Source: Calothrix sp. NIES-4105 (lineage in GTDB: Bacteria; Cyanobacteriota; Cyanobacteriia; Cyanobacteriales; Nostocaceae). From it: a stretch of 64,000 nt of DNA. Under the pieces are notes generated by a model that had not been told where the DNA came from, did not search any database, and saw only the letters and a list, made by a program, of their open reading frames with translations. Where the stretch lies: NCBI RefSeq assembly GCF_002368415.1, contig NZ_AP018290.1, forward strand, positions 10,779,717 through 10,843,716, in the 5' to 3' direction. Of this stretch, positions 1-64,000 are shown one piece after another. Position 1 is the stretch's first letter. Every line of letters starts with the position of its first letter. A program made the translations under genes and the position numbers.

Positions 1-2
1 TA

Positions 3-1229
3 GGACACCGTGCTTTCGTCGCACCCATTGCTGCTGGAGAAAAAGTAATAGGCGATACTAAATCTAGTATTTATAAGTTTCTTAAGTCGAACTATAGCGA
101 TGCTGTAGCAGTGGAAATGGAAGGAAGAGGATTACTACAAGCTGCTTATGCAAATCATGAAGTATCAGCACTCGTTATTCGTGGAATTTCCGACCTTATT
201 GATCATAAAAGTGAAGCCGACGCTAGTGGCTCTCAGGAAATAGCTGCACGCAATGCTAGCAATTTTGCTTTCGAGATTTTAGCCAAGCTTAACACTGTCA
301 ATACAACGAGTGTAGTTCAAGTTCCTGACAGTAAGAATTTGAAAGCAGAAGAAAATATTGCTAAACAACCAAAATACCCTACACAAACTTTTAAATTTGA
401 AACAGTTACCGTTAACCGTCGCGGCACCATCATTAAACAAGAAACCCATGAATCGAAATACTTCACGGAAGACCTGGGAGGTGGCGCCTATCTAGATATG
501 GTTTATATCCCCGATGGTACATTTATGATGGGTTCGCCTGAAGGGGAAGGGTTTGAAAGGGAAAGACCACTGCATGAAGTTACCGTTCCAGCCTTCTTTA
601 TGGGTAAATATGCAATTACCCAAGCACAATGGCGAGCAGTTTCTGCATTACCAAAAGTAGCGCACGACCTTGAAGCAGACCCATCTTGGTTTAAAGGAGA
701 TAATCGTCCTGTAGAAAATATTTTTTGGAATGATGCAGTGGAATTTTGTGCGAGACTATCTAATAAGACTGGTAAAAATTACCAACTCCCTAGCGAAGCT
801 CAGTGGGAATATGCCTGTCGAGCGGGCACAACAACACCTTTTTATTTTGGCTCGACAATTACAAGCGAATTAGCTAATTACAGAGGCAGCAAAACCTTTG
901 CCGACGAACCAAAAGGAGAGTACCGAGAAAAACCTACAGGTGTAGGAATTTTTCCTCCTAATGCCTTTGGTTTGTATGATATGCATGGTAACGTTTGGGA
1001 ATGGTGCGCTGATAGTTACCATGAAAATTACCATGAAGCTCCGGCACATGGTATAGCTTGGCTTGAGAATATAAATGATAATATATTTTATTACAATTAT
1101 AAAATGCTGCGCGGCGGTTCGTGGATTTACAATCCTCTAGGCTGTCGTTCGGCATCTCGCTACTACGACTACGAAAACGACATTGATGTTGGTTTTCGGG
1201 TTGTGGTTGTTGAAGCGAGGACTCTTTAG
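3..1229 (+). CDS. Nucleoside phosphorylase-like / FGE-sulfatase-fold fusion (5' partial)
   Basis: The frame is open from the left edge, so the gene starts outside the window. The first ~100 residues match the end of a PNP/MTA-SAH nucleosidase domain: AVEMEGRG and then [14 protein letters not shown] carry the family's EMEG and RG(I/V)SD motifs, which bind the nucleoside and ribose. After a linker of about 80 residues comes an FGE-sulfatase (SUMF1, C-type-lectin-like) domain with [11 protein letters not shown], the PVE..W.DA motif, [24 protein letters not shown] and RGGSW...GFRV. Real formylglycine-generating enzymes use a cysteine pair near RGGSW; only one cysteine is present here, so this is more likely a binding domain than an enzyme. 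In conflict-type proteins a PNP domain may act as a nucleotide-cleaving effector (inference). The C-terminus looks like a DGR variable region. Domain calls are confident; function is not. Confidence 0.85.
1105..1229 (+). other. Candidate DGR variable region (VR)
   Basis: The last ~40 codons follow the pattern of cyanobacterial DGR targets: invariant RGGSW, P, CRSA, R and GFRVV blocks separated by codons that look like scrambled AAY. The variable slots read ATT, TAC, AAT, GGC, TCT, TAC, TAC, GAC, TAC, AAC, GAC, ATT, GAT and GTT. Nearly all keep a pyrimidine in position three and differ from AAC/AAT only in positions one and two, as adenine-directed mutagenesis would leave them. CTA and GAA are the exceptions. 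No template repeat or reverse transcriptase is visible downstream, so activity is unproven. Confidence 0.55.
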
Positions 1230-1607
1230 CTATCTACACTTTTGCTTTTTTACCCTTTTTTCTTGTATTTTTACCCTTTTGCGATCAAGAAAGAGCGAAG
1301 CGAGCATTAAAATTTTTTTTGGCATTTTTAGCATAAATTTAGCATAGGTTTGTCAAGTGGCTGCAAATAATTAAATAATTGGTGTTTTGCAAAGCACGGC
1401 GCCAATTTTTGGGGTTTTGCGTCTTGCCAAACATAATTCGCGTGCGAACATAAAACTGACGCAGAGCTAGGTGCCGCATAGCGAAATTTGTATTACATCG
1501 GCGCCTCAAATTGTTATGAGTGTAATTTTTCCGATTGATTAAACGTACTAAAAAAGGTACAAATAAGATATAGCGTTCTAAAAATCGTTGCCGAGCAAGG
1601 CAATAAC
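1230..1607. other. Intergenic, possible toxin remnant
   Basis: This is an AT-rich stretch with T-runs and repeated ACCCTTTT blocks right after the FGE-domain gene. From about 1545 to 1607 the frame of the downstream antitoxin is open and reads VLKKVQIRYSVLKIVAEQGN. That faintly resembles the C-terminal tail of HigB/Gp49-type RelE-like toxins (K-K-x-Q-K-T-P, then an E-rich helix). Stops interrupt all frames further upstream. A decayed toxin gene is possible but weakly supported. No DGR template repeat is seen here. Confidence 0.3.
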
Positions 1608-1898
1608 ATGAAGAAAAATCCTTACATCGGCTCTTTTGTTGATGACCTATTCGAGGAAGAAGGAACATTGGATGAGATTAATATAATTGCTGTCAAACGA
1701 GTAATTGCATGGCAGATTCAACAGGAGATGGTTAATAAAAATCTGAGCAAGACAGAAATGGCACATCAGATGAAAACAAGTAGGTCATCGTTGGAGCGAC
1801 TTTTAGACCCAGATAATCCTGCTGTTACCTTGGACACGATTCAACGTGCTGCCAGAGTCATCGGGAAAAGGGTACGTTTTGAATTAATAGATATTTAG
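1608..1898 (+). CDS. XRE-family HTH antitoxin (HigA-like)
   Basis: The protein has 96 residues. It starts MKKNPYIGS, followed by a short acidic segment and a helix-turn-helix around residues 45-75: LSKTEMAHQMKTSRSSLERL, then LDPDNPAVTLDTIQRAARVIGK. This layout is typical of HigA-like antitoxins that follow a Gp49/RelE-type toxin gene in cyanobacteria. Such proteins bind the toxin and repress their own operon. No intact toxin is found upstream, so this is a solitary antitoxin or the survivor of a decayed pair. Its stop codon overlaps by four bases the 3' end of the convergent disrupted gene on the other strand. Confidence 0.8.
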   Translation: MKKNPYIGSFVDDLFEEEGTLDEINIIAVKRVIAWQIQQEMVNKNLSKTEMAHQMKTSRSSLERLLDPDNPAVTLDTIQRAARVIGKRVRFELIDI

Positions 1899-2483
1899 AA
1901 ACAGGAACCTCTAATCGCAGGAATGTCAGTTATACCGGATAAACTTGATACAGTTTTCATATTAATGATTTGTTGAGTAGGCGCCGACCCTCCTCGATAC
2001 TGCGTCAAAGATGAGCTATTTTGATATACTGCTTGACGAACATTTGAATCTATGTGATTTATACGATATCGTTCAAGCAGTGCAAAAACTGTATTTAAAG
2101 CAGTTGTAGTTGCCGAGCCACGAATGTCTAAATAATTAGCAACAGCGATTGCCCCTTCTCGGGAGAAAATTCTTATTGCTTGTCCACCTACATACCCTTG
2201 AATTACGAAGTGTACCCAACTTCTAATCCGAATATTTTTATCGTCTGAAGACTCTAAAGATTCAACTATCTCATCAAATTATTTTTGCTTTAATTCAAAA
2301 CTCTGAGCAAGGCTACCCTCTTCTATACAGGACTTACGATATTGTCACAAAACCTCGCTGGTGCGTGACGCTACAAGTCTTATAGTTACGTCCAAATTCC
2401 GAGTCGGCGTCACACACCCTACGCTTTTAATGTGCCGGTTGCGTAAGTCCTGCTATATAAAAAATTTCTCTATCAAACGACAT
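1895..2483 (-). pseudogene. Hypothetical gene split by a MITE and a nonsense codon
   Basis: Removing the MITE at 2328-2452 and one copy of its 5-bp target duplication leaves a continuous minus-strand frame of 153 codons. It runs from an ATG at 2483 (MSFDREIFYIEEGSLAQSFE...) to TAA at 1895, broken only by an in-frame TAA at 2279-2281. The encoded protein (...DDKNIRIRSWVHFVIQGYVG..., then YLDIRGSATTTALNTVFALL...) is helical and lacks a motif I recognise. The start lies 2 bp past the stop of the J-domain gene, so the two formed an operon and may have worked together. Because excision restores the frame exactly, the insertion caused at least part of the inactivation. The distal half has no good start codon and is probably not expressed. 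Confidence 0.75.
2328..2452. mobile_element. MITE, 125 bp, with 11-bp TIRs and CTATA duplication
   Basis: Perfect 11-bp terminal inverted repeats (CAGGACTTACG at 2328-2338, CGTAAGTCCTG at 2442-2452) are flanked by the direct repeat CTATA (2323-2327 and 2453-2457). It has no coding capacity. Inside is an imperfect foldback (GGTGCGTGACGCTA ... GCGTCACACACCC) related to repeat material at 42129. Its insertion splits the host gene, and precise excision would restore the reading frame. Confidence 0.85.
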
Positions 2484-2485
2484 GA

Positions 2486-2941
2486 TTATAGACCAGCAAT
2501 AATACTTTTATACATGATGTCAATACGCTCAAATATTTGTCTATCTCCAGTATTAAAATTGTCAGGATGGTAAATTTTAGAAAGGCGATAATACGCATTT
2601 TTGATATCATCTTTTTTTGCGGTCTTAGAGTCTAACCCAAATACCTGCCAAGGTTTAAAATATTGAAATATATTAATGCCATTAATACAGCCATATCCCT
2701 GTTGATTTTCTTCACCTGGAATAATACCAACAAACTTCCGATATAACATTTCCCATGTAGATTTTAAGCGAAAGTCGAGCTTATCCATACCGTCAGTTGC
2801 CATGTTAAAGGCGCCAGATTTTTCCAAATCTTTTGTATTTTTAACGCCAAAACGATTGTAGACAGCTTGCCTTAGCTCATCTATCTTTATAGGCTTGCTG
2901 AAGAATCTAGATTTCTCTCCAAAGCTAACAATTTGCAACAT
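2486..2941 (-). CDS. C-terminal J-domain protein
   Basis: The protein has 151 residues. The last ~60 form a J-domain: QVFGLDSKTAKKDDIKNAYY, then RLSKIYHPDN with the diagnostic HPD tripeptide that stimulates Hsp70 ATPase. The N-terminal ~90 residues have no recognised fold. The J-domain sits at the C-terminus and stops shortly after helix III, so helix IV is short or missing. The gene is directly followed by the start of the MITE-disrupted gene, suggesting a former two-gene operon. An Hsp70-like protein is encoded at 53043-57155, but nothing links the two directly. Confidence 0.75.
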   Translation of the reverse strand: MLQIVSFGEKSRFFSKPIKIDELRQAVYNRFGVKNTKDLEKSGAFNMATDGMDKLDFRLKSTWEMLYRKFVGIIPGEENQQGYGCINGINIFQYFKPWQVFGLDSKTAKKDDIKNAYYRLSKIYHPDNFNTGDRQIFERIDIMYKSIIAGL

Positions 2942-3389
2942 CTGAGATAGTTCGTGATAAGTACAATCAGTTTGAGTTCAAATTTACGGAAGATGTAATT
3001 GAAGTCTTATTATTTAATTCTTTTTTGGAAATTCAGTTTTTATGGAACCCTAAATAAAATTAATGATTTTTTGAATAGGCGCCCACTCTCCTCTGTGCCC
3101 TCTGCGCCTCTGTGGTAAAAAATAATTATAGGCGCCACTGCACAGGCGGGACGCCCGTGCTACAAAAATTTTTATAGATTTTAATCCCCCTAACCCCCCG
3201 CTCAGGCTACCGTGTACACACAAGTCTCTTTTTTTTTCTTTCTTTTCTTTCTTTGTGTCCTTTGTGCCTTTGTGGTTCTTTAAAGAGATAAACCACTTTG
3301 AACACAAAGGGCACAAAGGGGGGGAAAAAAGAGGGTTATTAAAGATGTGTGTACACCGTAGCCGCTCAGGAGGGGGGAATAAGAGGGTG
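2942..3389. repeat. Intergenic repeat cluster with a long foldback
   Basis: Contains members of two dispersed repeat modules. One is the CTCTGTGCCCTCTGCGCCTC / TTTGTGTCCTTTGTGCC type; the other is a short hairpin of the CACAGGC...GCCYGTG type (3140-3162). Segment 3190-3370 folds back on itself: GGCTACCGTGTACACAC near 3200 pairs with GTGTGTACACCGTAGCC near 3345 with one mismatch, and an inner pair is formed by TTTGTGCCTTTGTGGTT and its near-complement. The open frame across 3050-3316 is repeat-derived, not a gene. Confidence 0.7.
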
Positions 3390-4139
3390 TTAAGCTGATA
3401 ATAAGTTTTCTTTACTATAAGTAGATTCTATAAATCCTTTAAATATACGTTCATGGTTTGGGTCATTTTGAGACATTTCAGGATGCCATTGTACTCCTAC
3501 TGCCCAAGGATGATGTATGTGTTCTGCTGCTTCGATTACTTTATCATTGGCTGCGTGAGCAACCGCGCGCCAGTTAGATGGTAGTATACCTACTGCTTGG
3601 TGATGCCATGATACTACTCGTATTTGAGGTTTTTGGATTAATTTTCCTAAACGACTGTTAGGTGTAATTATTACGTCATGTTCTGTAGGTCTGCGGATAC
3701 CTGGTTCTGGTTCTAAGCGATGTGCAACTGATGTGCCATACTCATCTGGGATATGCGGTATTAAGGTTCCACCAGAAGCAACAATGAGTATTTGTAACCC
3801 GCGACAAATGCCTAGTACGGGTATGTGATTTTCTAACGCGAACTTTGCTAAGTTAATTTCAAAGGCATCGCGCTCGTTATCTACTGAATATACCATTGGA
3901 TGAGCGGCGCCGTTATACAAAGTAGGGTTAATATCTCCTCCACCTGTAATTATCAAACCATCCAGTGGTTTTAATAGCGTTGCTGCGTTGCTTTCTCCTG
4001 GTGGTAGTAATATTGGTGTACCACCTGCTTTGCGAACAGAGTCTAAATATGTGCTTGGTAGAGAAAAAGGAATTGGGTCGTGGCGCCCGTAAGTAGTGAT
4101 ACCAATTAATGTATGATAATTAGAATAAGTCTTACTCAT
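3390..4139 (-). CDS. Gamma-glutamyl-GABA hydrolase-like class I glutamine amidotransferase (peptidase C26)
   Basis: 249 residues with the class I GATase catalytic set: nucleophile cysteine in VLGICRGLQ, histidine in GVQWHPEMS and its following Glu. GLIITGGGDINPTLY and SWHHQAV are typical of the PuuD/peptidase C26 subgroup, which cleaves gamma-glutamyl amides such as gamma-glutamyl-GABA. It is likely cytosolic. The ATG lies inside the last codons of the upstream STAND gene (8-bp overlap, ATGAGTAA), so translation is probably coupled. The exact substrate is unknown; family membership is clear. Pairing with a STAND regulator is unusual for this enzyme. Confidence 0.85.
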   Translation of the reverse strand: MSKTYSNYHTLIGITTYGRHDPIPFSLPSTYLDSVRKAGGTPILLPPGESNAATLLKPLDGLIITGGGDINPTLYNGAAHPMVYSVDNERDAFEINLAKFALENHIPVLGICRGLQILIVASGGTLIPHIPDEYGTSVAHRLEPEPGIRRPTEHDVIITPNSRLGKLIQKPQIRVVSWHHQAVGILPSNWRAVAHAANDKVIEAAEHIHHPWAVGVQWHPEMSQNDPNHERIFKGFIESTYSKENLLSA

Positions 4140-7100
4140 CTTCTGTAAAAGCTCCTAAAGTTTTTAATGTGTCAATTTGTGCTTTTGTAAGATTAACCAC
4201 ACCAGTAATATTCAAACCTTCGTAAACTCTCGGCGCCTGAAGTGAATATAATAGTTGACCCGTGGTAATATCCCAAAGTGCAGTACTACCATCTTCACTA
4301 CTGCTAGCGAGGATTTGACCATCAGGACTAAAAGCTACTGCCCATAGTCTTTCTTGATGTCCTTGCAAAGTTTTGTATATTGTATTTGTAGTTATATCCC
4401 AAATTTCTAAAATTGCACTACCACCACCAACAGCTAAAAAGCGACCATCTGGACTAAAAGCTATTGAACGAACCCAACCAATATGAACCTTCAATGTTTG
4501 AATTTTTTGACCCGTCGTCACATCCCATAACTTGACTGTTTTATCTTCGCTACCACTAGCTAATATTTTGCCGTTAGGGTGGAATTTTACAGACCTAACC
4601 CAGTCTGCATGACTAATGAGAGTTTGTAAACACTCAAGAGTCTGAGCATCCCAAAGCTTAATCGTTTTATCTTCGCTACCACTAGCTATTATTTTTCCAT
4701 CTGGACTATATGTTACAGACCAAATCCAGCTACCGTGACGTTCGTTAGTAAACTTAAGCTTTCCACTTTCAACATCCCAAATTCGCAGAATCTTATCGTC
4801 TCCTGCACTAACTAGCTTCTTACCATCTGGACTAAAAGCAATCGTAAGAACTCTATCTGGGTGGTCGGTAAAAGTTTTAATGAGATTGCCGCTTTTAATA
4901 TCCCAAAGCTTGATTGTTTTATCGTCGCTACCACTAGCAATAATAGTATTATCATTATCACCAGGACTAACTGCCAAAGCGCGTATTCTATTCTTATGCG
5001 CTCTAATTGATTTATTTAGTTTACCTGTAGTTGTATCCCAAATTTTGATGGTTTGGTCTTCATTACCAGTAATTAAAACATTTGAACTAAAACCAAGCGA
5101 CCAAGACCAATTTGTGTGACCTTGAAAAGTTTTTAAACATTCACCAGTATCAACATCCCAAATTTTCACAGTTTTGTCATCGCTACTGCTGATAAGGGTT
5201 TCGCAGTCTTCACCGCAGAAAGTTACGCACCAAACTCTAGCAGTATGTCCAAGTAAAGTGTTTTTGCGTTTACCTGTGTTAACGTCCCAAATCATAACTT
5301 CACAATCTTCACCAGCACTAGCTAATAAATTACGTGATGGATGGAAAGCTACCGACCGCACCCAACTTTTATGTCCAATTAGCGTTTTTAACTCTTTACC
5401 GCTTTCGATATCCCAAAGGATAATTTTAGAATCATCGCTGCTGCTGGCTAAAATTTTACCATCTCGACTAAACGCGATAGACCGAACGCGCGCAGTATGT
5501 GCTTGTAAAGTCTTTAAATATTCTCCACTTTTAGCATCCCATAAAATCACACTAGAATCACTGCTACCGCTAGCTAATATACTTCCATCGGGACTATATA
5601 TAACACAGCGCACCCAGTTAATATGTTTTTCGATAACTTTGTAGCATTCACCCGTATCTAGGCGCCAAAGTCGAATTGTTTTATCTTCGCTTCCACTCGC
5701 GATAGTATTACAATCAGGGCTAATTGCCACAGACCAAACTCGTTGTTTATGTCCTTCTAAAGTTCTTAAACGTTGTCCAGTACTTGTGTCCCAAAGCATA
5801 ACAGTTTTATCATCACTAGCACTAGTAAGGATTTTACCGTTACTGCTAAAAGCAATAGAACGCACCCAGTTAGTGTGTCCTTCCATCGTCATCCATTGCT
5901 GACCCTCACTATATCTCACACGAATTCGACTTTTGGTATCACCCATTGCCCAAATTGAATCAACAGGACTAGAAGCTAATGATAAAGCTGTACCAAATGC
6001 TTCGGTAAAACGAGATTTTTTTAAGTCAGAGTTAGTAAAGTTGACGTTATGTAATCTTGCACCACGGAAATAAGCTTGCCAAATCGTTAAATTTGATAAA
6101 TCTAAACCAGATAAGTTGTATTTTCGATGTAATAATAGATTAATGATATTACCTACGCCATAATTATTAAACTTAGCTTTCGCTTTTTGAAGTGGTTGAA
6201 CAAGTTTTAAATTAGTTTCCTCACCTGATAGACTTTGATAAATTGGTTTTAATATAAGTTCTATTTGTCGATTTCTAATATAATCTTTGGCAGTAGCTTC
6301 AATTAAAGCATATTGATTTAATAAATTATACTCTTCAGTTTTAATCTCTTCAGTTACATATCGAATTAGTAAACTAATCATGTACTCCATCACAACATTT
6401 TGAAGAGTAAACTTCCCATTGACTGTTTCAATTAAAGAACGTGTTTTAAGTTTTTCTAAGCTATCGACTAAGTTAAAAAATACTGGTTTATCAACTATTT
6501 CATCGAATAGCTCTTTGATACTAACAGGTTCGCGATTAATTGCCAGCCAGTACATGACTTTTTTTTCTAAATCAGACAAATTATTAAATTGACTATCTAA
6601 TAAACTTTCGATTCCAACAAAACCTATTAAACCTTGTTTGATAAACTCATCGATGTCTCCATTGAATAAATCTTTTACAAATGTAGATACAATTTTCAAT
6701 GCTAAGGGATTACCACTATATAGCTCTACTAAATTAAGCATTGCTTTTTTAGAACCAATTAATCCCTTATCTTCTAATATATTTAATCCTTCTTCTTCTG
6801 CTAACCCTGGCACAAGTAGCGAACGAACTGGTAAATTTTCTCCTTCTTGAACCGCAATATCTTCAGGTCGAATACGACTAGTTATAACTAAACAGCTTTG
6901 ATGAGAAGATTCGCATATCCTTTTAATTAACACACCATAATCTTGATAATCCTTTCGATATAATCCGACATTCCCCTGATTTTCGAGAATAGATTCAAAG
7001 TTATCGAGAACTATCAAACAGCGTGAATTTCGCATATATTGAAGCATTTGCGACACATCACTAACATTACCCTTAATATTGATTTCTTTTTGTTCAGAGA

Positions 7101-7626
7101 AAAATTTGATGCAATCTACCAATATCTTCTCTAACTTCGGCGCCTCTCGAAGACTCCGCCAAATAATAAAATCAAAGTGATGCTCTGGAACATTTAATAA
7201 TTCCATCAACTTTACAGATAGAGTAGTTTTACCTAACCCACCCATACCTAAAAGCGTCACCACACGACAATGGGTTTCAATTATCCAGTGTTTTAACGTT
7301 TCGAGTTCCTGAAGGCGCCCATAAAAATTTTGTGTGCTTGGTGCTTCCCCTATATCAAGTCTCGTTTTGCTGACCACAGATGGTAAAAATTCAGAAGCAT
7401 CATTAATAAATTCTTTCTTGTAGCTAGCAAATAATGTCACTAGCTCAACCCGCTTACTGACTCCAAACGCTTGATACAATCTTTCCAGGTATTTTCTGAC
7501 CGTAGCAGGTTTGATACTTAAGACTTGAGCAATTGCCTCATCTGATTCTCCTATCAACACCATTTGCAGCACCTCTTTACGTCGAGGTGTCAACTTCTCA
7601 TAGATTTGTTTAATATTCTCGTCCAT
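4132..7626 (-). CDS. STAND protein: HTH, NB-ARC, pentapeptide linker, 14 WD40 blades
   Basis: 1164 residues. Residues ~10-68 are a LuxR-like HTH (LTPRRKEVLQMVLIGESDEA...). The NB-ARC NTPase has P-loop GMGGLGKTT (~127-135), Walker B CLIVLDNFE (~205) and GNPLALKI. A pentapeptide-like segment (LSGLDLSNLTIWQAYFRGAR) precedes the sensor region. From ~560 to 1135 there are 13 clear WD40 units ending in (L/I)WD plus a degenerate first unit, fitting two seven-bladed propellers. The tail LTKAQIDTLKTLGA is common in cyanobacterial repeat proteins. Such proteins are signal-dependent switches: the propeller holds the NTPase inactive until a ligand binds. With an HTH as output this one probably controls transcription. 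It is co-translated with the overlapping hydrolase. Confidence 0.9.
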   Translation of the reverse strand: MDENIKQIYEKLTPRRKEVLQMVLIGESDEAIAQVLSIKPATVRKYLERLYQAFGVSKRVELVTLFASYKKEFINDASEFLPSVVSKTRLDIGEAPSTQNFYGRLQELETLKHWIIETHCRVVTLLGMGGLGKTTLSVKLMELLNVPEHHFDFIIWRSLREAPKLEKILVDCIKFFSEQKEINIKGNVSDVSQMLQYMRNSRCLIVLDNFESILENQGNVGLYRKDYQDYGVLIKRICESSHQSCLVITSRIRPEDIAVQEGENLPVRSLLVPGLAEEEGLNILEDKGLIGSKKAMLNLVELYSGNPLALKIVSTFVKDLFNGDIDEFIKQGLIGFVGIESLLDSQFNNLSDLEKKVMYWLAINREPVSIKELFDEIVDKPVFFNLVDSLEKLKTRSLIETVNGKFTLQNVVMEYMISLLIRYVTEEIKTEEYNLLNQYALIEATAKDYIRNRQIELILKPIYQSLSGEETNLKLVQPLQKAKAKFNNYGVGNIINLLLHRKYNLSGLDLSNLTIWQAYFRGARLHNVNFTNSDLKKSRFTEAFGTALSLASSPVDSIWAMGDTKSRIRVRYSEGQQWMTMEGHTNWVRSIAFSSNGKILTSASDDKTVMLWDTSTGQRLRTLEGHKQRVWSVAISPDCNTIASGSEDKTIRLWRLDTGECYKVIEKHINWVRCVIYSPDGSILASGSSDSSVILWDAKSGEYLKTLQAHTARVRSIAFSRDGKILASSSDDSKIILWDIESGKELKTLIGHKSWVRSVAFHPSRNLLASAGEDCEVMIWDVNTGKRKNTLLGHTARVWCVTFCGEDCETLISSSDDKTVKIWDVDTGECLKTFQGHTNWSWSLGFSSNVLITGNEDQTIKIWDTTTGKLNKSIRAHKNRIRALAVSPGDNDNTIIASGSDDKTIKLWDIKSGNLIKTFTDHPDRVLTIAFSPDGKKLVSAGDDKILRIWDVESGKLKFTNERHGSWIWSVTYSPDGKIIASGSEDKTIKLWDAQTLECLQTLISHADWVRSVKFHPNGKILASGSEDKTVKLWDVTTGQKIQTLKVHIGWVRSIAFSPDGRFLAVGGGSAILEIWDITTNTIYKTLQGHQERLWAVAFSPDGQILASSSEDGSTALWDITTGQLLYSLQAPRVYEGLNITGVVNLTKAQIDTLKTLGAFTEDE

Positions 7627-8062
7627 GTCAACTCCAGGATTTTTGTGACAACTTTATCTTTTGTAAACAATTGTGTGACACATGTCACGAATATTATCCT
7701 ATCCTATTGTCACGCAACTAAAAATGGTAATGCCCCCCTGCCCCCTTAATAAGAGCGAGAAAGAGGGCGTTCAAAGCCTCCCTTATTAAGGCGGATTGGG
7801 GGGATGATCAAATCTATATAAAGTTTTATTACGACACTCTTGACATGATTGACAGGCACCTAGCATGGTGTTATCTTAAAATCAAGAGTCACAAATTACG
7901 TAAGTAATTGTCACGAAGCGGCTGACTAGAAACTAAGATAATAAAAAGGCAGGCAGCAGTTAAATGTACGGTGAGGAGCAAGTGACGAGTCAGTATGAAT
8001 AATTCAAACTAGTAAAAATATACTTGTCGAGTTTTCTTGAGTCACAAAACGAGCATATTACC
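7627..8062. promoter_or_regulatory. Divergent promoter region with a C/G-rich foldback
   Basis: Holds the upstream regions of the STAND gene and of the small membrane protein. Several TGTCAC/GTGACA-type words occur near 7645-7690 and 7880-7990. Segment 7733-7803 is a foldback, CCCCCCTGCCCCCTTAATAA against CCTTATTAAGGCGGATTGG, of the sort scattered between cyanobacterial genes. No RNA gene was recognised. Confidence 0.4.
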
Positions 8063-8293
8063 ATGACTACTAATAACTACAGTCCCTTATTTCGTTTAGT
8101 TGCAAGATTTATTAAATATTTCTTGTTAATGAGTTTAGGTATTGCGATTGCCTATACATTATCAACCATTTTAGGACTACCGCATTTAGTAGGTATAAAC
8201 TTTATTGAGATTGCGTTTGGCTGGTTCTGGCGCCTGGGAGTAATGTTATTGTGTTTAATAGCGGTGACAATGATTTATGAATCATTGCGATGA
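8063..8293 (+). CDS. Small two-helix membrane protein
   Basis: 76 residues from the ATG at 8063; a TTG at 8024 would add 13 residues but is a weaker start. Two hydrophobic helices are visible, FLLMSLGIAIAYTLSTILGL and WRLGVMLLCLIAVTMIY, so it is an inner or thylakoid membrane protein. No family recognised. It is convergent with miaB, with a perfect palindrome between them. Confidence 0.6.
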   Translation: MTTNNYSPLFRLVARFIKYFLLMSLGIAIAYTLSTILGLPHLVGINFIEIAFGWFWRLGVMLLCLIAVTMIYESLR

Positions 8294-8300
8294 AATAAAA

Positions 8301-8330
8301 TGTAGAGACGCGATTAATCGCGTCTCTACA
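8301..8330. terminator. Bidirectional terminator-like 30-bp palindrome
   Basis: A perfect palindrome with arms TGTAGAGACGCGATT / AATCGCGTCTCTACA, between the convergent small membrane protein and miaB. The same outer arms (TGTAGAGACG...CGTCTCTACA) recur at 16057-16086, again between convergent genes, and degenerately at 9789-9821. A dispersed hairpin used as a two-way terminator is the simplest reading. Confidence 0.65.
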
Positions 8331-8339
8331 ATGTGCGTG

Positions 8340-9716
8340 CTATACAAGTACTGCTTCTTGTACCTTTACAGGTATACCCGTCAAACTGAAAGCACGAGCT
8401 TCGGTAATTTTTACCTTGACTAACTGACCCTTGAGTTCGTTGATATCTCCAGTGAAGAAAGTCAAACGGTTTCCACCTGTTCTGCCCATAACTTGGGTGA
8501 CATCTTTAGGGTTTTGGTCTTCTACCAAAATTTCTTCGGTGCGTCCCATATATCTTTGCGAACGTTCTGCTATTTTGATATTAACGAGATGATTGAGACG
8601 TTGTAATCTGTCACTTTTAACTTCTTCGCTTAGTTGTCCGTCCCATATTGCTGCAGGTGTACCAGGTCGAGGTGAGTATGCAGCAGTATTTAACATATCA
8701 AAGCCAATATCCTCAGTTAGTTTGAGGGTATTTTGAAACTGTTCTTCGGTTTCTCCGGGAAAACCAACTATTGCATCGGCGCTAATCGATGCATCTGGCA
8801 TATATTCACGAATTTTATCAATGATACGGCGATATTTTTCCTGAGTATACCCGCGCGACATTCTTTTTAGAACTTCGTTATCACCTGACTGGAAGGGGAT
8901 ATGAAAATGTTCGCACACCTTGGGCAGTTCCGCACAAGCTTTTATCAACCGTTCTGTAAAATAGCGCGGGTGAGAAGTTGCAAATCTAATCCGCTCAATA
9001 CCTGGTACATCGTGGACATAATATAGTAAATCAGTGAGCGTGTGAAGATGGCGCCCTTCGGGAGTGCTACCAGGCAAGTCACGTCCATATGCATCTATAT
9101 TTTGACCCAGTAACGTAATTTCTTTATAACCTTGGCGCCCTAATTCTTCAATTTCCGCGCGGATAGCTTCTGGAGTACGTGACTGTTCAATACCACGCAC
9201 ACCAGGAACAACACAGTAAGTGCAGCGTTCGTTGCATCCATAAATTACATTTACCCACGCTGTCGCTTTACTATCACGACGCGGCTTAGTGATATCCTCC
9301 ATAATATGTACAGCTTCTGTAGCAACAACTTGGTTGCCATCAAAAACTTGCTGTAACAAATCTTTAAGACGGTTAGCGTGCTGTGGTCCCATCACCAGGT
9401 CTAATTCAGGAACACGTCGTAATAAAGATTCTCCTTCCTGTTGCGCTACACAACCTGCAACAACCAAAGTTAAATCAGGCTCAGAGTGCTTTCGCTTGGC
9501 TTGTCTACCTAGATAAGAATATACCTTTTGTTCAGCGTTATCGCGAATAGTACAAGTATTGTAAAGTATTACATTAGCTTGGTTTGGGTCTTCTGACCAC
9601 TCAAAGCCCATGTCTTCTAAAATGCCAGCCATGCGCTCCGAGTCGGCTTTATTCATCTGGCAACCGAAGGTAGTAATATGATAGCGGCGGTTAGAAGTGG
9701 TCATAATAGTTGTCAT
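8340..9716 (-). CDS. miaB: tRNA-2-methylthio-N6-dimethylallyladenosine synthase
   Basis: 458 residues, normal MiaB length. The N-terminal UPF0004 domain begins [18 protein letters not shown] with its first cluster cysteine, and [14 protein letters not shown] and [10 protein letters not shown] supply the others. The radical-SAM motif is [17 protein letters not shown] (~residue 160), binding the second 4Fe-4S cluster. A TRAM domain (~390-455) closes the protein. MiaB methylthiolates i6A37 in tRNAs reading UNN codons. Start: ATG at 9716, or the in-frame ATG four codons later just before TSNRRYHIT. The gene appears monocistronic. Confidence 0.95.
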
Positions 9717-9788
9717 AATAAACGATAGCTTAAAAATGAATACGTTAATATATCCCTTATAAATTATAAAGAATGCTTACACAATTAA

Positions 9789-9821
9789 TGTAGAAACGCT
9801 TATGCTGATGGCGCCTCTACA
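9789..9821. repeat. Degenerate copy of the TGTAGAGACG hairpin
   Basis: TGTAGAAACGC...GCGCCTCTACA forms an imperfect stem between the DUF4351-type gene and miaB, related to the palindromes at 8301 and 16057. It lies downstream of the DUF4351-type gene stop on the same strand and could terminate it. Confidence 0.45.
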
Positions 9822-9885
9822 TAAAATAGTACATTAAATGGTACTGAAGCTTTACTGGTTAAAGCGAGCTAATAGCCCTTCTTTT

Positions 9886-10845
9886 CTAAACTTCTGATTG
9901 AAAACGAGCAAGTAAGTCTTCACGAGATATATTAGACAATCTTAACAATAAATTGGTATATTCTTCAGTTGGCAATGCTAGCAAGGATGGAATGATGCTA
10001 GCTAGCTCAGGGTCAAGTTCGCCAAAACGAGCTTTGAGCATATTTTCGACCACAAGACGTTGCCCTTGCTCTAGTCCTTGCTCCAGTCCTTGCTCTAGTC
10101 CTTGCTCTAGTCCTTGCTCTAGTCCTTGCTCCAGTCCTTGACGCTTGGTTTTTTCTTCCCATTCTTGATAAATTTCCTCAAGCAGCATAGCTAGACTCCT
10201 TTCATCTTCATCTGTTGGTTGTGCTACTTCTATACTAATTTTCCAGCTTGATAATAGCTTTAATATTTGAGAACGTTGCTTATCGTCTTTGGGTAGCGCT
10301 CTAACTTCTTTAATTGCCTGTTTCTGAACTTTACCTGTTCCAAACAGCCTAAAGAACAATGTTTCTGGAGTGCGAGGTAGTTTGTTAGCTACAATTATTG
10401 CGGCTCTCAGTACACCAGGTGAAGTATGTATACCAGTCATCCAGTTTTTATCCGGACTAGCTATACAGTATTCACGAATTTGATCTGAAGCACTTGGAGT
10501 AATAATCCACAGTTGAGGTAGCTCTTCTTCCTTTACAGTTCTTTCTGAAGCATTTGCTTTGCGCTCATAATCTGCCTGCACAAAGAACATTTTTTGTACA
10601 CAGGTACGTATGTCACTCTTATCTGGGGGTTTTCGGTAGGGTTCAATAAGACATGGAACTGACGCGATTCGATGCAATAAGCGTAGAGATTCTGGTGTAT
10701 CGGTTGGTTGAGTAGATGGTGCGAATAGGATGTCTATGAATTGAGATTCTCCAGGAACTTCAAAATTCAAATCGACTCTGCCATATGAACTTAAAAATAT
10801 GTTAAAAAACTGCTTTGCAAATTGGTCGAAGGGTTTTTTAGTCAT
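9886..10845 (-). CDS. Cyanobacterial Rpn/DUF4351-type protein with GLEQ repeats
   Basis: 319 residues. The N-terminal part (QFFNIFLSSYGRVDLNFEVP, ESQFIDILFAPSTQP) resembles the widespread cyanobacterial transposase-like/Rpn group with a PD-(D/E)XK-like core; the catalytic residues are not obvious to me. A run of six GLEQ units (KRQGLEQGLEQ...) forms a charged helix and is followed by a DUF4351-like C-terminus: ARFGELDPELASIIPSLLAL, then LLLRLSNISREDLLARF. Members are often called flagellar assembly protein H in error. The GLEQ run comes from a perfect-register 12-bp tandem repeat, so copy number can change without frameshift. Function is unknown; recombination or defence-related roles are only inferred. 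Confidence 0.65.
   Translation of the reverse strand: MTKKPFDQFAKQFFNIFLSSYGRVDLNFEVPGESQFIDILFAPSTQPTDTPESLRLLHRIASVPCLIEPYRKPPDKSDIRTCVQKMFFVQADYERKANASERTVKEEELPQLWIITPSASDQIREYCIASPDKNWMTGIHTSPGVLRAAIIVANKLPRTPETLFFRLFGTGKVQKQAIKEVRALPKDDKQRSQILKLLSSWKISIEVAQPTDEDERSLAMLLEEIYQEWEEKTKRQGLEQGLEQGLEQGLEQGLEQGLEQGQRLVVENMLKARFGELDPELASIIPSLLALPTEEYTNLLLRLSNISREDLLARFQSEV
10066..10137 (-). repeat. Six 12-bp coding tandem repeats (GLEQ)
   Basis: Six contiguous units TTGCTCTAGTCC, two with a CCAG variant, read on the minus strand as GLEQ. The unit length is a multiple of three, so slippage changes coil length but not frame. The plus-strand SSPCSSPCS reading is a shadow. Confidence 0.9.
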
Positions 10846-11142
10846 GTGTTACCCTGTATCGAGAGTTTTATTATAATCCTCGGTAAATGCTTATCTAGGA
10901 TTGTTGTACTAACTATATACTGCACAAATATACTTTTTTATTTCTTTAAATAAAATTTAAATAGATGAAGATTGCTTGCAACGGATGTAACGGATGTAAC
11001 GGATAGTTTGTTTCTTTTTTGGAAGTTGGCGCCAACTCTTTCTCTGTGTCCTCTGCGCCTCTGTGGTGAAAAAATATTTATTGACTTCACTGCACAGGCA
11101 AGATGCCTGTGCTACAATGTAATATTAAATTACAATAAATCT
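10846..11142. repeat. Intergenic repeats upstream of the RNA ligase
   Basis: Holds a short ACGGATGTA direct repeat (10980-11005), then the CTCTGTGTCCTCTGCGCCTC module (11041-11070) followed by the hairpin GCACAGGC-AAGAT-GCCTGTGC (11092-11112). This is the same two-module order as at 3080-3165 and 24875-24955. The hairpin ends about 30 bp before the ligase start. Confidence 0.65.
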
Positions 11143-11919
11143 ATGAATGATGTAGGTTGGAAATATAGTAGCTATGAGAAAATACCGGAAAGTCTAAATC
11201 AATTGCAGTTGAGTGAGTCGGATTATCGGTTGCTAAAGAAGGTTGACTGGGTTGTGACTGAGAAAATTCACGGTGCCAATTTTGGTATAACTACAGATGG
11301 TGTAAGGATTGACTTTGCGAAGAGAAAGGAATTATTGCAACCGGGTGAGGATTTTTTTGGTTATTTAGATAAAAAACCACAATTGGAAGTGCAAGTTAAA
11401 GAAGTTTTTAATATCTTACAAACAAAAATACCGGGTTTACAACGCGCGACTATTTACGGAGAGTTATTTGGAGGTGAATATCCACATTCAGATGTTCCTG
11501 TAGTAGAACGCGCGCAAGCTGTGCAAACAGGTGTATATTATTCACCTAATATTGAATACTGTGCTTTTGATATTAGTGTGATAAGCCAAATGAAGAATGA
11601 ATATTTAGATTATGATATAACGCTGCAAGTATTACAGGAAGTTGAGATGATGCGTGCGGAAGCTTTATTTATAGGTAAGTTTGAACAGGCTTTTAATTAT
11701 AAGATAGAATTTGAATCAACAATTCCTCAAATTTTCAAGTTACCTGCATTACCTGCAAATAAAGCTGAAGGAGTTGTCATTAAACCAATTAAGTCTATTT
11801 ATATAGAGACTAAAACGGGTAGAATTAGACCTATCGTCAAGAATAAAATATCAGAGTTTGCCGAAGATAGTCGTTTTCATCAAGCGCAAAAATGGGATTA
11901 TCAACAGCTAGATGTATAA
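11143..11919 (+). CDS. T4 Rnl2-type RNA ligase
   Basis: 258 residues from the ATG at 11143; the frame is open 57 codons further upstream, but that part is repeat sequence. Nucleotidyltransferase motif I is TEKIHGANF, with the adenylated lysine in EKIHG as in T4 Rnl2. Further motifs are a RKELLQPGEDFFGY segment, TIYGELFGG (motif III), AEGVVIKP (motif IV) and IVKNKI (motif V). Rnl2-family enzymes seal 3'-OH/5'-phosphate nicks in duplex RNA through a ligase-AMP intermediate. No HD phosphatase, kinase or RtcB partner is nearby. A small gene follows 45 bp downstream and may be cotranscribed. The family call is strong; the physiological substrate is unknown. Confidence 0.88.
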   Translation: MNDVGWKYSSYEKIPESLNQLQLSESDYRLLKKVDWVVTEKIHGANFGITTDGVRIDFAKRKELLQPGEDFFGYLDKKPQLEVQVKEVFNILQTKIPGLQRATIYGELFGGEYPHSDVPVVERAQAVQTGVYYSPNIEYCAFDISVISQMKNEYLDYDITLQVLQEVEMMRAEALFIGKFEQAFNYKIEFESTIPQIFKLPALPANKAEGVVIKPIKSIYIETKTGRIRPIVKNKISEFAEDSRFHQAQKWDYQQLDV

Positions 11920-11964
11920 TTATTAGTAACTGAAAAAACATTAAGGCTTGTAACATTAAACAGG

Positions 11965-12207
11965 TTGAATAATGTTATTTCCAAAGTTGGTAGAATTTCT
12001 AGTGATAAAAATCAGCGTAATCAGCAAGTCAGCTTACTTACTGAATTATTAATATGGGATGTTTTAGAGAGTTTTAATGATAGTGAATCTGAAGCTAAGT
12101 TTAATAAGTTATCGAATCAGAGTCAGCAAATAATTATGGATAAATTAGAAGGAGCAGCATATCAGTTAGTAGTAAGGTGGGCAGTTAGTAGTAAGGTGGG
12201 CAGTTAG
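11965..12207 (+). CDS. Small hypothetical protein after the RNA ligase
   Basis: 80 residues starting at TTG (no good ATG is available). The body ELLIWDVLESFNDSESEAKF...IIMDKLEGAAYQLVVRWAV looks like a compact helical protein with a conserved-looking core. The last ~15 codons are encoded by the first copies of a 19-bp tandem repeat, so the natural C-terminus may have been altered. It may be cotranscribed with the ligase. No family recognised. Confidence 0.45.
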   Translation: MNNVISKVGRISSDKNQRNQQVSLLTELLIWDVLESFNDSESEAKFNKLSNQSQQIIMDKLEGAAYQLVVRWAVSSKVGS

Positions 12208-12256
12208 TAGTAAGGTGGGCAGCTAGTAGTAAGGTGGGCAGCTAGTAGTAAGGTGG
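12163..12256 (+). repeat. 19-bp tandem repeat, five copies
   Basis: Units of CAGTTAGTAGTAAGGTGGG, the later ones with CAGCTAG, run head to tail through the 3' end of the small gene at 11965. Since 19 is not a multiple of three, each added or lost copy would change the C-terminal frame of that protein. The array ends 13 bp before the 3' end of the histidine-kinase remnant. Confidence 0.9.
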
Positions 12257-12268
12257 CTTTTGCCGCAC

Positions 12269-13638
12269 CTACAATAAGGGAAGTCTGACTGTGAAAGTGG
12301 CGCCACTTCCTTCACCAGGACTTTCTGCTGTCACTATTCCACCGTGCATCTCAACAAGATTACGTACAATTGCTAATCCTAATCCTAATCCCCCAAACTT
12401 ACGGGTAGTTGTGCTATCAGCTTGGCGAAAATAGTCAAATATGTGTGGTAGAAAATCTGGTTTTATACCTATACCAGTATCGCTGACTGTAATTTGTGCT
12501 TGTTTATCAACACACTCTAAGCAGACCTGAACATGCGCGCTAGCTGGTGAAAACTTGAGGGCATTCGAGAGAAGATTCCATACTACTTGTTGTAAGCGAC
12601 TTGAATCACCTGAAATTTCCACTTTAGTATTTTCAAAAGCTGTCTCTATTTTTATAGATTTAGCTTCTGCTGCCAAATGTACTGTTTCAATTGCTGCTTC
12701 AATAATTGATACTAAATTAACTTGAGTAGTATTAAGACTAAGCTTACCTTGAAGAATACGAGATACATCAAGAAGGTCTTCAATTAAATCAGCTTGTAAT
12801 TTGGCGTTGCGTTCAATAGTTATTAAAGCTTGCGCGGTTTTTGCTTCGTCTAATTTTCCACTTTGAAGCAGCTTTGACCAACCCAGAATGGGGTTGAGAG
12901 GTGTTCGCAATTCATGAGATAGTACTGCCAAAAATTCATCTTTCATCCGATTTGCTGTTTCTGCTTCTGCGCGCGCTTGCTGGGAAATTGTAAACAACCG
13001 TACATTTTCAACTGCAATCGATGCTATTTGTGCTAATTGCATCAAAATAGCTTCGTCTTCATCAGTAAATTCACCTTCATATTTATCTGAAAGTTGAATT
13101 AACCCAATGTTGCGTCCACTAGTTCCCGTGCGCGCAAAAAAATCTCTGCCTCCATTTGAGAAGCGCGAAGTTGGAGTTCTTCGTTAATACGGCGCCTTTC
13201 CGAATCTTGCTGTTTCAATAACACAAACTCTGTAACATCTTCAGCTCGATTAATAATATAAGTAACTTCTGCTTCTACATTCAAAACGGGTGAGTTAATT
13301 ACACTCCAATAGCGCACCTCAAAACCCCCTCCTTCCGATTCTGGGCGCTTAATGTCATACTTTTGTATTGCCATTGTATGTGGCACTTTATTTTTCAACA
13401 CAGTTTGAAACGAGTTGTTAATATTTTTTACACCTGTTGCTGCTGGATCATCTGGGTTATCTGGAAAAACATCAAATACATTACGTCCCAAAATCTCTGA
13501 GCGTTTGGTCATTGTAGCTTGCAGATAAGCGTCAGTCATTGCCACTATTCTCAAATCGGGCGCCAACACAAGACATAAGCTAGGGGCAGTTTCAAAAAGT
13601 ACTCGAAAATCAGGTGTTGTCAGCTCGGATAAAGTCAT
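12269..13638 (-). pseudogene. Sensor histidine kinase with internal deletion and frameshift
   Basis: The 5' frame (13638-13099) has a PAS domain (FRVLFETAPSLCLVLAPDLR...YIINRAEDVTEFV) and a coiled segment ending ...EAEIFLRARELVDATLG-stop. The 3' frame (to 12269) contains only the last ~35 residues of a GAF domain (GRNIGLIQLSDKYEGE, then FTDEDEAILMQLAQIASIAV), followed by HisKA with FLAVLSHELRTPLNPILGW and HATPase_c with N, G1 and G2 boxes. The GAF tail is readable in the kinase frame to about 13130, where the PAS frame overlaps it, so the junction lies around 13100-13135. Most of a GAF domain is missing and the frames do not match, implying a deletion. A separate kinase restart at TTG 13045 is possible but would lack sensing domains. 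Confidence 0.8.
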
Positions 13639-13781
13639 TATGCTTACAGAGACAGGGTTTATTAAGATGGTTCAAAAATACCATACCAAAAGCTTAAATT
13701 TTACACCTCTGAGGTAGATGATAGTTTGGAAAGTTCGGTTGAAGATTCCCTCATATAAACGATTAAAAATGAAGCCAAACC

Positions 13782-16031
13782 ATGATTTTACCGCTAAATT
13801 TAATAATTGCGGTTACTTCAGCCACGAGTCAAGGAGGTTTAATCAAACCACTTGGTCATCACCAACTACTTTTGGTGTTGTTGGAGTTAGCTTTGCTACT
13901 TTTGATTGCTAGAGGTTTAGGCGAGTTTATGCGCCGTATCAAGCTGCCACCTGTAGTTGGCGAACTACTTGCAGGTGTTTTACTTGGTCCCTCGGTGTTT
14001 GGCTGGTTATTACCTAATATACAAGAGCATATTTTTCCTCACAACCAAGCACAATCTGACTTACTCTCAGTCGTTTCGTGGTTAGGAGTGCTGTTTTTAT
14101 TGATTGTTACTGGATTAGAGACTGATTTAAATTTAATTGTCAGTAAGGGTAAAACTGCACTGCTGATTTCATTGGGAGGGATTATATTTCCTTTTGCAAC
14201 TGGACTAGGGTTAGGCTGGTTTCTGCCAGATAATTTTTTGGCAAACTCAAATGAACGTTTAATCTTTAGTTTATTTATAGCAACCGCGATGAGTATCTCC
14301 GCAGTGCCAGTAATAGCCAAGGTACTGATGGATTTAAACTTAATTCGGCGTGATATCGGTCAAATCACGCTTGCTGCTGGTATGACTGATGACACGATTG
14401 GTTGGATTCTCCTTTCGGTAGTATCTGGGTTAGCAAGCAGTGGTAAGTTTGATATCCAAACAGCATTACGTTCAGTTGGAGGCGCCGTCCTGTTTTTAGG
14501 ACTTGCTTTCACAATAGGTCGTTCGCTAATGGCTTTAGTATTTCGCTGGGTAGATGACTATATTGGTGGAGCAACTGCAAATTTATCAGCTTTATTAGTA
14601 CTGTCATTCGGCGCCGCAGCTTTAACTCATAGCTTAGGTATTGAAGCTGCACTCGGTGCGTTTGTAGCAGGAATTTTAGCAGGACAATCTCCGCGCTTTA
14701 GTCGGGAAGCTGGGATAACGCTAGAGTTAATTACAAGCGGATTTCTGGCACCAATATTCTTTGCTACAGCCGGATTGAGAGTCAATTTACTCGATATATT
14801 TAAGCCTGAAACCTTTTTTATTGGTTTACTAGTGCTGGCAATTGCTTGTTTCGGTAAATTTACAGGCGCCTACATTGGTTCTCGTGTGGGAGGCTTGAGT
14901 CACTGGGAAGGCATCGCAATGGGTTCAGGGATGAACGCGCGTGGGGCAATGGAAATTATTGTTGCCACTATCGGCGTTTCCTTGGGTGTACTAAATCCCC
15001 CAATGTACTCAATTATTGTGATGGTGGCAATTGTTACATCGCTTATGGCGCCGCCTTTATTGCGCTGGTCGTTGTCACATGTATCAATGAGCGAAGCAGA
15101 AGCGCAACGATTAAAGCGAGAAGAGCAAGCAAGCCAAAGTTTTATCAAACGTGTCCAAAGAGTTCTTTTGCCGACACAAGGAGGCGAAAATGTCAAGCTT
15201 GCTGCTCAATTAGTTACTGACATAGCACACCAAATACCATTAGAATTAACGGTTTTATATGCTGAAGGCAATAATAAAAAATCTAAAGTCAAATTGCCGG
15301 CATCTGTAGCAAGGAGTACTATTGCTGAAATAACATCATCCATGAATCTGTCATCTCAATCATCATGGGAAAGTAAAATTGAGTCAGGACGTAACAAAGC
15401 AGATGTAATTCTCAAAGAAGCTAACAAAGGTTATGACTTAATTGTAATGGGCGCCATCGAACGTCAGGATGCAAATAATCGTGTTAGATTAAATTTGCAG
15501 TTTGACCGGGTAGTTCGAGAAGCTAACTGCGCCACAATGATAGTAAAATCAAATTTATCAAATACACAAACACCATCGAGCAACCTATACAAAATTAGTC
15601 ATATCCTAGTGCCTACAACTGGTACAAACTACAGTAGACATGCAGTAGAAGTTGCTAGTACAATTGCCGCAGAAACTAAAGCTATTGTTACATTAGTAAA
15701 TGTCATAAATCGAACTCAGCAAGAATATTCTTTGTTTGAAGAGCAAACTACCCACTCAGCAGTTGAGATTGCCAAACAGATTCTTCATTCCTCAGCAGAA
15801 ATTGGAAGTTCATTAGGGGCAAAAGTTGAAACTGTTATTCTGGAAGGAATTGTTGAGTTAGAAATTCTTCAGTACGCACGTAATAGTGATATCGATTTGA
15901 TTATTTTAGGCAGCATTGCCCGTACTGTATCCGGTCGAGTTTTCTTCGGTCATCGCTCAAATGCAATTTTAACTAAAGCACAATGTCCAGTAGCTGTTAT
16001 TACACTTCCAAATGATTTAGGTACATTATAA
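13782..16031 (+). CDS. CPA2-type cation/proton antiporter with C-terminal UspA domains
   Basis: 749 residues. The N-terminal ~420 residues form about twelve membrane helices of the Na+/H+ exchanger fold, including LPPVVGELLAGVLLGPSVFG and the buried pair ...AAGMTDDTIGWILL with the Asp-Asp ion site. The C-terminal ~310 residues are soluble and carry two universal-stress-protein-like domains (RVLLPTQGGENVKLAAQLVT...DLIVMGAIERQ and HILVPTTGTNYSRHAVEVAS...DLIILGSIAR), which probably bind nucleotide and regulate transport. It exchanges Na+ or K+ for H+ at the cytoplasmic or thylakoid membrane. The start at 13782 keeps an N-terminal hydrophobic segment. It is divergent from the kinase remnant. Confidence 0.9.
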   Translation: MILPLNLIIAVTSATSQGGLIKPLGHHQLLLVLLELALLLLIARGLGEFMRRIKLPPVVGELLAGVLLGPSVFGWLLPNIQEHIFPHNQAQSDLLSVVSWLGVLFLLIVTGLETDLNLIVSKGKTALLISLGGIIFPFATGLGLGWFLPDNFLANSNERLIFSLFIATAMSISAVPVIAKVLMDLNLIRRDIGQITLAAGMTDDTIGWILLSVVSGLASSGKFDIQTALRSVGGAVLFLGLAFTIGRSLMALVFRWVDDYIGGATANLSALLVLSFGAAALTHSLGIEAALGAFVAGILAGQSPRFSREAGITLELITSGFLAPIFFATAGLRVNLLDIFKPETFFIGLLVLAIACFGKFTGAYIGSRVGGLSHWEGIAMGSGMNARGAMEIIVATIGVSLGVLNPPMYSIIVMVAIVTSLMAPPLLRWSLSHVSMSEAEAQRLKREEQASQSFIKRVQRVLLPTQGGENVKLAAQLVTDIAHQIPLELTVLYAEGNNKKSKVKLPASVARSTIAEITSSMNLSSQSSWESKIESGRNKADVILKEANKGYDLIVMGAIERQDANNRVRLNLQFDRVVREANCATMIVKSNLSNTQTPSSNLYKISHILVPTTGTNYSRHAVEVASTIAAETKAIVTLVNVINRTQQEYSLFEEQTTHSAVEIAKQILHSSAEIGSSLGAKVETVILEGIVELEILQYARNSDIDLIILGSIARTVSGRVFFGHRSNAILTKAQCPVAVITLPNDLGTL

Positions 16032-16056
16032 ATCATTCTAAATCACAGTTATCAAA

Positions 16057-16086
16057 TGTAGAGACGTTACATGTAACGTCTCTACA
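16057..16086. terminator. Second TGTAGAGACG palindrome, between convergent genes
   Basis: A perfect 30-bp palindrome with arms TGTAGAGACGTTACA / TGTAACGTCTCTACA. It lies between the antiporter stop and the MacB-type permease stop. It shares the outer ten bases of each arm with the palindrome at 8301, while the inner five differ in a compensated way. Confidence 0.65.
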
Positions 16087-16095
16087 CATTTGGTT

Positions 16096-17277
16096 TTATT
16101 CTGAGCGTAGGGCTTTGACTGGATCGATCTGGCTGGCCCGCACGGCAGGAGCAAAACTAGCTCCCACCCCCACTAGTAGCGCTGAACCCAATGCCAACAC
16201 TGCAATGTTGTTATTAAACTCGTAGGGCAAGTTAAAGGTATCAGCAACTATAACTGTCAATCCATGCACTACTCCTAGACCGGCGCCCCCACCTATTAAA
16301 CTTAAAAGCATAGCCTCTAAAATAAATTGCAGCATAATTTCCCGTTGGGTTGCTCCTACTGCCCGTCTCAAACCTATTTCAGCGGTTCGTTCTGTTACTG
16401 AGGCAATCATAATATTCGCAATCCCAACACCTCCAACTAATAGTGCGATCACTCCTACTGCCGTTAAACCTTGAGAAGCCATCTCCAGGGTTTTCTGCTG
16501 CTGGATGATGTCTGATACATTATTCCAATACTTAAATTTTTGACCTGGGAATCTTTGTAGCAGCAGTTCCTCAGCTTGGTGGCTTAAGTCTTCTACATTT
16601 TCAAGTTTGTTAGGGCGTAGTTGGATGCTGCCAATGTCGCGGCTACCAGTCAAAGCGTTGTAAACAGACATTGGTATATACAGTTGACCTGTAGGAGGGG
16701 CATTTTCATCTAAACTAGTCGCTACTATTCCTACGACGATATACGGTCTACGCCCAGCATAAATCATCTGACCCAAAGGGTTCTGCTTCTGGAAAAGTTG
16801 TTCTGCCAGCAATTGATCAACTACCGCCACTGGTCGGTAGCTGGCAAAATCTTCAGGCGTAAAGAAGCGTCCTGACACTAATTCTTTCCCGGAAGTCAAT
16901 AAAAAATCTTGAGAAACAGGTGACATGGGAGGAGTAAATTCCTTACCCTGAAATACAGTCGGTGTAGGGCCACCCCAATTAAAAGCACTGATTGCTCGTA
17001 AGCCCACCAATCGTTGTCGCAAGTATTCCATATCTTCCAACTTGAGTTTGCTACTGCGACCACCAGAATCCCAGTCTGGGTATACCGAGACTTGAGGCGC
17101 CCCTCGTTTTTCCAGTTGTTGAGCAATCGCAGTGCGGCTGATATTGCCTACCTGAAGTGTAGCGCTCACAGCAGCCACGCCCATAAATACCCCTAGAGTA
17201 GTCAAGGCAGAACGTAAAGGATTTCTACCTAACGAACTAAAGGTGATATTTAATAAATCAAAAGCTGAAAGAGTCAT
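16096..17277 (-). CDS. MacB/FtsX-type ABC transporter permease
   Basis: 393 residues: an N-terminal helix after LRSALTTLGVFMGVAAVSATLQ, a periplasmic MacB_PCD domain (~residues 45-240), then three helices of the FtsX domain with ...MIASVTERTAEIGLRRAVGATQREI, the coupling motif that contacts the ATPase. It sits 35 bp downstream of a membrane-fusion gene, so they form an exporter. The expected ATP-binding subunit is absent: the next gene is the convergent antiporter. The ATPase must be encoded elsewhere or the system is incomplete. Confidence 0.9.
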   Translation of the reverse strand: MTLSAFDLLNITFSSLGRNPLRSALTTLGVFMGVAAVSATLQVGNISRTAIAQQLEKRGAPQVSVYPDWDSGGRSSKLKLEDMEYLRQRLVGLRAISAFNWGGPTPTVFQGKEFTPPMSPVSQDFLLTSGKELVSGRFFTPEDFASYRPVAVVDQLLAEQLFQKQNPLGQMIYAGRRPYIVVGIVATSLDENAPPTGQLYIPMSVYNALTGSRDIGSIQLRPNKLENVEDLSHQAEELLLQRFPGQKFKYWNNVSDIIQQQKTLEMASQGLTAVGVIALLVGGVGIANIMIASVTERTAEIGLRRAVGATQREIMLQFILEAMLLSLIGGGAGLGVVHGLTVIVADTFNLPYEFNNNIAVLALGSALLVGVGASFAPAVRASQIDPVKALRSE

Positions 17278-17312
17278 ATTAGTTGCTTTGTGTCAGAAAA
17301 ATAATTGAGTTT

Positions 17313-18554
17313 TTACTTTTCTGTTGTTTTAATTGGTAATCCTGGCTTGAGTTGCGATTCTGTAGGTGGCAGTATAATTTGTTCGCCAGCACGCAAACCA
17401 GATGTGACTTCTACGTTCATTAATCCCTCCAATCCTAGATCAATAGGTCTTTTTTGAGCTTGATTTTTATTATCCCGAACCCATACAAAAGGTTGTGGTT
17501 CAGAGCGCTGAATAGCTTCCGTCTTCAAAACTACTACATTCTGCCTTTGCTGCAAAATAATCTCGACATTTACTCGGCTACCAGGGAGTAGTGTACGAGT
17601 AGGTGTATCAAGCCGAACCGTTGCCGGTACTGTTGGTTGATCTGATTGATTTTGACCGCTACCCTCTTGTTTTTGAGCTTCAGCCGTAAGTGCTTGAGGA
17701 TACAGACTTTGCACACGTCCCGTGAATGTCTTAGCATCAGGACCTATCGCATTAACACGGACAAGTTGGTTAACTTGTACTTGAGCAGCGTTGAGAGTAG
17801 AAAGCTGGAGTTTAACCAACACTTTGCTTGGGTCGCCCAAGGTGAGCAGGTTGGTACGCAACTCTACCCCATCACCGTTTTGGACATTGACACCCAAGAC
17901 TACGCCATTCACTGGTGCAGTTACGATATTATCTTGGAGTTGCTGCTGAATCAGTTGGCGCTGCAATTGCAGGCTTTGAATTTTGATAGCAGTTGTACGT
18001 GTCTCGGCCTGGGCATCTCGGAGCGCAGCTGTAGCTACGCGCACTGCGTCTTCCTGCGATTGAGCTTGTTGTAGTGCAATTGCTCCCTCTTTTACTAAAG
18101 GCGCTAGCCTAGCCAGTTGCCGTTGTTCGGCTATTAACCGCTCTTGGGTTTCTGTAATTTTCTGGCGATTGCGAGCTAAGTTGAGTTCTTCTTGGCGAAT
18201 TTGCAACTCCTGATTGGCAAGGGCAATTTTTCGCTCAGGGTAGCGCAGGGTGAGTAGGACTTGACCGGGTTTAACCCTGTCACCAGGTTTTACCATTACC
18301 CGTTCCACTGCACCCTCTTTTGGTGACTTCAAAATCCGCTGTTCCCGCAGTTCAACAGTACCACTTTCATTGATTGTGGTTTCAACATTACCCCGTTCCA
18401 CAGTCATGTTGCGTACTGCTACTGGCTCAGGAGGTTTATTGAGAACTACAAAGTATGTCAGCCAACCGCCAACACTGACGACAGCCAAAACTCCTGACCA
18501 AGCTAGCCATCGACCTGCAATCTTGAATTTATTTTTTTCATATTTCCTATGCAT
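17313..18554 (-). CDS. HlyD/MacA-family periplasmic adaptor
   Basis: 413 residues with one N-terminal membrane anchor (WLAWSGVLAVVSVGGWLTYF), a lipoyl/barrel-sandwich half (VERGNVETTINESGTVELRE, VKPGDRVKPGQVLLTL), a long alpha-hairpin (~residues 110-200, rich in Q and R), the second lipoyl half (IVTAPVNGVVLGVNVQNGDG) and beta-barrel parts. It links the inner-membrane permease to an outer-membrane channel. First gene of a two-gene unit with the MacB-type permease. Substrate unknown; efflux of peptides, lipids or glycolipids is usual for the family. Confidence 0.88.
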   Translation of the reverse strand: MHRKYEKNKFKIAGRWLAWSGVLAVVSVGGWLTYFVVLNKPPEPVAVRNMTVERGNVETTINESGTVELREQRILKSPKEGAVERVMVKPGDRVKPGQVLLTLRYPERKIALANQELQIRQEELNLARNRQKITETQERLIAEQRQLARLAPLVKEGAIALQQAQSQEDAVRVATAALRDAQAETRTTAIKIQSLQLQRQLIQQQLQDNIVTAPVNGVVLGVNVQNGDGVELRTNLLTLGDPSKVLVKLQLSTLNAAQVQVNQLVRVNAIGPDAKTFTGRVQSLYPQALTAEAQKQEGSGQNQSDQPTVPATVRLDTPTRTLLPGSRVNVEIILQQRQNVVVLKTEAIQRSEPQPFVWVRDNKNQAQKRPIDLGLEGLMNVEVTSGLRAGEQIILPPTESQLKPGLPIKTTEK

Positions 18555-18620
18555 GAAACTTGTTTTTGTGTGAGTAGGGAAATATCCAAACCGTAACCAA
18601 TCGAGACAATTTGGTATAAT

Positions 18621-20141
18621 TCAGACTTCGCTCTCCGAGTGAGTCAAGGTGGTATCGAACAAACTAAGTTGCTCTCCCTTGAACCCAGCTAACCGATGTT
18701 TGGCCGGGTTTTGACTATCTGGAGTCTTGGCAGTTTCCCTCTGCCGTGCCTCTTTAAACTGCTCAGTTCGCCGCAGTAAAATACTTTTTACCGTAGTAAA
18801 TTTCATGTACCGGGTTATTTCTGCATCATTCTTGCGAGCAAGGATGTTCCGAGCAGCGTTAATATCAGATTGCAACACAACCCCGTCGAAGCAGTGAAAC
18901 GAATCGGCTTTGCGCTCTCCTAAAAGAACACCGTAACGACAATCCGTTTGCGATGTGTAGGCTGCGTTAACAGCCATTGCTTGACCTGACAAACGCACAG
19001 AAACTTCTTTTAAAGCGTCTGCTACCAGTCCTTTACACCAACTAGACATTTTGGCAGCAGCTTTGCCTTTTAAGCCTTTTTTATCTTTAATTGGCTCAGT
19101 TAAATCTTCATAAACAACTGTGCCATATTTTAAGAAAATCTGAACTGTTGCAGTAAAAACTAAAGTATTAAGTTGCCCTTCTATTCTTCTTTTGTGACGG
19201 GACATCTTGACTTGACCAAGATTATTTTTACGAATATTTTCCGCTAGTGAGTGTAACCCTTTTTTCTCGTATTTTTGAGCAAGAGAATGTAATTTACCAC
19301 GTTTCTTGCCACGTTCAACACGATCTGAGACTTCTTTTTGAATAATATTTCCTAATCCCGAACCGTAAAATTCACTATCACTAGTAACGTAAACTTCTGT
19401 GAATCCTCTATCTATGCCTACTGCTTCAGTACTCCGGTTCGATGGTACAACTTTTTCTACTTTTTTAGGGTAGTGAATTTCAACTCGTTTATCTGGTCTA
19501 ATTATAACTCTGATTTCACCTGAAATATCTGGATTGCCATGTAAAGGTAATACAAGTCTTTTACCTCTTTCTAGAGTCGCTAGCTCTATAAATGAATACT
19601 TACTAACTTGTTTAACACTGTACATATCACCATTGTACACAATCTGGTTTCTAACGTTTGAGTGACCGCGTACTAAATGCTTTCTGATTGTACGGTGCAG
19701 CCAACGTGCATGCGTTGTTGGTACGTCTATCCAGAAACGTTTATCTAAAAGGAATAAGTAATACTTACGCTCTATTTCCGAGTCAGTTTTACGATAAATA
19801 TCATCTCTAACAGCGGCTTTTACCGCATCTTGATAAGTGTGTATTTCATCAACACACTTATATAAGGTGCGTTCGTAAAGCTTGGATGTTAAACCATATC
19901 GAGAGGGAGGATGGGTAATTCTAAACTGTTTATCTATTTCGTACTTGTTAACACCCCAAGATTTGATGGAGCCATATTTATTCCAAAGCTCGGAACGAAG
20001 TATACCACATCGACGTGCAATTTCTTCTAATTGTTCTAAGCAGGCTGGCTTAATGTTATGAGCAATAGCGATACGTGTCACAACAACTGAACCAGCATAT
20101 TTATTTTTAGTTTCAGTTTTGGAACGCTTACCTTTACTCAT
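18621..20141 (-). CDS. TnpB-like RuvC nuclease (IS200/IS605-type), no TnpA
   Basis: 506 residues, longer than typical TnpB (~400). The RuvC catalytic triad is visible: Asp in AVGIDRGFTE (~243), Glu in VVYEDLTEPI (~344) and Asp in LQSDINAARNI (~424). The zinc-finger segment between the last two (SQTDCRYGVLLGERKADSFH) shows single cysteines instead of CxxC pairs, so zinc binding may be lost. The N-terminal third is a divergent helical/WED-like region. TnpB proteins are RNA-guided DNA nucleases that keep IS elements in place. No Y1 transposase or CRISPR array is adjacent, so it is a solo TnpB, either a non-autonomous IS or a domesticated copy. A stem-loop lies 88 bp upstream. Confidence 0.85.
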   Translation of the reverse strand: MSKGKRSKTETKNKYAGSVVVTRIAIAHNIKPACLEQLEEIARRCGILRSELWNKYGSIKSWGVNKYEIDKQFRITHPPSRYGLTSKLYERTLYKCVDEIHTYQDAVKAAVRDDIYRKTDSEIERKYYLFLLDKRFWIDVPTTHARWLHRTIRKHLVRGHSNVRNQIVYNGDMYSVKQVSKYSFIELATLERGKRLVLPLHGNPDISGEIRVIIRPDKRVEIHYPKKVEKVVPSNRSTEAVGIDRGFTEVYVTSDSEFYGSGLGNIIQKEVSDRVERGKKRGKLHSLAQKYEKKGLHSLAENIRKNNLGQVKMSRHKRRIEGQLNTLVFTATVQIFLKYGTVVYEDLTEPIKDKKGLKGKAAAKMSSWCKGLVADALKEVSVRLSGQAMAVNAAYTSQTDCRYGVLLGERKADSFHCFDGVVLQSDINAARNILARKNDAEITRYMKFTTVKSILLRRTEQFKEARQRETAKTPDSQNPAKHRLAGFKGEQLSLFDTTLTHSESEV

Positions 20142-20405
20142 TTCTTTAATTTCAAATTTGTTTTTATTTTATCAAATTTATTTTTATTTATCAACTTATT
20201 AAAATATAAATTATTCTAATGTTAAACAGTGGTTATTTTGTCAAAAATAACCACAACAATTCAGAATTCATGATTCACTTTGTACAGGTTAATAGTTCTA
20301 AAAATGTTAAGAGTATAATTAATTACTCCTTTTTGTAAATAAATGTCTGAATTATTACTGTTTGTAGCGATAAATACCATTTTTGAAGTATTAAAACGAT
20401 AGGCT
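20142..20405. other. AT-rich gap between glycan operon and TnpB gene
   Basis: Mostly AT-rich with T-runs next to the TnpB start. The one structured element is the stem-loop at 20229-20254. No coding frame. Confidence 0.5.
20229..20254. terminator. Stem-loop: operon terminator or IS605-type end hairpin
   Basis: GTGGTTATTTT (20229-20239) and AAAATAACCAC (20244-20254) form a perfect 11-bp stem with a GTCA loop. It is 150 bp past the end of the leftward glycan operon, so it may terminate it; no T-run follows directly. Equally, subterminal hairpins mark the ends of IS200/IS605 elements, and it lies just upstream of the TnpB gene. Confidence 0.5.
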
Positions 20406-21599
20406 TTACGCATCACGTGTACGCAAATCGAAGGCGACGAGGCGGCTATTTTTCAGTACACAGCGAAAATTAGATCGTAGGTAGCGATGCAGTGCATCAT
20501 AATGATATAGCCACCAAAAGGCTGGCCATCCAAAAACAATAAAACTGGCGCCCTTTGAACGCAATCGCTCTAGCTCCGAAATCGCAGTTTCATTATCTGT
20601 TGGTGGCCCCCAATACTGCCCATCTTCTTCCATAAAAGGAATAGCATGACGATCTGCTACAAATTCCCCCCACTCATTCTGGTCAACCAAAATAAAACTG
20701 TCTCCACCGGGAATCAGGGCAGCCACGTCTTGTGCTGCTATTTCTAATCGCTCTGTCCAAGACCAATATATGTTTGGTACTAAGTGGTGGATAGACTCAC
20801 TTTTTCTGGCATTCAAAGCTAACAAGCGCTCTGCTAATTGTTGACGATAGGTTGGAGACTCTGCACGGTCTGATTGTAGAAGGTAAGCGAGCGCATCGAT
20901 GGACTCAGCCAAGATAGCAAACTTCTGCCAAGGGTTACCTGATATCTGTCCTGGATGAGCGCGAACTTGAGCAAGCTCCTTTCTCAAGAAAACAATATCA
21001 AAACGTGCGGCCAGACGGAAGGACAAATTTGAGTCAATCGTATTCCACGAATGTGGACTGTCAAACGAGCCAACTTCTGCAAGTGCAGCAGCTCGCATCA
21101 TTGTATTAGCAGTATAAATAGAGCAACCACGCCAAGCAATACACAAATCGATATATTTCAGACCGTTGATTAAGCCATCAGGCATATCTCCAGTGTCTTG
21201 TTTTTGAGGCAAGATTGTGCCATCGTCATCCATGAACTTAGCCAACGCCAAAGAAAACCCAGCACTGGGATGCTCATCCAAAGCTTGGACAGATTCACGG
21301 ATGAAGCCAGGAAGAATCAAATCGTCGTCCGGCACTATGGTTAGATATGGACTCTGATTCACTTCAATCATGCGGCTCCAATTTCTGGCGAAACCAATAT
21401 TTGTTTCGTGCCTGATATATGTAATTCGCTGGTCTTCTTTAGCGAGTGATCGCACAACCATCTCGGTATCATCATCTGAGGCGTTATCTAAAACCAACAA
21501 CCGTAAATCTGAATAGTCCTGAGTTAACACACTTTCGATACAGCCTTGAAGTAACCCCGCGCGATTGTATGTAGGAATTGCAACAGTAACTTTTTCCAT
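20406..21599 (-). CDS. Glycosyltransferase family 2
   Basis: 397 residues. GT-A domain starts VTVAIPTYNRAGLLQGCIESVL, with the donor-binding DNASDD and the metal-binding VPDDDLI. The C-terminal ~150 residues are an extra domain: KGASFIVFGWPAFWWLYHYD, then LRSNFRCVLKNSRLVAFDL resembles the tail of O-antigen-type transferases. Cytoplasmic or membrane-peripheral; transfers a sugar from a nucleotide donor to a growing glycan. Last gene of the leftward operon, 35 bp after the GT2-GT4 fusion. Confidence 0.88.
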   Translation of the reverse strand: MEKVTVAIPTYNRAGLLQGCIESVLTQDYSDLRLLVLDNASDDDTEMVVRSLAKEDQRITYIRHETNIGFARNWSRMIEVNQSPYLTIVPDDDLILPGFIRESVQALDEHPSAGFSLALAKFMDDDGTILPQKQDTGDMPDGLINGLKYIDLCIAWRGCSIYTANTMMRAAALAEVGSFDSPHSWNTIDSNLSFRLAARFDIVFLRKELAQVRAHPGQISGNPWQKFAILAESIDALAYLLQSDRAESPTYRQQLAERLLALNARKSESIHHLVPNIYWSWTERLEIAAQDVAALIPGGDSFILVDQNEWGEFVADRHAIPFMEEDGQYWGPPTDNETAISELERLRSKGASFIVFGWPAFWWLYHYDALHRYLRSNFRCVLKNSRLVAFDLRTRDA

Positions 21600-21634
21600 A
21601 AACCTTTTTTATATTCGTAATTTATTCCGTATGA

Positions 21635-23410
21635 TTAATTAGCAATATTGTCAAAATCAGCACACATCTCTTTGGCGACACGCTCCCATGTCCAGTTTGA
21701 ATGAACTCGCTGTGCAGCTTTTTCTCCCGCTACAGCAGCCTCATTTGGGTGTTCGTACAGCCACCGCATTAAATAGCGAAGGTGTTCATAATCAGGTTCT
21801 GCCCATTGACCGAAGTAGCGAACGCGATTTGATTCGATGCCCTGTGCATCTACCAAACGATACGAGAGTGGAAAGCTATCTTCGGGATCAAGGTACTCGG
21901 AAGGACCACTCCAGTTTGTTGCTATTAGGGGTAAACCTGTAGACATTGCCTCTAAACCACAAAGCCCAAATCCCTCTCCACGGGACGGCAGAACAAATAC
22001 ATTAATTTCTTGTAAGAACTTTAATAACGCCTGTTGATTCATAAAGCCGGAAATGAATGTTATACGCGCATCGTTTACTTTATAAGCCGCCGATGAAGAC
22101 GAACTCTTCATCAACAAGCGCACTGATTCTTTAGGAGAAAATTCATCTTGAAATGCGCGCAGTAGAACATCTATTCCTTTTCTAGGGCTAAAGTCACCGA
22201 ACGTTCCAAAAGTAAAAATTTCTGAGTGAGAGCGGTTAAGTAAAGGAAACTGTTGTGTATCAACTCCGTGGTGCAGAACCTTAATTGGAACACGGACACC
22301 ACATTCTAAAAAGCTCTCCACATTCTGCTGGCAAGGGACATATTGTAATGTCACAGATTTGTTGATTTCCTCAACAAAGTTTTTGGGAACTAAAGTAGAT
22401 TCCCACATACAATAATTAACAATGCGCTCTGATTGCAGCACGCTGGGACAAACAGCGTAGTGGTAGTAAAAGCCAATTCGACTCCAGCGATCCAAAGGTT
22501 TAAAAAAGTTTTCAAAGCCTCTCGGCGCCTGGTTTTTTGTTGGTGCAATTGTAATATCAACACCAAGACTAGCAACAGCTTTCAATAATTGGCGCCCTAC
22601 TGAGCCATAGCCTTCATTTGGACGAAGGATAGAGTGCCATATCAATTCCCTGCGTTCTTTACGCCAAGTACTACAATCAAAAGGAGCAATTTTAGCAGCG
22701 TCAATCAAATCATGTTGAGCAGCAGCACCGACTTCAGCTAATCTCTGTTGGTGGTGCCAATAGACTTTTTCCCATTCTTGCCAGCGATCCCCTGCTGAAA
22801 CGCAATGTTCATGCCAGTGATGAGACGCAATGACCACTGGAATATGCCGGAGTAAATGCACCTGACTCATTCGCAACCACAAATCCCAGTCTTCATAAGC
22901 TTGTAACGATGAGTCAAAACCCCCTACTTCAAGTGCAGCACTTTTTCGGTGCATCACATCAGTAGCGAAGATGTAATTTCCATAACTTAAAAGTGTACCG
23001 TCATAGTCAAACGAGTAAGCGACTGGGGACGGTGACACCCCTGCTTGCACCCATTCCGAGTCACCATACACGAGGCTGACATCTGGGTTATCTCTCAAGT
23101 ACTGCTTCATTGTACTTAGATGGTTCGGTTTCCATTCGTCATCATCATCACAGTAGGCAATGAATGTGCCTTTAGCAGCATTCAATCCTTCACAACGCGC
23201 GGCGCCTACACCACGATGCTCAGTTCGGATCAAACGTACAGACGTGTGATCATGTATCTGTACTGGTTCATCACTACCATCATCAATAATGATCAGTTCA
23301 AAGTCTTTTTCGTCTTGCAGCAAAACAGTATCAATTGCTCTTTGCAGGCTTGAATGTCTGTTGTAGGTGCAGATAATGACGCTAATGGTAGGGGAAATAG
23401 AGGTAATCAT
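21635..23410 (-). CDS. GT2-GT4 fusion glycosyltransferase
   Basis: 591 residues with two catalytic modules. Residues 1-~230 are GT2: SVIICTYNRHSSLQRAIDTV, IIIDDGSDE and AYCDDDDEW with the DxD-like metal site. Residues ~260-590 are a GT-B (family 4) module, with FGTFGDFSPRKGIDVLLRAF and PSRGEGFGLCGLEAMSTGLP containing the EX7E-type nucleotide-sugar site. Such fusions add two successive sugars or make a defined disaccharide. It is 11 bp after the first CgeB-like gene and clearly in the operon. Confidence 0.88.
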   Translation of the reverse strand: MITSISPTISVIICTYNRHSSLQRAIDTVLLQDEKDFELIIIDDGSDEPVQIHDHTSVRLIRTEHRGVGAARCEGLNAAKGTFIAYCDDDDEWKPNHLSTMKQYLRDNPDVSLVYGDSEWVQAGVSPSPVAYSFDYDGTLLSYGNYIFATDVMHRKSAALEVGGFDSSLQAYEDWDLWLRMSQVHLLRHIPVVIASHHWHEHCVSAGDRWQEWEKVYWHHQQRLAEVGAAAQHDLIDAAKIAPFDCSTWRKERRELIWHSILRPNEGYGSVGRQLLKAVASLGVDITIAPTKNQAPRGFENFFKPLDRWSRIGFYYHYAVCPSVLQSERIVNYCMWESTLVPKNFVEEINKSVTLQYVPCQQNVESFLECGVRVPIKVLHHGVDTQQFPLLNRSHSEIFTFGTFGDFSPRKGIDVLLRAFQDEFSPKESVRLLMKSSSSSAAYKVNDARITFISGFMNQQALLKFLQEINVFVLPSRGEGFGLCGLEAMSTGLPLIATNWSGPSEYLDPEDSFPLSYRLVDAQGIESNRVRYFGQWAEPDYEHLRYLMRWLYEHPNEAAVAGEKAAQRVHSNWTWERVAKEMCADFDNIAN

Positions 23411-23421
23411 CTGAAACCTCC

Positions 23422-24606
23422 TTAAATTATACGCTCGATAAGTTGGGTTAGTACTTTGCGGGCATCAAAGTACTCTTCGGCAATTTCTCTAGCTGCTTTT
23501 TGGTGGAACTTGTAACGGCTGTTAATTTCTTCTATTCCCGTAAGTGCTTCAGAAAGGGTATTAAATGGAATAACGCCATATCCTGTATGCAACCAGTCAG
23601 AAAAACCTGTTTCTTGAACTAATACCGGGCGCCCACTAGCAAGGTAAGCAGCACTCCGCTCACTAAACCAACCGCTGCGACTAATTACATAGCCATGTTT
23701 AGCTACGGTAAACTCTGCTTTTGACTGTTGAATGTAGTGCTGATAACTCCAAGGGTCTAATGTCGTCTCGTCAGGATTTTGTACTATCCAGCCTTTACTC
23801 TTCAGCAGTGATCGCGGTGCTGTTGGGCTACCTACTGTTAACTCAAAGATGGATTTACTTTTCTGGGGTAAATCTAAGTAAGGCTTAAAAGAGTCAGACT
23901 TCATGCCGTAGTGCTGCCCATTGTATTCACGGGCTGGGTAACTGTCCCAAAGCATGACAGTGGTAAACTTTGCTTGATCGACTCCTGCGATGGCAGGCCA
24001 AGCATCCAAGAAGATGGGATGGCGCGTAGCTTGCCAAGGTAGTCCGTCATCGGGGATGGTAGACCTCGCGCAGTCGATATTTTCTCCAAATGAAAAGAAA
24101 GCTGTGTGTTGCTTTGCGTTCTTTAAGGCTATGGGATCGCTAAGATGTCGAATCTGGGTAAAAACTGGGTCTTTATCGATAAATACCCGTGCTGGTATCT
24201 CCATAAACCAAGGACGCAAAGGATTCACGCCGGAGAAGTTCAAAATAATATCGCAAGACGCGCAGACGCGGTTGATATCGTTAGCGCAGGCGCCATGCCA
24301 AGATGATGTGTGAGCATCGTAATATGCCCAACGATCGCCTAGTCCAAATTTGGCAAAAACGTGCGTTGCAAATTGCAACCCGTAGGTTGGGTCTGTATCC
24401 ATCACACCTCTAACTGGGTCATAGCAAGAGGGGTAGTCGTCGCTATCCTCAACGAAGTAGACATCATGTCCCAGGCTGGCAAGACCTAAGAGGTAATGCA
24501 AATCACTCCAAGCCATGCCACCTATAGGACCGCGCACGATGTAGCCAAGCACGATAATCCGCAGGCGGCTAAGGGATTTGGAGTTGGTTGAGGATGTGCT
24601 GGTCAT
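23422..24606 (-). CDS. CgeB-like GT4 protein, paralogue 1
   Basis: 394 residues. The N-terminus SRLRIIVLGYIVRGPIGGMAW, then LASLGHDVYFVED is a GT-B Rossmann entry. The C-terminal half (AKHGYVISRSGWFSERSAAY, then LASGRPVLVQETGFSDWLHT, GVIPF) is the CgeB/Glyco_trans_1_2 type in which the ERSA and LASGRPV segments form the donor site. Clearly paralogous to 24961-26163, where SRSGWFS corresponds to NSGWFS and YLASGRPVLVQETGFS to YLATARPVVVQDTGFS. Acceptor unknown. The gene follows a 354-bp repeat-filled gap but shares the operon direction. Confidence 0.8.
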   Translation of the reverse strand: MTSTSSTNSKSLSRLRIIVLGYIVRGPIGGMAWSDLHYLLGLASLGHDVYFVEDSDDYPSCYDPVRGVMDTDPTYGLQFATHVFAKFGLGDRWAYYDAHTSSWHGACANDINRVCASCDIILNFSGVNPLRPWFMEIPARVFIDKDPVFTQIRHLSDPIALKNAKQHTAFFSFGENIDCARSTIPDDGLPWQATRHPIFLDAWPAIAGVDQAKFTTVMLWDSYPAREYNGQHYGMKSDSFKPYLDLPQKSKSIFELTVGSPTAPRSLLKSKGWIVQNPDETTLDPWSYQHYIQQSKAEFTVAKHGYVISRSGWFSERSAAYLASGRPVLVQETGFSDWLHTGYGVIPFNTLSEALTGIEEINSRYKFHQKAAREIAEEYFDARKVLTQLIERII

Positions 24607-24960
24607 AAATATAAGTAAAAATTTTATTAGCTAGTAGTCTGTCACACGATCTTTAATGGGTAAAAAATTGAACCACAAAGGACACAAAGTACACAAAGAA
24701 AGAAAATAAAAGAAAGTGATTATTAGTGTCACCCCGGAGCGCGTTGGTGTGACAGTTTACTTAAATCGGTGCCTACCCCCAGAATTAATGACATGGAGTA
24801 CTAGCATCATTAAATTTGGTGGTTTACACCTTAATAATTCTTTCTTTGTGCCCTTTGTGTCTTTGTGGTTCATTTCTTTTCCTCTGTGCCCTCTCTTGCC
24901 TCTGTGATAAAAAATACATTACCGCACAGGCAGGGATGCCTGTGCCACAACCCATTCAAA
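24607..24960. repeat. Repeat-filled gap within the glycan operon
   Basis: AACCACAAAGGACACAAAGT (from 24672) is inverted relative to TTTGTGCCCTTTGTGTCTTT (from 24845), framing ~150 bp. The CTCTGTGCCCTC module and the GCACAGGC-AGGGAT-GCCTGTGC hairpin (24931-24953) follow. The arrangement matches the repeats at 3080-3370, 11041-11112 and 47866-47895. It is the only large gap between genes of the operon and separates the two CgeB-like paralogues, so it probably arrived after they were established. Confidence 0.7.
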
Positions 24961-26163
24961 TTAATGACATCGAATATTAGTGAGTGCTGCATTAAGTAGT
25001 TGGCTAAGTACTAAATTCGAGTCAAAATACTCGTGGGCGATGTTAAGTGCCGCTTTTGTATGCCGTGTATAATTTGCCTCGACTTCATGAATAGCTGCGA
25101 GCGCTTCTTCCTGTGTCGTGAATGTCAAAATCCCTTCTCCTACTGGCAGGATGTTACTAAATCCAGTATCCTGAACAACTACAGGACGAGCAGTAGCCAA
25201 GTAGCAAGCGGAACGACAGCTAAACCAACCACTGTTCATCGCTACGTATACGTGTTTAGCTGGGGAAAGTTCACCTCTTGAGTTCGCGATAAATTTCTGA
25301 TAATTTTCTGGTGTCAATGTTGCGCTAGGCGCATCCACTACTTTCCATCCTGCACTTGCTATCTCCATCAAGGGAGCTTTCACGCCGCCTACCGCTACAG
25401 TCAGGGGTACATTTGTACCTTGGGGTAAAGTTAGCAATTTCTCAAACTCACTGCCTTTGCTGTTATACTCTACACCTTGGTAAATCAGCTTGCCTTTGAA
25501 TGCGTTCCAAGTCATGACCGTCGTCCACGCTCCCATCTGGGGTGGTGGAATCTGGGCGCCACGTTCCCACAAATCCATTACAACTGGCATCCGCGTTGTT
25601 TGCCATGCAAAATCTACCTTGGGGATGAGGCAATTTGCGTTGTGGATGTTCTCTGCATAAGTGAAGTGTCGGTCATGGGCTGCTACTGAATCACACCATC
25701 GCTCGACGTTCTCTGACCAAGCAAACCGTTCACTGAGCATAAGTTGGTTGTAGCCTGGATCGGTGTCAAGGAAGATTTTCACGCACCGCGACGAGAGGTT
25801 ATCGGGAATTATACACGCTCCACTGACGTTTAGGAATACATCAGCTGTACGTGCTACTTCATCGAACTCGCTCTGATTCATGCCGAAGCTGGTTGAATGT
25901 AGATGCAGGTAATGCCAGCGCTCTTTTAGTTCTGGCGCGTAATCCTTCCAGAAATCTTGGATGTATTGCGCTGAGTAGCTGGCATCTGAGGTATAGGTTT
26001 TGTCAAGGGGATGATACGGCCAGCTCCAAGTATCTTCATAATAGTATACGTCGTGTCCCAACCGCGCCAGTCCAATGACGTACTGGAGATAATCCCACGC
26101 TACCCCACCGACTGGATATAAGCCCACGAGTCCTGTAACGATGATACGAAGTTGTGAAGACAT
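24961..26163 (-). CDS. CgeB-like GT4 protein, paralogue 2
   Basis: 400 residues, same architecture as paralogue 1: LRIIVTGLVGLYPVGGVAWD, then LQYVIGLARLGHDVYYYED at the N-terminus, a FLDTDPGYNQ segment, and a C-terminal SPAKHVYVAMNSGWFSCRSA, YLATARPVVVQDTGF block. It probably arose by tandem duplication and then diverged strongly. Both likely transfer sugars within the same repeating unit. It follows the ABC exporter with a 14-bp gap. Confidence 0.8.
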   Translation of the reverse strand: MSSQLRIIVTGLVGLYPVGGVAWDYLQYVIGLARLGHDVYYYEDTWSWPYHPLDKTYTSDASYSAQYIQDFWKDYAPELKERWHYLHLHSTSFGMNQSEFDEVARTADVFLNVSGACIIPDNLSSRCVKIFLDTDPGYNQLMLSERFAWSENVERWCDSVAAHDRHFTYAENIHNANCLIPKVDFAWQTTRMPVVMDLWERGAQIPPPQMGAWTTVMTWNAFKGKLIYQGVEYNSKGSEFEKLLTLPQGTNVPLTVAVGGVKAPLMEIASAGWKVVDAPSATLTPENYQKFIANSRGELSPAKHVYVAMNSGWFSCRSACYLATARPVVVQDTGFSNILPVGEGILTFTTQEEALAAIHEVEANYTRHTKAALNIAHEYFDSNLVLSQLLNAALTNIRCH

Positions 26164-26177
26164 TGTTTTGCTTTTGC

Positions 26178-27914
26178 TTATGCAGCGATTAAATTGATCA
26201 GTCGCCCGTCTTCGATTTCCATCCGCAAATCACAAATTTCTAGGGTACTCAAGCGGTGGGCAATCATAAAAGTGGTGCGTCCATGTACAAGACGTTCCAT
26301 CGCTTCCATAATTGCAGTTTCGGTTTTGGTATCGACGGAACTGGTCGGTTCATCAAGGATCAAGATGGGGGCATCTTTGAGGAAAGCGCGCGCTAGGGAA
26401 ATTCGCTGACGTTCGCCACCTGAGAGGCACATACCGCGTTCGCCGACTTGAGTTTCATAGCCTTGCGGCAGTTTGGAGATGAAATCATGAGCGTTGGCTG
26501 CTTTGGCTGCGGCAATAATTTCGCCATCGCTCGCATCAGGTTTAGCATAGGCTATGTTCTCGGCAATGCTAGTTGAGAAGAGTACAGGCTCCTGTAAAAC
26601 AATTGCAAACTGGTTACGGAGGTCAGCTAACTTGTAGTCGCGTAAGTCAACGCCGTCAAGCAAAATTTGGCCACTGGTGGGGTCAAAAAACCGCATCAGC
26701 AGGTTTACCAGAGTTGTCTTACCAGCGCCCGTCCTGCCAGCAATGCCTAAGTGGGTTCCAGCTGGGATTTCAAAGGAGATATCCTGCAAAACTTGGTTGT
26801 TATTAAAGGCGAAGGAGACGTTGCGGAAGGTGACGGCGCCTAAAGCACGAGAGATTGGTTGGGCATTTTTGATCTCAACTACATCTGGTGCTTGATCGAG
26901 AAGCAACAAAGCTCGCTCGACACTAGCTAGCGATCGCTGTAGTCCTGCAACTTGATTGCCGATAGATTGCAAGGGGCCATATAACTGTATAATATATGAC
27001 TCTACTACGAGGAGTTCACCTAAAGTTAAAATACCACTTTGGACATGTTGTACGCCCATAAATAGAATGACTGCATACCCTACAGCAGTTATCAGATTGA
27101 TGAGGGAACTAACAAAATTCTGGATAACGACAACGCGGATACGTATCCAAATGGCTTTGCTAAAGTTGCGAACGAAGCGTTCTCGTTCACGTTCCTCCCG
27201 ACCAAAAGCCTTAACGACCCGAACTGCTCCCAACACCTCCTGAACAACTGACATTGCCGAACTTTCAAACTTTTGATAATCCATCCATTGAGTACGCAAG
27301 CTGCCACTTGAAACCCGTGTCACCAGGAATAAAAAGGGTGAAACTAACAGTGCAATCAAAGCTAGCTGCCAGTCAATTAGGGCAGTGACATAGAACATAC
27401 CGACAAGCCACAAACTTGTAATAAATAACGGTACAATGCCATCAATCGTTGTCCATTGGATGGCTGGCGCATCATATTGGATGCGATATGTAGAGTCGAA
27501 TGTGCCTTTGGAATCATGGTAAGAGAGTGAGACACATTGAGCTTGGTGCAACAGGCGCGCGCGAAACTCCAGAACCATCTTTTCGCTGGTGTAGGTTCGC
27601 AGTAACGAACTTGCAAGCCCAAGCAGCGGACGCAGTATGGCAATAAATACCACCAAGCTGACAGCAAATACAAGTAAAGTGGTTTTGGAACGTGCCAAGG
27701 CTACTGGGAGAAGTACGTCCAAGAAGCTAGGGAGCGGTTCTGAGCCGATAACGTTGTCAACGACAATCTTTAATGGTAGTGGGGTCAGCAAAGCAAGGGG
27801 AGTTGACAGCAGGTCGAGCAGAAAAGTACCCGCAATGTGAAACCAGTAGGGTTTTACTTGATGTAACAACCGTCCATAGATATGCAAATCTTTAGTGAAC
27901 TTCGCGGTAGTCAT
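26178..27914 (-). CDS. MsbA/HepA-type ABC exporter (TMD-NBD fusion)
   Basis: 578 residues. About six helices (residues 15-310) are followed by an ATPase with Walker A IAGRTGAGKTTLVNLLMR, Q-loop VLQEPVLFSTSI, signature CLSGGERQRISLARAF, Walker B ILILDEPTSSVD and switch histidine IAHRLST. A homodimeric exporter for lipid-linked glycan or glycolipid is expected. Embedded in the glycosyltransferase operon, it probably exports the product. HepA of the Anabaena heterocyst envelope polysaccharide belongs to this family; orthology is not shown here. Its ATG overlaps the stop of the upstream gene (TAATG). Confidence 0.9.
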   Translation of the reverse strand: MTTAKFTKDLHIYGRLLHQVKPYWFHIAGTFLLDLLSTPLALLTPLPLKIVVDNVIGSEPLPSFLDVLLPVALARSKTTLLVFAVSLVVFIAILRPLLGLASSLLRTYTSEKMVLEFRARLLHQAQCVSLSYHDSKGTFDSTYRIQYDAPAIQWTTIDGIVPLFITSLWLVGMFYVTALIDWQLALIALLVSPFLFLVTRVSSGSLRTQWMDYQKFESSAMSVVQEVLGAVRVVKAFGREERERERFVRNFSKAIWIRIRVVVIQNFVSSLINLITAVGYAVILFMGVQHVQSGILTLGELLVVESYIIQLYGPLQSIGNQVAGLQRSLASVERALLLLDQAPDVVEIKNAQPISRALGAVTFRNVSFAFNNNQVLQDISFEIPAGTHLGIAGRTGAGKTTLVNLLMRFFDPTSGQILLDGVDLRDYKLADLRNQFAIVLQEPVLFSTSIAENIAYAKPDASDGEIIAAAKAANAHDFISKLPQGYETQVGERGMCLSGGERQRISLARAFLKDAPILILDEPTSSVDTKTETAIMEAMERLVHGRTTFMIAHRLSTLEICDLRMEIEDGRLINLIAA

Positions 27915-28480
27915 TATTGCTGTAATATTGCAGTTTCCGGAGCAGACTTATGACTTATGGTTTGTATCGGTATTAGGTAGACTCTTTTAGCAATAATCTC
28001 TATCACTTGGTAGAGAATACGTCCTAGTTGGAAGTTCTGATATAGGATGACACTAACGTTGAGCAACAAGAGTACAAATGTTATGGCTGCTATTTCTGGC
28101 ATTCCTAGAATAATTGCCACAATTGTGAATAAGGAATAGCCAAATATAGCCATAGTGGCGAACTGTGACATCCTCAGCGCACACCGCACCCTGTGAACTC
28201 TTTTGTTACCTCCATGATTTTCTGTACATACTCTGAGTTGAGCTTTCGACCAAATCCCCTGGTAAATCTCTAAATCCCAGTCGCTCCAACCTTGATCCAT
28301 GATAATGAAATACTTGTGAGCTACAAGTAAATCCATCACTTTTTGCAGCAGGTTCTCCTTCTCCATTCCTGCTTCTGTCCAATAGGACAATTCATAGCTG
28401 AGATCGCGCCAGGAAATATTTACTCTGGATGCTGGCGAATCAAACTTGATTAAATCTGCTTGAGTTAGTGTTTGAGTCAT
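27914..28480 (-). CDS. Two-helix membrane protein of the glycan operon
   Basis: 188 residues. The N-terminal ~110 residues are soluble (ELSYWTEAGMEKENLLQKVM, DQGWSDWDLEIYQGIWSKAQ) and two helices follow: SQFATMAIFGYSLFTIVAII and ITFVLLLLNVSVILYQNFQ. The stop overlaps the ABC exporter start, so the two are translationally coupled and probably interact. The DxGWSDWDLEIY stretch looks conserved in style, but I do not recognise the family. Confidence 0.7.
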   Translation of the reverse strand: MTQTLTQADLIKFDSPASRVNISWRDLSYELSYWTEAGMEKENLLQKVMDLLVAHKYFIIMDQGWSDWDLEIYQGIWSKAQLRVCTENHGGNKRVHRVRCALRMSQFATMAIFGYSLFTIVAIILGMPEIAAITFVLLLLNVSVILYQNFQLGRILYQVIEIIAKRVYLIPIQTISHKSAPETAILQQ

Positions 28481-28517
28481 GATCTTGAAACTTCTTGTAT
28501 TTTTATTTACACTTTAT

Positions 28518-30602
28518 TTACAGGTCATCAAAGTTTATCGGTTGTGCTTTCGTCAGTTCCTTGATGCGCCAGCGGTAGCGTTCTACACTGCGTACAATTG
28601 GCCCCAGATAAATCAGTAGTGCCACAAGCAACCTTGCCCTGACTCTGAGAAATCGGGGATCAATCCGCGCTTGTATTGCACCAGCTATACACCAGCTAAG
28701 AGAGATGACGAACATTACCACACTTAACCACGGGCGCTCGCCAGACAAAAGTTCTGATACAAACAGGATTAAAGCTGCTACATTCCACTCCAGTGTCAGG
28801 GGGAGGTAAGAGATAAGCGACGAGGAAGGCTCGTACAAGGTTTGAAACAGACCGCGACCGAACACTCCAGAATAGATAATTGGTTGACCAATACGAACAA
28901 ATGCAGATAAATCTCCGTAGATCCTCCCCAACCAAGACGGCTGTCCCAGAAGGTTAAAGCGGTAGGGATGCTTAAAATAAACAAGCGCTTCTGCCTTGCC
29001 ATAGCCTTTTTGCTGTTTGAGATAGGCTGCTACTGTGTTACGGCGAAAGTGCCATACGATTGCAGCCGGAGTAAAGCCAATGGTGTAACCTCTATCTTGC
29101 AGGCGCCAGCATATATCGACATCATCACCAGCAGCACGAAATATCGGGTTGAAGCCGTTAATTTCTTGTAGTACCGAACGGCGAAAAGCCATGTTGCAGC
29201 CAGCAATATGTTCGGCTACTTCATCACTCAAAAGTATGTGGGTAGGTACGCCAGGAGAGACAGCAACGCAGGCGGGAATAAGAGAGTCCTCTTTTGGAGA
29301 TAAGTTAGGTCCACCTACAGCGGCTAGACCTGACGAGAGAAACTTTGCTACCAGATAGGTGAGCCAGTCTGGGTCTGCCATACAATCAGAATCGGTATAG
29401 GCCACGATCTCGCCAGTTGCGGCGGCGATACCGACGTTGCGCGCGACGCTTAATCCCTTGTTTTCTTGGCTAATTAGGCGTACATAGTCGTAACGCTGAG
29501 TAATTTCTAAAGTGCGATCGTTCGATCCATCATTAACTACGATGACTTCATAGTTAGGATAGTTAAGTTCTTTAAGAGAGGCTAAACAACTATCCATCGT
29601 GCGTTCAGCATTGTAAGCGCATACAACTACTGAGACTTTAGGATACTCAGGTAATACTGGCGGTAGAGGCGCCGTATAATACTGCTTTACCGTGTCAAAG
29701 GCGGGCTTTTTGAACCGTTCAGCATCAACTAAACCAAAAGCCCAGTCCTGAATAGCATATCCGCCAGTAAACCACTCGTCCGTCCAGGAAAAGATTATCG
29801 TTCCCGCTGCTCCCATCTCAAAACTAGATGACAACTTCTGCTGAATAATTTCGGCTTGCGCTTGGGTTCCTTCACGCATTGAATCAACACCAAACTCACT
29901 CAGCACTAAAGGTTTATCTTCGGCTAGGTTATGGAGTCGTGAGAGGTAACGGCGAAAATCTTGTTCCTGATGTAGGTAAACGTTAAAGCATGAAAAATCA
30001 GTAAAGTTAATATTTAAATACTCTGTAGAGGGGTAATTGGCGTAGCTCACCAGACCTTCGGGGTCGATGGATTTTGCTACTGCCATTAACTCTTTAATAA
30101 AAGCCCGGACTCGTTTTGCTCCGTGCCATCGGACAATATCTGGAGGAATTTCATTACCCACTAAATAGGCAAAGGTGGCAGGATGACCCTGACAAGCTTT
30201 AACTCCTTGGGCAATGCAGTTACGAATTTCTGCTTTAACAGTAGAAGAATCAAGGAAGGCTATATGCTGAGTCCAAGGTATACCGATTAACAGCCTTAGA
30301 CCGCTCATTGCAGCTAAATCCAAAAGCCAATCAGGTGGAACGGTATAAGTACGCAGACAGTTAGCCCCCAGTTCTGCCATCATGGCAAAGTCTTTTTCCA
30401 CAACTCGTTTCTCTGGAAAAGACTCGCCGTGCGTGCCGATCGAGAAGGGACCATAGCTAACCCCTTTGAGAAAAAACTTCTGATCTCCGAGAAAGAAAAA
30501 TTTACCCTTGACTGTAACTGCCTCTTTTTTCGCAAGCGGTTCAGGACAGAAACCAGAAGGTGGCGAAGTCAGGTTTTGCAAATTATCCTCCCCACAATTC
30601 AC
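28518..30602 (-). CDS. Glycoside hydrolase (GH2/GH5-like) fused to GT2
   Basis: 694 residues. Residues ~35-310 are a TIM-barrel hydrolase/transglycosylase module with FFLKGVSYGPF, ELGANCLRTYTVPP, acid/base Glu151 in VGNEIPP and nucleophile Glu236 in LVLSEFGVD. Residues ~321-560 are a GT2 domain (VSVVVCAYNAERTMDSCLAS, VVNDGSNDRT, AYTDSDCMADPDW, and a QDRGYTIGFTPAA/WHFRR acceptor segment). Hydrophobic C-terminal segments (~600-670) anchor it to the membrane. One chain both adds sugars and cuts or transfers glycan. It is the first gene of the leftward operon, downstream of the shared leader element. Confidence 0.88.
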   Translation of the reverse strand: MNCGEDNLQNLTSPPSGFCPEPLAKKEAVTVKGKFFFLGDQKFFLKGVSYGPFSIGTHGESFPEKRVVEKDFAMMAELGANCLRTYTVPPDWLLDLAAMSGLRLLIGIPWTQHIAFLDSSTVKAEIRNCIAQGVKACQGHPATFAYLVGNEIPPDIVRWHGAKRVRAFIKELMAVAKSIDPEGLVSYANYPSTEYLNINFTDFSCFNVYLHQEQDFRRYLSRLHNLAEDKPLVLSEFGVDSMREGTQAQAEIIQQKLSSSFEMGAAGTIIFSWTDEWFTGGYAIQDWAFGLVDAERFKKPAFDTVKQYYTAPLPPVLPEYPKVSVVVCAYNAERTMDSCLASLKELNYPNYEVIVVNDGSNDRTLEITQRYDYVRLISQENKGLSVARNVGIAAATGEIVAYTDSDCMADPDWLTYLVAKFLSSGLAAVGGPNLSPKEDSLIPACVAVSPGVPTHILLSDEVAEHIAGCNMAFRRSVLQEINGFNPIFRAAGDDVDICWRLQDRGYTIGFTPAAIVWHFRRNTVAAYLKQQKGYGKAEALVYFKHPYRFNLLGQPSWLGRIYGDLSAFVRIGQPIIYSGVFGRGLFQTLYEPSSSLISYLPLTLEWNVAALILFVSELLSGERPWLSVVMFVISLSWCIAGAIQARIDPRFLRVRARLLVALLIYLGPIVRSVERYRWRIKELTKAQPINFDDL

Positions 30603-30729
30603 TGCAAATTTGTTACCCGTAGCGTCAAATGGCTACGGTGGCTAAAAGTATTATTTAATTTTTTTTTTGCTAAATTTAGCTAGGTAAAAACCTCACGCGA
30701 CGCTATAAGTGCGCGCGGGTGGGTTGTAT

Positions 30730-30815
30730 GATTGTTGGTTCCACCACAATCCTTATTAAATAACAGCTCTGTTTGCGATGGCGTTTAGGAAAGTGTATGA
30801 CTTAACGTATAAGTT
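30730..30815 (-). promoter_or_regulatory. Shared leader element, left copy
   Basis: Read on the minus strand it begins AACTTATACGTTAAGTCATA, continues through ATCGCAAACAGAGC and ends in an ATTGTGGTGG region. It is homologous to 34516-34610 on the plus strand: 45 of the first 50 bases match by my alignment, and the first 22 are identical. It contains ACTTA-ACGTA-TAAGT (30800-30814), a palindrome with 5-bp arms. The conserved block ends ~163 bp before the GH-GT2 start. Candidate promoter/operator of the leftward glycan operon. Confidence 0.7.
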
Positions 30816-30825
30816 AGGTCGATAC

Positions 30826-30841
30826 AGCTACTCGAGTAGCT
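30826..30841. terminator. 16-bp perfect palindrome after the NACHT gene
   Basis: AGCTACTCGAGTAGCT directly follows the NACHT stop codon on the minus strand. It could be a weak terminator or a protein-binding site; no T-run follows. It sits 12 bp from the shared leader element. Confidence 0.4.
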
Positions 30842-30844
30842 CAT

Positions 30845-33208
30845 TTAATCTGTGGCGCCGACCGCGCTCCTATATTTGCTGAGTGCTGAACTCGATGCTC
30901 TTACAGGCAACAACAACGTTTCCAAAATCGCCTCTTGCACAGTGGAACTCACTTCACAACTGCTGTTGACGCAATCCACCAGTAACTGATTAGCAATATA
31001 GTACTGGAGTAGCGCTTGTTTTTGCTGCTCGCTGAACTGCCATTGCTGACCGATGTTGCGATACTGCACCATCACAGACCTTAATGTTTCAAGCCAAGTT
31101 TGACCGCTAGCATTCCACCATTGCTTTAATTTTTCTTTGCCTTGAGTTGGGCATGGTAGTTTTTCTTTGAGTTGTTGTAGCAATAGCTGTAGCTCAGGAT
31201 TACAAATAAGAGTTTCGTTCTCAGAAAGGGTAAAGTTTAAGGCAATAACTCGATTTACACCTGGATCATCAGGTAGGGTTAGGCTTAAGTATAATACACA
31301 CCTCAGTGCCAAATCTACCTTCAAATCAGGGGCAAGATTACTAGCAAACCTGGGATCGATAGCAACGAAGAGAGCCTGGTCATTAGCAAACATCAGATCG
31401 TCGCTCAGGGCTAGTGTTAGGTAAAAGGCGCGAATAGCTGCTCCTTTGTGGGGCGCCTGAACTGAAAGGGACTTCTGGTTGAGCCAGATAAGGAACTCCT
31501 GCAATTGTTTATCAAAGGCAACTAGCCCATCAATATGTTGCTTCATTAACTGCAACAGATAAGTGGCATTATCTAACATGCCAGTTGTCAGTAAAAAGAC
31601 ATTGCGCCAACGGGGTTCAGTCAAATGACTGACCAAATTGATTAGTTTTTCTTCCAAAATTTGTGGTTCAGGATTAGCAACAATATCTCTAGCCGTTAAA
31701 TACTCTTGAAAAGCTAGATAAGAGAACGAGTAAATTAAGGGCGCCCGTTCTATCAGTAGTCCATGTTCCTCAAACAATGTCAGTACTGCCTCACTGTTGG
31801 GTTGCAGTAACTCCTGCTCAGTTGATGCATTAGATAAATTACGCAGAGAGTCCGCAATGTAGGACTCGACGTGAGTTTGTGTAAAAAAGTAACGATCTTG
31901 TTTAAAGGTAATGGCAGCAATTTGACTCAGCAGTTTAAGTTTATGGTGTAAAGAAAAATTGTAAACTTTATCGTGTTTAATACTCCTTGCTTTATCACAG
32001 TGGTAAAGCAAAATCTTCAATGCTTCCTTATAAAGTTCGACTCGTCTAGTTGGAAAGTCTAAACGGGCTTGAAATACACAACAAACTAGGTTAAGCAAAA
32101 GCGGCGTCACGGTTAGTTCTCGAATTTGTCGATTTTCCCATAATTGCAACTTTTGCATGAACTGACAAGCCTTAGCCTTTGCTTCTTCTATGGAATTCCT
32201 ACCAACATTGATAAACCACTTTTGGACAAAGGCTTGAATTTGAAACTGGTCAAAATCAGCAATCTCAATCTCGGTAAATCCTTCCAACTGGTACTGTAAG
32301 GCAGCAGTACGACAAGTAATAATCAACTGATTTTTGTAATATTCCTCCGAAAACTTACAAATACTTTTCATAATTTCAGCGCTATCCGAGTCTGGAATTT
32401 CATCCAAACCATCCAGCAAAATTAACATTCTGCCATGAGCAAGTATTGTTTGGATGTCCTGGTCTTTTGCGCCAAAGTCAGCGAGAGCTTGATTAATATA
32501 GTTCAACAAACTATAGTTGCCTATGTCTCTGGCATCGGATGCAAAATTTTTTAAACGGAGAAAAATCGGTATTTTGTCTGATAGTAATTTGCCTTGATTG
32601 CATTGGGTAGCAATATCTTGCAAAAATGTGGTTTTACCAGACCCAGGTTTACCTAGAACCATCAGTTTGGGATAAGTTGTAACTGCCTCTATTGCACTTC
32701 CTCGCTCCTTGCAAACTTGAGCTAAATCAAATCGATTTAATTCTTCTGGAACAAAGCCTTGCAAGTCAATGATATTTGACCATCTCTGACTTATAATATG
32801 ATTAAGAATATCGACACTGACATAAATGTCTTCTAAGTCAATTGGTTGAGCAATATCTAACAACCGCGTAGTAGCACATTGGGCTTGAATTTTATCGCTT
32901 CTGCCGGAGCGCGTGATTTGCACCAAGGTATCGATATCCAGGCAGCCGTCCCAATCCTGGTTATTTTTCGTCAGTAAACTCTGATTCGGTAACTCAGCAA
33001 TCTCTTGCCAATCCAAGCCAAGTTGAAAGCAGATCTCCATAAAGCTCTGACGCTCAATCGGCCTACCTGTAAAAAATTTCCAAATTGGCTGGCGAGTTTC
33101 AAGTCCTACCTCACTAGCTAGATAATCTTGCGTCCATTCCCTAACTTTAAAAGCCTTTTTTGCTTTTTCGATGCCTGAGGTAGACGCTTTTAATGAACGT
33201 CGTGCCAT
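30845..33208 (-). CDS. NACHT-domain NTPase with N-terminal HTH (bacterial NLR-like)
   Basis: 787 residues. The N-terminal ~75 residues look like a small HTH/death-fold-like module (EWTQDYLASEVGLETRQPIW, then KFFTGRP) that is standard in cyanobacterial NACHT proteins. The NACHT domain has Walker A VLGKPGSGKTTF (~185-195), Walker B MLILLDGLDEIPDSD (~261-275) and sensor-like ITCRTAAL. The C-terminal ~450 residues are helical: LTVTPLLLNLVCCVFQ, a SYLAFQEYLTARDIV winged-helix segment, then a NACHT C-terminal region. Members of this group include anti-phage proteins, but a regulatory role in the neighbouring glycan operons is also possible. It is a single gene between two divergent operons. Confidence 0.88.
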   Translation of the reverse strand: MARRSLKASTSGIEKAKKAFKVREWTQDYLASEVGLETRQPIWKFFTGRPIERQSFMEICFQLGLDWQEIAELPNQSLLTKNNQDWDGCLDIDTLVQITRSGRSDKIQAQCATTRLLDIAQPIDLEDIYVSVDILNHIISQRWSNIIDLQGFVPEELNRFDLAQVCKERGSAIEAVTTYPKLMVLGKPGSGKTTFLQDIATQCNQGKLLSDKIPIFLRLKNFASDARDIGNYSLLNYINQALADFGAKDQDIQTILAHGRMLILLDGLDEIPDSDSAEIMKSICKFSEEYYKNQLIITCRTAALQYQLEGFTEIEIADFDQFQIQAFVQKWFINVGRNSIEEAKAKACQFMQKLQLWENRQIRELTVTPLLLNLVCCVFQARLDFPTRRVELYKEALKILLYHCDKARSIKHDKVYNFSLHHKLKLLSQIAAITFKQDRYFFTQTHVESYIADSLRNLSNASTEQELLQPNSEAVLTLFEEHGLLIERAPLIYSFSYLAFQEYLTARDIVANPEPQILEEKLINLVSHLTEPRWRNVFLLTTGMLDNATYLLQLMKQHIDGLVAFDKQLQEFLIWLNQKSLSVQAPHKGAAIRAFYLTLALSDDLMFANDQALFVAIDPRFASNLAPDLKVDLALRCVLYLSLTLPDDPGVNRVIALNFTLSENETLICNPELQLLLQQLKEKLPCPTQGKEKLKQWWNASGQTWLETLRSVMVQYRNIGQQWQFSEQQKQALLQYYIANQLLVDCVNSSCEVSSTVQEAILETLLLPVRASSSALSKYRSAVGATD

Positions 33209-34515
33209 AAACCAGACTTTGACCTCCAGATATTGTAAATTTAGGGCAAGAAATTAACTCCATTCATATGTCCATATTAAATTTTATGTTGTTTTTTATG
33301 CAGCAGCCTGCACCGCGCGAGTAAAGTCTACCAAAATCTATTTACAACTAAACAAATAGGGTCAACCGGGAGAGTAGTATTCAACTTTCCCTTATAGTCG
33401 CTCTCTTCACACCTTCACAAACTGATGGGGTTTCAAAACAGTAGTAATTTGACAGTTTCATCAAATAAAATCTGGACAGCCGAAGGTGAAAAATGTTTTA
33501 GCAACTTAATCGCTGGTAACTCACCTGGGTATCCATTTATCTGTTTCGATATTTTAGTAACGTAAGTTTGGTAAATTTGTGTCATTGACTCTACTTTTTG
33601 ACTTCGAGCTTTGTCAAGCTACAAGTAAGTATTGGATTATGGTTTGAATATTATTTAATTTTTTGAATTTCTTATTAATCATAATATCGAGTTTGAAATT
33701 CAAGTTGCCATTTTGGCAGTTTTTTTAGTTTCAGTTAAACTCGATGGCGTTATTAAAACCTTGAACGATTGAATTGGCAGCAAAGTAAAAATCCGCTTAT
33801 TCCCAACACGAGAATCTGGAGCTTTTAGCTTAATAGAGTAAGAAAATTCGTACCAGAACGCTTGCAGTTGGTAGCAGGATGAATTACTAGACAAAATATT
33901 TATATTATCTTCTCGCATATACCAGCCCTTTGCTTAATTGGTTTAACCTTGGAGACATTTACTACTTTATTTGCAACACCTAGATAATTTACAATTTTGA
34001 CACCAGTGCCAAGATTTTACACACCGATAACACGATAATTTTTATTCTCAAATCCTACATAATTATGCGGAGTTGTCACACACTATGCAAAAATAATTTA
34101 TATACACTTGCCAACCAAAATACATATATAATTTATAAACCTTTTTTCAAGAGAGAAATTTTTAATATTTTTATCCTCCATTTGTATATTTTTTTTATCG
34201 TCTATCTATAGACTGATTTTAGGATAAAAAGTTTGAAGTAAAGAATTATAGAAGCTACTTAATATTGATATTTGTTTTGTATAAAAAAATATCAATAATG
34301 TATACGTTGACAAATACGTCCTTTTATGGGTTAAAAATATTTTGCTTCTACTTGGACAAGATGGTGAGAAATAATGATGAATTTGCCCTTGTGAGTGAGT
34401 TTTCCATCGGTAATTTTTTAATAGTCAGACATTTTGTTAATGATTATTATTCTTCTTAAAATCTCGTAAGATTGAGTTTTTTGTATGATTTATTGTTTGG
34501 AAGTCCTATTAGAGG
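33209..34515. other. Long AT-rich intergenic region
   Basis: About 1.3 kb between the NACHT start and the right copy of the leader element. It is AT-rich with frequent T-runs. Two short frames (33700-33918 minus, 34265-34459 plus) have no recognisable features and no convincing ribosome-binding site. No tRNA, IS end or tandem repeat was recognised. It probably holds promoters and perhaps a decayed gene or an unrecognised small RNA. Confidence 0.4.
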
Positions 34516-34610
34516 AACTTATACGTTAAGTCATACATTTTCTCGAACGCGATCGCAAACAGAGCAGTTGCATACTGTTTTTTATGAACGGTTGTGCTGG
34601 TATCACAACA
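34516..34610 (+). promoter_or_regulatory. Shared leader element, right copy
   Basis: Starts AACTTATACGTTAAGTCATA, contains the 15-bp palindrome ACTTATACGTTAAGT (34517-34531) and GCGATCGCAAACAGAGC, and ends with GGTTGTGCTGG...CACAACA. The conserved 50-bp block ends ~176 bp before the epimerase ATG, close to the 163 bp on the left side, and the copy has the same orientation relative to its operon. It differs from the left copy by an ~8-bp indel after the core. Candidate common promoter/operator or 5' leader. Confidence 0.7.
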
Positions 34611-34741
34611 TAAGCACAGTCAAGGCAGCCTAGCAAACACCTCTTCGTGCGTTCTTTGGCTCGTTACGAGGAAATGGTTTTGTAGTAAGTCAACAGAGGT
34701 TTTTTACACAACCTGGCTTTACTTAGTAAGATTTGACACCT

Positions 34742-35815
34742 ATGAAAATACTTGTAACTGGAACTGAAGGTTATATTGGTTCGTTGTTAGCTCCAATCTT
34801 GATGCAACACGGACATGAAGTTATTGGGGTTGATACAGGATTCTATAAGGTTGGTTGGCTATACAATGGTACTGAGTTAACAGCCAAAACGCTTAATAAG
34901 GACATTCGCCACATTACACTTGAAGATTTACAAGGTGTTGAAGCAGTCGTTCATCTGGCTGAACTCTCCAACGACCCAGCCGGACAGCTATGCCCAAATG
35001 TAACTTATGAAATAAATCATCAAGGCTCAGTTCGGCTTGCAGAATTAGCTAAAACAGCTGGTGTACGTCGCTTTGTCTACACGTCTTCGTGCAGTGTCTA
35101 TGGTGTTGGTACTGATGACTACGTGACGGAGGATTCTCCCGTCAATCCCCAAACAGCCTATGCAGAATGTAAAACGTTGGTAGAGCGAGATGTCAAGTTA
35201 TTAGCTGATGATAGTTTCTCTCCTACCTTTTTGCGGAATGCCACAGCCTTCGGCGCCTCTCCTAGAATGCGCTTCGATATTGTTTTAAACAACTTATCTG
35301 GGCTGGCTTGGACGACTAAAGAAATCAAGATGACAAGCGATGGTACTCCTTGGCGCCCATTAGTTCATCTGCTAGACATTTGCAAAGCAATTGTATGTAC
35401 ACTCGAAGCCCCACGTGACATTATTCACAACGAAATTTTTAATGTGGGTGACACAGGTAGTAACTATAGAGTCAAGGAAATTGCTGAAGTAGTAGCTTCC
35501 GTTTTTACTGGATGCCAGCTTTCTTTTGGTGACAGTAGTGCGGATAACCGTAGCTATCGGGTTTCTTTCGAGAAGATTAACACCAAACTACCGGGATTTA
35601 AGTGTGAGTGGAATGCTTTTTTAGGCGCCCAGCAGTTGTTCGATGTATTTACTGCTATCGATATGTCAGAATCCACTTTTCTGTTTAAAGGATTCACTCG
35701 CTTAAAGCAGCTAGAGTATTTGATTCGCACTCAGCAAATAGATCAAAATTTCTTCTGGAATAAGTCATGCTATTCACAGAAACTGCCCTCAAAGGCGCAT
35801 TCGTTATTGACATAG
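34742..35815 (+). CDS. NAD-dependent sugar epimerase/dehydratase (extended SDR)
   Basis: 357 residues from the ATG at 34742. Rossmann motif KILVTGTEGYIGSLLAPIL with GxxGxxG, VVHLAELSNDP, catalytic Ser/Tyr region YTSSCSVYGVG...TAYAECKTLVE (YxxxK) and TFLRNATAFGASPRMRFD. This is the subgroup acting on NDP-hexoses in deoxysugar pathways. The C-terminus runs 49 bp into the next gene with a non-conserved tail (...FWNKSCYSQKLPSKAHSLLT), so the original stop may have been lost by a small frameshift. First gene of the rightward operon. Confidence 0.88.
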   Translation: MKILVTGTEGYIGSLLAPILMQHGHEVIGVDTGFYKVGWLYNGTELTAKTLNKDIRHITLEDLQGVEAVVHLAELSNDPAGQLCPNVTYEINHQGSVRLAELAKTAGVRRFVYTSSCSVYGVGTDDYVTEDSPVNPQTAYAECKTLVERDVKLLADDSFSPTFLRNATAFGASPRMRFDIVLNNLSGLAWTTKEIKMTSDGTPWRPLVHLLDICKAIVCTLEAPRDIIHNEIFNVGDTGSNYRVKEIAEVVASVFTGCQLSFGDSSADNRSYRVSFEKINTKLPGFKCEWNAFLGAQQLFDVFTAIDMSESTFLFKGFTRLKQLEYLIRTQQIDQNFFWNKSCYSQKLPSKAHSLLT

Positions 35816-36318
35816 AGCAACGGCAAGATGCTCGTGGCTTTTTTGCTCGGACTTTCTGCGCTCAGGAATTTTTGGATCATGGTTTAAAGCCAACAATTGC
35901 ACAATGTAACTTGGCTTTCAACCACAAAATAGGTACTCTCCGGGGTATGCATTATCAAGTTGCTCCAGCAACCGAGGTCAAGTTGGTTCGCTGTACTCAT
36001 GGTGCTATCTACGATGTGATCATCGACCTGCGTCCTGAATCTCCTACATATAAGTTACATATTGGTGTTGAATTAACAGCCCAAAACCGTAGAGCTTTAT
36101 ACGTACCTGAGATGTTCGCTCATGGCTACCAAACGCTAACTGACCAAGCTGAGGTTGTGTATCAGATGAGTGAATTCTATGCACCAGATTACCAGTGTGG
36201 GCTACCCTATAACGATCCAGCTTTTGGAATTGAATGGCCTTTACCTGTAAGTGAAATTTCTGAGAAAGATACTTGCTGGCCTTTGTTTGAATGTAACAGT
36301 GTGGGAGCTAACAAATGA
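35767..36318 (+). CDS. rfbC: dTDP-4-dehydrorhamnose 3,5-epimerase-like protein
   Basis: 183 residues, the normal RfbC length and cupin fold. GAFVIDIEQRQDARGFFART, QCNLAFNHKIGTLRGMHYQ with the catalytic histidine, VRCTHGAIYDVIIDLRPESP and VPEMFAHGYQTL are diagnostic. It epimerises C3 and/or C5 of a 4-keto-6-deoxy-NDP-hexose. Next to a cytidylyltransferase and C-methyltransferase, the substrate may be CDP- rather than dTDP-linked. The start overlaps the epimerase gene by 49 bp and its stop overlaps the methyltransferase start by 4 bp. Confidence 0.88.
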   Translation: MLFTETALKGAFVIDIEQRQDARGFFARTFCAQEFLDHGLKPTIAQCNLAFNHKIGTLRGMHYQVAPATEVKLVRCTHGAIYDVIIDLRPESPTYKLHIGVELTAQNRRALYVPEMFAHGYQTLTDQAEVVYQMSEFYAPDYQCGLPYNDPAFGIEWPLPVSEISEKDTCWPLFECNSVGANK

Positions 36319-37595
36319 CTACGACAACTTTGCAACAGTCTGTACTAAATGGTACAAAAGTTAATCTTTGTGGCTGTCGATTTTGTGGAACAACGTTAAA
36401 GCATACCTTTGTGGATTTGGGAATGTCACCGCTTTGCGAAAGTTACGTGGCGCCTGAACAGCTAAACCACATGGAACCCTTTTATCCACTGCATGTCTAC
36501 GTGTGCGATCGCTGTCTCTTAGTTCAACTTCAGGAATATGTAAGTCCGCAAGATATCTTCAGCCACTATGCCTACTTTTCGTCTTACTCTGATTCTTGGC
36601 TACAACATGCCAAAAATTATACTGAAGAAGTAATAGATCGCTTTGGACTTAACTCTTCTTCGCAAGTAGTAGAAATAGCTAGTAACGATGGTTACTTATT
36701 GCAATACTTTGTATCAAAAGAAATACCTGTCCTAGGTATAGAACCAGCAGCTAATGTTGCTGAGGTAGCTATCGCAAAAGGCGTTCCCACAGTTATCAAG
36801 TTCTTTGGACAAAACACAGCTTCGGAACTAGCTGCTAATGGCAAGCAAGCAGATTTATTAGTAGGTAACAATGTACTTGCTCATGTACCCGATATCAACG
36901 ATTTTGTCGCAGGCTGTAAAATTTTACTGAAGCCTGAAGGTGTCATTACTATGGAGTTTCCCCATTTAATGCGACTGATTGAGGGAAACCAGTTTGATAC
37001 TATCTATCACGAACATTTCTCTTACTTGTCACTACTCACAGTAGAGAAGGTTTTTGCTGCTCACAATTTAGTCATCTTTGATGTAGAAGAACTGTCAACT
37101 CATGGTGGCTCTCTGAGAATTTACGCTTGCCATGTAGAAGATAATTCTAAATCTATCAGTCAGGATGTAAAAGATTTAAGAGCGAAGGAAAAAACAGCGG
37201 GATTTCTTGACTTAGAAAGCTATTCTTCCTTTGCTGAAAAGGTGAAGGAAACTAAGTTTCAACTTTTGGAATTTTTAATCGCAGCTAAACGCCAAGGAAA
37301 GTCAATTGCTGGTTACGGCGCCCCTGGTAAAGGTAACACTCTTTTGAATTATTGTGGAATTAGAGAAGATTTCCTCGATTACACTGTAGACCGAAATCCT
37401 TTCAAGCAAGGTAAATTTTTGCCAGGAACTCACATCCCAATCTTTCATCCAGATAAGATTCAAGAAACTAAGCCAGATTATCTGTTGATTTTACCTTGGA
37501 ATCTGAAAAATGAAATAATGTCTCAAATGTCCTATGTACGTGACTGGGGCGGTAAATTTGTAGTCCCAATTCCGGAAGTCAGGGTCTATTCTTGA
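36315..37595 (+). CDS. NDP-sugar C-methyltransferase (TylC3/NovU-like)
   Basis: 426 residues with the three-part architecture of sugar C-methyltransferases. An N-terminal zinc-binding domain has CGCRFCGTTLKHTFVDLGMS and VCDRCLLVQL. A SAM-binding Rossmann domain has QVVEIASNDGYLLQYF and VGNNVLAHVPD. The C-terminal domain has SIAGYGAPGKGNTLLNYCG and TVDRNPFKQGKFLPGTHIPI. It adds a methyl branch, usually at C3, to a 4-keto-deoxysugar nucleotide. This implies a branched deoxysugar in the glycan. Confidence 0.9.
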   Translation: MTTTTLQQSVLNGTKVNLCGCRFCGTTLKHTFVDLGMSPLCESYVAPEQLNHMEPFYPLHVYVCDRCLLVQLQEYVSPQDIFSHYAYFSSYSDSWLQHAKNYTEEVIDRFGLNSSSQVVEIASNDGYLLQYFVSKEIPVLGIEPAANVAEVAIAKGVPTVIKFFGQNTASELAANGKQADLLVGNNVLAHVPDINDFVAGCKILLKPEGVITMEFPHLMRLIEGNQFDTIYHEHFSYLSLLTVEKVFAAHNLVIFDVEELSTHGGSLRIYACHVEDNSKSISQDVKDLRAKEKTAGFLDLESYSSFAEKVKETKFQLLEFLIAAKRQGKSIAGYGAPGKGNTLLNYCGIREDFLDYTVDRNPFKQGKFLPGTHIPIFHPDKIQETKPDYLLILPWNLKNEIMSQMSYVRDWGGKFVVPIPEVRVYS

Positions 37596-37648
37596 GCAAC
37601 AGGGCAACTCAAATTTAATGTAATTAATTAATACCAAAGGAAAATACA

Positions 37649-38509
37649 ATGAAAGTAGTTTTATTTTGCGGTGGTTTAGGAACAAGATTAAGAGAATTTT
37701 CCACGAGTATTCCTAAGCCAATGGTCCATATTGGTTACAGACCAATATTGTGGCATGTGATGAAATACTATGCTCACTATGGACACAAAGATTTTATTTT
37801 GTGTCTTGGTTATAAAGCAGATGTCGTCAAAAATTATTTTCTCAATTATGATGAGTGTGTTTCTAATGATTTTACTTTACAAGAGGGAGGTAGAAAAATT
37901 AAACTCGTCAATAGTGATATTGAAGATTGGAATATTACTTTTGTCGATACAGGATTGACTTCAAATATTGGACAAAGGTTCAAGGCAGTTGAAAAATACT
38001 TAGAAGGGGAAGAAGTATTTTTAGCCAACTATAGCGACGGTTTAACAGATCTACACCTACCTGATTTAATTGATGATTTTTATAGACATAATAAAATAGC
38101 CAGTTTTTTGTGTGTCAAACCATCGCAAAGTTTCCATTTAGTTTCAGCACAAGAAAATGGTTTAGTAGATGATATTCAAAGTGTTCAGCAAGCTGGTATT
38201 AGGATAAATGGTGGTTTTTTTGTGTTTAATAAAGATATATTTAAATACATTGAAAGCGGAGAAGAATTGGTGCTTGAACCATTTCATAGACTCATGAAAA
38301 TCAAACAACTTTTAGCTTATAAATATAACGGCTTTTGGGCGTGTATGGATACTTTCAAAGAACAGCAACAATTAGATGATATGTATTGTCAGGGTAATGC
38401 TCCTTGGGCAGTATGGAAACTCGCTGAAAGGAAGGTCAAATCTTTGGAATATAGCCGAATTACTCAGTTTACAAATGATTCTGTAGCAGTAAGTTTGGCT
38501 CAAGGATAA
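37649..38509 (+). CDS. rfbF: Glucose-1-phosphate cytidylyltransferase-like nucleotidyltransferase
   Basis: 286 residues. KVVLFCGGLGTRLREFSTSI, then PKPMVHIGYRPILWHVMKYY contains the GGxGTR and PKPM motifs. The following GHKDFILCLGYKADVVKNYF is typical of the RfbF branch rather than RmlA. ...NYSDGLTDLHLPD provides the metal site. It activates glucose-1-phosphate with CTP to CDP-glucose. It makes the donor that the epimerase, RfbC-like protein and C-methyltransferase then modify. The expected CDP-glucose 4,6-dehydratase is not a separate gene here, unless the SDR at 34742 serves. Confidence 0.88.
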   Translation: MKVVLFCGGLGTRLREFSTSIPKPMVHIGYRPILWHVMKYYAHYGHKDFILCLGYKADVVKNYFLNYDECVSNDFTLQEGGRKIKLVNSDIEDWNITFVDTGLTSNIGQRFKAVEKYLEGEEVFLANYSDGLTDLHLPDLIDDFYRHNKIASFLCVKPSQSFHLVSAQENGLVDDIQSVQQAGIRINGGFFVFNKDIFKYIESGEELVLEPFHRLMKIKQLLAYKYNGFWACMDTFKEQQQLDDMYCQGNAPWAVWKLAERKVKSLEYSRITQFTNDSVAVSLAQG

Positions 38510-38635
38510 TTACCTATTTATTTGACAGTAGATAGTAGATACTTACTTAAAATATAGGAATTCTATATCTACTGTAAGAGTTTTTTAAGCAAGTATTTAT
38601 AAAAAAGTATTCTTTAAACTTAAACAATTACCAAG

Positions 38636-39289
38636 ATGCTAAAATTTACATTTGAGGAAGAAAACAACTTTGACTATAAAGTTTTGTGTTTAGGAGCGCA
38701 TTGTGATGATATAGAAATTGGTTGCGGAGGTACGATATTAAAATTGGTAGAAACTTACCCAAATATTATGTTTTATTGGGTTGTATTTAGTTCAAACTTA
38801 CAAAGAGAAAAGGAAGCTTATAACAGTGCTAATTATTTTTTAAAAAATACAAATATAAAAAATATAGTAATCAAACAATTTCAAGACGGATTTTTTCCTT
38901 TTATAGCAATTGAAATTAAACAGTTTTTCGAGCAATTAAAACAAGAATTTAGTCCTAATTTGATTTTTACCCATTATCGACAGGATTTGCATCAAGATCA
39001 TCGCTTAATTTCAGAATTTACTTGGAATACATTTAGAAATCATTTAATCTTAGAGTACGAAATACCTAAATATGATGGTGATTTAGGTCATCCTAATTTC
39101 TTTGTTAATTTAAATGAGGGAATTTGTCAAAATAAAATCAAATATATTATTAACAGCTTTCCATCGCAAAATAATAAACAATGGTTTACAGAAGAAACTT
39201 TTCTATCAATTTTAAGATTGAGGGGAGTTGAGTCTAATTCACCTCATAAATATGCAGAAGCTTTTTATTGTCGTAAAATGGTTTTTTAG
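38636..39289 (+). CDS. PIG-L family deacetylase
   Basis: 217 residues. VLCLGAHCDDIEIGCGGTIL is the metal-binding AHxDD motif with cysteine before the second aspartate pair, and IFTHYRQDLHQDHRLISE gives the second H-x-x-D-x-x-x-D-H block. PIG-L enzymes remove N-acetyl groups from GlcNAc-containing glycans or glycolipids, or act in antibiotic biosynthesis. It probably completes the sugar modification cassette. It is AT-rich (many A-runs) compared with neighbours, which may point to a different origin. A REP palindrome follows within 25 bp. Confidence 0.85.
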   Translation: MLKFTFEEENNFDYKVLCLGAHCDDIEIGCGGTILKLVETYPNIMFYWVVFSSNLQREKEAYNSANYFLKNTNIKNIVIKQFQDGFFPFIAIEIKQFFEQLKQEFSPNLIFTHYRQDLHQDHRLISEFTWNTFRNHLILEYEIPKYDGDLGHPNFFVNLNEGICQNKIKYIINSFPSQNNKQWFTEETFLSILRLRGVESNSPHKYAEAFYCRKMVF

Positions 39290-39310
39290 CTTGAATCTCT
39301 TTCTGATGCC

Positions 39311-39343
39311 AGATTTCCGACTTGTTTAAGAAGTCGAAAATCT
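39311..39343. repeat. REP palindrome, copy 1
   Basis: AGATTTCCGACTTGTTTAAG, continuing to ...GTCGAAAATCT, is a 33-bp imperfect palindrome after the deacetylase. It has the same length and core as those at 47744 and 48520 that flank the RAYT gene, and is the most degenerate of the three. Confidence 0.75.
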
Positions 39344-39353
39344 AACTTATAAC

Positions 39354-42020
39354 TTAATTCATATTGCAAACTAAAGATTCAGCAGCATTTAACTTTGTAT
39401 TAGATGTAGTTAACAACAGGCGCCCATTATCAGTTGTCACTAGCTGTCTTGCTTCTTGTATTTTATCACCAAGTTTCCATGTCCCTTGGGTGACTGCATG
39501 AGGATTATTAGCAACAGATATATTAACACCACGTACTTGTGCGATAGAATATTCCATGTCAGAATCGTTACTGGGGACTTTTGGTAAGCCACCGTTACCT
39601 GTAACAGCAAAAGAACCTTGAGTGGAATTTTTGCGCGCAAGGCAACTACTTGCTATAACTTGTTCAGTGGCAATAATTTCACTCGACTGTTGTTTAAGCG
39701 AGTTATCTTGTTTAATATCAGGAGTCATAATCTTGATTTCTCCATCCAAGCTTCCAGTTGCTTCAATATTGCTATCTGTCGATTTAAATAAACCTTGAGT
39801 TTGAATCAAGATATTGCCACCTCTAGCTTCACTTGCACTCGCAGTAATATTACTATTGTTCAGTTGCGCTATCGCACCTGCATTTATCGTTATGTTGCCA
39901 CCCGTAGCGGCGCCAGTAGCGTTAGTCGTGATATTACTATTATTTAATAATTTAATATCATCAGCATTAATGATAATATTGCCTTGTGAACCACTTTGGC
40001 TTTCAGCTTTGATACTGGCGCCATTAGTTAGCAGAATTGAGTTTGCTGCAATAATTAAGTTACCTGCATTCCCCGTTCCTTGACTACTTACAGTTACTTG
40101 TCCTTTATCCTCAAGCAGTAACTTGCCAGTTGTAATTTGTAATAGTCCTCCTTGTCCTGTAGAATCTACAGATGTGCTTGAATACAATCCACTTTTCTCA
40201 CTTGCACCAACAATTGTTGGGTCATTATAAGTAGCAAGCCGCTCATAAAAGGTAGAATCAATACCAGCAATGAAAATGCTGTCTTTAGCGTTAACAATGA
40301 GATTACCAGCGTTTCCATTACCATAAGTGGCAGTTTCAACACCTCCACCATTTACAATATTTAAAGTATTGGCGTTAAGAAATATACTTCCTCCATTACC
40401 TTGTCCGAGAGTACTAGTAGTAACAAAAGCTCCATTCGTTACATTTATTAAGTCACCTGTAATATTAATAGTGCCACCATTGCCAACCGCTCCCGGTACT
40501 ACTGCACTTGATGCAAAACTAGAGCTACCATTTGTACCAACTCCATCTATCGAAACTAGATTTGCACGAATACTTAAATTTCCTCCATTACCTTTTCCAA
40601 GGGTACTGGTAGAAACAAAACCACCATTTGTTATTGAAAATGAATCTGCTGTTATATTAATATTACCTGCATTACCAATTGCAGTTGGATTTACTGCACT
40701 TGATGCAAAGCTAGAACTGCCATCGCGACCGACTCCATCGAACAAGACTGTACCAGCATTAATATTGATGTTTCCACCCGAACCTTGTCCCTGCGTGGCA
40801 GTAAACAAAAAAGCTCCTTGTGTTACCTTTATAGAATTAGCATTGACATTAATATTACCTGCTTTACCGAAAGCAGTAGAACCTAATGCAGCAGACGCTA
40901 AACTTGGATTCCCATTACTATCTTGTCCATCAAAGGAAACTGTATTAGCTTGGATATTAACATTACCAGCATTACCTTTGCCAAAACTAGCAGCAGATAG
41001 ATAGGCGCCATTTACTACAGAAAGCGAATTCGTCTTGATGTTAATATTGCCAGTATTACCTATTCCTGCTGGTCGCACTGAGTTGGAAAATCCACTTGCA
41101 TTTAAATTAATTGTAGACACTGCATTTATATCAATATCTCCTGCTTGCGACTGTGGAGAACCTGGACTTGATACTCCTCCTAACAATGTGCTTCCTTCGA
41201 TCAAATTCACATTTTGAGCATTAAAAACAATACTACCCCCAGTAATACCTCTGACATTGACTCGCGCGGCATTAGTTAAAGATATATTAGATAGTGCAAC
41301 TTCAGGAACGCTACTTAAGCGTAAATTACTACCATCGACTACAAGCCCTAAATTTGCTTGCTTCGCAACTGCTGTTAATTCAACTCTACCACCCGGAGCT
41401 TGTAATCTTCCTCCTTCAAGCAAAACATCGCTACCTACTAATAATAAGTTACGATTTTGGGGTACTTGTAACCCAACACCGTCAGCTTGCGAGCGATTTA
41501 TAATTGGTTGCGTTGTGATTTGATTGAATAATAGTGCATTTGGGTTAACACTTAGTACTCCTGTTGGTACAGAAGCTAAATTGCTACTAAAAGTTTCTCC
41601 ATTTGCAAAACCGATGCTATTTGCTGTTGTTGCTAGAAATGAACCTTTCAAGTCCAAGCGCGCGTCAGTACCAAAAATAATCCCATTTGGGTTGAGAAAG
41701 AATAGGTTTGCATTTCCCAATACGCCTAATGTACCGTTTATATTAGAAGGATTGGCGCCTGTGACGCGCGTGAAAATATTAGTGACATCTAGAGTCGGAT
41801 TAAAATAAACTCCCCTTCCACTGTTAATGTTGAATTCACTGAAACTATGAAATAAATTATTACCACTCAGGGCGCCGCCGTCAATTCTATCGCTTGATAT
41901 CCCATTCGGTGTCACAATAGTACCGACACTACCATCTGGTATAATTTGGGCTTTCGCCGGGTTAATCCATACTAATAGTGTCAAAGGAAGTAATGACAAA
42001 TAGACTTTCATAAATTTCAC
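39354..42020 (-). CDS. TpsA-type filamentous haemagglutinin-like exoprotein
   Basis: 888 residues. A signal peptide (VYLSLLPLTLLVWINPAKAQ) is followed by the TPS secretion domain: GGALSGNNLFHSFSEFN, VTNIFTRVTGANPSNINGTL, and the hallmark LFFLNPNGIIFG, plus ...GSFLATTANSI. The rest is a right-handed beta-helix built of ~60-residue repeats (GNAGNINI.AN..., F.SS.V.P.A.GNAG), about four clear copies in the middle. The C-terminus (IIATEQVIASSCLARKNSTQ) carries the pattern common to cyanobacterial exoproteins. Partner pores are TpsB proteins; one is encoded at 61359, about 20 kb away. Expected outer-surface adhesin. The strongest plus-strand antisense frame is a by-product of the repeats. Confidence 0.92.
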   Translation of the reverse strand: MKFMKVYLSLLPLTLLVWINPAKAQIIPDGSVGTIVTPNGISSDRIDGGALSGNNLFHSFSEFNINSGRGVYFNPTLDVTNIFTRVTGANPSNINGTLGVLGNANLFFLNPNGIIFGTDARLDLKGSFLATTANSIGFANGETFSSNLASVPTGVLSVNPNALLFNQITTQPIINRSQADGVGLQVPQNRNLLLVGSDVLLEGGRLQAPGGRVELTAVAKQANLGLVVDGSNLRLSSVPEVALSNISLTNAARVNVRGITGGSIVFNAQNVNLIEGSTLLGGVSSPGSPQSQAGDIDINAVSTINLNASGFSNSVRPAGIGNTGNINIKTNSLSVVNGAYLSAASFGKGNAGNVNIQANTVSFDGQDSNGNPSLASAALGSTAFGKAGNINVNANSIKVTQGAFLFTATQGQGSGGNININAGTVLFDGVGRDGSSSFASSAVNPTAIGNAGNINITADSFSITNGGFVSTSTLGKGNGGNLSIRANLVSIDGVGTNGSSSFASSAVVPGAVGNGGTINITGDLINVTNGAFVTTSTLGQGNGGSIFLNANTLNIVNGGGVETATYGNGNAGNLIVNAKDSIFIAGIDSTFYERLATYNDPTIVGASEKSGLYSSTSVDSTGQGGLLQITTGKLLLEDKGQVTVSSQGTGNAGNLIIAANSILLTNGASIKAESQSGSQGNIIINADDIKLLNNSNITTNATGAATGGNITINAGAIAQLNNSNITASASEARGGNILIQTQGLFKSTDSNIEATGSLDGEIKIMTPDIKQDNSLKQQSSEIIATEQVIASSCLARKNSTQGSFAVTGNGGLPKVPSNDSDMEYSIAQVRGVNISVANNPHAVTQGTWKLGDKIQEARQLVTTDNGRLLLTTSNTKLNAAESLVCNMN

Positions 42021-42359
42021 ATTTAAACTGTTAAATTTATGATTCCCATTTTTTTGCTCAAAATAACCGTCAACGAGTTAAACGTGGATGCCATCAAAAT
42101 ATTTACATGTGCAATATATAAGCTTCCAATTAGGGTGCGTGACGCTATAAGATTATTAGTAATGGAAGTTAGATTTTTAGTAGCCTTCACGCACCCTAAT
42201 CCTGAATGTTGCTTACTTAAGCATTTGGAGGCACCAACAAAAAATTGGGTAGGGTGCGATCTGCGCTATTACAGTCAAGCAGTGTAACGAACAATTAAAG
42301 TGCGCGGACCGCACCATCGACTGCTTAAGTAAGTGCCATTCCACCCTACTCCTGTTTTT
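42021..42359. repeat. Palindromic repeat cluster upstream of tpsA
   Basis: Perfect 14-bp arms ATTAGGGTGCGTGA (42129-42142) and TCACGCACCCTAAT (42187-42200) form one foldback. A second pair, TTACTTAAGCA near 42217 and TGCTTAAGTAA near 42325, frames ~100 bp that includes another GTAGGGTGCGATC / CCACCCTAC pair. The GGTGCGTGACGCTA core also occurs in the MITE at 2328. No coding frame. Confidence 0.7.
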
Positions 42360-43790
42360 TTATTTCCAAGTACCGTGAAAACTATGTGGTACGGCGCCTG
42401 GTAATTCGAGTTTACACACAGGTTCTTCATTTAACCTATCTGCATTATAAATCCAAACCTCACTAGCATTCGTTTTACCATCATAAACAACGGTAATTAC
42501 CCATTCTTGTGATGCATTTTCAAGGTCTTTGACATAAATAGGTTCGGAAGGGTAGCGATTTTCTCCGACATCAGCGATTGTGAAAGTTTCAGTATGATGG
42601 TCGTAACGCGCGATTGCGTTTAATATCTCTTTACTAATATCAGTTCCTGGACGAAATGTTGATAAATATGTGTAACGCGAATCCTTACCAACATATTCGG
42701 GTGGAACGTTTGGAAATTCGCACTGACAGTCTAAAATTTTCTCAATTTTATTGACTTTGCCAGTTTGAGGATTAAGAGAAACGCGCGATAAGTGACTTTT
42801 AGCTGGTGTATGTGTTTCACCCGTTGCAACTTCTTTTAAATATTGATTTGTTTGGAAGTCATCATAGCGGGCAATATCAACAATTATGGCACCGTTCGCA
42901 TCAACATAACCATTAGAAAAATGCCACTGATACCAAGGTTCAGTTTCACCACGACTTACTATCTTGAGCGTTTGACGGTCAACAACTATAATTTGAGTGC
43001 CTTTACTTGGTAGCCATTCTAATGCATCGCTAAAGCATTTTGAACCAGTTAGTGCAGCTAATAAATTTACCCGTACAGGAGATATAAAAAATACTAAGTA
43101 CTGTCCTGCTAATACAAAATCATGCACTATCGGTACACCATCAATATTATGTGCGGCTTTTTGAACAATTCTACCGCTAGCAGTACTTTTATATATATGT
43201 AACGTTGAATTTAAACTAGGAGTAACACCAAAGTTATAAATTTCACCTGTGTCAGCCGCGCGTTTGTAGTGAGCAGAGTAAGGTAAGTTATTATCTAAGC
43301 CGCCTAAATCATCTTCGCTATATGTATCTAGCGTCTTTAAGTTCAAAGCATGAGGTTTACCACCTTCCCACAAAGCCAATAATTTATCAGGCAACGCTAG
43401 AACAGAAGTATTAGCAGCATTTTTCACGCCTTTAAATAATTTATCCCAAATGGAACCAGGCGCCACCATTCCATAGTTACCATATATTAATTTATTGGCA
43501 GCAGACTCTTCTTTATAACCAGCAGTTTGAACGTAGCGATAAATTGCACTGGCGCCTGAGTCATTAAAGTGAACAGCTAAAATGGCGCCGTCTCCATCAA
43601 ACCAGTGTCCCATCCGAACACCACCACGTTCTAATCGACCGGGACCATTGCGGTAAAGAGAACCACGCAATCCCGACGGAATTTTTCCGGAAATAGTAGG
43701 TAGCGGAGTATGAGGAAATTCCTTTGCAGGTTGAGAGATGACACTTGCCCAAGCGTTTTGGCGCTTAGACGGATTTACAGTAGCAGTCAT
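42360..43790 (-). CDS. Carotenoid oxygenase (RPE65/CCD family)
   Basis: 476 residues from ATG 43790, preferred over the TTG at 43823. A seven-bladed beta-propeller non-haem iron enzyme. The four iron-binding histidines fall in YSAHYKRAADTG, PIVHDFVLAGQY, WYQWHFSNGY and the C-terminal HSFHGTWK. SGLRGSLYRNGPGRLERGG and MGHWFDGDGAILAVHF are conserved near the N-terminus. It cleaves a carotenoid or apocarotenoid double bond, giving apocarotenals or retinal. Monocistronic and divergent from the radical SAM operon. Confidence 0.93.
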   Translation of the reverse strand: MTATVNPSKRQNAWASVISQPAKEFPHTPLPTISGKIPSGLRGSLYRNGPGRLERGGVRMGHWFDGDGAILAVHFNDSGASAIYRYVQTAGYKEESAANKLIYGNYGMVAPGSIWDKLFKGVKNAANTSVLALPDKLLALWEGGKPHALNLKTLDTYSEDDLGGLDNNLPYSAHYKRAADTGEIYNFGVTPSLNSTLHIYKSTASGRIVQKAAHNIDGVPIVHDFVLAGQYLVFFISPVRVNLLAALTGSKCFSDALEWLPSKGTQIIVVDRQTLKIVSRGETEPWYQWHFSNGYVDANGAIIVDIARYDDFQTNQYLKEVATGETHTPAKSHLSRVSLNPQTGKVNKIEKILDCQCEFPNVPPEYVGKDSRYTYLSTFRPGTDISKEILNAIARYDHHTETFTIADVGENRYPSEPIYVKDLENASQEWVITVVYDGKTNASEVWIYNADRLNEEPVCKLELPGAVPHSFHGTWK

Positions 43791-43923
43791 GGTAGGGGTT
43801 GTAATTAGGTCGTTATCCAACAACTATGATAGCGACTCTAAGATTCCCAACTTCTCCTGCTCTTGGCGGGGATCTGCGAACACGCAAAGCATAAGATAAA
43901 AATTGCTGATATTTTCTAAAAAA

Positions 43924-45093
43924 ATGCAAGACTCAAAAAAAACGCTGATATCTAAGACAGATTTAGAGCGAGGAGATTGGAAAACACAGTTACTACAAAG
44001 TTTATCGTTATCTCATGAAGCAGAAAACTTGCTTCCGCTTTCACAGGCAGAACGCGAACAAGTTATAAACGCCCGTCAGCAATTTCCATTGATGGTGCCA
44101 GTTGGTTACAGTGACTTAATAGACTGGCAAAATCCTAATGACCCATTGCGTTTGTTATTACTACCTTCAGAAAACGAAATTGATGATAATGGTTCATATG
44201 ATACAAGTGGTGAAGAGTTTTCTACAATAATTCAAGGTTTACAGCATAAGTACGAGCAAACAGCTGTCTTAATAGTTACTCAGGCTTGTGCAGGTCACTG
44301 TCGTTACTGTTTTCGGCGCCGATTGATGAGTCGAGATATTATCACTAAAGAAACTATCGAAGATTTGCAAGCTGGAATCGAATATATTAAGCAACATCCA
44401 GAAATTGACAACGTTTTGTTGTCTGGTGGCGACCCGATGATATGCAGCACTAATCGTTTAGCTAATATATTTGCAGCTTTAGCCGCAATTCCTCATATAA
44501 CTCAAATACGCATTAGCTCTAAGTTACCAGCATTTTTACCAAGCCGTTTTACGACAGATTCACAACTACTTGAAGTTCTCAGCAGCTATCAAGCACGCTT
44601 TCAAATCATTTTTCAGTGCCATTTCGACCATCCGCGCGAAATTACACTCTTCTCGGAAGCAGCTATTCATAACTTACGCGCTTCTGGTTGCTTGTTGACT
44701 TCTCAGATAGCTTTAATGAAGGGTATTAATAACGACGTAGATACTTTAACAGAATTATTCAAACGCTTACATCGATTAGGTGTAATTCCTCAATACCTTT
44801 TTCATCCCCGGCCAGTAATACATACCAACCATTTTCAAATGCCCATCGTTGAGGGAATGACGTTAGTAGAAGCTGTACGTCAGCGATGTAATGGTTCTGT
44901 TAAACGCTTTCGTTATATACTTACTCACGAGCAAGGTAAACTCGAACTAGTTGGCACCATACCAGGACAACCTACACAGTTAGTAGCAAGATGGCATCAA
45001 GTACGACGTGGACTAGATAAATCAGGGGTTATGCTGGTAGAAATTAATGAGAAAACGAATTGGCTTGAAGGAGTAATGAGTGCTGAGTGCTGA
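43924..45093 (+). CDS. KamA/EpmB-like radical SAM aminomutase
   Basis: 389 residues from ATG 43924. The radical-SAM cluster motif ACAGHCRYCFRRRLMSR has C-x3-C-x2-C and the phenylalanine-arginine following, closer to EpmB than to clostridial KamA. NVLLSGGDPM is the SAM-binding segment, followed by HITQIRISSKLPAFLPSRFT, then PQYLFHPRPVIHTNHFQMPI in the PLP domain. The family migrates the alpha-amino group of lysine to C3 (beta-lysine). It starts a run of three genes with an ATP-grasp ligase and MurJ. The last six residues (MSAEC and upstream) lie in a heptamer repeat. Confidence 0.85.
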   Translation: MQDSKKTLISKTDLERGDWKTQLLQSLSLSHEAENLLPLSQAEREQVINARQQFPLMVPVGYSDLIDWQNPNDPLRLLLLPSENEIDDNGSYDTSGEEFSTIIQGLQHKYEQTAVLIVTQACAGHCRYCFRRRLMSRDIITKETIEDLQAGIEYIKQHPEIDNVLLSGGDPMICSTNRLANIFAALAAIPHITQIRISSKLPAFLPSRFTTDSQLLEVLSSYQARFQIIFQCHFDHPREITLFSEAAIHNLRASGCLLTSQIALMKGINNDVDTLTELFKRLHRLGVIPQYLFHPRPVIHTNHFQMPIVEGMTLVEAVRQRCNGSVKRFRYILTHEQGKLELVGTIPGQPTQLVARWHQVRRGLDKSGVMLVEINEKTNWLEGVMSAEC

Positions 45094-45110
45094 GTGCTGA
45101 GTGCTGAGTG
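45077..45110 (+). repeat. Heptamer tandem repeat (STRR type)
   Basis: TGAGTGC repeated almost five times across the KamA-like stop codon. A change of one copy would shift the final residues and stop position. Heptanucleotide tandem repeats are typical of heterocystous cyanobacteria. Confidence 0.9.
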
Positions 45111-45166
45111 AAGAGTTAATCATAGAAGTCATAAAACAATGACAGTAATTACTAGTTAATTTTAAT

Positions 45167-46150
45167 ATGCAGCGGATTGGATTACTTTTTGAGCATAAGA
45201 CTGATATTATGTCAATGCCCAATGTTAAAGAAGAAACTCACTATCACTGGCGAGAACCAGAAGAAGTGACGGCAGTTGCAAGTCATCTTGAAATTTTGGG
45301 CTATGAAGTTGATTTAATTGGTACAGTTGATGCCTTATTGGAAAGATGGCGCCATTCTAAATTACCTGATTTTGTATGGAATCTTTCGGTGCGTACACTT
45401 TCCCGTAATCGAACAGCTATTGCACCTGCAATTCTCGAACAGCTAAATTTACCCTACACAGGAGGTGATGCAACCGCTAAAAGTTTGACGCTAAATAAGG
45501 ATTTTCTTAAACCTGTTTTACAGTGGCTCTCAATTTTAACCCCTCAGTGGCGCCGATATGATAATGCAATTAATATCACATCTTTGCCCCCTTGGTCATC
45601 TATTCTTAAACCAGTTTGTGAAGGTTATTCGTTGGGGTTACGTCGGTTTGACTCTAGTCAAGGTTTAGATGTATTGCGTGCATACGTTAACGCAGTGAGT
45701 CAACAGTTTGGTTGTGCTGTGCTGTGTGAAGAATTTATCGCTGGTCGTGAGATAACTGTAGGTGTTGTAGGTAATGGTAAGCCAATTTTTGTTAGTGCGG
45801 TAGAAACAGTCAATCAGGGTGAGTCGCTACAGGAAGAAATTTTAGATTTAGATGCTAAACGTCAAGGAAGGTTTCAAAAAATTGGTGTTGACTTAACTAA
45901 ATCTGAGCTACATACTTTACACAACGTCGCGGTAAATTTAATGGAGTTTTTGGGAGATATTGACTATGCTACCTTTGATTTTCGTATCGCTAATGATGGT
46001 CGAGCATATCTTTTAGATATTAATGCCGATGCTACCTTACATCCAGAACGTTCCTTGGCAATGATTGCTAAGTATAGCGGTTTATCCTATGGCGATTTGA
46101 TTGAGGCTATTCTAAAAACTTCTTTGCAACGCTGGAAAATCAAAAATTAA
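45167..46150 (+). CDS. D-Ala-D-Ala ligase-like ATP-grasp enzyme
   Basis: 327 residues. N-terminal domain RIGLLFEHKTD...YEVDLIGTVDALL, central ATP-grasp with LPYTGGDATAKSLTLNKDFL, ILKPVCEGYSLGLRRFDS, EEFIAGREITVGVVGNG, and the C-terminal metal-binding DYATFDFRIANDGRAYLLDI, NADATLHPERS. The usual Ddl ending NxxPGMT is replaced by NADATLHP, so acceptor specificity may differ from D-alanine. The stop overlaps the MurJ start (TAATG), indicating translational coupling. Joins an amino or carboxyl group using ATP; the substrate could be the product of the upstream aminomutase (inference). Confidence 0.82.
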   Translation: MQRIGLLFEHKTDIMSMPNVKEETHYHWREPEEVTAVASHLEILGYEVDLIGTVDALLERWRHSKLPDFVWNLSVRTLSRNRTAIAPAILEQLNLPYTGGDATAKSLTLNKDFLKPVLQWLSILTPQWRRYDNAINITSLPPWSSILKPVCEGYSLGLRRFDSSQGLDVLRAYVNAVSQQFGCAVLCEEFIAGREITVGVVGNGKPIFVSAVETVNQGESLQEEILDLDAKRQGRFQKIGVDLTKSELHTLHNVAVNLMEFLGDIDYATFDFRIANDGRAYLLDINADATLHPERSLAMIAKYSGLSYGDLIEAILKTSLQRWKIKN

Positions 46151-47727
46151 TGAAATCCTCCCGTTCTCTAACTAGTATTGCTGCTATTGTCGCTGTTGCT
46201 ACGTTAATCAGCAAAATATTTGGTTTAGTCCGTTCGGGTGTAATTGCTGCTGCGTTTGGTGTAGAAGGCGCCGCTGATGCTTACAATTACGCTTATGTGA
46301 TTCCTGGCTTTTTGTTAGTGCTGCTAGGTGGCATCAACGGTTCTTTTCATAGTGCTATCGTCAGTGTTTTAACCAAGCGTGCAAAAACGGAAGTGGCGCC
46401 TTTAGTAGAAACAATTACTACTCTTGTGGGGGGAGTTCTATTATTTATTACCATTGCTTTAATAATATTTGCTAGCAATTGTATTGATTTAGTAGCACCT
46501 GGTTTAACTCCCCAACTTAGAGAAATTGCTATCCAACAGTTACAGGTAATGGCGCCTATTGCAGTATTTGCTGGGTTAATTGGTATTGGATTTGGCACGT
46601 TAAATGCCTCAGAACAATATTGGCTACCCTCTATTAGCCCTTTATTTTCGAGTTTGACAGTAGTTGTTGGCTTGGGAATATTAGCGCTGTACTTAGGTAG
46701 CAAAATTACATTACCTGAATATGCTTTATTAGGTGGATTAGTTTTAGCAGGAGCAACGTTAGCAGGTGCAATTTTACAGTGGTTAGTACAAATCATCGCT
46801 CAATGGCGCGCCGGAATGGGGAGTTTGCGTTTACGTTTTGACTGGCGCCTACCAGGTGTTACTGATATCATCAAATTAATGGTGCCTGCAACTTTAACTT
46901 CGGGCATATCTCATATCAATATATATACAGATTTATTTTTCGCTTCTTATATACCCCAAGCAGCAGCAGCTTTAAGTTATGCCGGACTTTTAGCACAAAC
47001 TCCGCGCGGCATTCTCACTAGTATGATTTTAGTGCCACTGTTGCCAGAATTTTCTCGACTTGCGGCGCCATCTAATTGGCAAGATTTAAAAGCTAGAATT
47101 CGCCAAAGTCTAATTCTAACAGCTTTAACAATGCTGCCTTTAAGCGCACTGATGATAACGTTAGCTATGCCCATTGTGCGCGTAGTTTACGAACGGCAAG
47201 CTTTTGATAAACAAGCATCAGAACTAGTTGCTTCTGTACTAATAGCCTATGGAATTGGTAACTTTTTTGCCGTCACTAGAGATGTTTTAGTTCGGGTTGC
47301 TTATGCTTTAGGTGATGGACAGGCGCCGTTCAAAATTAGTGCGTTGAATATTATATTAAATATTATATTAGATTATTTCTTAGTCAAAGCTTTGGGCGCG
47401 CCGGGTTTAGTATTAGCTTCCTGCGGGGTAAATATCAGCGCTATATGTATGCTAGTTTTTAGATTAAATCGCCAACTTAATGGTTTACATTGGCAATCAT
47501 GGTGTACACCAATTTTGAGTATAACTGGTAGTAGTTTTGTAGCTGGGTTAGCTTGTTGGAGTACGCTATGGTTTTTTCAGAAACTATGGGAAACCGAGGG
47601 CTTTTTATTACAATTGTTAGAATTAAGTTTATCTGGATTAATTTGTTTGGGTGTATTTGCCATTGTTATAAAGCAGTTGAAGTTGCCAGAGGTGGATTTG
47701 TTAGTCGCGCGGTTACAAAGAAGATGA
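46150..47727 (+). CDS. murJ: Lipid II flippase MurJ
   Basis: 525 residues, about fourteen membrane helices of the MATE/MOP fold. IAAIVAVATLISKIFGLVRS and GVIAAAFGVEGAADAYNYAY are characteristic of the MurJ N-terminus, and TPRGILTSMILVPLLPEFSR and VVYERQAFDKQASE are the other conserved loops. It flips lipid-linked peptidoglycan precursor across the inner membrane. Last gene of the three-gene unit starting with the aminomutase. Confidence 0.93.
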   Translation: MKSSRSLTSIAAIVAVATLISKIFGLVRSGVIAAAFGVEGAADAYNYAYVIPGFLLVLLGGINGSFHSAIVSVLTKRAKTEVAPLVETITTLVGGVLLFITIALIIFASNCIDLVAPGLTPQLREIAIQQLQVMAPIAVFAGLIGIGFGTLNASEQYWLPSISPLFSSLTVVVGLGILALYLGSKITLPEYALLGGLVLAGATLAGAILQWLVQIIAQWRAGMGSLRLRFDWRLPGVTDIIKLMVPATLTSGISHINIYTDLFFASYIPQAAAALSYAGLLAQTPRGILTSMILVPLLPEFSRLAAPSNWQDLKARIRQSLILTALTMLPLSALMITLAMPIVRVVYERQAFDKQASELVASVLIAYGIGNFFAVTRDVLVRVAYALGDGQAPFKISALNIILNIILDYFLVKALGAPGLVLASCGVNISAICMLVFRLNRQLNGLHWQSWCTPILSITGSSFVAGLACWSTLWFFQKLWETEGFLLQLLELSLSGLICLGVFAIVIKQLKLPEVDLLVARLQRR

Positions 47728-47743
47728 TCATTCCCGATACAAT

Positions 47744-47776
47744 AGATTCACGACTTCTTAAAGAAGTCGGTAATCT
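47744..47776. repeat. REP palindrome, copy 2 (left of RAYT)
   Basis: AGATTCACGACTTCTTAAAG, continuing to ...AAGTCGGTAATCT, is a 33-bp palindrome with a mismatched pair, 17 bp after the murJ stop. It is one of two copies bracketing the RAYT gene. A CTTTGTGCCCTTTGTGTCC-type repeat at 47866-47895 lies between it and the RAYT start. Confidence 0.8.
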
Positions 47777-47938
47777 GAAATGAAATATTTGACTCTTAAA
47801 AGGGAATACTAAAGGTAAAGCTCATACTCCCTTCCCGGCATAAGATTACCTATCTTCCTTCTTCCTTTGTGCCCTTTGTGTCCTTTGTGGTTAATTCCAA
47901 ATCAGTATTCTTTGAGTGGGAAGGGAGTAGGAGTGCCT

Positions 47939-48508
47939 ATGCCACAAAGACGAATTCCTTTGCAAACTGAGAACTTTTATCATATATACAATCGGGGGAA
48001 CAACCGCCAAAAGATTTTCTTTGAGCGTGAGAACTATGTTTATTTTCTCCGGTTAATGAAGGAACATCTGATCACCAATGCGGTAGATATCGTTGCTTAC
48101 TGTTTAATGCCCAATCACTATCATTTCTTAGTTTACTTAAGAGATGAAACCTTGTCTGATGCAATGAAATCTCTCTCACTCTCTTACACAAAGGCGATTA
48201 ATAAACGATTTAACCGTTCTGGAGTATTATTTCAAGGGCGGTTTAAAAGTATTCATGTTGCACAAACTGATTATCTAATCAACCTCTCACGCTATATTCA
48301 TCTAAATCCTGTAAAAGCAGGACTAGTGCAGCAACCTGGAGAATGGGAATTTTCTAGTTATTTAGAATATGCAGGTTTACGAGGAGGAACACTACCTAAA
48401 ATAGAATATATCAAGATGCAGATTGAAGAATCAGCTTATCAGCTATTTTTAGATGATTATAACGTACTTGATAGCACTGGCATCCAAAAATTGCTACTTG
48501 ACGACTAA
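47939..48508 (+). CDS. REP-associated tyrosine transposase (RAYT)
   Basis: 189 residues from the ATG at 47939; the longer frame starts inside a repeat. Y1/HUH fold: NFYHIYNRGNNRQKIFFERE, the HUH pair in YCLMPNHYHFLVYL, and the catalytic tyrosine in LINLSRYIHLNPVKAGLV. GVLFQGRFKSIHV is a family signature. RAYTs cut single-stranded REP palindromes and spread them. Flanked by REP copies at 47744 and 48520 in the usual arrangement. Confidence 0.93.
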   Translation: MPQRRIPLQTENFYHIYNRGNNRQKIFFERENYVYFLRLMKEHLITNAVDIVAYCLMPNHYHFLVYLRDETLSDAMKSLSLSYTKAINKRFNRSGVLFQGRFKSIHVAQTDYLINLSRYIHLNPVKAGLVQQPGEWEFSSYLEYAGLRGGTLPKIEYIKMQIEESAYQLFLDDYNVLDSTGIQKLLLDD

Positions 48509-48517
48509 TTTATTTAT

Positions 48518-49564
48518 TTAGATTCCCGACTTCTTTAAGAAGTCGGGAATCTGAAAAAAGCTAGCTAAATCATCTCTCAAAGCTGTAGGAATAGGAATAC
48601 CTTCGCTCAAACGCTTCAAGCGCGTTTTATGTTCTAATTCTCCTGGATAGTAAATTTCATGTTCAGGGTCTAAACGTGGTGTTTCTTTCAATTCGGCAAT
48701 TGCCTTTCTAACGTTTTCCTCAAATTCGCTTTTATCTGTCCAAACTGCGACATCAAATACTATAAATAAATGTCCCGTTCCATTTGCAGCATCATGAATA
48801 CTCTTATTTTTGAACATTGCTGCTGCCGTTCCCAACATTGGACCGCATAATAAATCCATTACAAATGCCATTCCTGACCCTTTATAAGATGCAGGGAGAT
48901 TAACTGATATTTGTTTGGGGTCTGCATCTACCTCCCCCGCAGCATTTAATCCCCAGCCTAATGGTATCGGTAAACCTTGGTAAGCAAAGTGTTTAATTTT
49001 GCCACCACTCACTGCCCCTGTTGCCATATCCAAAATTATTGGTTGGTCTGTACCTGTGGGAATTCCCCAAGACATGGGATTATTACCTACGCGCGCTACT
49101 CGTCCACCGTATGGCGCCAAGTCAACAGCATTAGTATCACTAGTAGCAAAAGCAACCATACCTTGCATTGCTGCCATCTGAGTATAGTAACCTGCCATCC
49201 CCATGTGATTACTATTTGTAACACCAACGGCGCCAATTCCCAGATTACGCGCTGTTTCAATTGCTGATTGCATTGCCGTCTGGGCAACAAATTGCCCAGG
49301 CCCAAGATCACCGTCGATACGAATAATACATTTACCCTCTGTTGTGAGTACTTTAGGTTGAGGAGTTGGGTTAATGCGTCCACTGCGAAGACTTTTGATA
49401 TAGCCTATAATTTGCTGTAACCCGTGAGAATCTACTCCCCAGAGGTTTGCTTCAACAAGATGATTAATTAGCGCATTCTTGACTTCAGGTAATAAATTGT
49501 AAGGCGCCAGTACAGAGTCGAGAAATTCATGTAAGGTTTGGTGTGAGACTATAATGCTGGACAT
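48518..49564 (-). CDS. Malate/L-lactate dehydrogenase family (type-2)
   Basis: 348 residues from ATG 49564 (MSSIIVSHQTL); an upstream TTG-type start is less likely. NAD(P)-binding Ldh2/YlbC fold with HGLQQIIGYIKSLRSGRINP, NSNHMGMAGYYTQMAAMQGM (catalytic histidine), NPMSWGIPTGTDQPIILDMA and KGSGMAFVMDLLCGPMLGTA. It reduces 2-oxoacids such as malate/oxaloacetate or pyruvate. The final ~10 residues (IPDFLKKSGI) are encoded by the REP palindrome at 48520-48552, so a REP insertion replaced the natural C-terminus. The gene overlaps the 3' end of vanW by 38 bp. Confidence 0.9.
   Translation of the reverse strand: MSSIIVSHQTLHEFLDSVLAPYNLLPEVKNALINHLVEANLWGVDSHGLQQIIGYIKSLRSGRINPTPQPKVLTTEGKCIIRIDGDLGPGQFVAQTAMQSAIETARNLGIGAVGVTNSNHMGMAGYYTQMAAMQGMVAFATSDTNAVDLAPYGGRVARVGNNPMSWGIPTGTDQPIILDMATGAVSGGKIKHFAYQGLPIPLGWGLNAAGEVDADPKQISVNLPASYKGSGMAFVMDLLCGPMLGTAAAMFKNKSIHDAANGTGHLFIVFDVAVWTDKSEFEENVRKAIAELKETPRLDPEHEIYYPGELEHKTRLKRLSEGIPIPTALRDDLASFFQIPDFLKKSGI
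48520..48552. repeat. REP palindrome, copy 3 (right of RAYT), inside a gene end
   Basis: AGATTCCCGACTTCTT plus T plus its exact reverse complement gives a perfect 33-bp palindrome. It begins 12 bp after the RAYT stop. On the minus strand it codes for the C-terminal tail and contributes the last bases of the Mdh-type stop codon. Confidence 0.9.
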
Positions 49565-50339
49565 AGGGTTCGTAGATATCAACGTGGCTATAGTCAGTTT
49601 CCCAGTTTGCAGTATCATTCGCGCGTAAATTACGAATTGTTTGTACTTTCCAACCTGGCATCCCCGAAGCTACAGATGGCGCCAACTTTTCTAAAATCTG
49701 GGATTCCACTTTAACTTGAAAGGGACGTGGTTCGATACCCCAAACACTCGCTTTGACAAAAGAATCTTTAGCTGACACTTCCAAGCGTATAATTATTGGT
49801 ACTTGAGTTTGATTTCTAACGATTAAATCTTTATAACCGTCAGCTACCGCAGCATCTTGCCCTAAAGTGAAAAAGCGATTCTCGGCATGAATATCGCGAC
49901 TGTGGTTGTGACGTTCCAATATTTCCAAACCAGCCATTAGCAAAGCTTGAAATACAGTAGTAGAGATTTGACATAATCCACCACCGCTTTCTGAGTGTAA
50001 TTGTCCGCGAACTAAAGTAGGACCTTCACGAAAACCGTTCTTTACAGTTGGGTGTCCAATAGTATTCGCAAAACCAAATATTTGCCGAGGATTCAAGCTC
50101 AAACAATCAATTTTGCTGGCAGCTAGCCGCATATTATACAGCCGATTTTCATTGATATTAGCAAAACCGTCGCGTTTCTTAATTATAGTTGTAACCTGAC
50201 TCCATTCGTGACGGTAATTACTGGCGCCTATAGTGTCTTGAATATTTGCATACTGAAATACATACCCCCGTGATAGCACACTAAAGTACTTAAAACTTCT
50301 ACGAATGAAAGTTTTCAAGTTTTTGCCTATTTTTTTCAT
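49527..50339 (-). CDS. VanW family protein
   Basis: 270 residues from ATG 50339; the longer frame is AT-rich non-coding. IDCLSLNPRQIFGFANTIGH, NGFREGPTLVRGQLHSESGG, GLCQISTTVFQALLMAGLEI, then ERHNHSRDI are the diagnostic VanW block. VanW proteins occur in vancomycin-resistance clusters and in many envelope loci; biochemical function is unsettled. Overlaps the following dehydrogenase. It starts 51 bp from the divergent cyclo-ligase. Confidence 0.9.
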   Translation of the reverse strand: MKKIGKNLKTFIRRSFKYFSVLSRGYVFQYANIQDTIGASNYRHEWSQVTTIIKKRDGFANINENRLYNMRLAASKIDCLSLNPRQIFGFANTIGHPTVKNGFREGPTLVRGQLHSESGGGLCQISTTVFQALLMAGLEILERHNHSRDIHAENRFFTLGQDAAVADGYKDLIVRNQTQVPIIIRLEVSAKDSFVKASVWGIEPRPFQVKVESQILEKLAPSVASGMPGWKVQTIRNLRANDTANWETDYSHVDIYEPYVQHYSLTPNLT

Positions 50340-50390
50340 AAACTCTATTGTAATTATTAATACCTTCGCACAAAATACTATAAAGTTAAA

Positions 50391-50963
50391 ATGTTGCACA
50401 ATCATAACTTGGATAAAGTACAACTTCGCCGAGAGCTACTCCAAGCACGCACCGCACTTCCCTTAACCGAGTGGCAAGAAAAAAGCAATAGCATTTGCAC
50501 GCTTCTTGTAAACTCAGATATATTGGCGCCTGCCAAAACAATCCTTGCCTATTTTAGCTTCCGTACCGAGCCTGATTTGAGTCCTTTGTATTTCGACTGT
50601 AATTATCATTGGGGTTTTCCTCGCTGTAAAGGCAAAACTATGTCTTGGCATATTTGGAAACCTGGAGACTTGCTCAAAACAGGCGCCTATGGTATTAGCG
50701 AACCTGACAGCAATGCTCGTACAATTGAACCAAACGAAGTTGATTTAATATTAGTACCGTGTGTTGCTTGCGACTATAGAGGATATCGTTTAGGGTACGG
50801 CGGCGGTTATTATGACCGAATGCTGAGTCAACCTCAGTGGGAATCTATACCAACTATTGGAATAGTATTTGAATTTGCTTATTTGCCACAAATACCTATT
50901 GAAACCTGGGATAAACCATTACAAAATATCTGTACTGAAAACAAACTAGTAAGGGCGGGTTAA
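50391..50963 (+). CDS. 5-formyltetrahydrofolate cyclo-ligase
   Basis: 190 residues. KVQLRRELLQARTAL at the N-terminus, ILAYFSFRTEPDLSPL, then EVDLILVPCVACDYRGYRLG and YGGGYYDRML form the ATP/folate site of the MTHFS family. It converts 5-formyl-THF to 5,10-methenyl-THF with ATP. The last six codons (...LVRAG-stop) come from the first unit of a 65-bp tandem repeat. Confidence 0.93.
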   Translation: MLHNHNLDKVQLRRELLQARTALPLTEWQEKSNSICTLLVNSDILAPAKTILAYFSFRTEPDLSPLYFDCNYHWGFPRCKGKTMSWHIWKPGDLLKTGAYGISEPDSNARTIEPNEVDLILVPCVACDYRGYRLGYGGGYYDRMLSQPQWESIPTIGIVFEFAYLPQIPIETWDKPLQNICTENKLVRAG

Positions 50964-51142
50964 CAAATATCCTACAAGCTTTGTGCATATCTTCTAAACC
51001 CGCCCCCACGATAGTAAGGGCGGGTTAACAGATATCCTACAAGCTTTGTGCATATCTCCTAAACCCGCCCCCACGATAGTAAGGGCGGGTTAACAAATAT
51101 CCTACAAGCTTTGTGCATATCTTCTAAACCCGCCCCCACGAT
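50948..51142 (+). repeat. Three 65-bp tandem repeats with hairpin arms
   Basis: Unit boundaries at 50948, 51013 and 51078. Each unit contains GGGCGGGTTAAC and, 36 nt on, AACCCGCCC, so each can form a hairpin. Units differ by two single-base changes in the middle copy (AACAGATATC, ATATCTCC). The first copy overlaps the end of the cyclo-ligase gene. The hairpins might terminate that gene. No spacers, so not CRISPR. Confidence 0.92.
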
Positions 51143-51157
51143 AATCTAAAACCTAAA

Positions 51158-51991
51158 ATGCTATTACGAAACTCAAGAGTAAAAACTGTATTGATGTATG
51201 GAGTGCTAAGTGCCTGCGCGCTCATAACACTCTTCCCATTGCTATGGCTAATTGGAACCGCTTTTAAATCGCAAACAGAGAATATATTCCAGTCACCACC
51301 GCAGTTACTACCCGCTCAACCCACTTTTGATAACTTTATCACTGTTTGGCAAACTAACCCATTTGGACAGTACTTGTTCAATAGTACTATAGTGGCACTG
51401 CTGACTGTTGGGTTGAATTTAATATTTTGTGCTTTAGCGGCTTATCCATTAGCAAGATTATCGTTTCCGGGACGTGATTGGATATTTACTGCCATAGTCA
51501 CCACAATCATGATTCCTTTCCAAATTGTCATGATTCCCTTATATATTTTGACAGTGCAGATTGGCCTGCGAAATACTTATTTGGGAATGATTTTTCCTAG
51601 TCTAGCTTCCGCGTTCGGTATATTTTTACTAAGACAAGCTTTTTTAGGTGTTCCTAAAGAACTCGAAGAAGCCGCGCGAATGGATGGATGTTCAGAATTA
51701 GGCTTGTGGTGGAATATTATGCTGCCAGCAATCCGTCCGGCACTTGTTACCCTGGCAATTTTTGTATTTATTGGAGCTTGGAGTGATTTTCTGTGGCCTC
51801 TGATTGTTATTCAAGACGAGAGTTTATATACATTACCGCTTGGAGTAGCAAAATTAGCAGGAACGTTTTCACTCGACTGGCGCCTAGTAGCTGCAGGTTC
51901 CGTAATTTCGATTGCCCCCGTGATGATATTATTTTTATTCTTACAACGATATATTGTGCCTACAGATGCTGGCAGCGGAGTTAAAGGGTGA
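51158..51991 (+). CDS. Carbohydrate ABC transporter permease (MalG/UgpE type), orphan
   Basis: 277 residues with six helices. The EAA loop is EEAARMDGCSELGLWWNIML, the ATPase contact. N-terminal GVLSACALITLFPLLWLIGT and GRDWIFTAIVTTIMIPFQIV are typical MalG-like. The partner permease, ATPase and solute-binding protein are not adjacent, so it is an orphan subunit that must pair with others elsewhere. Confidence 0.9.
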   Translation: MLLRNSRVKTVLMYGVLSACALITLFPLLWLIGTAFKSQTENIFQSPPQLLPAQPTFDNFITVWQTNPFGQYLFNSTIVALLTVGLNLIFCALAAYPLARLSFPGRDWIFTAIVTTIMIPFQIVMIPLYILTVQIGLRNTYLGMIFPSLASAFGIFLLRQAFLGVPKELEEAARMDGCSELGLWWNIMLPAIRPALVTLAIFVFIGAWSDFLWPLIVIQDESLYTLPLGVAKLAGTFSLDWRLVAAGSVISIAPVMILFLFLQRYIVPTDAGSGVKG

Positions 51992-52098
51992 TGCTTTAAC
52001 TGAATTTTGGATTTGTCTGCGACAATGAATGGATTGGGGATTTTGGATTGAAACCTCGTAAAGAAGTTATTTAATCTAAAATCTAAAATCTAAAATCT

Positions 52099-52818
52099 CT
52101 AATATGCCCCTCTGGCTTTTATTACTACTAAAATGGTTTTGACAATTAGCTTCAAATCGTATATTGGCGACCATTTGTTCTGGTAATCAATATCCATTTG
52201 AACTATTTGCTCAAAATCTTTAATGCTAGAACGACCGTTTGCCTGCCATTCTCCGGTCATCCCTGGCTTGACTTGCAAGCGTGCCCAATGATGTAATTGA
52301 TAGTTTTCGACTTCATCTACAGTTGGTGGACGAGTACCCACCAAACTCATCTCTCCCTTTAAAACGTTCCAAAATTGTGGAAGTTCATCTAAACTTGAAC
52401 GGCGTAATAACCGACCAATTGGAGTAATACGAGGGTCATTGGCACATTTAAATATATGCCCTTGAGCTTCGTTTTTGACTAAATGCTTAAGTTTATCAGC
52501 ATTTACAACCATTGATCGAAACTTCCAAATTTTAAAAGTCTGTCCGTATAATCCACAGCGAGTTTGGCTGTAAAATATTGGTCCTCGGTCGTATGACAGG
52601 TTTGCTATTGCGACAGGTATTGCCACGAAAGCCGTTATTACAAGACCAACAATGGCGCCGATAATGTCAATTAGTCTTTTGAAAGTACTTGTAACAGAGG
52701 GGTGTATTGGCTGTTGCAAATACTCGTTCAAATGCTGATTACTCAGTACTAACTCACGAGTAGCACGACTCGGTGTATCAGGAATATATGCAGACACAGT
52801 TTTCAATTCGGTTCTCAC
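52099..52818 (-). CDS. Polyprenyl-phosphate sugar-phosphate transferase (priming glycosyltransferase)
   Basis: 239 residues. One helix (IIGAIVGLVITAFVAIPVAI) precedes the bacterial sugar-transferase domain: YDRGPIFYSQTRCGLYGQTF, KIWKFRSMVVNADK, DPRITPIGRLLRRSSLDELP, QFWNVLKGEMSLVGTRPPT and KPGMTGEWQANGRS. It starts glycan assembly by attaching a sugar-phosphate to undecaprenyl-phosphate. It is the short WcaJ/RfbP-like form without the N-terminal CoA-binding-like domain. It could prime the glycan of the 20-39 kb locus (inference). Confidence 0.92.
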   Translation of the reverse strand: MRTELKTVSAYIPDTPSRATRELVLSNQHLNEYLQQPIHPSVTSTFKRLIDIIGAIVGLVITAFVAIPVAIANLSYDRGPIFYSQTRCGLYGQTFKIWKFRSMVVNADKLKHLVKNEAQGHIFKCANDPRITPIGRLLRRSSLDELPQFWNVLKGEMSLVGTRPPTVDEVENYQLHHWARLQVKPGMTGEWQANGRSSIKDFEQIVQMDIDYQNKWSPIYDLKLIVKTILVVIKARGAY

Positions 52819-53042
52819 GTAGGTTTATATCTGACTTAATCATAGTCAACTAGATTTACTACTGAACACCTAAAAGTGAAAATTTTATCCAATCTTTCAA
52901 TAAAGCGATAGAAAAGTAAACTTTAAGTATTGTTTTTTGTAAAGTTATTATAAAGAAAAATAAATATATGTGTAAAATACCTATAAATAGTATAAGGACA
53001 AGAGGGAGCGAGCGGCGCCCCTTGCCCTTTTCCATTGTGCCC

Positions 53043-56000
53043 CTACAAAGGAACACCGACAGCAAAATTAACAGTATAGGGTTCCTCTAATGACTGTTGA
53101 GTGCTAGCTTTCACAGTATCAAGGAAACGACGTAGGTGCTGGATTTGCCCTATATTCGGACGGTACGTTAGACTACCTTGCTTTTCAAATAGCTCAGAAG
53201 ACACGACCACTTTGTAATCATGATTTTCTACAGAAGCTTGAGTTAACCACATTGATTCGGTATTACTAGGTATTAAACCTGCGGGAAGCTCACCTTCTAA
53301 AAATGCAAGCAGTCGTTGTTGACAGTTACGAGTATTAATACCGCGTTCCTCAAATAATGCAATTACCTCGCCAAACGATAAAGCATGTTCTGGCAAGACA
53401 CGCAATAATTCTGTAAACAAGAAATAATCGGTATATTGCTGTCTCGATACTTCTAATACTTGAGGATGAAGTGGTAGTAAGCTTAACCCATAAGCTACGC
53501 GACTACATGTTGGGGCGCCATTTTCGCCAAGATATAAATCTTGAATAATTCTGGCATTTGGAAGTTTTTGGCGTAACCATCTACTAACGGCGCCAAGTGT
53601 TGCAACCCCACCTGTCAAAATTGCTTGGTTAATAGCTTCGGTAGGAATGCCACGTGCTACTAATAAACGATTTAGTTCACGGTTGAGACGACGCACAAAT
53701 GGTACAAATACTTGACCTTCTAAATCACGACGTTGCAAAACCCAACGCTGATCTGCTAGTTCAAACGAGAATGATTCTTGATGCTGTAGAATTAATTTCA
53801 TTGCGGTTGCAGCATCTAAAAGCGCTTGTCCTAAACGTGAGCTTTCAAGTCGCTGTAATAAACGAATGCGTTCGACTATATCAGGTTCACCTGGTCGGGG
53901 TAAAGTTAACTCTTCCCATTTCAAACTAGATAAGCGTGTTGTTTCTAAACCTTGAATACTTGGCTGCCAGTGCAACGGATTAGTACTTACTGACTCAGGA
54001 AGCCCAAGTGAGCTATCTTGCCGCCATTTTTGGGGCAGTAGCAATTGACAAACAATGTCTATTTCAATACCTTTACCACCGTATGCAAAACTGTGGAGCA
54101 TAAAGTCATTGTGAGATAACTCCAACAAGTTTTCGGGCAACTCAACTAACGCCATTTCGGTAGCACTGGCGCCAATATTTATAATCAGCGTATTACCTTG
54201 TAGAGAATGGTCATTGCTTTTTGCTCTGCGAAAACCATTGCGAGTATTGAGCTTAACTTCCTCACCATTGGCGCCGTCGAGTTCGCTCAATAAACTAGCA
54301 ATTGCCTCCTCAACAAAAAATACTTGCTGTGGATGAGATATTAATTTAGAAAGAAGCAAAGCTTCACGAATATTAAAACGATATTGCTCCGACCAGTTTG
54401 ACGGACAAGAACAAACAACACCAGCAATATTATCGATAATACGACGGAAACTGTCTTGGCTAATGCCCATAGCTGTGGCCGTCAGACCCAGAGTAGTACT
54501 ATTGCGGTCAGATTTGAGAGTTAAGAGTAACTTTGACAGCGAGCGTACCATCCATACTAAAGGCACAGTTGCAACTTCATTTAATTGCAATACAGGTTCC
54601 CATTTATGAGAAGTTTTTCCTTTATATTGTTCCTCTGCTGAGTCCTGTTTATTTTCTTCCGAAATAAGTTGAGTTTTTTCGCTTCGATAAGGAAGAGCTA
54701 CCTGTAAATATGGCTTGAGTTCAGCAGAAAAGAGATTTTGTGCAATTGGTGTACCATCAGCGTTTGTAAGCTCACTTCCTATTGGCAAACCAGCAGTGGC
54801 AGGTAAGTAAACTTCTGCAGGCAAACGAAACGAATGTTTGGCGCCGTTTGCATAGGGGTCGTCCGTAGACCAATAAAGAGGATAAACTTCGGCAGTTGAA
54901 CGATTTAGTAAAGCGGCTGAAATTCCAGTTGTTCCCAAGTCTATACCTAGATACCATGCTAAGTCTACTGTGTCAGTAATATCCTGATAATTATCAACAG
55001 TGATTAGTGCAACTTCGTTATCAACGCTGATCTGCGGTGATATAGATGGTTCAGGATCAGGTGTAGGGGTTTGAAGAGGTTGGGTAGTTCTTTGTTGAGG
55101 AGAACTTACATCATTAACGTGTTGCTCGCTATCAAAGTTTTTTAAATCCTGATCTAACCGCTGTATTTGATCTTCATCAAGCAAAATATTTGGAGGCATT
55201 GCTTCATCAACAAGAGCGTTAGCTTGGGTTAGTAGCATTTCTTTCGGTGAAGCAGTAATAAACTTATTTTCCTGCGGAGTTTGTTTATTATGTGTATCAG
55301 CACTTGAAGAAAGTGCATCTTCAAAAACTAAATCTGTCAATAAGGCAATATTATCAACAGCGCTTGGCTCCTCATGCTCCCTCAAATTATTTATCCGAAC
55401 AAATGCTTCCCACGCATTCGATGTAGTTGTAATTTCATGTGGAGATTGAAAGTCGTGTAAATCAAGCAGTCCTGCGTCTGTACTATCAAGCCAAGGGTCT
55501 GGTACAAATGTTGTTTGTTCAGGTGTCTCAGGTATATTTATCAGTTCTGAGGCTTCTTCAGTTTCTACCAACTCAGGCGCCGCTGTAATAGATGTTGGTG
55601 TAATATCTATAGATTGAATCAATTGCTCTTCTAAAGGTTCCGCATAATTAGTTTCCTGATAAGTTTGATTTAATACTATTATTGGTGGTACTACTGCTTC
55701 TGGTTCAATAAATGTGTTGATATCTACAGAATTTACAGAGTCTATAGAAGTCGGTGACTGTAAAGAACTTTCTATAGAAATAGTAGAAATAACACTTTCA
55801 GTTTGTCTTGTGTCATCAGGAGGCAAAGAATTTGAATCTAATACGACATCGAGATTTGTATCAAGTGAGTCAAATGTGTTAATGGAAACTTCTTCAGTGG
55901 TACTGTTAGGTGCCTCTTGTGTTAATAAATCTTGGCTAACGCTAATTGGGTTAGAAAAAGTCTCAGTAACTTGATTTAAGATTATTACATCATCGGCGCC

Positions 56001-57155
56001 GAATAAGCTAGCATAGAGTAAATCAACTTCCGAGGTTTGAGATTGCTCAGGGTGAAAAACCTGTTTGCCTGTTGATGTACTAGTTTTAGTAGTATTCTGT
56101 GACGGACGTTGGGTTAAGTTTGACGTGTTCAGGTTTGACGTATCAGGGCTATTATTATCTGGATTTAGTTCCAAAAGTAAAGCATCTAAATCAGGAGTAA
56201 CGTTAGCATCTTCGACTAAGCGCAAGTCAATATCTGGTAGCGACGCTCTTTGATTTAAAGGTACTGACTGTGACTTAGAAGCAAGCTCTGAAATAAAAAT
56301 ATTAACAGACTGCAATTGCTGCATTAAGTTTTCAATCCAATTTTGGAGCAACTGCTCACCCTGTATACCGTTCTGTTGCATACTCACAAGGGTTTGAGAC
56401 AAAGAGTCGCGATAGTTATTAAGATTACGCTCCAGAGTCTCGAACGAAAGATTTATATTTCCATCAAGCTCGACTATTTTTTGGTCTAACTTATTATAAG
56501 ACCTTGAAATACGTTCTACTAGTTCAGAAGATTGGTCTTCTTTGGGGGGAACCGCAGTTGAGGTGTCTTCACTAATTTTGATCAATGGTGGAGCAGTTGG
56601 CAATTTATCATACATTTGTTCTGGTGTTGACGGTTGCACAGGAGAAGATAATTGTGGTGCAGTCGAAACGCGATTTGCTAACACCTGTAGAAATTCTGCA
56701 ATCATTTGCTCCTGGTTCGCCATTTGGGAAGCTAAGGAGTAATTATGCATCCGAGAAAGTTCAAGCTGGCGAATTTCTTCAACTATATTTTTTCGCTCTT
56801 GTAAAAGAGTTTCAATTTCGACTCGCAACGGCTCAATTAAGGCTCTTAATTCTTGATCTGGTAACTGCGAGGAATTAAAACTTTGATTTTGAGATTGAGT
56901 CTCATTATGTTGTAAGTCATCGCTACCAATATATCTAGCGACTAGTGGAGATAGTAGCGCGGCTTGAGATGGCTGCGCTTCAGTGGTTTGGGATTCTGTA
57001 TCTATTAAGGCTAAAAAGTCGCGAACTCGCTCTAAGACTTGTCTTGGCTGTCCTTGATTAGCAAGGACTCTTACCAAGCGCTTACCTTTATTATCGGCGA
57101 GCAAGTTATCAATATCTGCGATCAGCGTTTGAATTTCAGTTGAGCGGGAAGTCAC
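53043..57155 (-). CDS. Giant Hsp70-like protein with long N-terminal region
   Basis: 1370 residues. The Hsp70/actin-like ATPase starts near residue 733 with WYLGIDLGTTGISAALLNRS (phosphate-1 loop), has NTLIINIGASATEMALVELP (phosphate 2), and NQAILTGGVATLGAVSRWLR (adenosine motif). The first ~730 residues have coiled segments (REEI-type: LLQERKNIVEEIRQLELSRM, RSYNKLDQKIVELDGNINLS) and a long acidic S/T/E/D-rich disordered stretch. No canonical Hsp70 substrate-binding domain is seen. Function unknown; no partner in the vicinity. A probable cytosolic scaffold-like ATPase (inference). Confidence 0.75.
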   Translation of the reverse strand: MTSRSTEIQTLIADIDNLLADNKGKRLVRVLANQGQPRQVLERVRDFLALIDTESQTTEAQPSQAALLSPLVARYIGSDDLQHNETQSQNQSFNSSQLPDQELRALIEPLRVEIETLLQERKNIVEEIRQLELSRMHNYSLASQMANQEQMIAEFLQVLANRVSTAPQLSSPVQPSTPEQMYDKLPTAPPLIKISEDTSTAVPPKEDQSSELVERISRSYNKLDQKIVELDGNINLSFETLERNLNNYRDSLSQTLVSMQQNGIQGEQLLQNWIENLMQQLQSVNIFISELASKSQSVPLNQRASLPDIDLRLVEDANVTPDLDALLLELNPDNNSPDTSNLNTSNLTQRPSQNTTKTSTSTGKQVFHPEQSQTSEVDLLYASLFGADDVIILNQVTETFSNPISVSQDLLTQEAPNSTTEEVSINTFDSLDTNLDVVLDSNSLPPDDTRQTESVISTISIESSLQSPTSIDSVNSVDINTFIEPEAVVPPIIVLNQTYQETNYAEPLEEQLIQSIDITPTSITAAPELVETEEASELINIPETPEQTTFVPDPWLDSTDAGLLDLHDFQSPHEITTTSNAWEAFVRINNLREHEEPSAVDNIALLTDLVFEDALSSSADTHNKQTPQENKFITASPKEMLLTQANALVDEAMPPNILLDEDQIQRLDQDLKNFDSEQHVNDVSSPQQRTTQPLQTPTPDPEPSISPQISVDNEVALITVDNYQDITDTVDLAWYLGIDLGTTGISAALLNRSTAEVYPLYWSTDDPYANGAKHSFRLPAEVYLPATAGLPIGSELTNADGTPIAQNLFSAELKPYLQVALPYRSEKTQLISEENKQDSAEEQYKGKTSHKWEPVLQLNEVATVPLVWMVRSLSKLLLTLKSDRNSTTLGLTATAMGISQDSFRRIIDNIAGVVCSCPSNWSEQYRFNIREALLLSKLISHPQQVFFVEEAIASLLSELDGANGEEVKLNTRNGFRRAKSNDHSLQGNTLIINIGASATEMALVELPENLLELSHNDFMLHSFAYGGKGIEIDIVCQLLLPQKWRQDSSLGLPESVSTNPLHWQPSIQGLETTRLSSLKWEELTLPRPGEPDIVERIRLLQRLESSRLGQALLDAATAMKLILQHQESFSFELADQRWVLQRRDLEGQVFVPFVRRLNRELNRLLVARGIPTEAINQAILTGGVATLGAVSRWLRQKLPNARIIQDLYLGENGAPTCSRVAYGLSLLPLHPQVLEVSRQQYTDYFLFTELLRVLPEHALSFGEVIALFEERGINTRNCQQRLLAFLEGELPAGLIPSNTESMWLTQASVENHDYKVVVSSELFEKQGSLTYRPNIGQIQHLRRFLDTVKASTQQSLEEPYTVNFAVGVPL

Positions 57156-57785
57156 AGTGATTTACCTAAGCTAGAACTGGACGAAGGCGGGCGCCGTATA
57201 AAGCATTAAATATAGAATAAACAGACAGCAGTTAAAGATGCCTGGTTGTTTCGTGTTGTTCGATATATTTCGATGATATTGAGATGGTGCTGCGAAATCC
57301 TCCTTTACACTATTTATCGACTTTTGCTTACTAATCGCTACTAGGGTACAGCATTATTTACAAACTTTCCGCTCTTACCGCCAAAATTTAGAAACAAAAT
57401 CCTTATAACGTAGCTAGGTCGAGCTTAATTAAAATATACCGGATAAAAAAACCAATGCCGATCCCCGCATAGGCTTAGGGCACGAGCGTGCAAAAACCAT
57501 AGACTTTGAGTATTATTAGTGTTGTTATTATAGGTAGTTTAGTAATAATATTTGCACGATAGTCCTTGCCTAAAAGGAACTACACTAGATATAGAGCTAA
57601 TTAGAGTCAATGCTTCATCTTTTTTATACCCTTAGATAAAATCTGTATTGAAAAAGCGACTCCCTATGTAGTTCGCGCGTTATATTCTTTCGCTTTATCC
57701 TTGAAAGCAGTTATGCTTTGATAGCGTAGGCTTAAGTTTAATGTTTTAAGTTTAATTAGGTTGCAGCTTTAGTAAAAATGATGTA
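57156..57785. other. Divergent intergenic region
   Basis: 630 bp between the Hsp70-like gene and the Crp-type regulator. It is AT-rich and no frame is convincing. A short symmetric stretch TATTATTAG...GTTTAGTAATAATA near 57510-57550 is visible, but no strong palindrome. It likely carries both promoters. Confidence 0.4.
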
Positions 57786-58487
57786 ATGGAAGATCGATAT
57801 AGCTTGCTTTCCCCTGCCAATCCTACGATAATTATGTCAGCTCCTTTTTTTCAAGGGCTGCCAGAAACCGCAATCGAATTGGCATCTACCCACCTTGTTA
57901 CCCGTACTCACCCAGCAAATCAAGTGATTTTACTCGAAAATGACTGGGGGGGTTCAGTATATTTTATTATCGAAGGATGGGTAAAAATTCGTACCTACAA
58001 TCTTGAAGGTAAAGAAGTAACTCTTAATATTCTTGGCAAAGGTGAATTATTTGGCGAGATGGCGGCGCTTGATGAAGTTCCGCGTTCAACCGATGTAATA
58101 ACTTTAACTAGTACGATGATTGGTAGTATGCCCGCCCAAGATTTTGTTAAGTTACTTCAAGCCGAGCCAATGGCGGGCGTTCGGTTAGCTCAATTAATGG
58201 CACGAAGATTACGACAAGTCAATCGGCGCCTACGGTTGCGCGAGTCAGACAGCCAGTCTCGGGTGGCTGATACATTAATATTTTTGGCTGAGGGACAAGG
58301 AATTAAAGGAGTTTCTGGTACAGGGATACCTAATTTGCCACATCGGGAATTAAGCAGTTTAAGTGGATTAGCGCGCGAAACTGTAACGCGGGTCTTAACA
58401 AGGTTAGAAAAAAAAGGACTAATCAAGCGCGACCAAGACACTATTTGCATTCCTGATTTGTCAGCATTAGAAAGGATGATAGTTTAA
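57786..58487 (+). CDS. Crp/Fnr-family transcriptional regulator
   Basis: 233 residues. cNMP-binding beta-roll ~20-130 with FFIIEGWVKIR-like VYFIIEGWVKIRTYNLEGKE, VTLNILGKGELFGEMAALDE, and PRSTDV. The HTH_Crp domain (~150-225) has HRELSSLSGLARETVTRVLT RLEKKGLI in the recognition region. PRS replaces the cAMP-contacting RSA of E. coli CRP, so the ligand is uncertain. First of a run with the DUF2232 protein and CobT. Confidence 0.9.
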   Translation: MEDRYSLLSPANPTIIMSAPFFQGLPETAIELASTHLVTRTHPANQVILLENDWGGSVYFIIEGWVKIRTYNLEGKEVTLNILGKGELFGEMAALDEVPRSTDVITLTSTMIGSMPAQDFVKLLQAEPMAGVRLAQLMARRLRQVNRRLRLRESDSQSRVADTLIFLAEGQGIKGVSGTGIPNLPHRELSSLSGLARETVTRVLTRLEKKGLIKRDQDTICIPDLSALERMIV

Positions 58488-58528
58488 TCCTCTAGTCCCC
58501 TTTCTAAATTTCCCCCTTCTCAAAAATC

Positions 58529-59209
58529 ATGACTTCCGAAAAAAAATGGTCTGAAAAAAAAGAAATCTTCGCATCTCCTGAGATAAAAGTAGATGCACCA
58601 TTACGAATGGTAGAAACTGCCTTTTTAGCTAGTACAGGCAGTTTAATTTGGTTTATTAGCTTTTATTTTCCGGCATTTGCACCTGTTTTGCGGATATTTT
58701 TTCCAGTTCCAATTGCACTGGTTTACTTACGTCGAGGCAGACGCGCGGCTTGGATGGCAGCGGTAGTATCTGGGTTGCTGTTATCGGTGCTAATGGGCCC
58801 GATTCGCAGCTTACAGTTTGTGATGCCGTTTGCGTTTATGGGAGTATTATTAGGCGCCACATGGAACCGTCATGTTTCGTGGCTTGTATCGATTAGTTTA
58901 GGAGCGCTTCTAGGAACAATCGGCGTTTTCTTTAGAATCTGGTTTATATCGTTGTTAACCGATGAAGACCTATGGATTTATATAATTAACCAAGTAACTG
59001 GTATAATAGACTGGATTTTTTTAAGGTTAGGAATCCTATCGAATCCCAGCCCATTGTATATTCAGGTCGGTGCCATTATATTTATTCTCTTTAATAATTT
59101 TCTGTATTTGTTTTTAATACATATTGGAGCATGGCTATTATTAGGCCGTCTTGGTAATCCTATACCTCGTCCTCCAAATTGGGTACAAGTTTTATTAGAC
59201 TATGATTAA
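58529..59209 (+). CDS. DUF2232 membrane protein
   Basis: 226 residues. About six helices: VETAFLASTGSLIWFISFYF, FFPVPIALVYLRRGRRAAWM, VMPFAFMGVLLGATW and others. RRGRRAAWMAAVVSGLLLSV is typical of YybS/DUF2232, including ECF-type S-component relatives. Situated 41 bp after the Crp-type gene and overlapping cobT by 8 bp. Vitamin or precursor uptake linked to cobamide synthesis is an inference. Confidence 0.82.
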   Translation: MTSEKKWSEKKEIFASPEIKVDAPLRMVETAFLASTGSLIWFISFYFPAFAPVLRIFFPVPIALVYLRRGRRAAWMAAVVSGLLLSVLMGPIRSLQFVMPFAFMGVLLGATWNRHVSWLVSISLGALLGTIGVFFRIWFISLLTDEDLWIYIINQVTGIIDWIFLRLGILSNPSPLYIQVGAIIFILFNNFLYLFLIHIGAWLLLGRLGNPIPRPPNWVQVLLDYD

Positions 59210-60317
59210 TATCTATACTCAAATCCCTCAAGGAGAGGCATGGGTAAATAAGTATCGTGGGTTGCCAACATTTGTTTGCGTGTTGGGATTTACGGAAACT
59301 GCTTTGATACCAGGAATATCAGCTGCGGGTCTAACGCCAGAAGACCGTAAGTACACTGCTTGTGCTGATGCTGAATTTTTATATCATGGCGTTAAAACCA
59401 AGCCTCAGTACCCTTTACCACCTCTAACAGCAGGTGCATCGCCTGTACTAATTTCACGTGCAGTAGTCGAAGAACTCAAGTTACCCGTTCATATTTTTAA
59501 TGCTGGATTAATCAAGCCGCCTCCCTTAAGTATTAGTGCGATTGACTTAGGTGGTACACCAGCATCATGTTTAAGTAGTGGCAATGCAATGAACCTGTCT
59601 GTAGTACGTCACTTATTTGAAAAGGGTTTGAAGTGGGGAGAGCGGTTAGGACGTAATTCTCAATCAGATCAAAAGTATCTAATATTAAGTGAGTGTGTTG
59701 TTGGTGGAACAACAACAGCTTTGGCGATTTTAACAGGTTTAGGAATTGATGCTGCGTTCAAAGTTAACAGTAGTCATCCAGTTTGCAACCACGACCAAAA
59801 ATTGGCAATTGTTCTACAGGGACTATCTAACAAAAGTAACTCTAATGACCCACTCGAACTGGTTGCATCGGTTGGTGACCCGATGCAAATAGTAGTAGTA
59901 GGAATGGCAATTGCAGCCAGTCGTTTTTGTGGGGTAATGCTCGCGGGAGGTACCCAAATGCTTGCTGTATATGCATTATTGCGTGCGTGTGCTAACTTCT
60001 ATTCTTTAGAGTGGCAATCAAACCAAATCGTAGTTGGTACTACTCGCTGGGTTGCGGAAGACACGAGCGGCGCCACAATTGAATTAGCTTGTTTAGTCGG
60101 TGATGTTCCACTGATTGCAAGCCAACTCAATTTTACTAACTCTCGCTATACACAACTGCGTGCATACGAGCAAGGTTTTGTTAAGGAAGGTGTAGGCGCC
60201 GGTGCTGCTTGTATAGCTGCTCACCTGTATAAAAGCTGGCAACAAGAACAGTTATTGATGGCAATAGAAATGCAACTAGACAAATTAAGCAATAATCACT
60301 TATCTTTTACTCTTTAA
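59202..60317 (+). CDS. cobT: Nicotinate-nucleotide phosphoribosyltransferase (cyanobacterial CobT form)
   Basis: 371 residues. GFTETALIPGISAAGLTPED, then LPPLTAGASPVLISRAVVEE, LSECVVGGTTTALAILTGLG and VVGMAIAASRFCGVMLAGGT form the CobT core in the TIGR00303-like group found in cyanobacteria. It forms the alpha-ribazole-type phosphate for the lower ligand of cobamides (pseudocobalamin in these organisms). Translation is coupled to DUF2232 by an 8-bp overlap. Confidence 0.9.
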   Translation: MINIYTQIPQGEAWVNKYRGLPTFVCVLGFTETALIPGISAAGLTPEDRKYTACADAEFLYHGVKTKPQYPLPPLTAGASPVLISRAVVEELKLPVHIFNAGLIKPPPLSISAIDLGGTPASCLSSGNAMNLSVVRHLFEKGLKWGERLGRNSQSDQKYLILSECVVGGTTTALAILTGLGIDAAFKVNSSHPVCNHDQKLAIVLQGLSNKSNSNDPLELVASVGDPMQIVVVGMAIAASRFCGVMLAGGTQMLAVYALLRACANFYSLEWQSNQIVVGTTRWVAEDTSGATIELACLVGDVPLIASQLNFTNSRYTQLRAYEQGFVKEGVGAGAACIAAHLYKSWQQEQLLMAIEMQLDKLSNNHLSFTL

Positions 60318-60330
60318 CAGGTAACAAAAC

Positions 60331-60708
60331 TTAATAACTAATACGCTTAAGTAGTAGTTGTTCTTCTAGAGCAGCAATGCGGTTGTATGCTGCGGTTAGT
60401 TGTGCAGTTAATCGTTGAATTTGAATCTCAGGTGTTAACCCCCTGTCTCCCCCTTGAATACTAACGTCAGTATAAATTCCATCAACTAAAACATCTTTAT
60501 GCTCTAATTCTGGATTAGAGATTACATATCCTTTCAACTGGTAACTACCAGTTTCGCCGAACTCGTGCAACTTGTCTCTGACCGGGGTTTGTTGTGTATA
60601 ACACGTAGATAAAGCTTGAGAGACTTTATGCTCAAGTTGCTGAATAACCTGGTAGAGGGCATCGACTTTTTGGCTTAAAGTCAAGACCTGTTTTTGCAAT
60701 GGCTCCAT
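60331..60708 (-). CDS. Small coiled-coil hypothetical protein
   Basis: 125 residues. N-terminal coil (LQKQVLTLSQKVDALYQVIQ, QLEHKVSQAL), a middle segment FGETGSYQLKGYVISNPELE, and a C-terminal heptad helix (IQRLTAQLTAAYNRIAALEE). It looks like a parallel coiled-coil dimer. Convergent with cobT, 13 bp apart. No family recognised; plausible as a real gene by codon use and length. Confidence 0.55.
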   Translation of the reverse strand: MEPLQKQVLTLSQKVDALYQVIQQLEHKVSQALSTCYTQQTPVRDKLHEFGETGSYQLKGYVISNPELEHKDVLVDGIYTDVSIQGGDRGLTPEIQIQRLTAQLTAAYNRIAALEEQLLLKRISY

Positions 60709-61358
60709 TTAATACCCTCAACAGTATGTTTACTATATAGTATTCAATTCAACGCCAATGTTCACGTTACTTATGAATTATTTAATTATTACTATTATCG
60801 AATCGAATCATACAGATATTTCACCAAAAATCATACATCTAAAGATTTATTAAAGTATTTACATTGCTAGATGTTTAGAAAAGTTAAGTTTTGATTAAAG
60901 TCATGAATGCTTTTGTAAATAGAAGTTAATGAGCTTCCAAGCCAGTTAGGCAGAGATTAATTGTAAAAAAAGCTAGAAAATTAACATTATTTACCGTTTA
61001 TTGCTAAAAGCTTTCACACTACTACAAAACTGTAGGTTAGAGAGGCACTTACGTGGACAGGTTTCCCGGTGAACCAGTTGGCGGCATCGGTTTGGGTACC
61101 GCCTTACATTGTTGTTAACGTAAACGTAAGCGAAGCTTTCCCGCAGGGTAGTTTTCCCGAAGGGTGGTTATGCCGGAGGGTAGACAAACTGGTGAACCGG
61201 AAGGGCTTGAGCAAAGTGGCGTTGGAGGAACCCAACCCAATAAACGACAAATATTTATGTTGGGTTTCGCGATCGCGGAACCCAACCTACGGTGAGATGT
61301 TATTAAGCTGAGAATATTGGGCATTCTAAGGATAAGTCTTTATGATGCAAAATATACA
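60709..61358. repeat. Intergenic region with repeat hairpin upstream of tpsB
   Basis: First half AT-rich. 61130-61200 holds alternating CCCGCAGGG/CCCGAAGGG-type short inverted words (TTTCCCGCAGGGTAG, TTTTCCCGAAGGGTGG). The hairpin GAACCCAACCCAATAAA ... ATGTTGGGTTTCGCGATCGC (61228-61277), followed by GGAACCCAACCTAC, is a common dispersed cyanobacterial repeat and includes a HIP1 octamer. It ends about 70 bp before the tpsB start. Confidence 0.6.
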
Positions 61359-63218
61359 ATGAAACCACTTAATAAATCAATAAATTATTATCTTTTAGCC
61401 ACCTGCACATGCTTATCTTATCTGGGTTTACAGTCCCAAACAAAGGCGCAAACAGTAAGCACGGAGCCAGTAGTATCTAATAAAATTACAGAAACTCCAC
61501 TACTACACGCGCCGTTTCAGGTAAAGCAGGATGAGACTTTTGTGCAGCCAGTTTTAGAATACGCAAGTCGTGCAGAACTGATACGTAGGTTAAAGCGTCG
61601 GATAACTTTATCGTCTAATGCTGACTTGCTTGCCTCTAAACAAGACACATCAACTCAGCTTATTAATAGGCTTAAAGGTGCTAATACTAATCAGCAAGCA
61701 AATTCTCACTTACTGTCCTCACCAACAATTGCGACAGGTACACAAGAAACATTTCCCATTAAAGACGTGCAAGTTTTAGGTAACACTGTCTTTAAAGAAT
61801 CAGATATTGAAGAAATCGTTAAACCTTACATTGGTAAACAAGCTAGGTTTGAAGAACTGCTAGCAATAAGGAGTGCGGTTACAGACTACTACACCAAGCG
61901 TGGTTATACTACTTCGGGCGCCTTTTTACCGGAGCAAGATATTTCGAGTGGAGTTGTGAGTGTTCAAGTGGTGGAAGGTACACTTGAAAAGATCGAAATT
62001 CAGGGACTTACAAGATTGCGTTCTAATTATGTGCGCGACCGAATTCGTTTAGCAGCAGGCGCCCCAATTAACCTTCGTCGTTTAGAGACAGCACTTCAGT
62101 TGCTTCAAGTTGACCCCTTATTCACATCAGTACAAGCAGAACTCAAAGCTGGAACTACACCAGGACGGAGCATCTTAGCACTAAATCTTAGAGAAGCACG
62201 ACCAATAACAACTTCGTTTACAGTAGAAAACCGTGATTCTCCGAGCGTCGGTTCAGTTCGGGGTACTTCATCATTGAGCTATCAAAACTTACTAGGTTTT
62301 GGCGACCGATTTACAGCACAAGTTGGTTATACAGGTGGCGCCAATAGTTATGACCTTGGTTACAGTTTTCCAATTAACGCGCGTGATGGTTCGATAAGCT
62401 TTCGTTATGCTGACGGCAACAGCAAAATTATTGAAGAACCATTTTCACCACTCGACATTCTCGGTCGTACAAAAACCTTCTCACTTGGCTACCGTCAACC
62501 CATAGTAAATACTCCGAGTAGCGAATTGACACTCGGTTTCTCAGCAGATTTACGTGAAAGTCAAACTTATTTACTTAAAGACATTCCCTTCTCGTTTTCA
62601 ACAGGCCCAGAAGACGGAAATTCAAAAGTAACCGTACTGCGATTTAGTCAAGATTGGATTAACCGCACACCAAGCCGTGTATTAGCTGCACGCTCACAAT
62701 TTAGTCTAGGAATAGGCGCATTAGGGGCAACAGTGAATGATACTGGTGTTGACGGTAGATTTATAAGTTGGATTGGTCAATTTCAGTGGGTACAGAACCT
62801 AGGAAGAAACTTTATAGGAGTCGCACGAGTTGCGACTCAACTAACTCCAGACTCACTATTACCTTTAGAACAATTCAGTATTGGGGGTGTAGACACAATA
62901 CGTGGTTATCGCCAAAACCAATTTGTCGCTGATAACGGTATAACAAGCTCGTTTGAGTTGCGAATTCCAGTGGTGAATCAACCAGGTGGATTTGGTAACA
63001 TCCAGGTGGCGCCATTTGTCGATGTCGGTAAAGTCTGGAATAATAGCGGTCAAGGAGTAGACACTAGTATTTTCGCCAGCACTGGTCTAGGTTTACGTTG
63101 GCAAATCGGTGGTTTTGTCACCCGTTTAGACTGGGGTATTCCTTTAACCTCTATTTCCAGGCAAGGTAACTCACTCCAAGACAACGGTTTATTCTTCTCT
63201 TTGATGTACCAACCGTAA
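61359..63218 (+). CDS. TpsB/ShlB-type outer-membrane transporter
   Basis: 619 residues from ATG 61359 (MKPLNKSINYYLLATCTCLS signal region, then TKAQ cleavage-like site); the frame upstream is leader. The FhaC/TpsB plug and two POTRA-like segments (IKDVQVLGNTVFKESDIEEI, then LEKIEIQGLTRLRSNYVRDR) are followed by a 16-strand barrel including GVDTIRGYRQNQF, the conserved L6-loop (V)RGY motif. It secretes TpsA exoproteins; the TpsA at 39354 is a candidate, about 20 kb away. Confidence 0.93.
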   Translation: MKPLNKSINYYLLATCTCLSYLGLQSQTKAQTVSTEPVVSNKITETPLLHAPFQVKQDETFVQPVLEYASRAELIRRLKRRITLSSNADLLASKQDTSTQLINRLKGANTNQQANSHLLSSPTIATGTQETFPIKDVQVLGNTVFKESDIEEIVKPYIGKQARFEELLAIRSAVTDYYTKRGYTTSGAFLPEQDISSGVVSVQVVEGTLEKIEIQGLTRLRSNYVRDRIRLAAGAPINLRRLETALQLLQVDPLFTSVQAELKAGTTPGRSILALNLREARPITTSFTVENRDSPSVGSVRGTSSLSYQNLLGFGDRFTAQVGYTGGANSYDLGYSFPINARDGSISFRYADGNSKIIEEPFSPLDILGRTKTFSLGYRQPIVNTPSSELTLGFSADLRESQTYLLKDIPFSFSTGPEDGNSKVTVLRFSQDWINRTPSRVLAARSQFSLGIGALGATVNDTGVDGRFISWIGQFQWVQNLGRNFIGVARVATQLTPDSLLPLEQFSIGGVDTIRGYRQNQFVADNGITSSFELRIPVVNQPGGFGNIQVAPFVDVGKVWNNSGQGVDTSIFASTGLGLRWQIGGFVTRLDWGIPLTSISRQGNSLQDNGLFFSLMYQP

Positions 63219-63274
63219 ATTTATTCTTATTAAGACTGTAGGCGCCTACTCAAACTTTAAAAAGAGGTTAAGAT

Positions 63275-63649
63275 TTAAATCTTAGCTTGCCGAAGCGCGT
63301 TCTCACCAGAGAGCGCGCCTTTTATATTAATGCTTTTGGTCGCAAAGTATACCTCCCTACTTCTTAAAGTCAAATAAAGGTGCTCAGGTATAAGACTTCC
63401 TAATTTTCCTATTAACTTAGCATGAGGAATCGTAATCAAGTTTTGTACGTCAAATACCCCTGCTCGAAGAAAATTAACTCTGATTTCGACTTCAAATCTA
63501 GAACCGCGTGGGCTTGTTGTATGAGGTATCAAAGTTGCTAATGCCCTATCTTCTTCAAAAGCAGGAATACTTATAACCAAGCAAGGTCTGACTTTTGCTG
63601 CATATCCCAAATCAACAAGCCAAATTTCACCACGCTCAGGACTATCCAT
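63275..63649 (-). CDS. MazF/PemK-type endoribonuclease toxin
   Basis: 124 residues. PERGEIWLVDLGYAAKVRPC, then LVISIPAFEED and TTSPRGSRFEVEI are the MazF SH3-like core; RGEIW and the RPCLV segment hold the catalytic Arg and structural residues. It cleaves mRNA at short motifs. Its ATG overlaps the stop of the antitoxin by 8 bp, the standard mazEF-type order. Confidence 0.9.
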   Translation of the reverse strand: MDSPERGEIWLVDLGYAAKVRPCLVISIPAFEEDRALATLIPHTTSPRGSRFEVEIRVNFLRAGVFDVQNLITIPHAKLIGKLGSLIPEHLYLTLRSREVYFATKSINIKGALSGENALRQAKI

Positions 63650-63845
63650 TATTCGCTTCCTGCTTGTCTAATTCTAAAAAAAGCTCTTCGGCGTTTAAAA
63701 CTAATTCCTCATCTGATACTGGTGGAAAATCTGAATTAGTTACTCGCTTTAAAATTTCTAAAGCTATTTCTCGTTGCTCTGACTCCGTAAGATTATCGAA
63801 AGTATTTAATATTTCTTGTACTGGAGCATTCATAATTTTTTTCAT
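63642..63845 (-). CDS. Antitoxin of MazF/PemK-type pair
   Basis: 67 residues from ATG 63845, or 63 from the in-frame ATG at 63833. NLTESEQREIALEILKRVTN, then SDFPPVSDEELVLNAEELFL is an acidic helical antitoxin without an AbrB DNA-binding fold, as in many cyanobacterial MazF partners. It neutralises the toxin by covering its active site. Confidence 0.82.
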   Translation of the reverse strand: MKKIMNAPVQEILNTFDNLTESEQREIALEILKRVTNSDFPPVSDEELVLNAEELFLELDKQEANNG

Positions 63846-63965
63846 TAAATACCTTTATACCATAACATATGCCCAATCCAGTAAGCATATGGTATGTCTA
63901 TGGTTTTGACTCCGAATTACTCCACACAGTTGCTGCCTAGTGGCGTGGAACTTATATATAAAGAT

Positions 63966-64000
63966 CGGAACGTTGGGATTTGAACCCAAGACCTCCACTA
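63966..64000 (-). tRNA. tRNA-Pro (probable), 3' half
   Basis: Read on the minus strand, the window edge enters a tRNA: anticodon-stem 3' strand TAGTG, variable loop, T-arm TTGGG-TTCAAAT-CCCAA and acceptor 3' strand CGTTCCG with discriminator A. Gene continues beyond 64000. C1-G72 with A73 is implied by the acceptor strand and is typical of tRNA-Pro. CCA is not encoded. Anticodon not visible. Confidence 0.75.

Follow-up and report, generated by a model that had tools for sequence, protein, structure and literature searches.

Shared upstream elements of two divergent glycan operons in Calothrix as candidate promoters of an XssQ-type NACHT regulator

STAND proteins respond to a signal with NTP-dependent assembly and cooperative binding to direct repeats, and MalT-type STAND ATPase activators act at direct-repeat asymmetric sites. 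The closest described cyanobacterial system is that of XssQ, a STAND activator of the xss (synechan) exopolysaccharide genes in Synechocystis sp. PCC 6803. The accessible part of its description states that XssQ has an HTH and that it binds the consensus AAGTTXXAC and activates the xss genes (PMC8205485). A regulator of this type would have single or tandem AAGTTXXAC sites upstream of its target glycan genes. The xss literature, to the same extent, also mentions ABC-type clusters (PMC8205485; PMC13125312). Here we analysed the window, a 64,000-nt stretch of DNA from Calothrix sp. NIES-4105, and found a locus that resembles the xss system. Within an exopolysaccharide locus it encodes a STAND/NACHT protein whose N-terminal region is similar to that of XssQ, and tandem AAGTTNNAC-like boxes with a 12-bp period stand upstream of glycan genes. 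The locus differs in having an ABC exporter where xss has Wzx/Wzy, in placing the putative regulator gene between two divergent operons, and in extending the promoter with an invariant ACGCGATCGCAAAC, which the accessible parts of the two reports do not describe for xss (PMC8205485; PMC13125312). Judging from sequence comparison, we consider it probable (roughly 0.8) that the two upstream elements, copies A and B, act as promoters that depend on an activator and make up one local regulon, with the NACHT protein as the likely activator.

The locus comprises the following features, with the probable extents of the glycosyltransferase (GT) and deoxysugar operons drawn from gene order.
20406-26163, minus strand: downstream part of the GT operon, with two glycosyltransferases over the Pfam cut-off and two ORFs without a match over it
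26178-27914, minus strand: ABC exporter, MsbA/HepA-like by domain matches
28518-30602, minus strand: first GT-operon gene, a glycoside-hydrolase-like TIM barrel plus GT2 by domain matches
30730-30815, minus strand: copy A, whole element, preceding the GT/exporter operon and beginning 29 nt past the NACHT stop codon
30845-33208, minus strand: NACHT/STAND protein of 787 aa, XssQ homologue, with Pfam NACHT and NCH2
34516-34610, plus strand: copy B, whole element, preceding the deoxysugar operon
34742-39289, plus strand: deoxysugar operon, with NAD-dependent epimerase/dehydratase, dTDP-sugar isomerase, C-methyltransferase, nucleotidyltransferase and PIG-L deacetylase

Over 54 nt, the segments 30762-30815 (minus) and 34516-34569 (plus) are 89% identical in opposite orientations, forming the longest inverted repeat reported for the window. 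Read from the letters, the copies agree without exception over the first 22 bases and at 45 of the first 50, which bears out the homology of two leaders claimed in a preliminary description of the locus. Each copy is oriented toward its own operon. The 54-nt segment of copy A ends 159 nt from the listed GTG at 30602 and 180 nt from the better-placed TTG at 30581, probably the true start of the first GT-operon gene; that of copy B ends 172 nt from the ATG at 34742. These distances uphold the shared spacing proposed earlier (163 and 176 bp). A BLAST search of the whole 12-Mb genome with copy A recovered copy A and, at E 5e-13, copy B, with the next match at E 0.85, and a profile built on 30 aligned element copies retrieved the same two, with all else at or below 12.4 bits. 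The genome holds just these two copies, one at each of the two operons, and shows no many-copy MITE pattern.

Alignment of the 30 copies revealed the layout of an activator-type promoter: AACTTATAC and AAGTCATAC as two boxes in tandem, repeating every 12 bp, followed by a near-invariant ACGCGATCGCAAAC and then a CATACT-like -10. The parts lie in the two window copies as follows.
30807-30815, minus strand: copy A box 1, AACTTATAC, 6/7 to AAGTTNNAC
30795-30803, minus strand: copy A box 2, AAGTCATAC, 6/7 to AAGTTNNAC
30771-30784, minus strand: copy A invariant block, ACGCCATCGCAAAC, with one change that breaks GATC/CGATCG
30755-30760, minus strand: copy A putative -10, TTTAAT, in the -10 register given a 10-nt deletion relative to other copies
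34516-34524, plus strand: copy B box 1, AACTTATAC, from the aligned copies
34528-34536, plus strand: copy B box 2, AAGTCATAC, from the aligned copies
34547-34560, plus strand: copy B invariant block, ACGCGATCGCAAAC, from the aligned copies
34571-34576, plus strand: copy B putative -10, CATACT, from sequence and model matches

Each window box carries one mismatch to AAGTTNNAC, giving 12/14 in tandem at both operons. The boxes thus fit AAGTTXXAC at 12/14, and the EMSA-tested xssE promoter shares their 12-bp period. Scanning with the consensus alone carries little weight: about 1.2 such 12/14 tandem sites are expected per window in this way, and the window has a third, within the NACHT gene. Across the alignment, 24 of 30 copies preserve the 12-bp-period direct repeat at 7/9 or better and box 2 reaches at least 6/7 to the consensus in 26, with both boxes reaching 6/7 in only 17; at one relative locus (L045), box 1 of copy A is poor (3/7). 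A palindrome had been put forward as the operator, a view that we abandoned, since perfect 5+5 arms occur in only 12/30 copies and the sites rather resemble direct repeats in tandem. We also searched the genome for the bare ACTTANNNNNTAAGT palindrome, which is uninformative alone because it has 25 sites against 35 for the backwards control. The most conserved part of the element is ACGCGATCGCAAAC, not the box pair. It contains GCGATCGC (HIP1) in 27/30 copies; what sets the element apart from HIP1 is that conservation extends past GCGATCGC into ACGCGATCGCAAAC, an exact 14-mer found at only two places in the genome. Bases 2, 4 and 6 of the -10 hexamer are fixed in 27 model matches that were not part of the training set. 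A generic promoter scan of 30550-34800 reported neither element.

The NACHT protein matches Pfam NACHT (E 8e-20) and NCH2, shares 38% identity with the NACHT gene of pSYSM across 98% of its length, and aligns to XssQ with 48/74 identities in the N-terminal region and 245/687 elsewhere. Homology to XssQ thus extends along the full length, the NACHT/STAND ATPase core included, and the sequence reads GKPGSGKT and LILLDGLDE, which we take to be the Walker motifs. Domain searches with the N-terminus of the window protein alone found no HTH match; the HTH_3/Cro-type matches obtained for XssQ and for three relatives stayed below cut-off in every case. A PDB profile search with the protein gave no HTH and only NLRC4, for the NACHT core, and two AlphaFold models were of low confidence (mean pLDDT 46 and 42). 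Like MalT-type proteins, it would be a STAND activator at direct-repeat sites, here tandem boxes; it presumably differs from them in its DNA-binding domain, in the position of that domain in the protein and in the site.

Bacterial NACHT proteins are easily taken for defence genes, and the preliminary description had suggested either an inserted defence gene or the sensor. The gene is kept in place in 12 orthologues at 64-69% identity, and its only matches of defence type are a marginal one to RecD in PADLOC and one to EruA in NCBIfam, which scores 30 bits where the cut-off is 1000. Because of XssQ homology, this synteny and the co-occurrence of element and NACHT gene described below, we dropped the defence half of that suggestion and read the gene as most likely a local activator, best understood as the regulator of both operons.

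We infer that the NACHT protein is an XssQ-type STAND regulator whose most likely binding sites are the tandem AAGTTNNAC-like boxes, which would lie ~50 and ~63 bp upstream of a predicted transcription start. Once bound, it would recruit RNA polymerase to the promoter, a weak one with the putative CATACT-like -10, and the glycosyltransferase/ABC-exporter and nucleotide-deoxysugar operons would be switched on together. By STAND analogy, a presumed signal may drive NTP-dependent assembly and cooperative direct-repeat binding. The common regulator that had been suggested for both operons is supported. A broader proposal seems to us rather doubtful: that the NACHT family, whose members usually go by the name NACHT NTPase alone, represents widespread cyanobacterial activators with their own tandem-box promoters, and that a second obligatory input at ACGCGATCGCAAAC, either a factor or GATC/CGATCG methylation, was lost in copy A, so that the operons would no longer be identically controlled.

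Co-occurrence across genomes points to the same regulator. Within the same order, 55 genomes contain model matches, 118 in all, and 44 of these fall no more than 15 kb from such a NACHT gene against 1.35 expected; excluding the four model-training genomes leaves 39 of 104 against 1.16. The element is found within 15 kb of 39/100 NACHT matches with the N-terminal region and 0/43 without it (35/93 and 0/39 without the training genomes). This restriction to NACHT genes with the N-terminal region speaks against the most durable alternative, in which some other factor, be it a regulator or an alternative sigma factor, reads the copies and the NACHT gene is a passenger or a separate input. That alternative gains from the 74 of 118 element matches that lie more than 15 kb from a NACHT match or on another contig, and from the best-conserved ACGCGATCGCAAAC, which is not known as XssQ-bound. 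A precedent for a conserved promoter signature in filamentous cyanobacteria is the SigJ J-Box of Nostoc punctiforme, given as GGGaAtacT in the accessible part of its report (PMC6495340). In that form the J-Box is an extended -10, whereas the element has a pair of upstream boxes; GGGaAtacT is absent from the aligned element, and the boxes match the XssQ site instead. We regard a different reader of the copies as improbable.

Twelve genomes with the GT gene were checked. In nine, the strong copies number exactly two and both occupy the orthologous locus; eight of the nine have the NACHT gene between the copies and one has it beside copy B. The other three have no strong element and no NACHT match above 49% identity. 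The locus is patchy, since six same-genus genomes gave no good element match (best E 0.02). Copy B of one relative faces transposase remnants, and some copies in other genomes stand before non-glycan genes. Over the first 45 columns, copies A and B are 85% identical within a genome (10 pairs) and 85% across genomes (172 pairs); same-genome pairs are no more alike than cross-genome pairs, so the copies were not recently duplicated.

A shared RNA leader or riboswitch on both transcripts, also raised in the preliminary description, is a very unlikely account. Similarity among B leaders does run downstream to the start codon and includes a short hairpin, but the element structure has two pairs without covariation, and nine B leaders show a two-sided change in only 1 of 23 predicted pairs. 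Conservation instead peaks upstream of the putative -10, and Rfam returned for 27000-36000 a single snoRNA match (E 0.23), far below the gathering score. Least likely of all is a MITE-like or mobile repeat, or a recent functionless local duplication: two similar copies do face opposite ways and transposase remnants occur near one copy B, but we rejected it because of the copy number of two and the orthologous positions kept in 9/12 genomes, and the equal A/B identities within and across genomes also oppose it.

With the NACHT protein as likely activator of both operons, DNA evidence assigns a NACHT gene to promoter control, and co-occurrence does likewise for some relatives; many of the promoters so controlled belong to polysaccharide genes. 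The site and promoter layout are now concrete and testable by EMSA and reporters, and the profile is usable for finding regulator targets in the exopolysaccharide loci of Nostoc, Scytonema, Brasilonema and their relatives. Against pSYSM it performs weakly, with a best E of 0.021 that is not before an annotated gene and an xssA site at E 0.36.

The HepA-like exporter made a HEP (heterocyst envelope) island a candidate. We discarded it, as the exporter scores only 337 bits where the HepA cut-off is 725 and relatives of the GT/GH protein among the 80 loci kept are 17 cyanobacterial and otherwise mostly from proteobacteria and Verrucomicrobia. The sulfated-EPS cluster xss has sulfotransferase genes and an adjacent pair of histidine kinase XssS and receiver XssR, and the present locus is unlike it in both points. 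Sulfotransferase searches with PF13469 and PF00685 gave no match in the window and one place in the genome, ~755.6 kb, 10 Mb off. Among the window proteins scanned, no XssS/XssR-like pair stands beside the NACHT gene; a HisKA/HATPase ORF at 12269-13045, ~18 kb away, has no MHYT, receiver or Hpt match. An XssS-type kinase query gives partial matches in the same genome (E 1e-60). At one relative locus (L051), an XssS/XssR-like pair by Pfam lies directly behind the NACHT gene, and at two others (L052 and L096) the two ORFs directly behind it fit XssS/XssR by position and size.

Two operons and a gene for an XssQ homologue share this locus, with one copy of a repeated element in front of each operon:

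30730-30815, minus strand: copy A, before the GT/exporter operon
30845-33208, minus strand: NACHT gene, encoding a 787-aa NACHT/STAND protein
34516-34610, plus strand: copy B, before the deoxysugar operon

The repeat claimed in the preliminary description was borne out: the copies match over 54 nt at 89% identity, and the genome (12.04 Mb, 8 contigs) holds these two alone. BLAST with copy A returned itself and copy B, then chance matches only, and a profile of 30 copies scored these copies at 79 and 56 bits and everything else at 12.4 bits or less. The palindrome noted within the repeat fared less well, being perfect in 12 of the 30 copies, whereas a direct repeat (at least 7/9) is commoner (24/30). 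The 30-sequence alignment resolves three conserved parts. Tandem boxes (AAcTTATAC-RTT-AAGTYATAC) are followed by a middle block, ACGCGATCGCAAAC, which is nearly invariant, lies in the -35 region and has two exact copies in the own genome. About ten variable bases beyond it comes a -10-like hexamer (cAcAcT/CATACT). Variation is absent at A2, A8, A13, A14, T16 and C21 and at most middle-block positions. Window copy A carries a single change within the middle block and a deletion of ten bases ahead of the hexamer, with TTTAAT now in the -10 register. The layout recurs in 27 further matches from outside the training set, where hexamer bases 2, 4 and 6 are fixed; these matches were chosen by the model and so do not amount to an unbiased test.

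We compared the locus with the xss (synechan) exopolysaccharide cluster on plasmid pSYSM of Synechocystis sp. PCC 6803, where XssQ is the STAND activator. The window NACHT protein matches a pSYSM gene at 38% identity over 98%, and because that gene adjoins response regulators within the xss cluster, its position identifies it as xssQ; other xss names used here were assigned by position and product. Identities number 48/74 in the N-terminal region and 245/687 in the remainder. A 42-kb pSYSM stretch contains ten exact occurrences of AAGTTNNAC, seven of them at most 130 bp upstream of five xss-cluster genes. The box pair that we take as xssE's has a 12-bp period, as in the window. The whole element profile matches pSYSM only weakly: the best match (E 0.021) does not precede any annotated gene, and the xssA site scores E 0.36. 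According to the available text of PMC13125312, XssQ together with XssR is enough in another cyanobacterial host.

With the protein of the first GT-operon gene as query, a scan of named genomes gave 269 loci, of which the best 80 included 17 under cyanobacterial names. Judged by its closest relatives there, the window's genome is cyanobacterial, probably of the Nostocales. BLAST with the window copies placed the element in 14 of the 17 loci: two copies within the retrieved stretch in ten and one in four (L048, L051, L044 and L096). L054, L082 and L085 had none. A contig end cuts the L048 locus, a second L096 copy may lie just past the stretch retrieved, and whole-genome search located the second copies of L051 and, at E 8e-11, L044. 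That search, covering 12 of the 17 genomes, found exactly two strong copies, both at this locus, in nine; it yielded matches of E 0.006-0.008 at best for L054 and none for L082 and L085. In eight of the nine two-copy genomes, the copies flank the NACHT gene; in the ninth, the gene adjoins copy B. Its product is 64-69% identical to the window's across 12 aligned orthologues and 73% identical in the ninth genome. The NACHT gene is therefore a conserved component of the locus. The distribution of the locus is patchy: with copy B as query, matches at E ≤5e-6 appeared in only six genomes among 60 relatives, and six genomes of the same genus gave a best match of E 0.02. At L043 (4244-6830), copy B is retained with transposase pieces in front, and the fetched stretch contains no deoxysugar gene.

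The element also accompanies NACHT genes more widely. In 388 genomes of the window's order (as defined by the search tool's taxonomy, own genome included), the element profile gave 118 matches at E ≤0.001 in 55 genomes, and a NACHT protein search of those 55 gave 143 hits at E ≤1e-60 in 51. Of the 118 element matches, 44 had a NACHT hit no more than 15 kb away on their own contig, against 1.35 expected under uniform placement, and 20 had one no more than 2 kb away, against 0.25. Leaving out the four known sources of profile-training sequences gave 39/104 (1.16 expected) and 16/104 (0.22 expected), respectively. The other 74 of the 118 matches were more than 15 kb away or on another contig, with contig breaks accounting for some. 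An element stood within 15 kb of 39 of the 100 NACHT hits whose N-terminal region aligned but of none of the 43 others (Fisher p 7e-8, which overstates independence since the genomes are related); without the training genomes, the counts were 35/93 and 0/39. Hits lacking the N-terminus are mostly the more distant ones too.

Sequence, conservation, homology and co-occurrence form the basis of the mechanism that we propose, to which we assign a probability of roughly four in five. The NACHT protein would act as a local activator: at each operon, it would bind the tandem boxes that precede a weak promoter. Joint switching would allow polymer assembly and export to proceed together with synthesis of an unusual sugar. 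Our confidence is slightly lowered because both boxes reach at least 6/7 to the XssQ consensus in only 17/30 copies (box 2 alone, 26/30). The putative binding, start sites, oligomer and signal are modelled on XssQ and on STAND proteins in general. 

Several features set the locus apart from xss. No sulfotransferase was matched in the window; PF13469 and PF00685 match one place in the genome, 10 Mb away. Among the window proteins scanned, we saw no pair like the kinase XssS and receiver XssR. At L051, however, an MHYT-PAS-kinase-receiver-Hpt protein and a single-receiver protein, XssS/XssR-like by Pfam, sit directly behind the NACHT gene, and ORFs behind the NACHT genes of L052 and L096 resemble this pair in size and position:

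XssS/XssR-like pairs behind the NACHT gene in fetched loci
L051, 2468-6171: Pfam
L052, 6081-9679: position and size
L096, 3214-6836: position and size

The best matches of the window's own genome to the L051 hybrid kinase have partial coverage only, and a HisKA/HATPase ORF lies at 12269-13045, ~18 kb from the NACHT gene.

In the available text of PMC8205485, XssQ homologues are widespread and the consensus occurs near sulfated-EPS clusters; both it and PMC13125312 mention ABC-type clusters. As far as these texts extend, three points appear new: assignment of a divergent locus without a sulfotransferase match to an XssQ-type regulator, the three-part promoter, and co-occurrence dependent on the N-terminal region of the NACHT protein. 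In literature on XssQ and STAND/NACHT regulators, with subscription journals mostly outside its scope, we recognised no paper on this locus.

At 29 profile-matched loci (L124-L152, including three training loci), we looked behind the element for the first ORF of 100 aa or more. Such an ORF was found in 23, and six of these (L124, L125, L128, L130, L133 and L134) match a window or xss glycan/exporter protein by BLAST. Pfam was run on ten ORFs near the element, eight being first downstream ORFs and those of L131 and L132 lying further downstream. Three gave glycosyltransferase, ABC membrane and Alg14-like domains; one each gave a sigma-70 factor, NRPS domains, a histidine kinase and a C39 peptidase; one had a PEP-CTERM match below cut-off, and two had no match. 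Given these mixed products, the regulon in other genomes does not consist of glycan genes alone. At L127 (1501-3082), the sigma-70 family ORF has an element copy starting 421 bp upstream; at L126 (1501-3068), another copy precedes the NRPS condensation/AMP-binding domains.

Elsewhere in the window, 28518-30602 encodes a glycoside-hydrolase-like TIM barrel fused to a GT2 domain, with relatives of 49-69% identity in alphaproteobacteria, other proteobacteria and Verrucomicrobia among the best 80 of 269 loci. A TnpB-like ORF (18621-20141; Cas12f1-like TNB domain) has the GT operon on one side and HlyD/MacB-type export genes on the other. Tandem repeats comprise a 65-bp unit in three copies of 97-100% identity (50947-51143) and a 19-bp unit (12163-12257), and dispersed 33-nt hairpin-like repeats lie close to gene ends (39311-39343, 47744-47776 and 48520-48552). 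A TPS-domain secreted protein (39354-42020) and a ShlB-type transporter (61317-63218) possibly constitute a two-partner secretion system.
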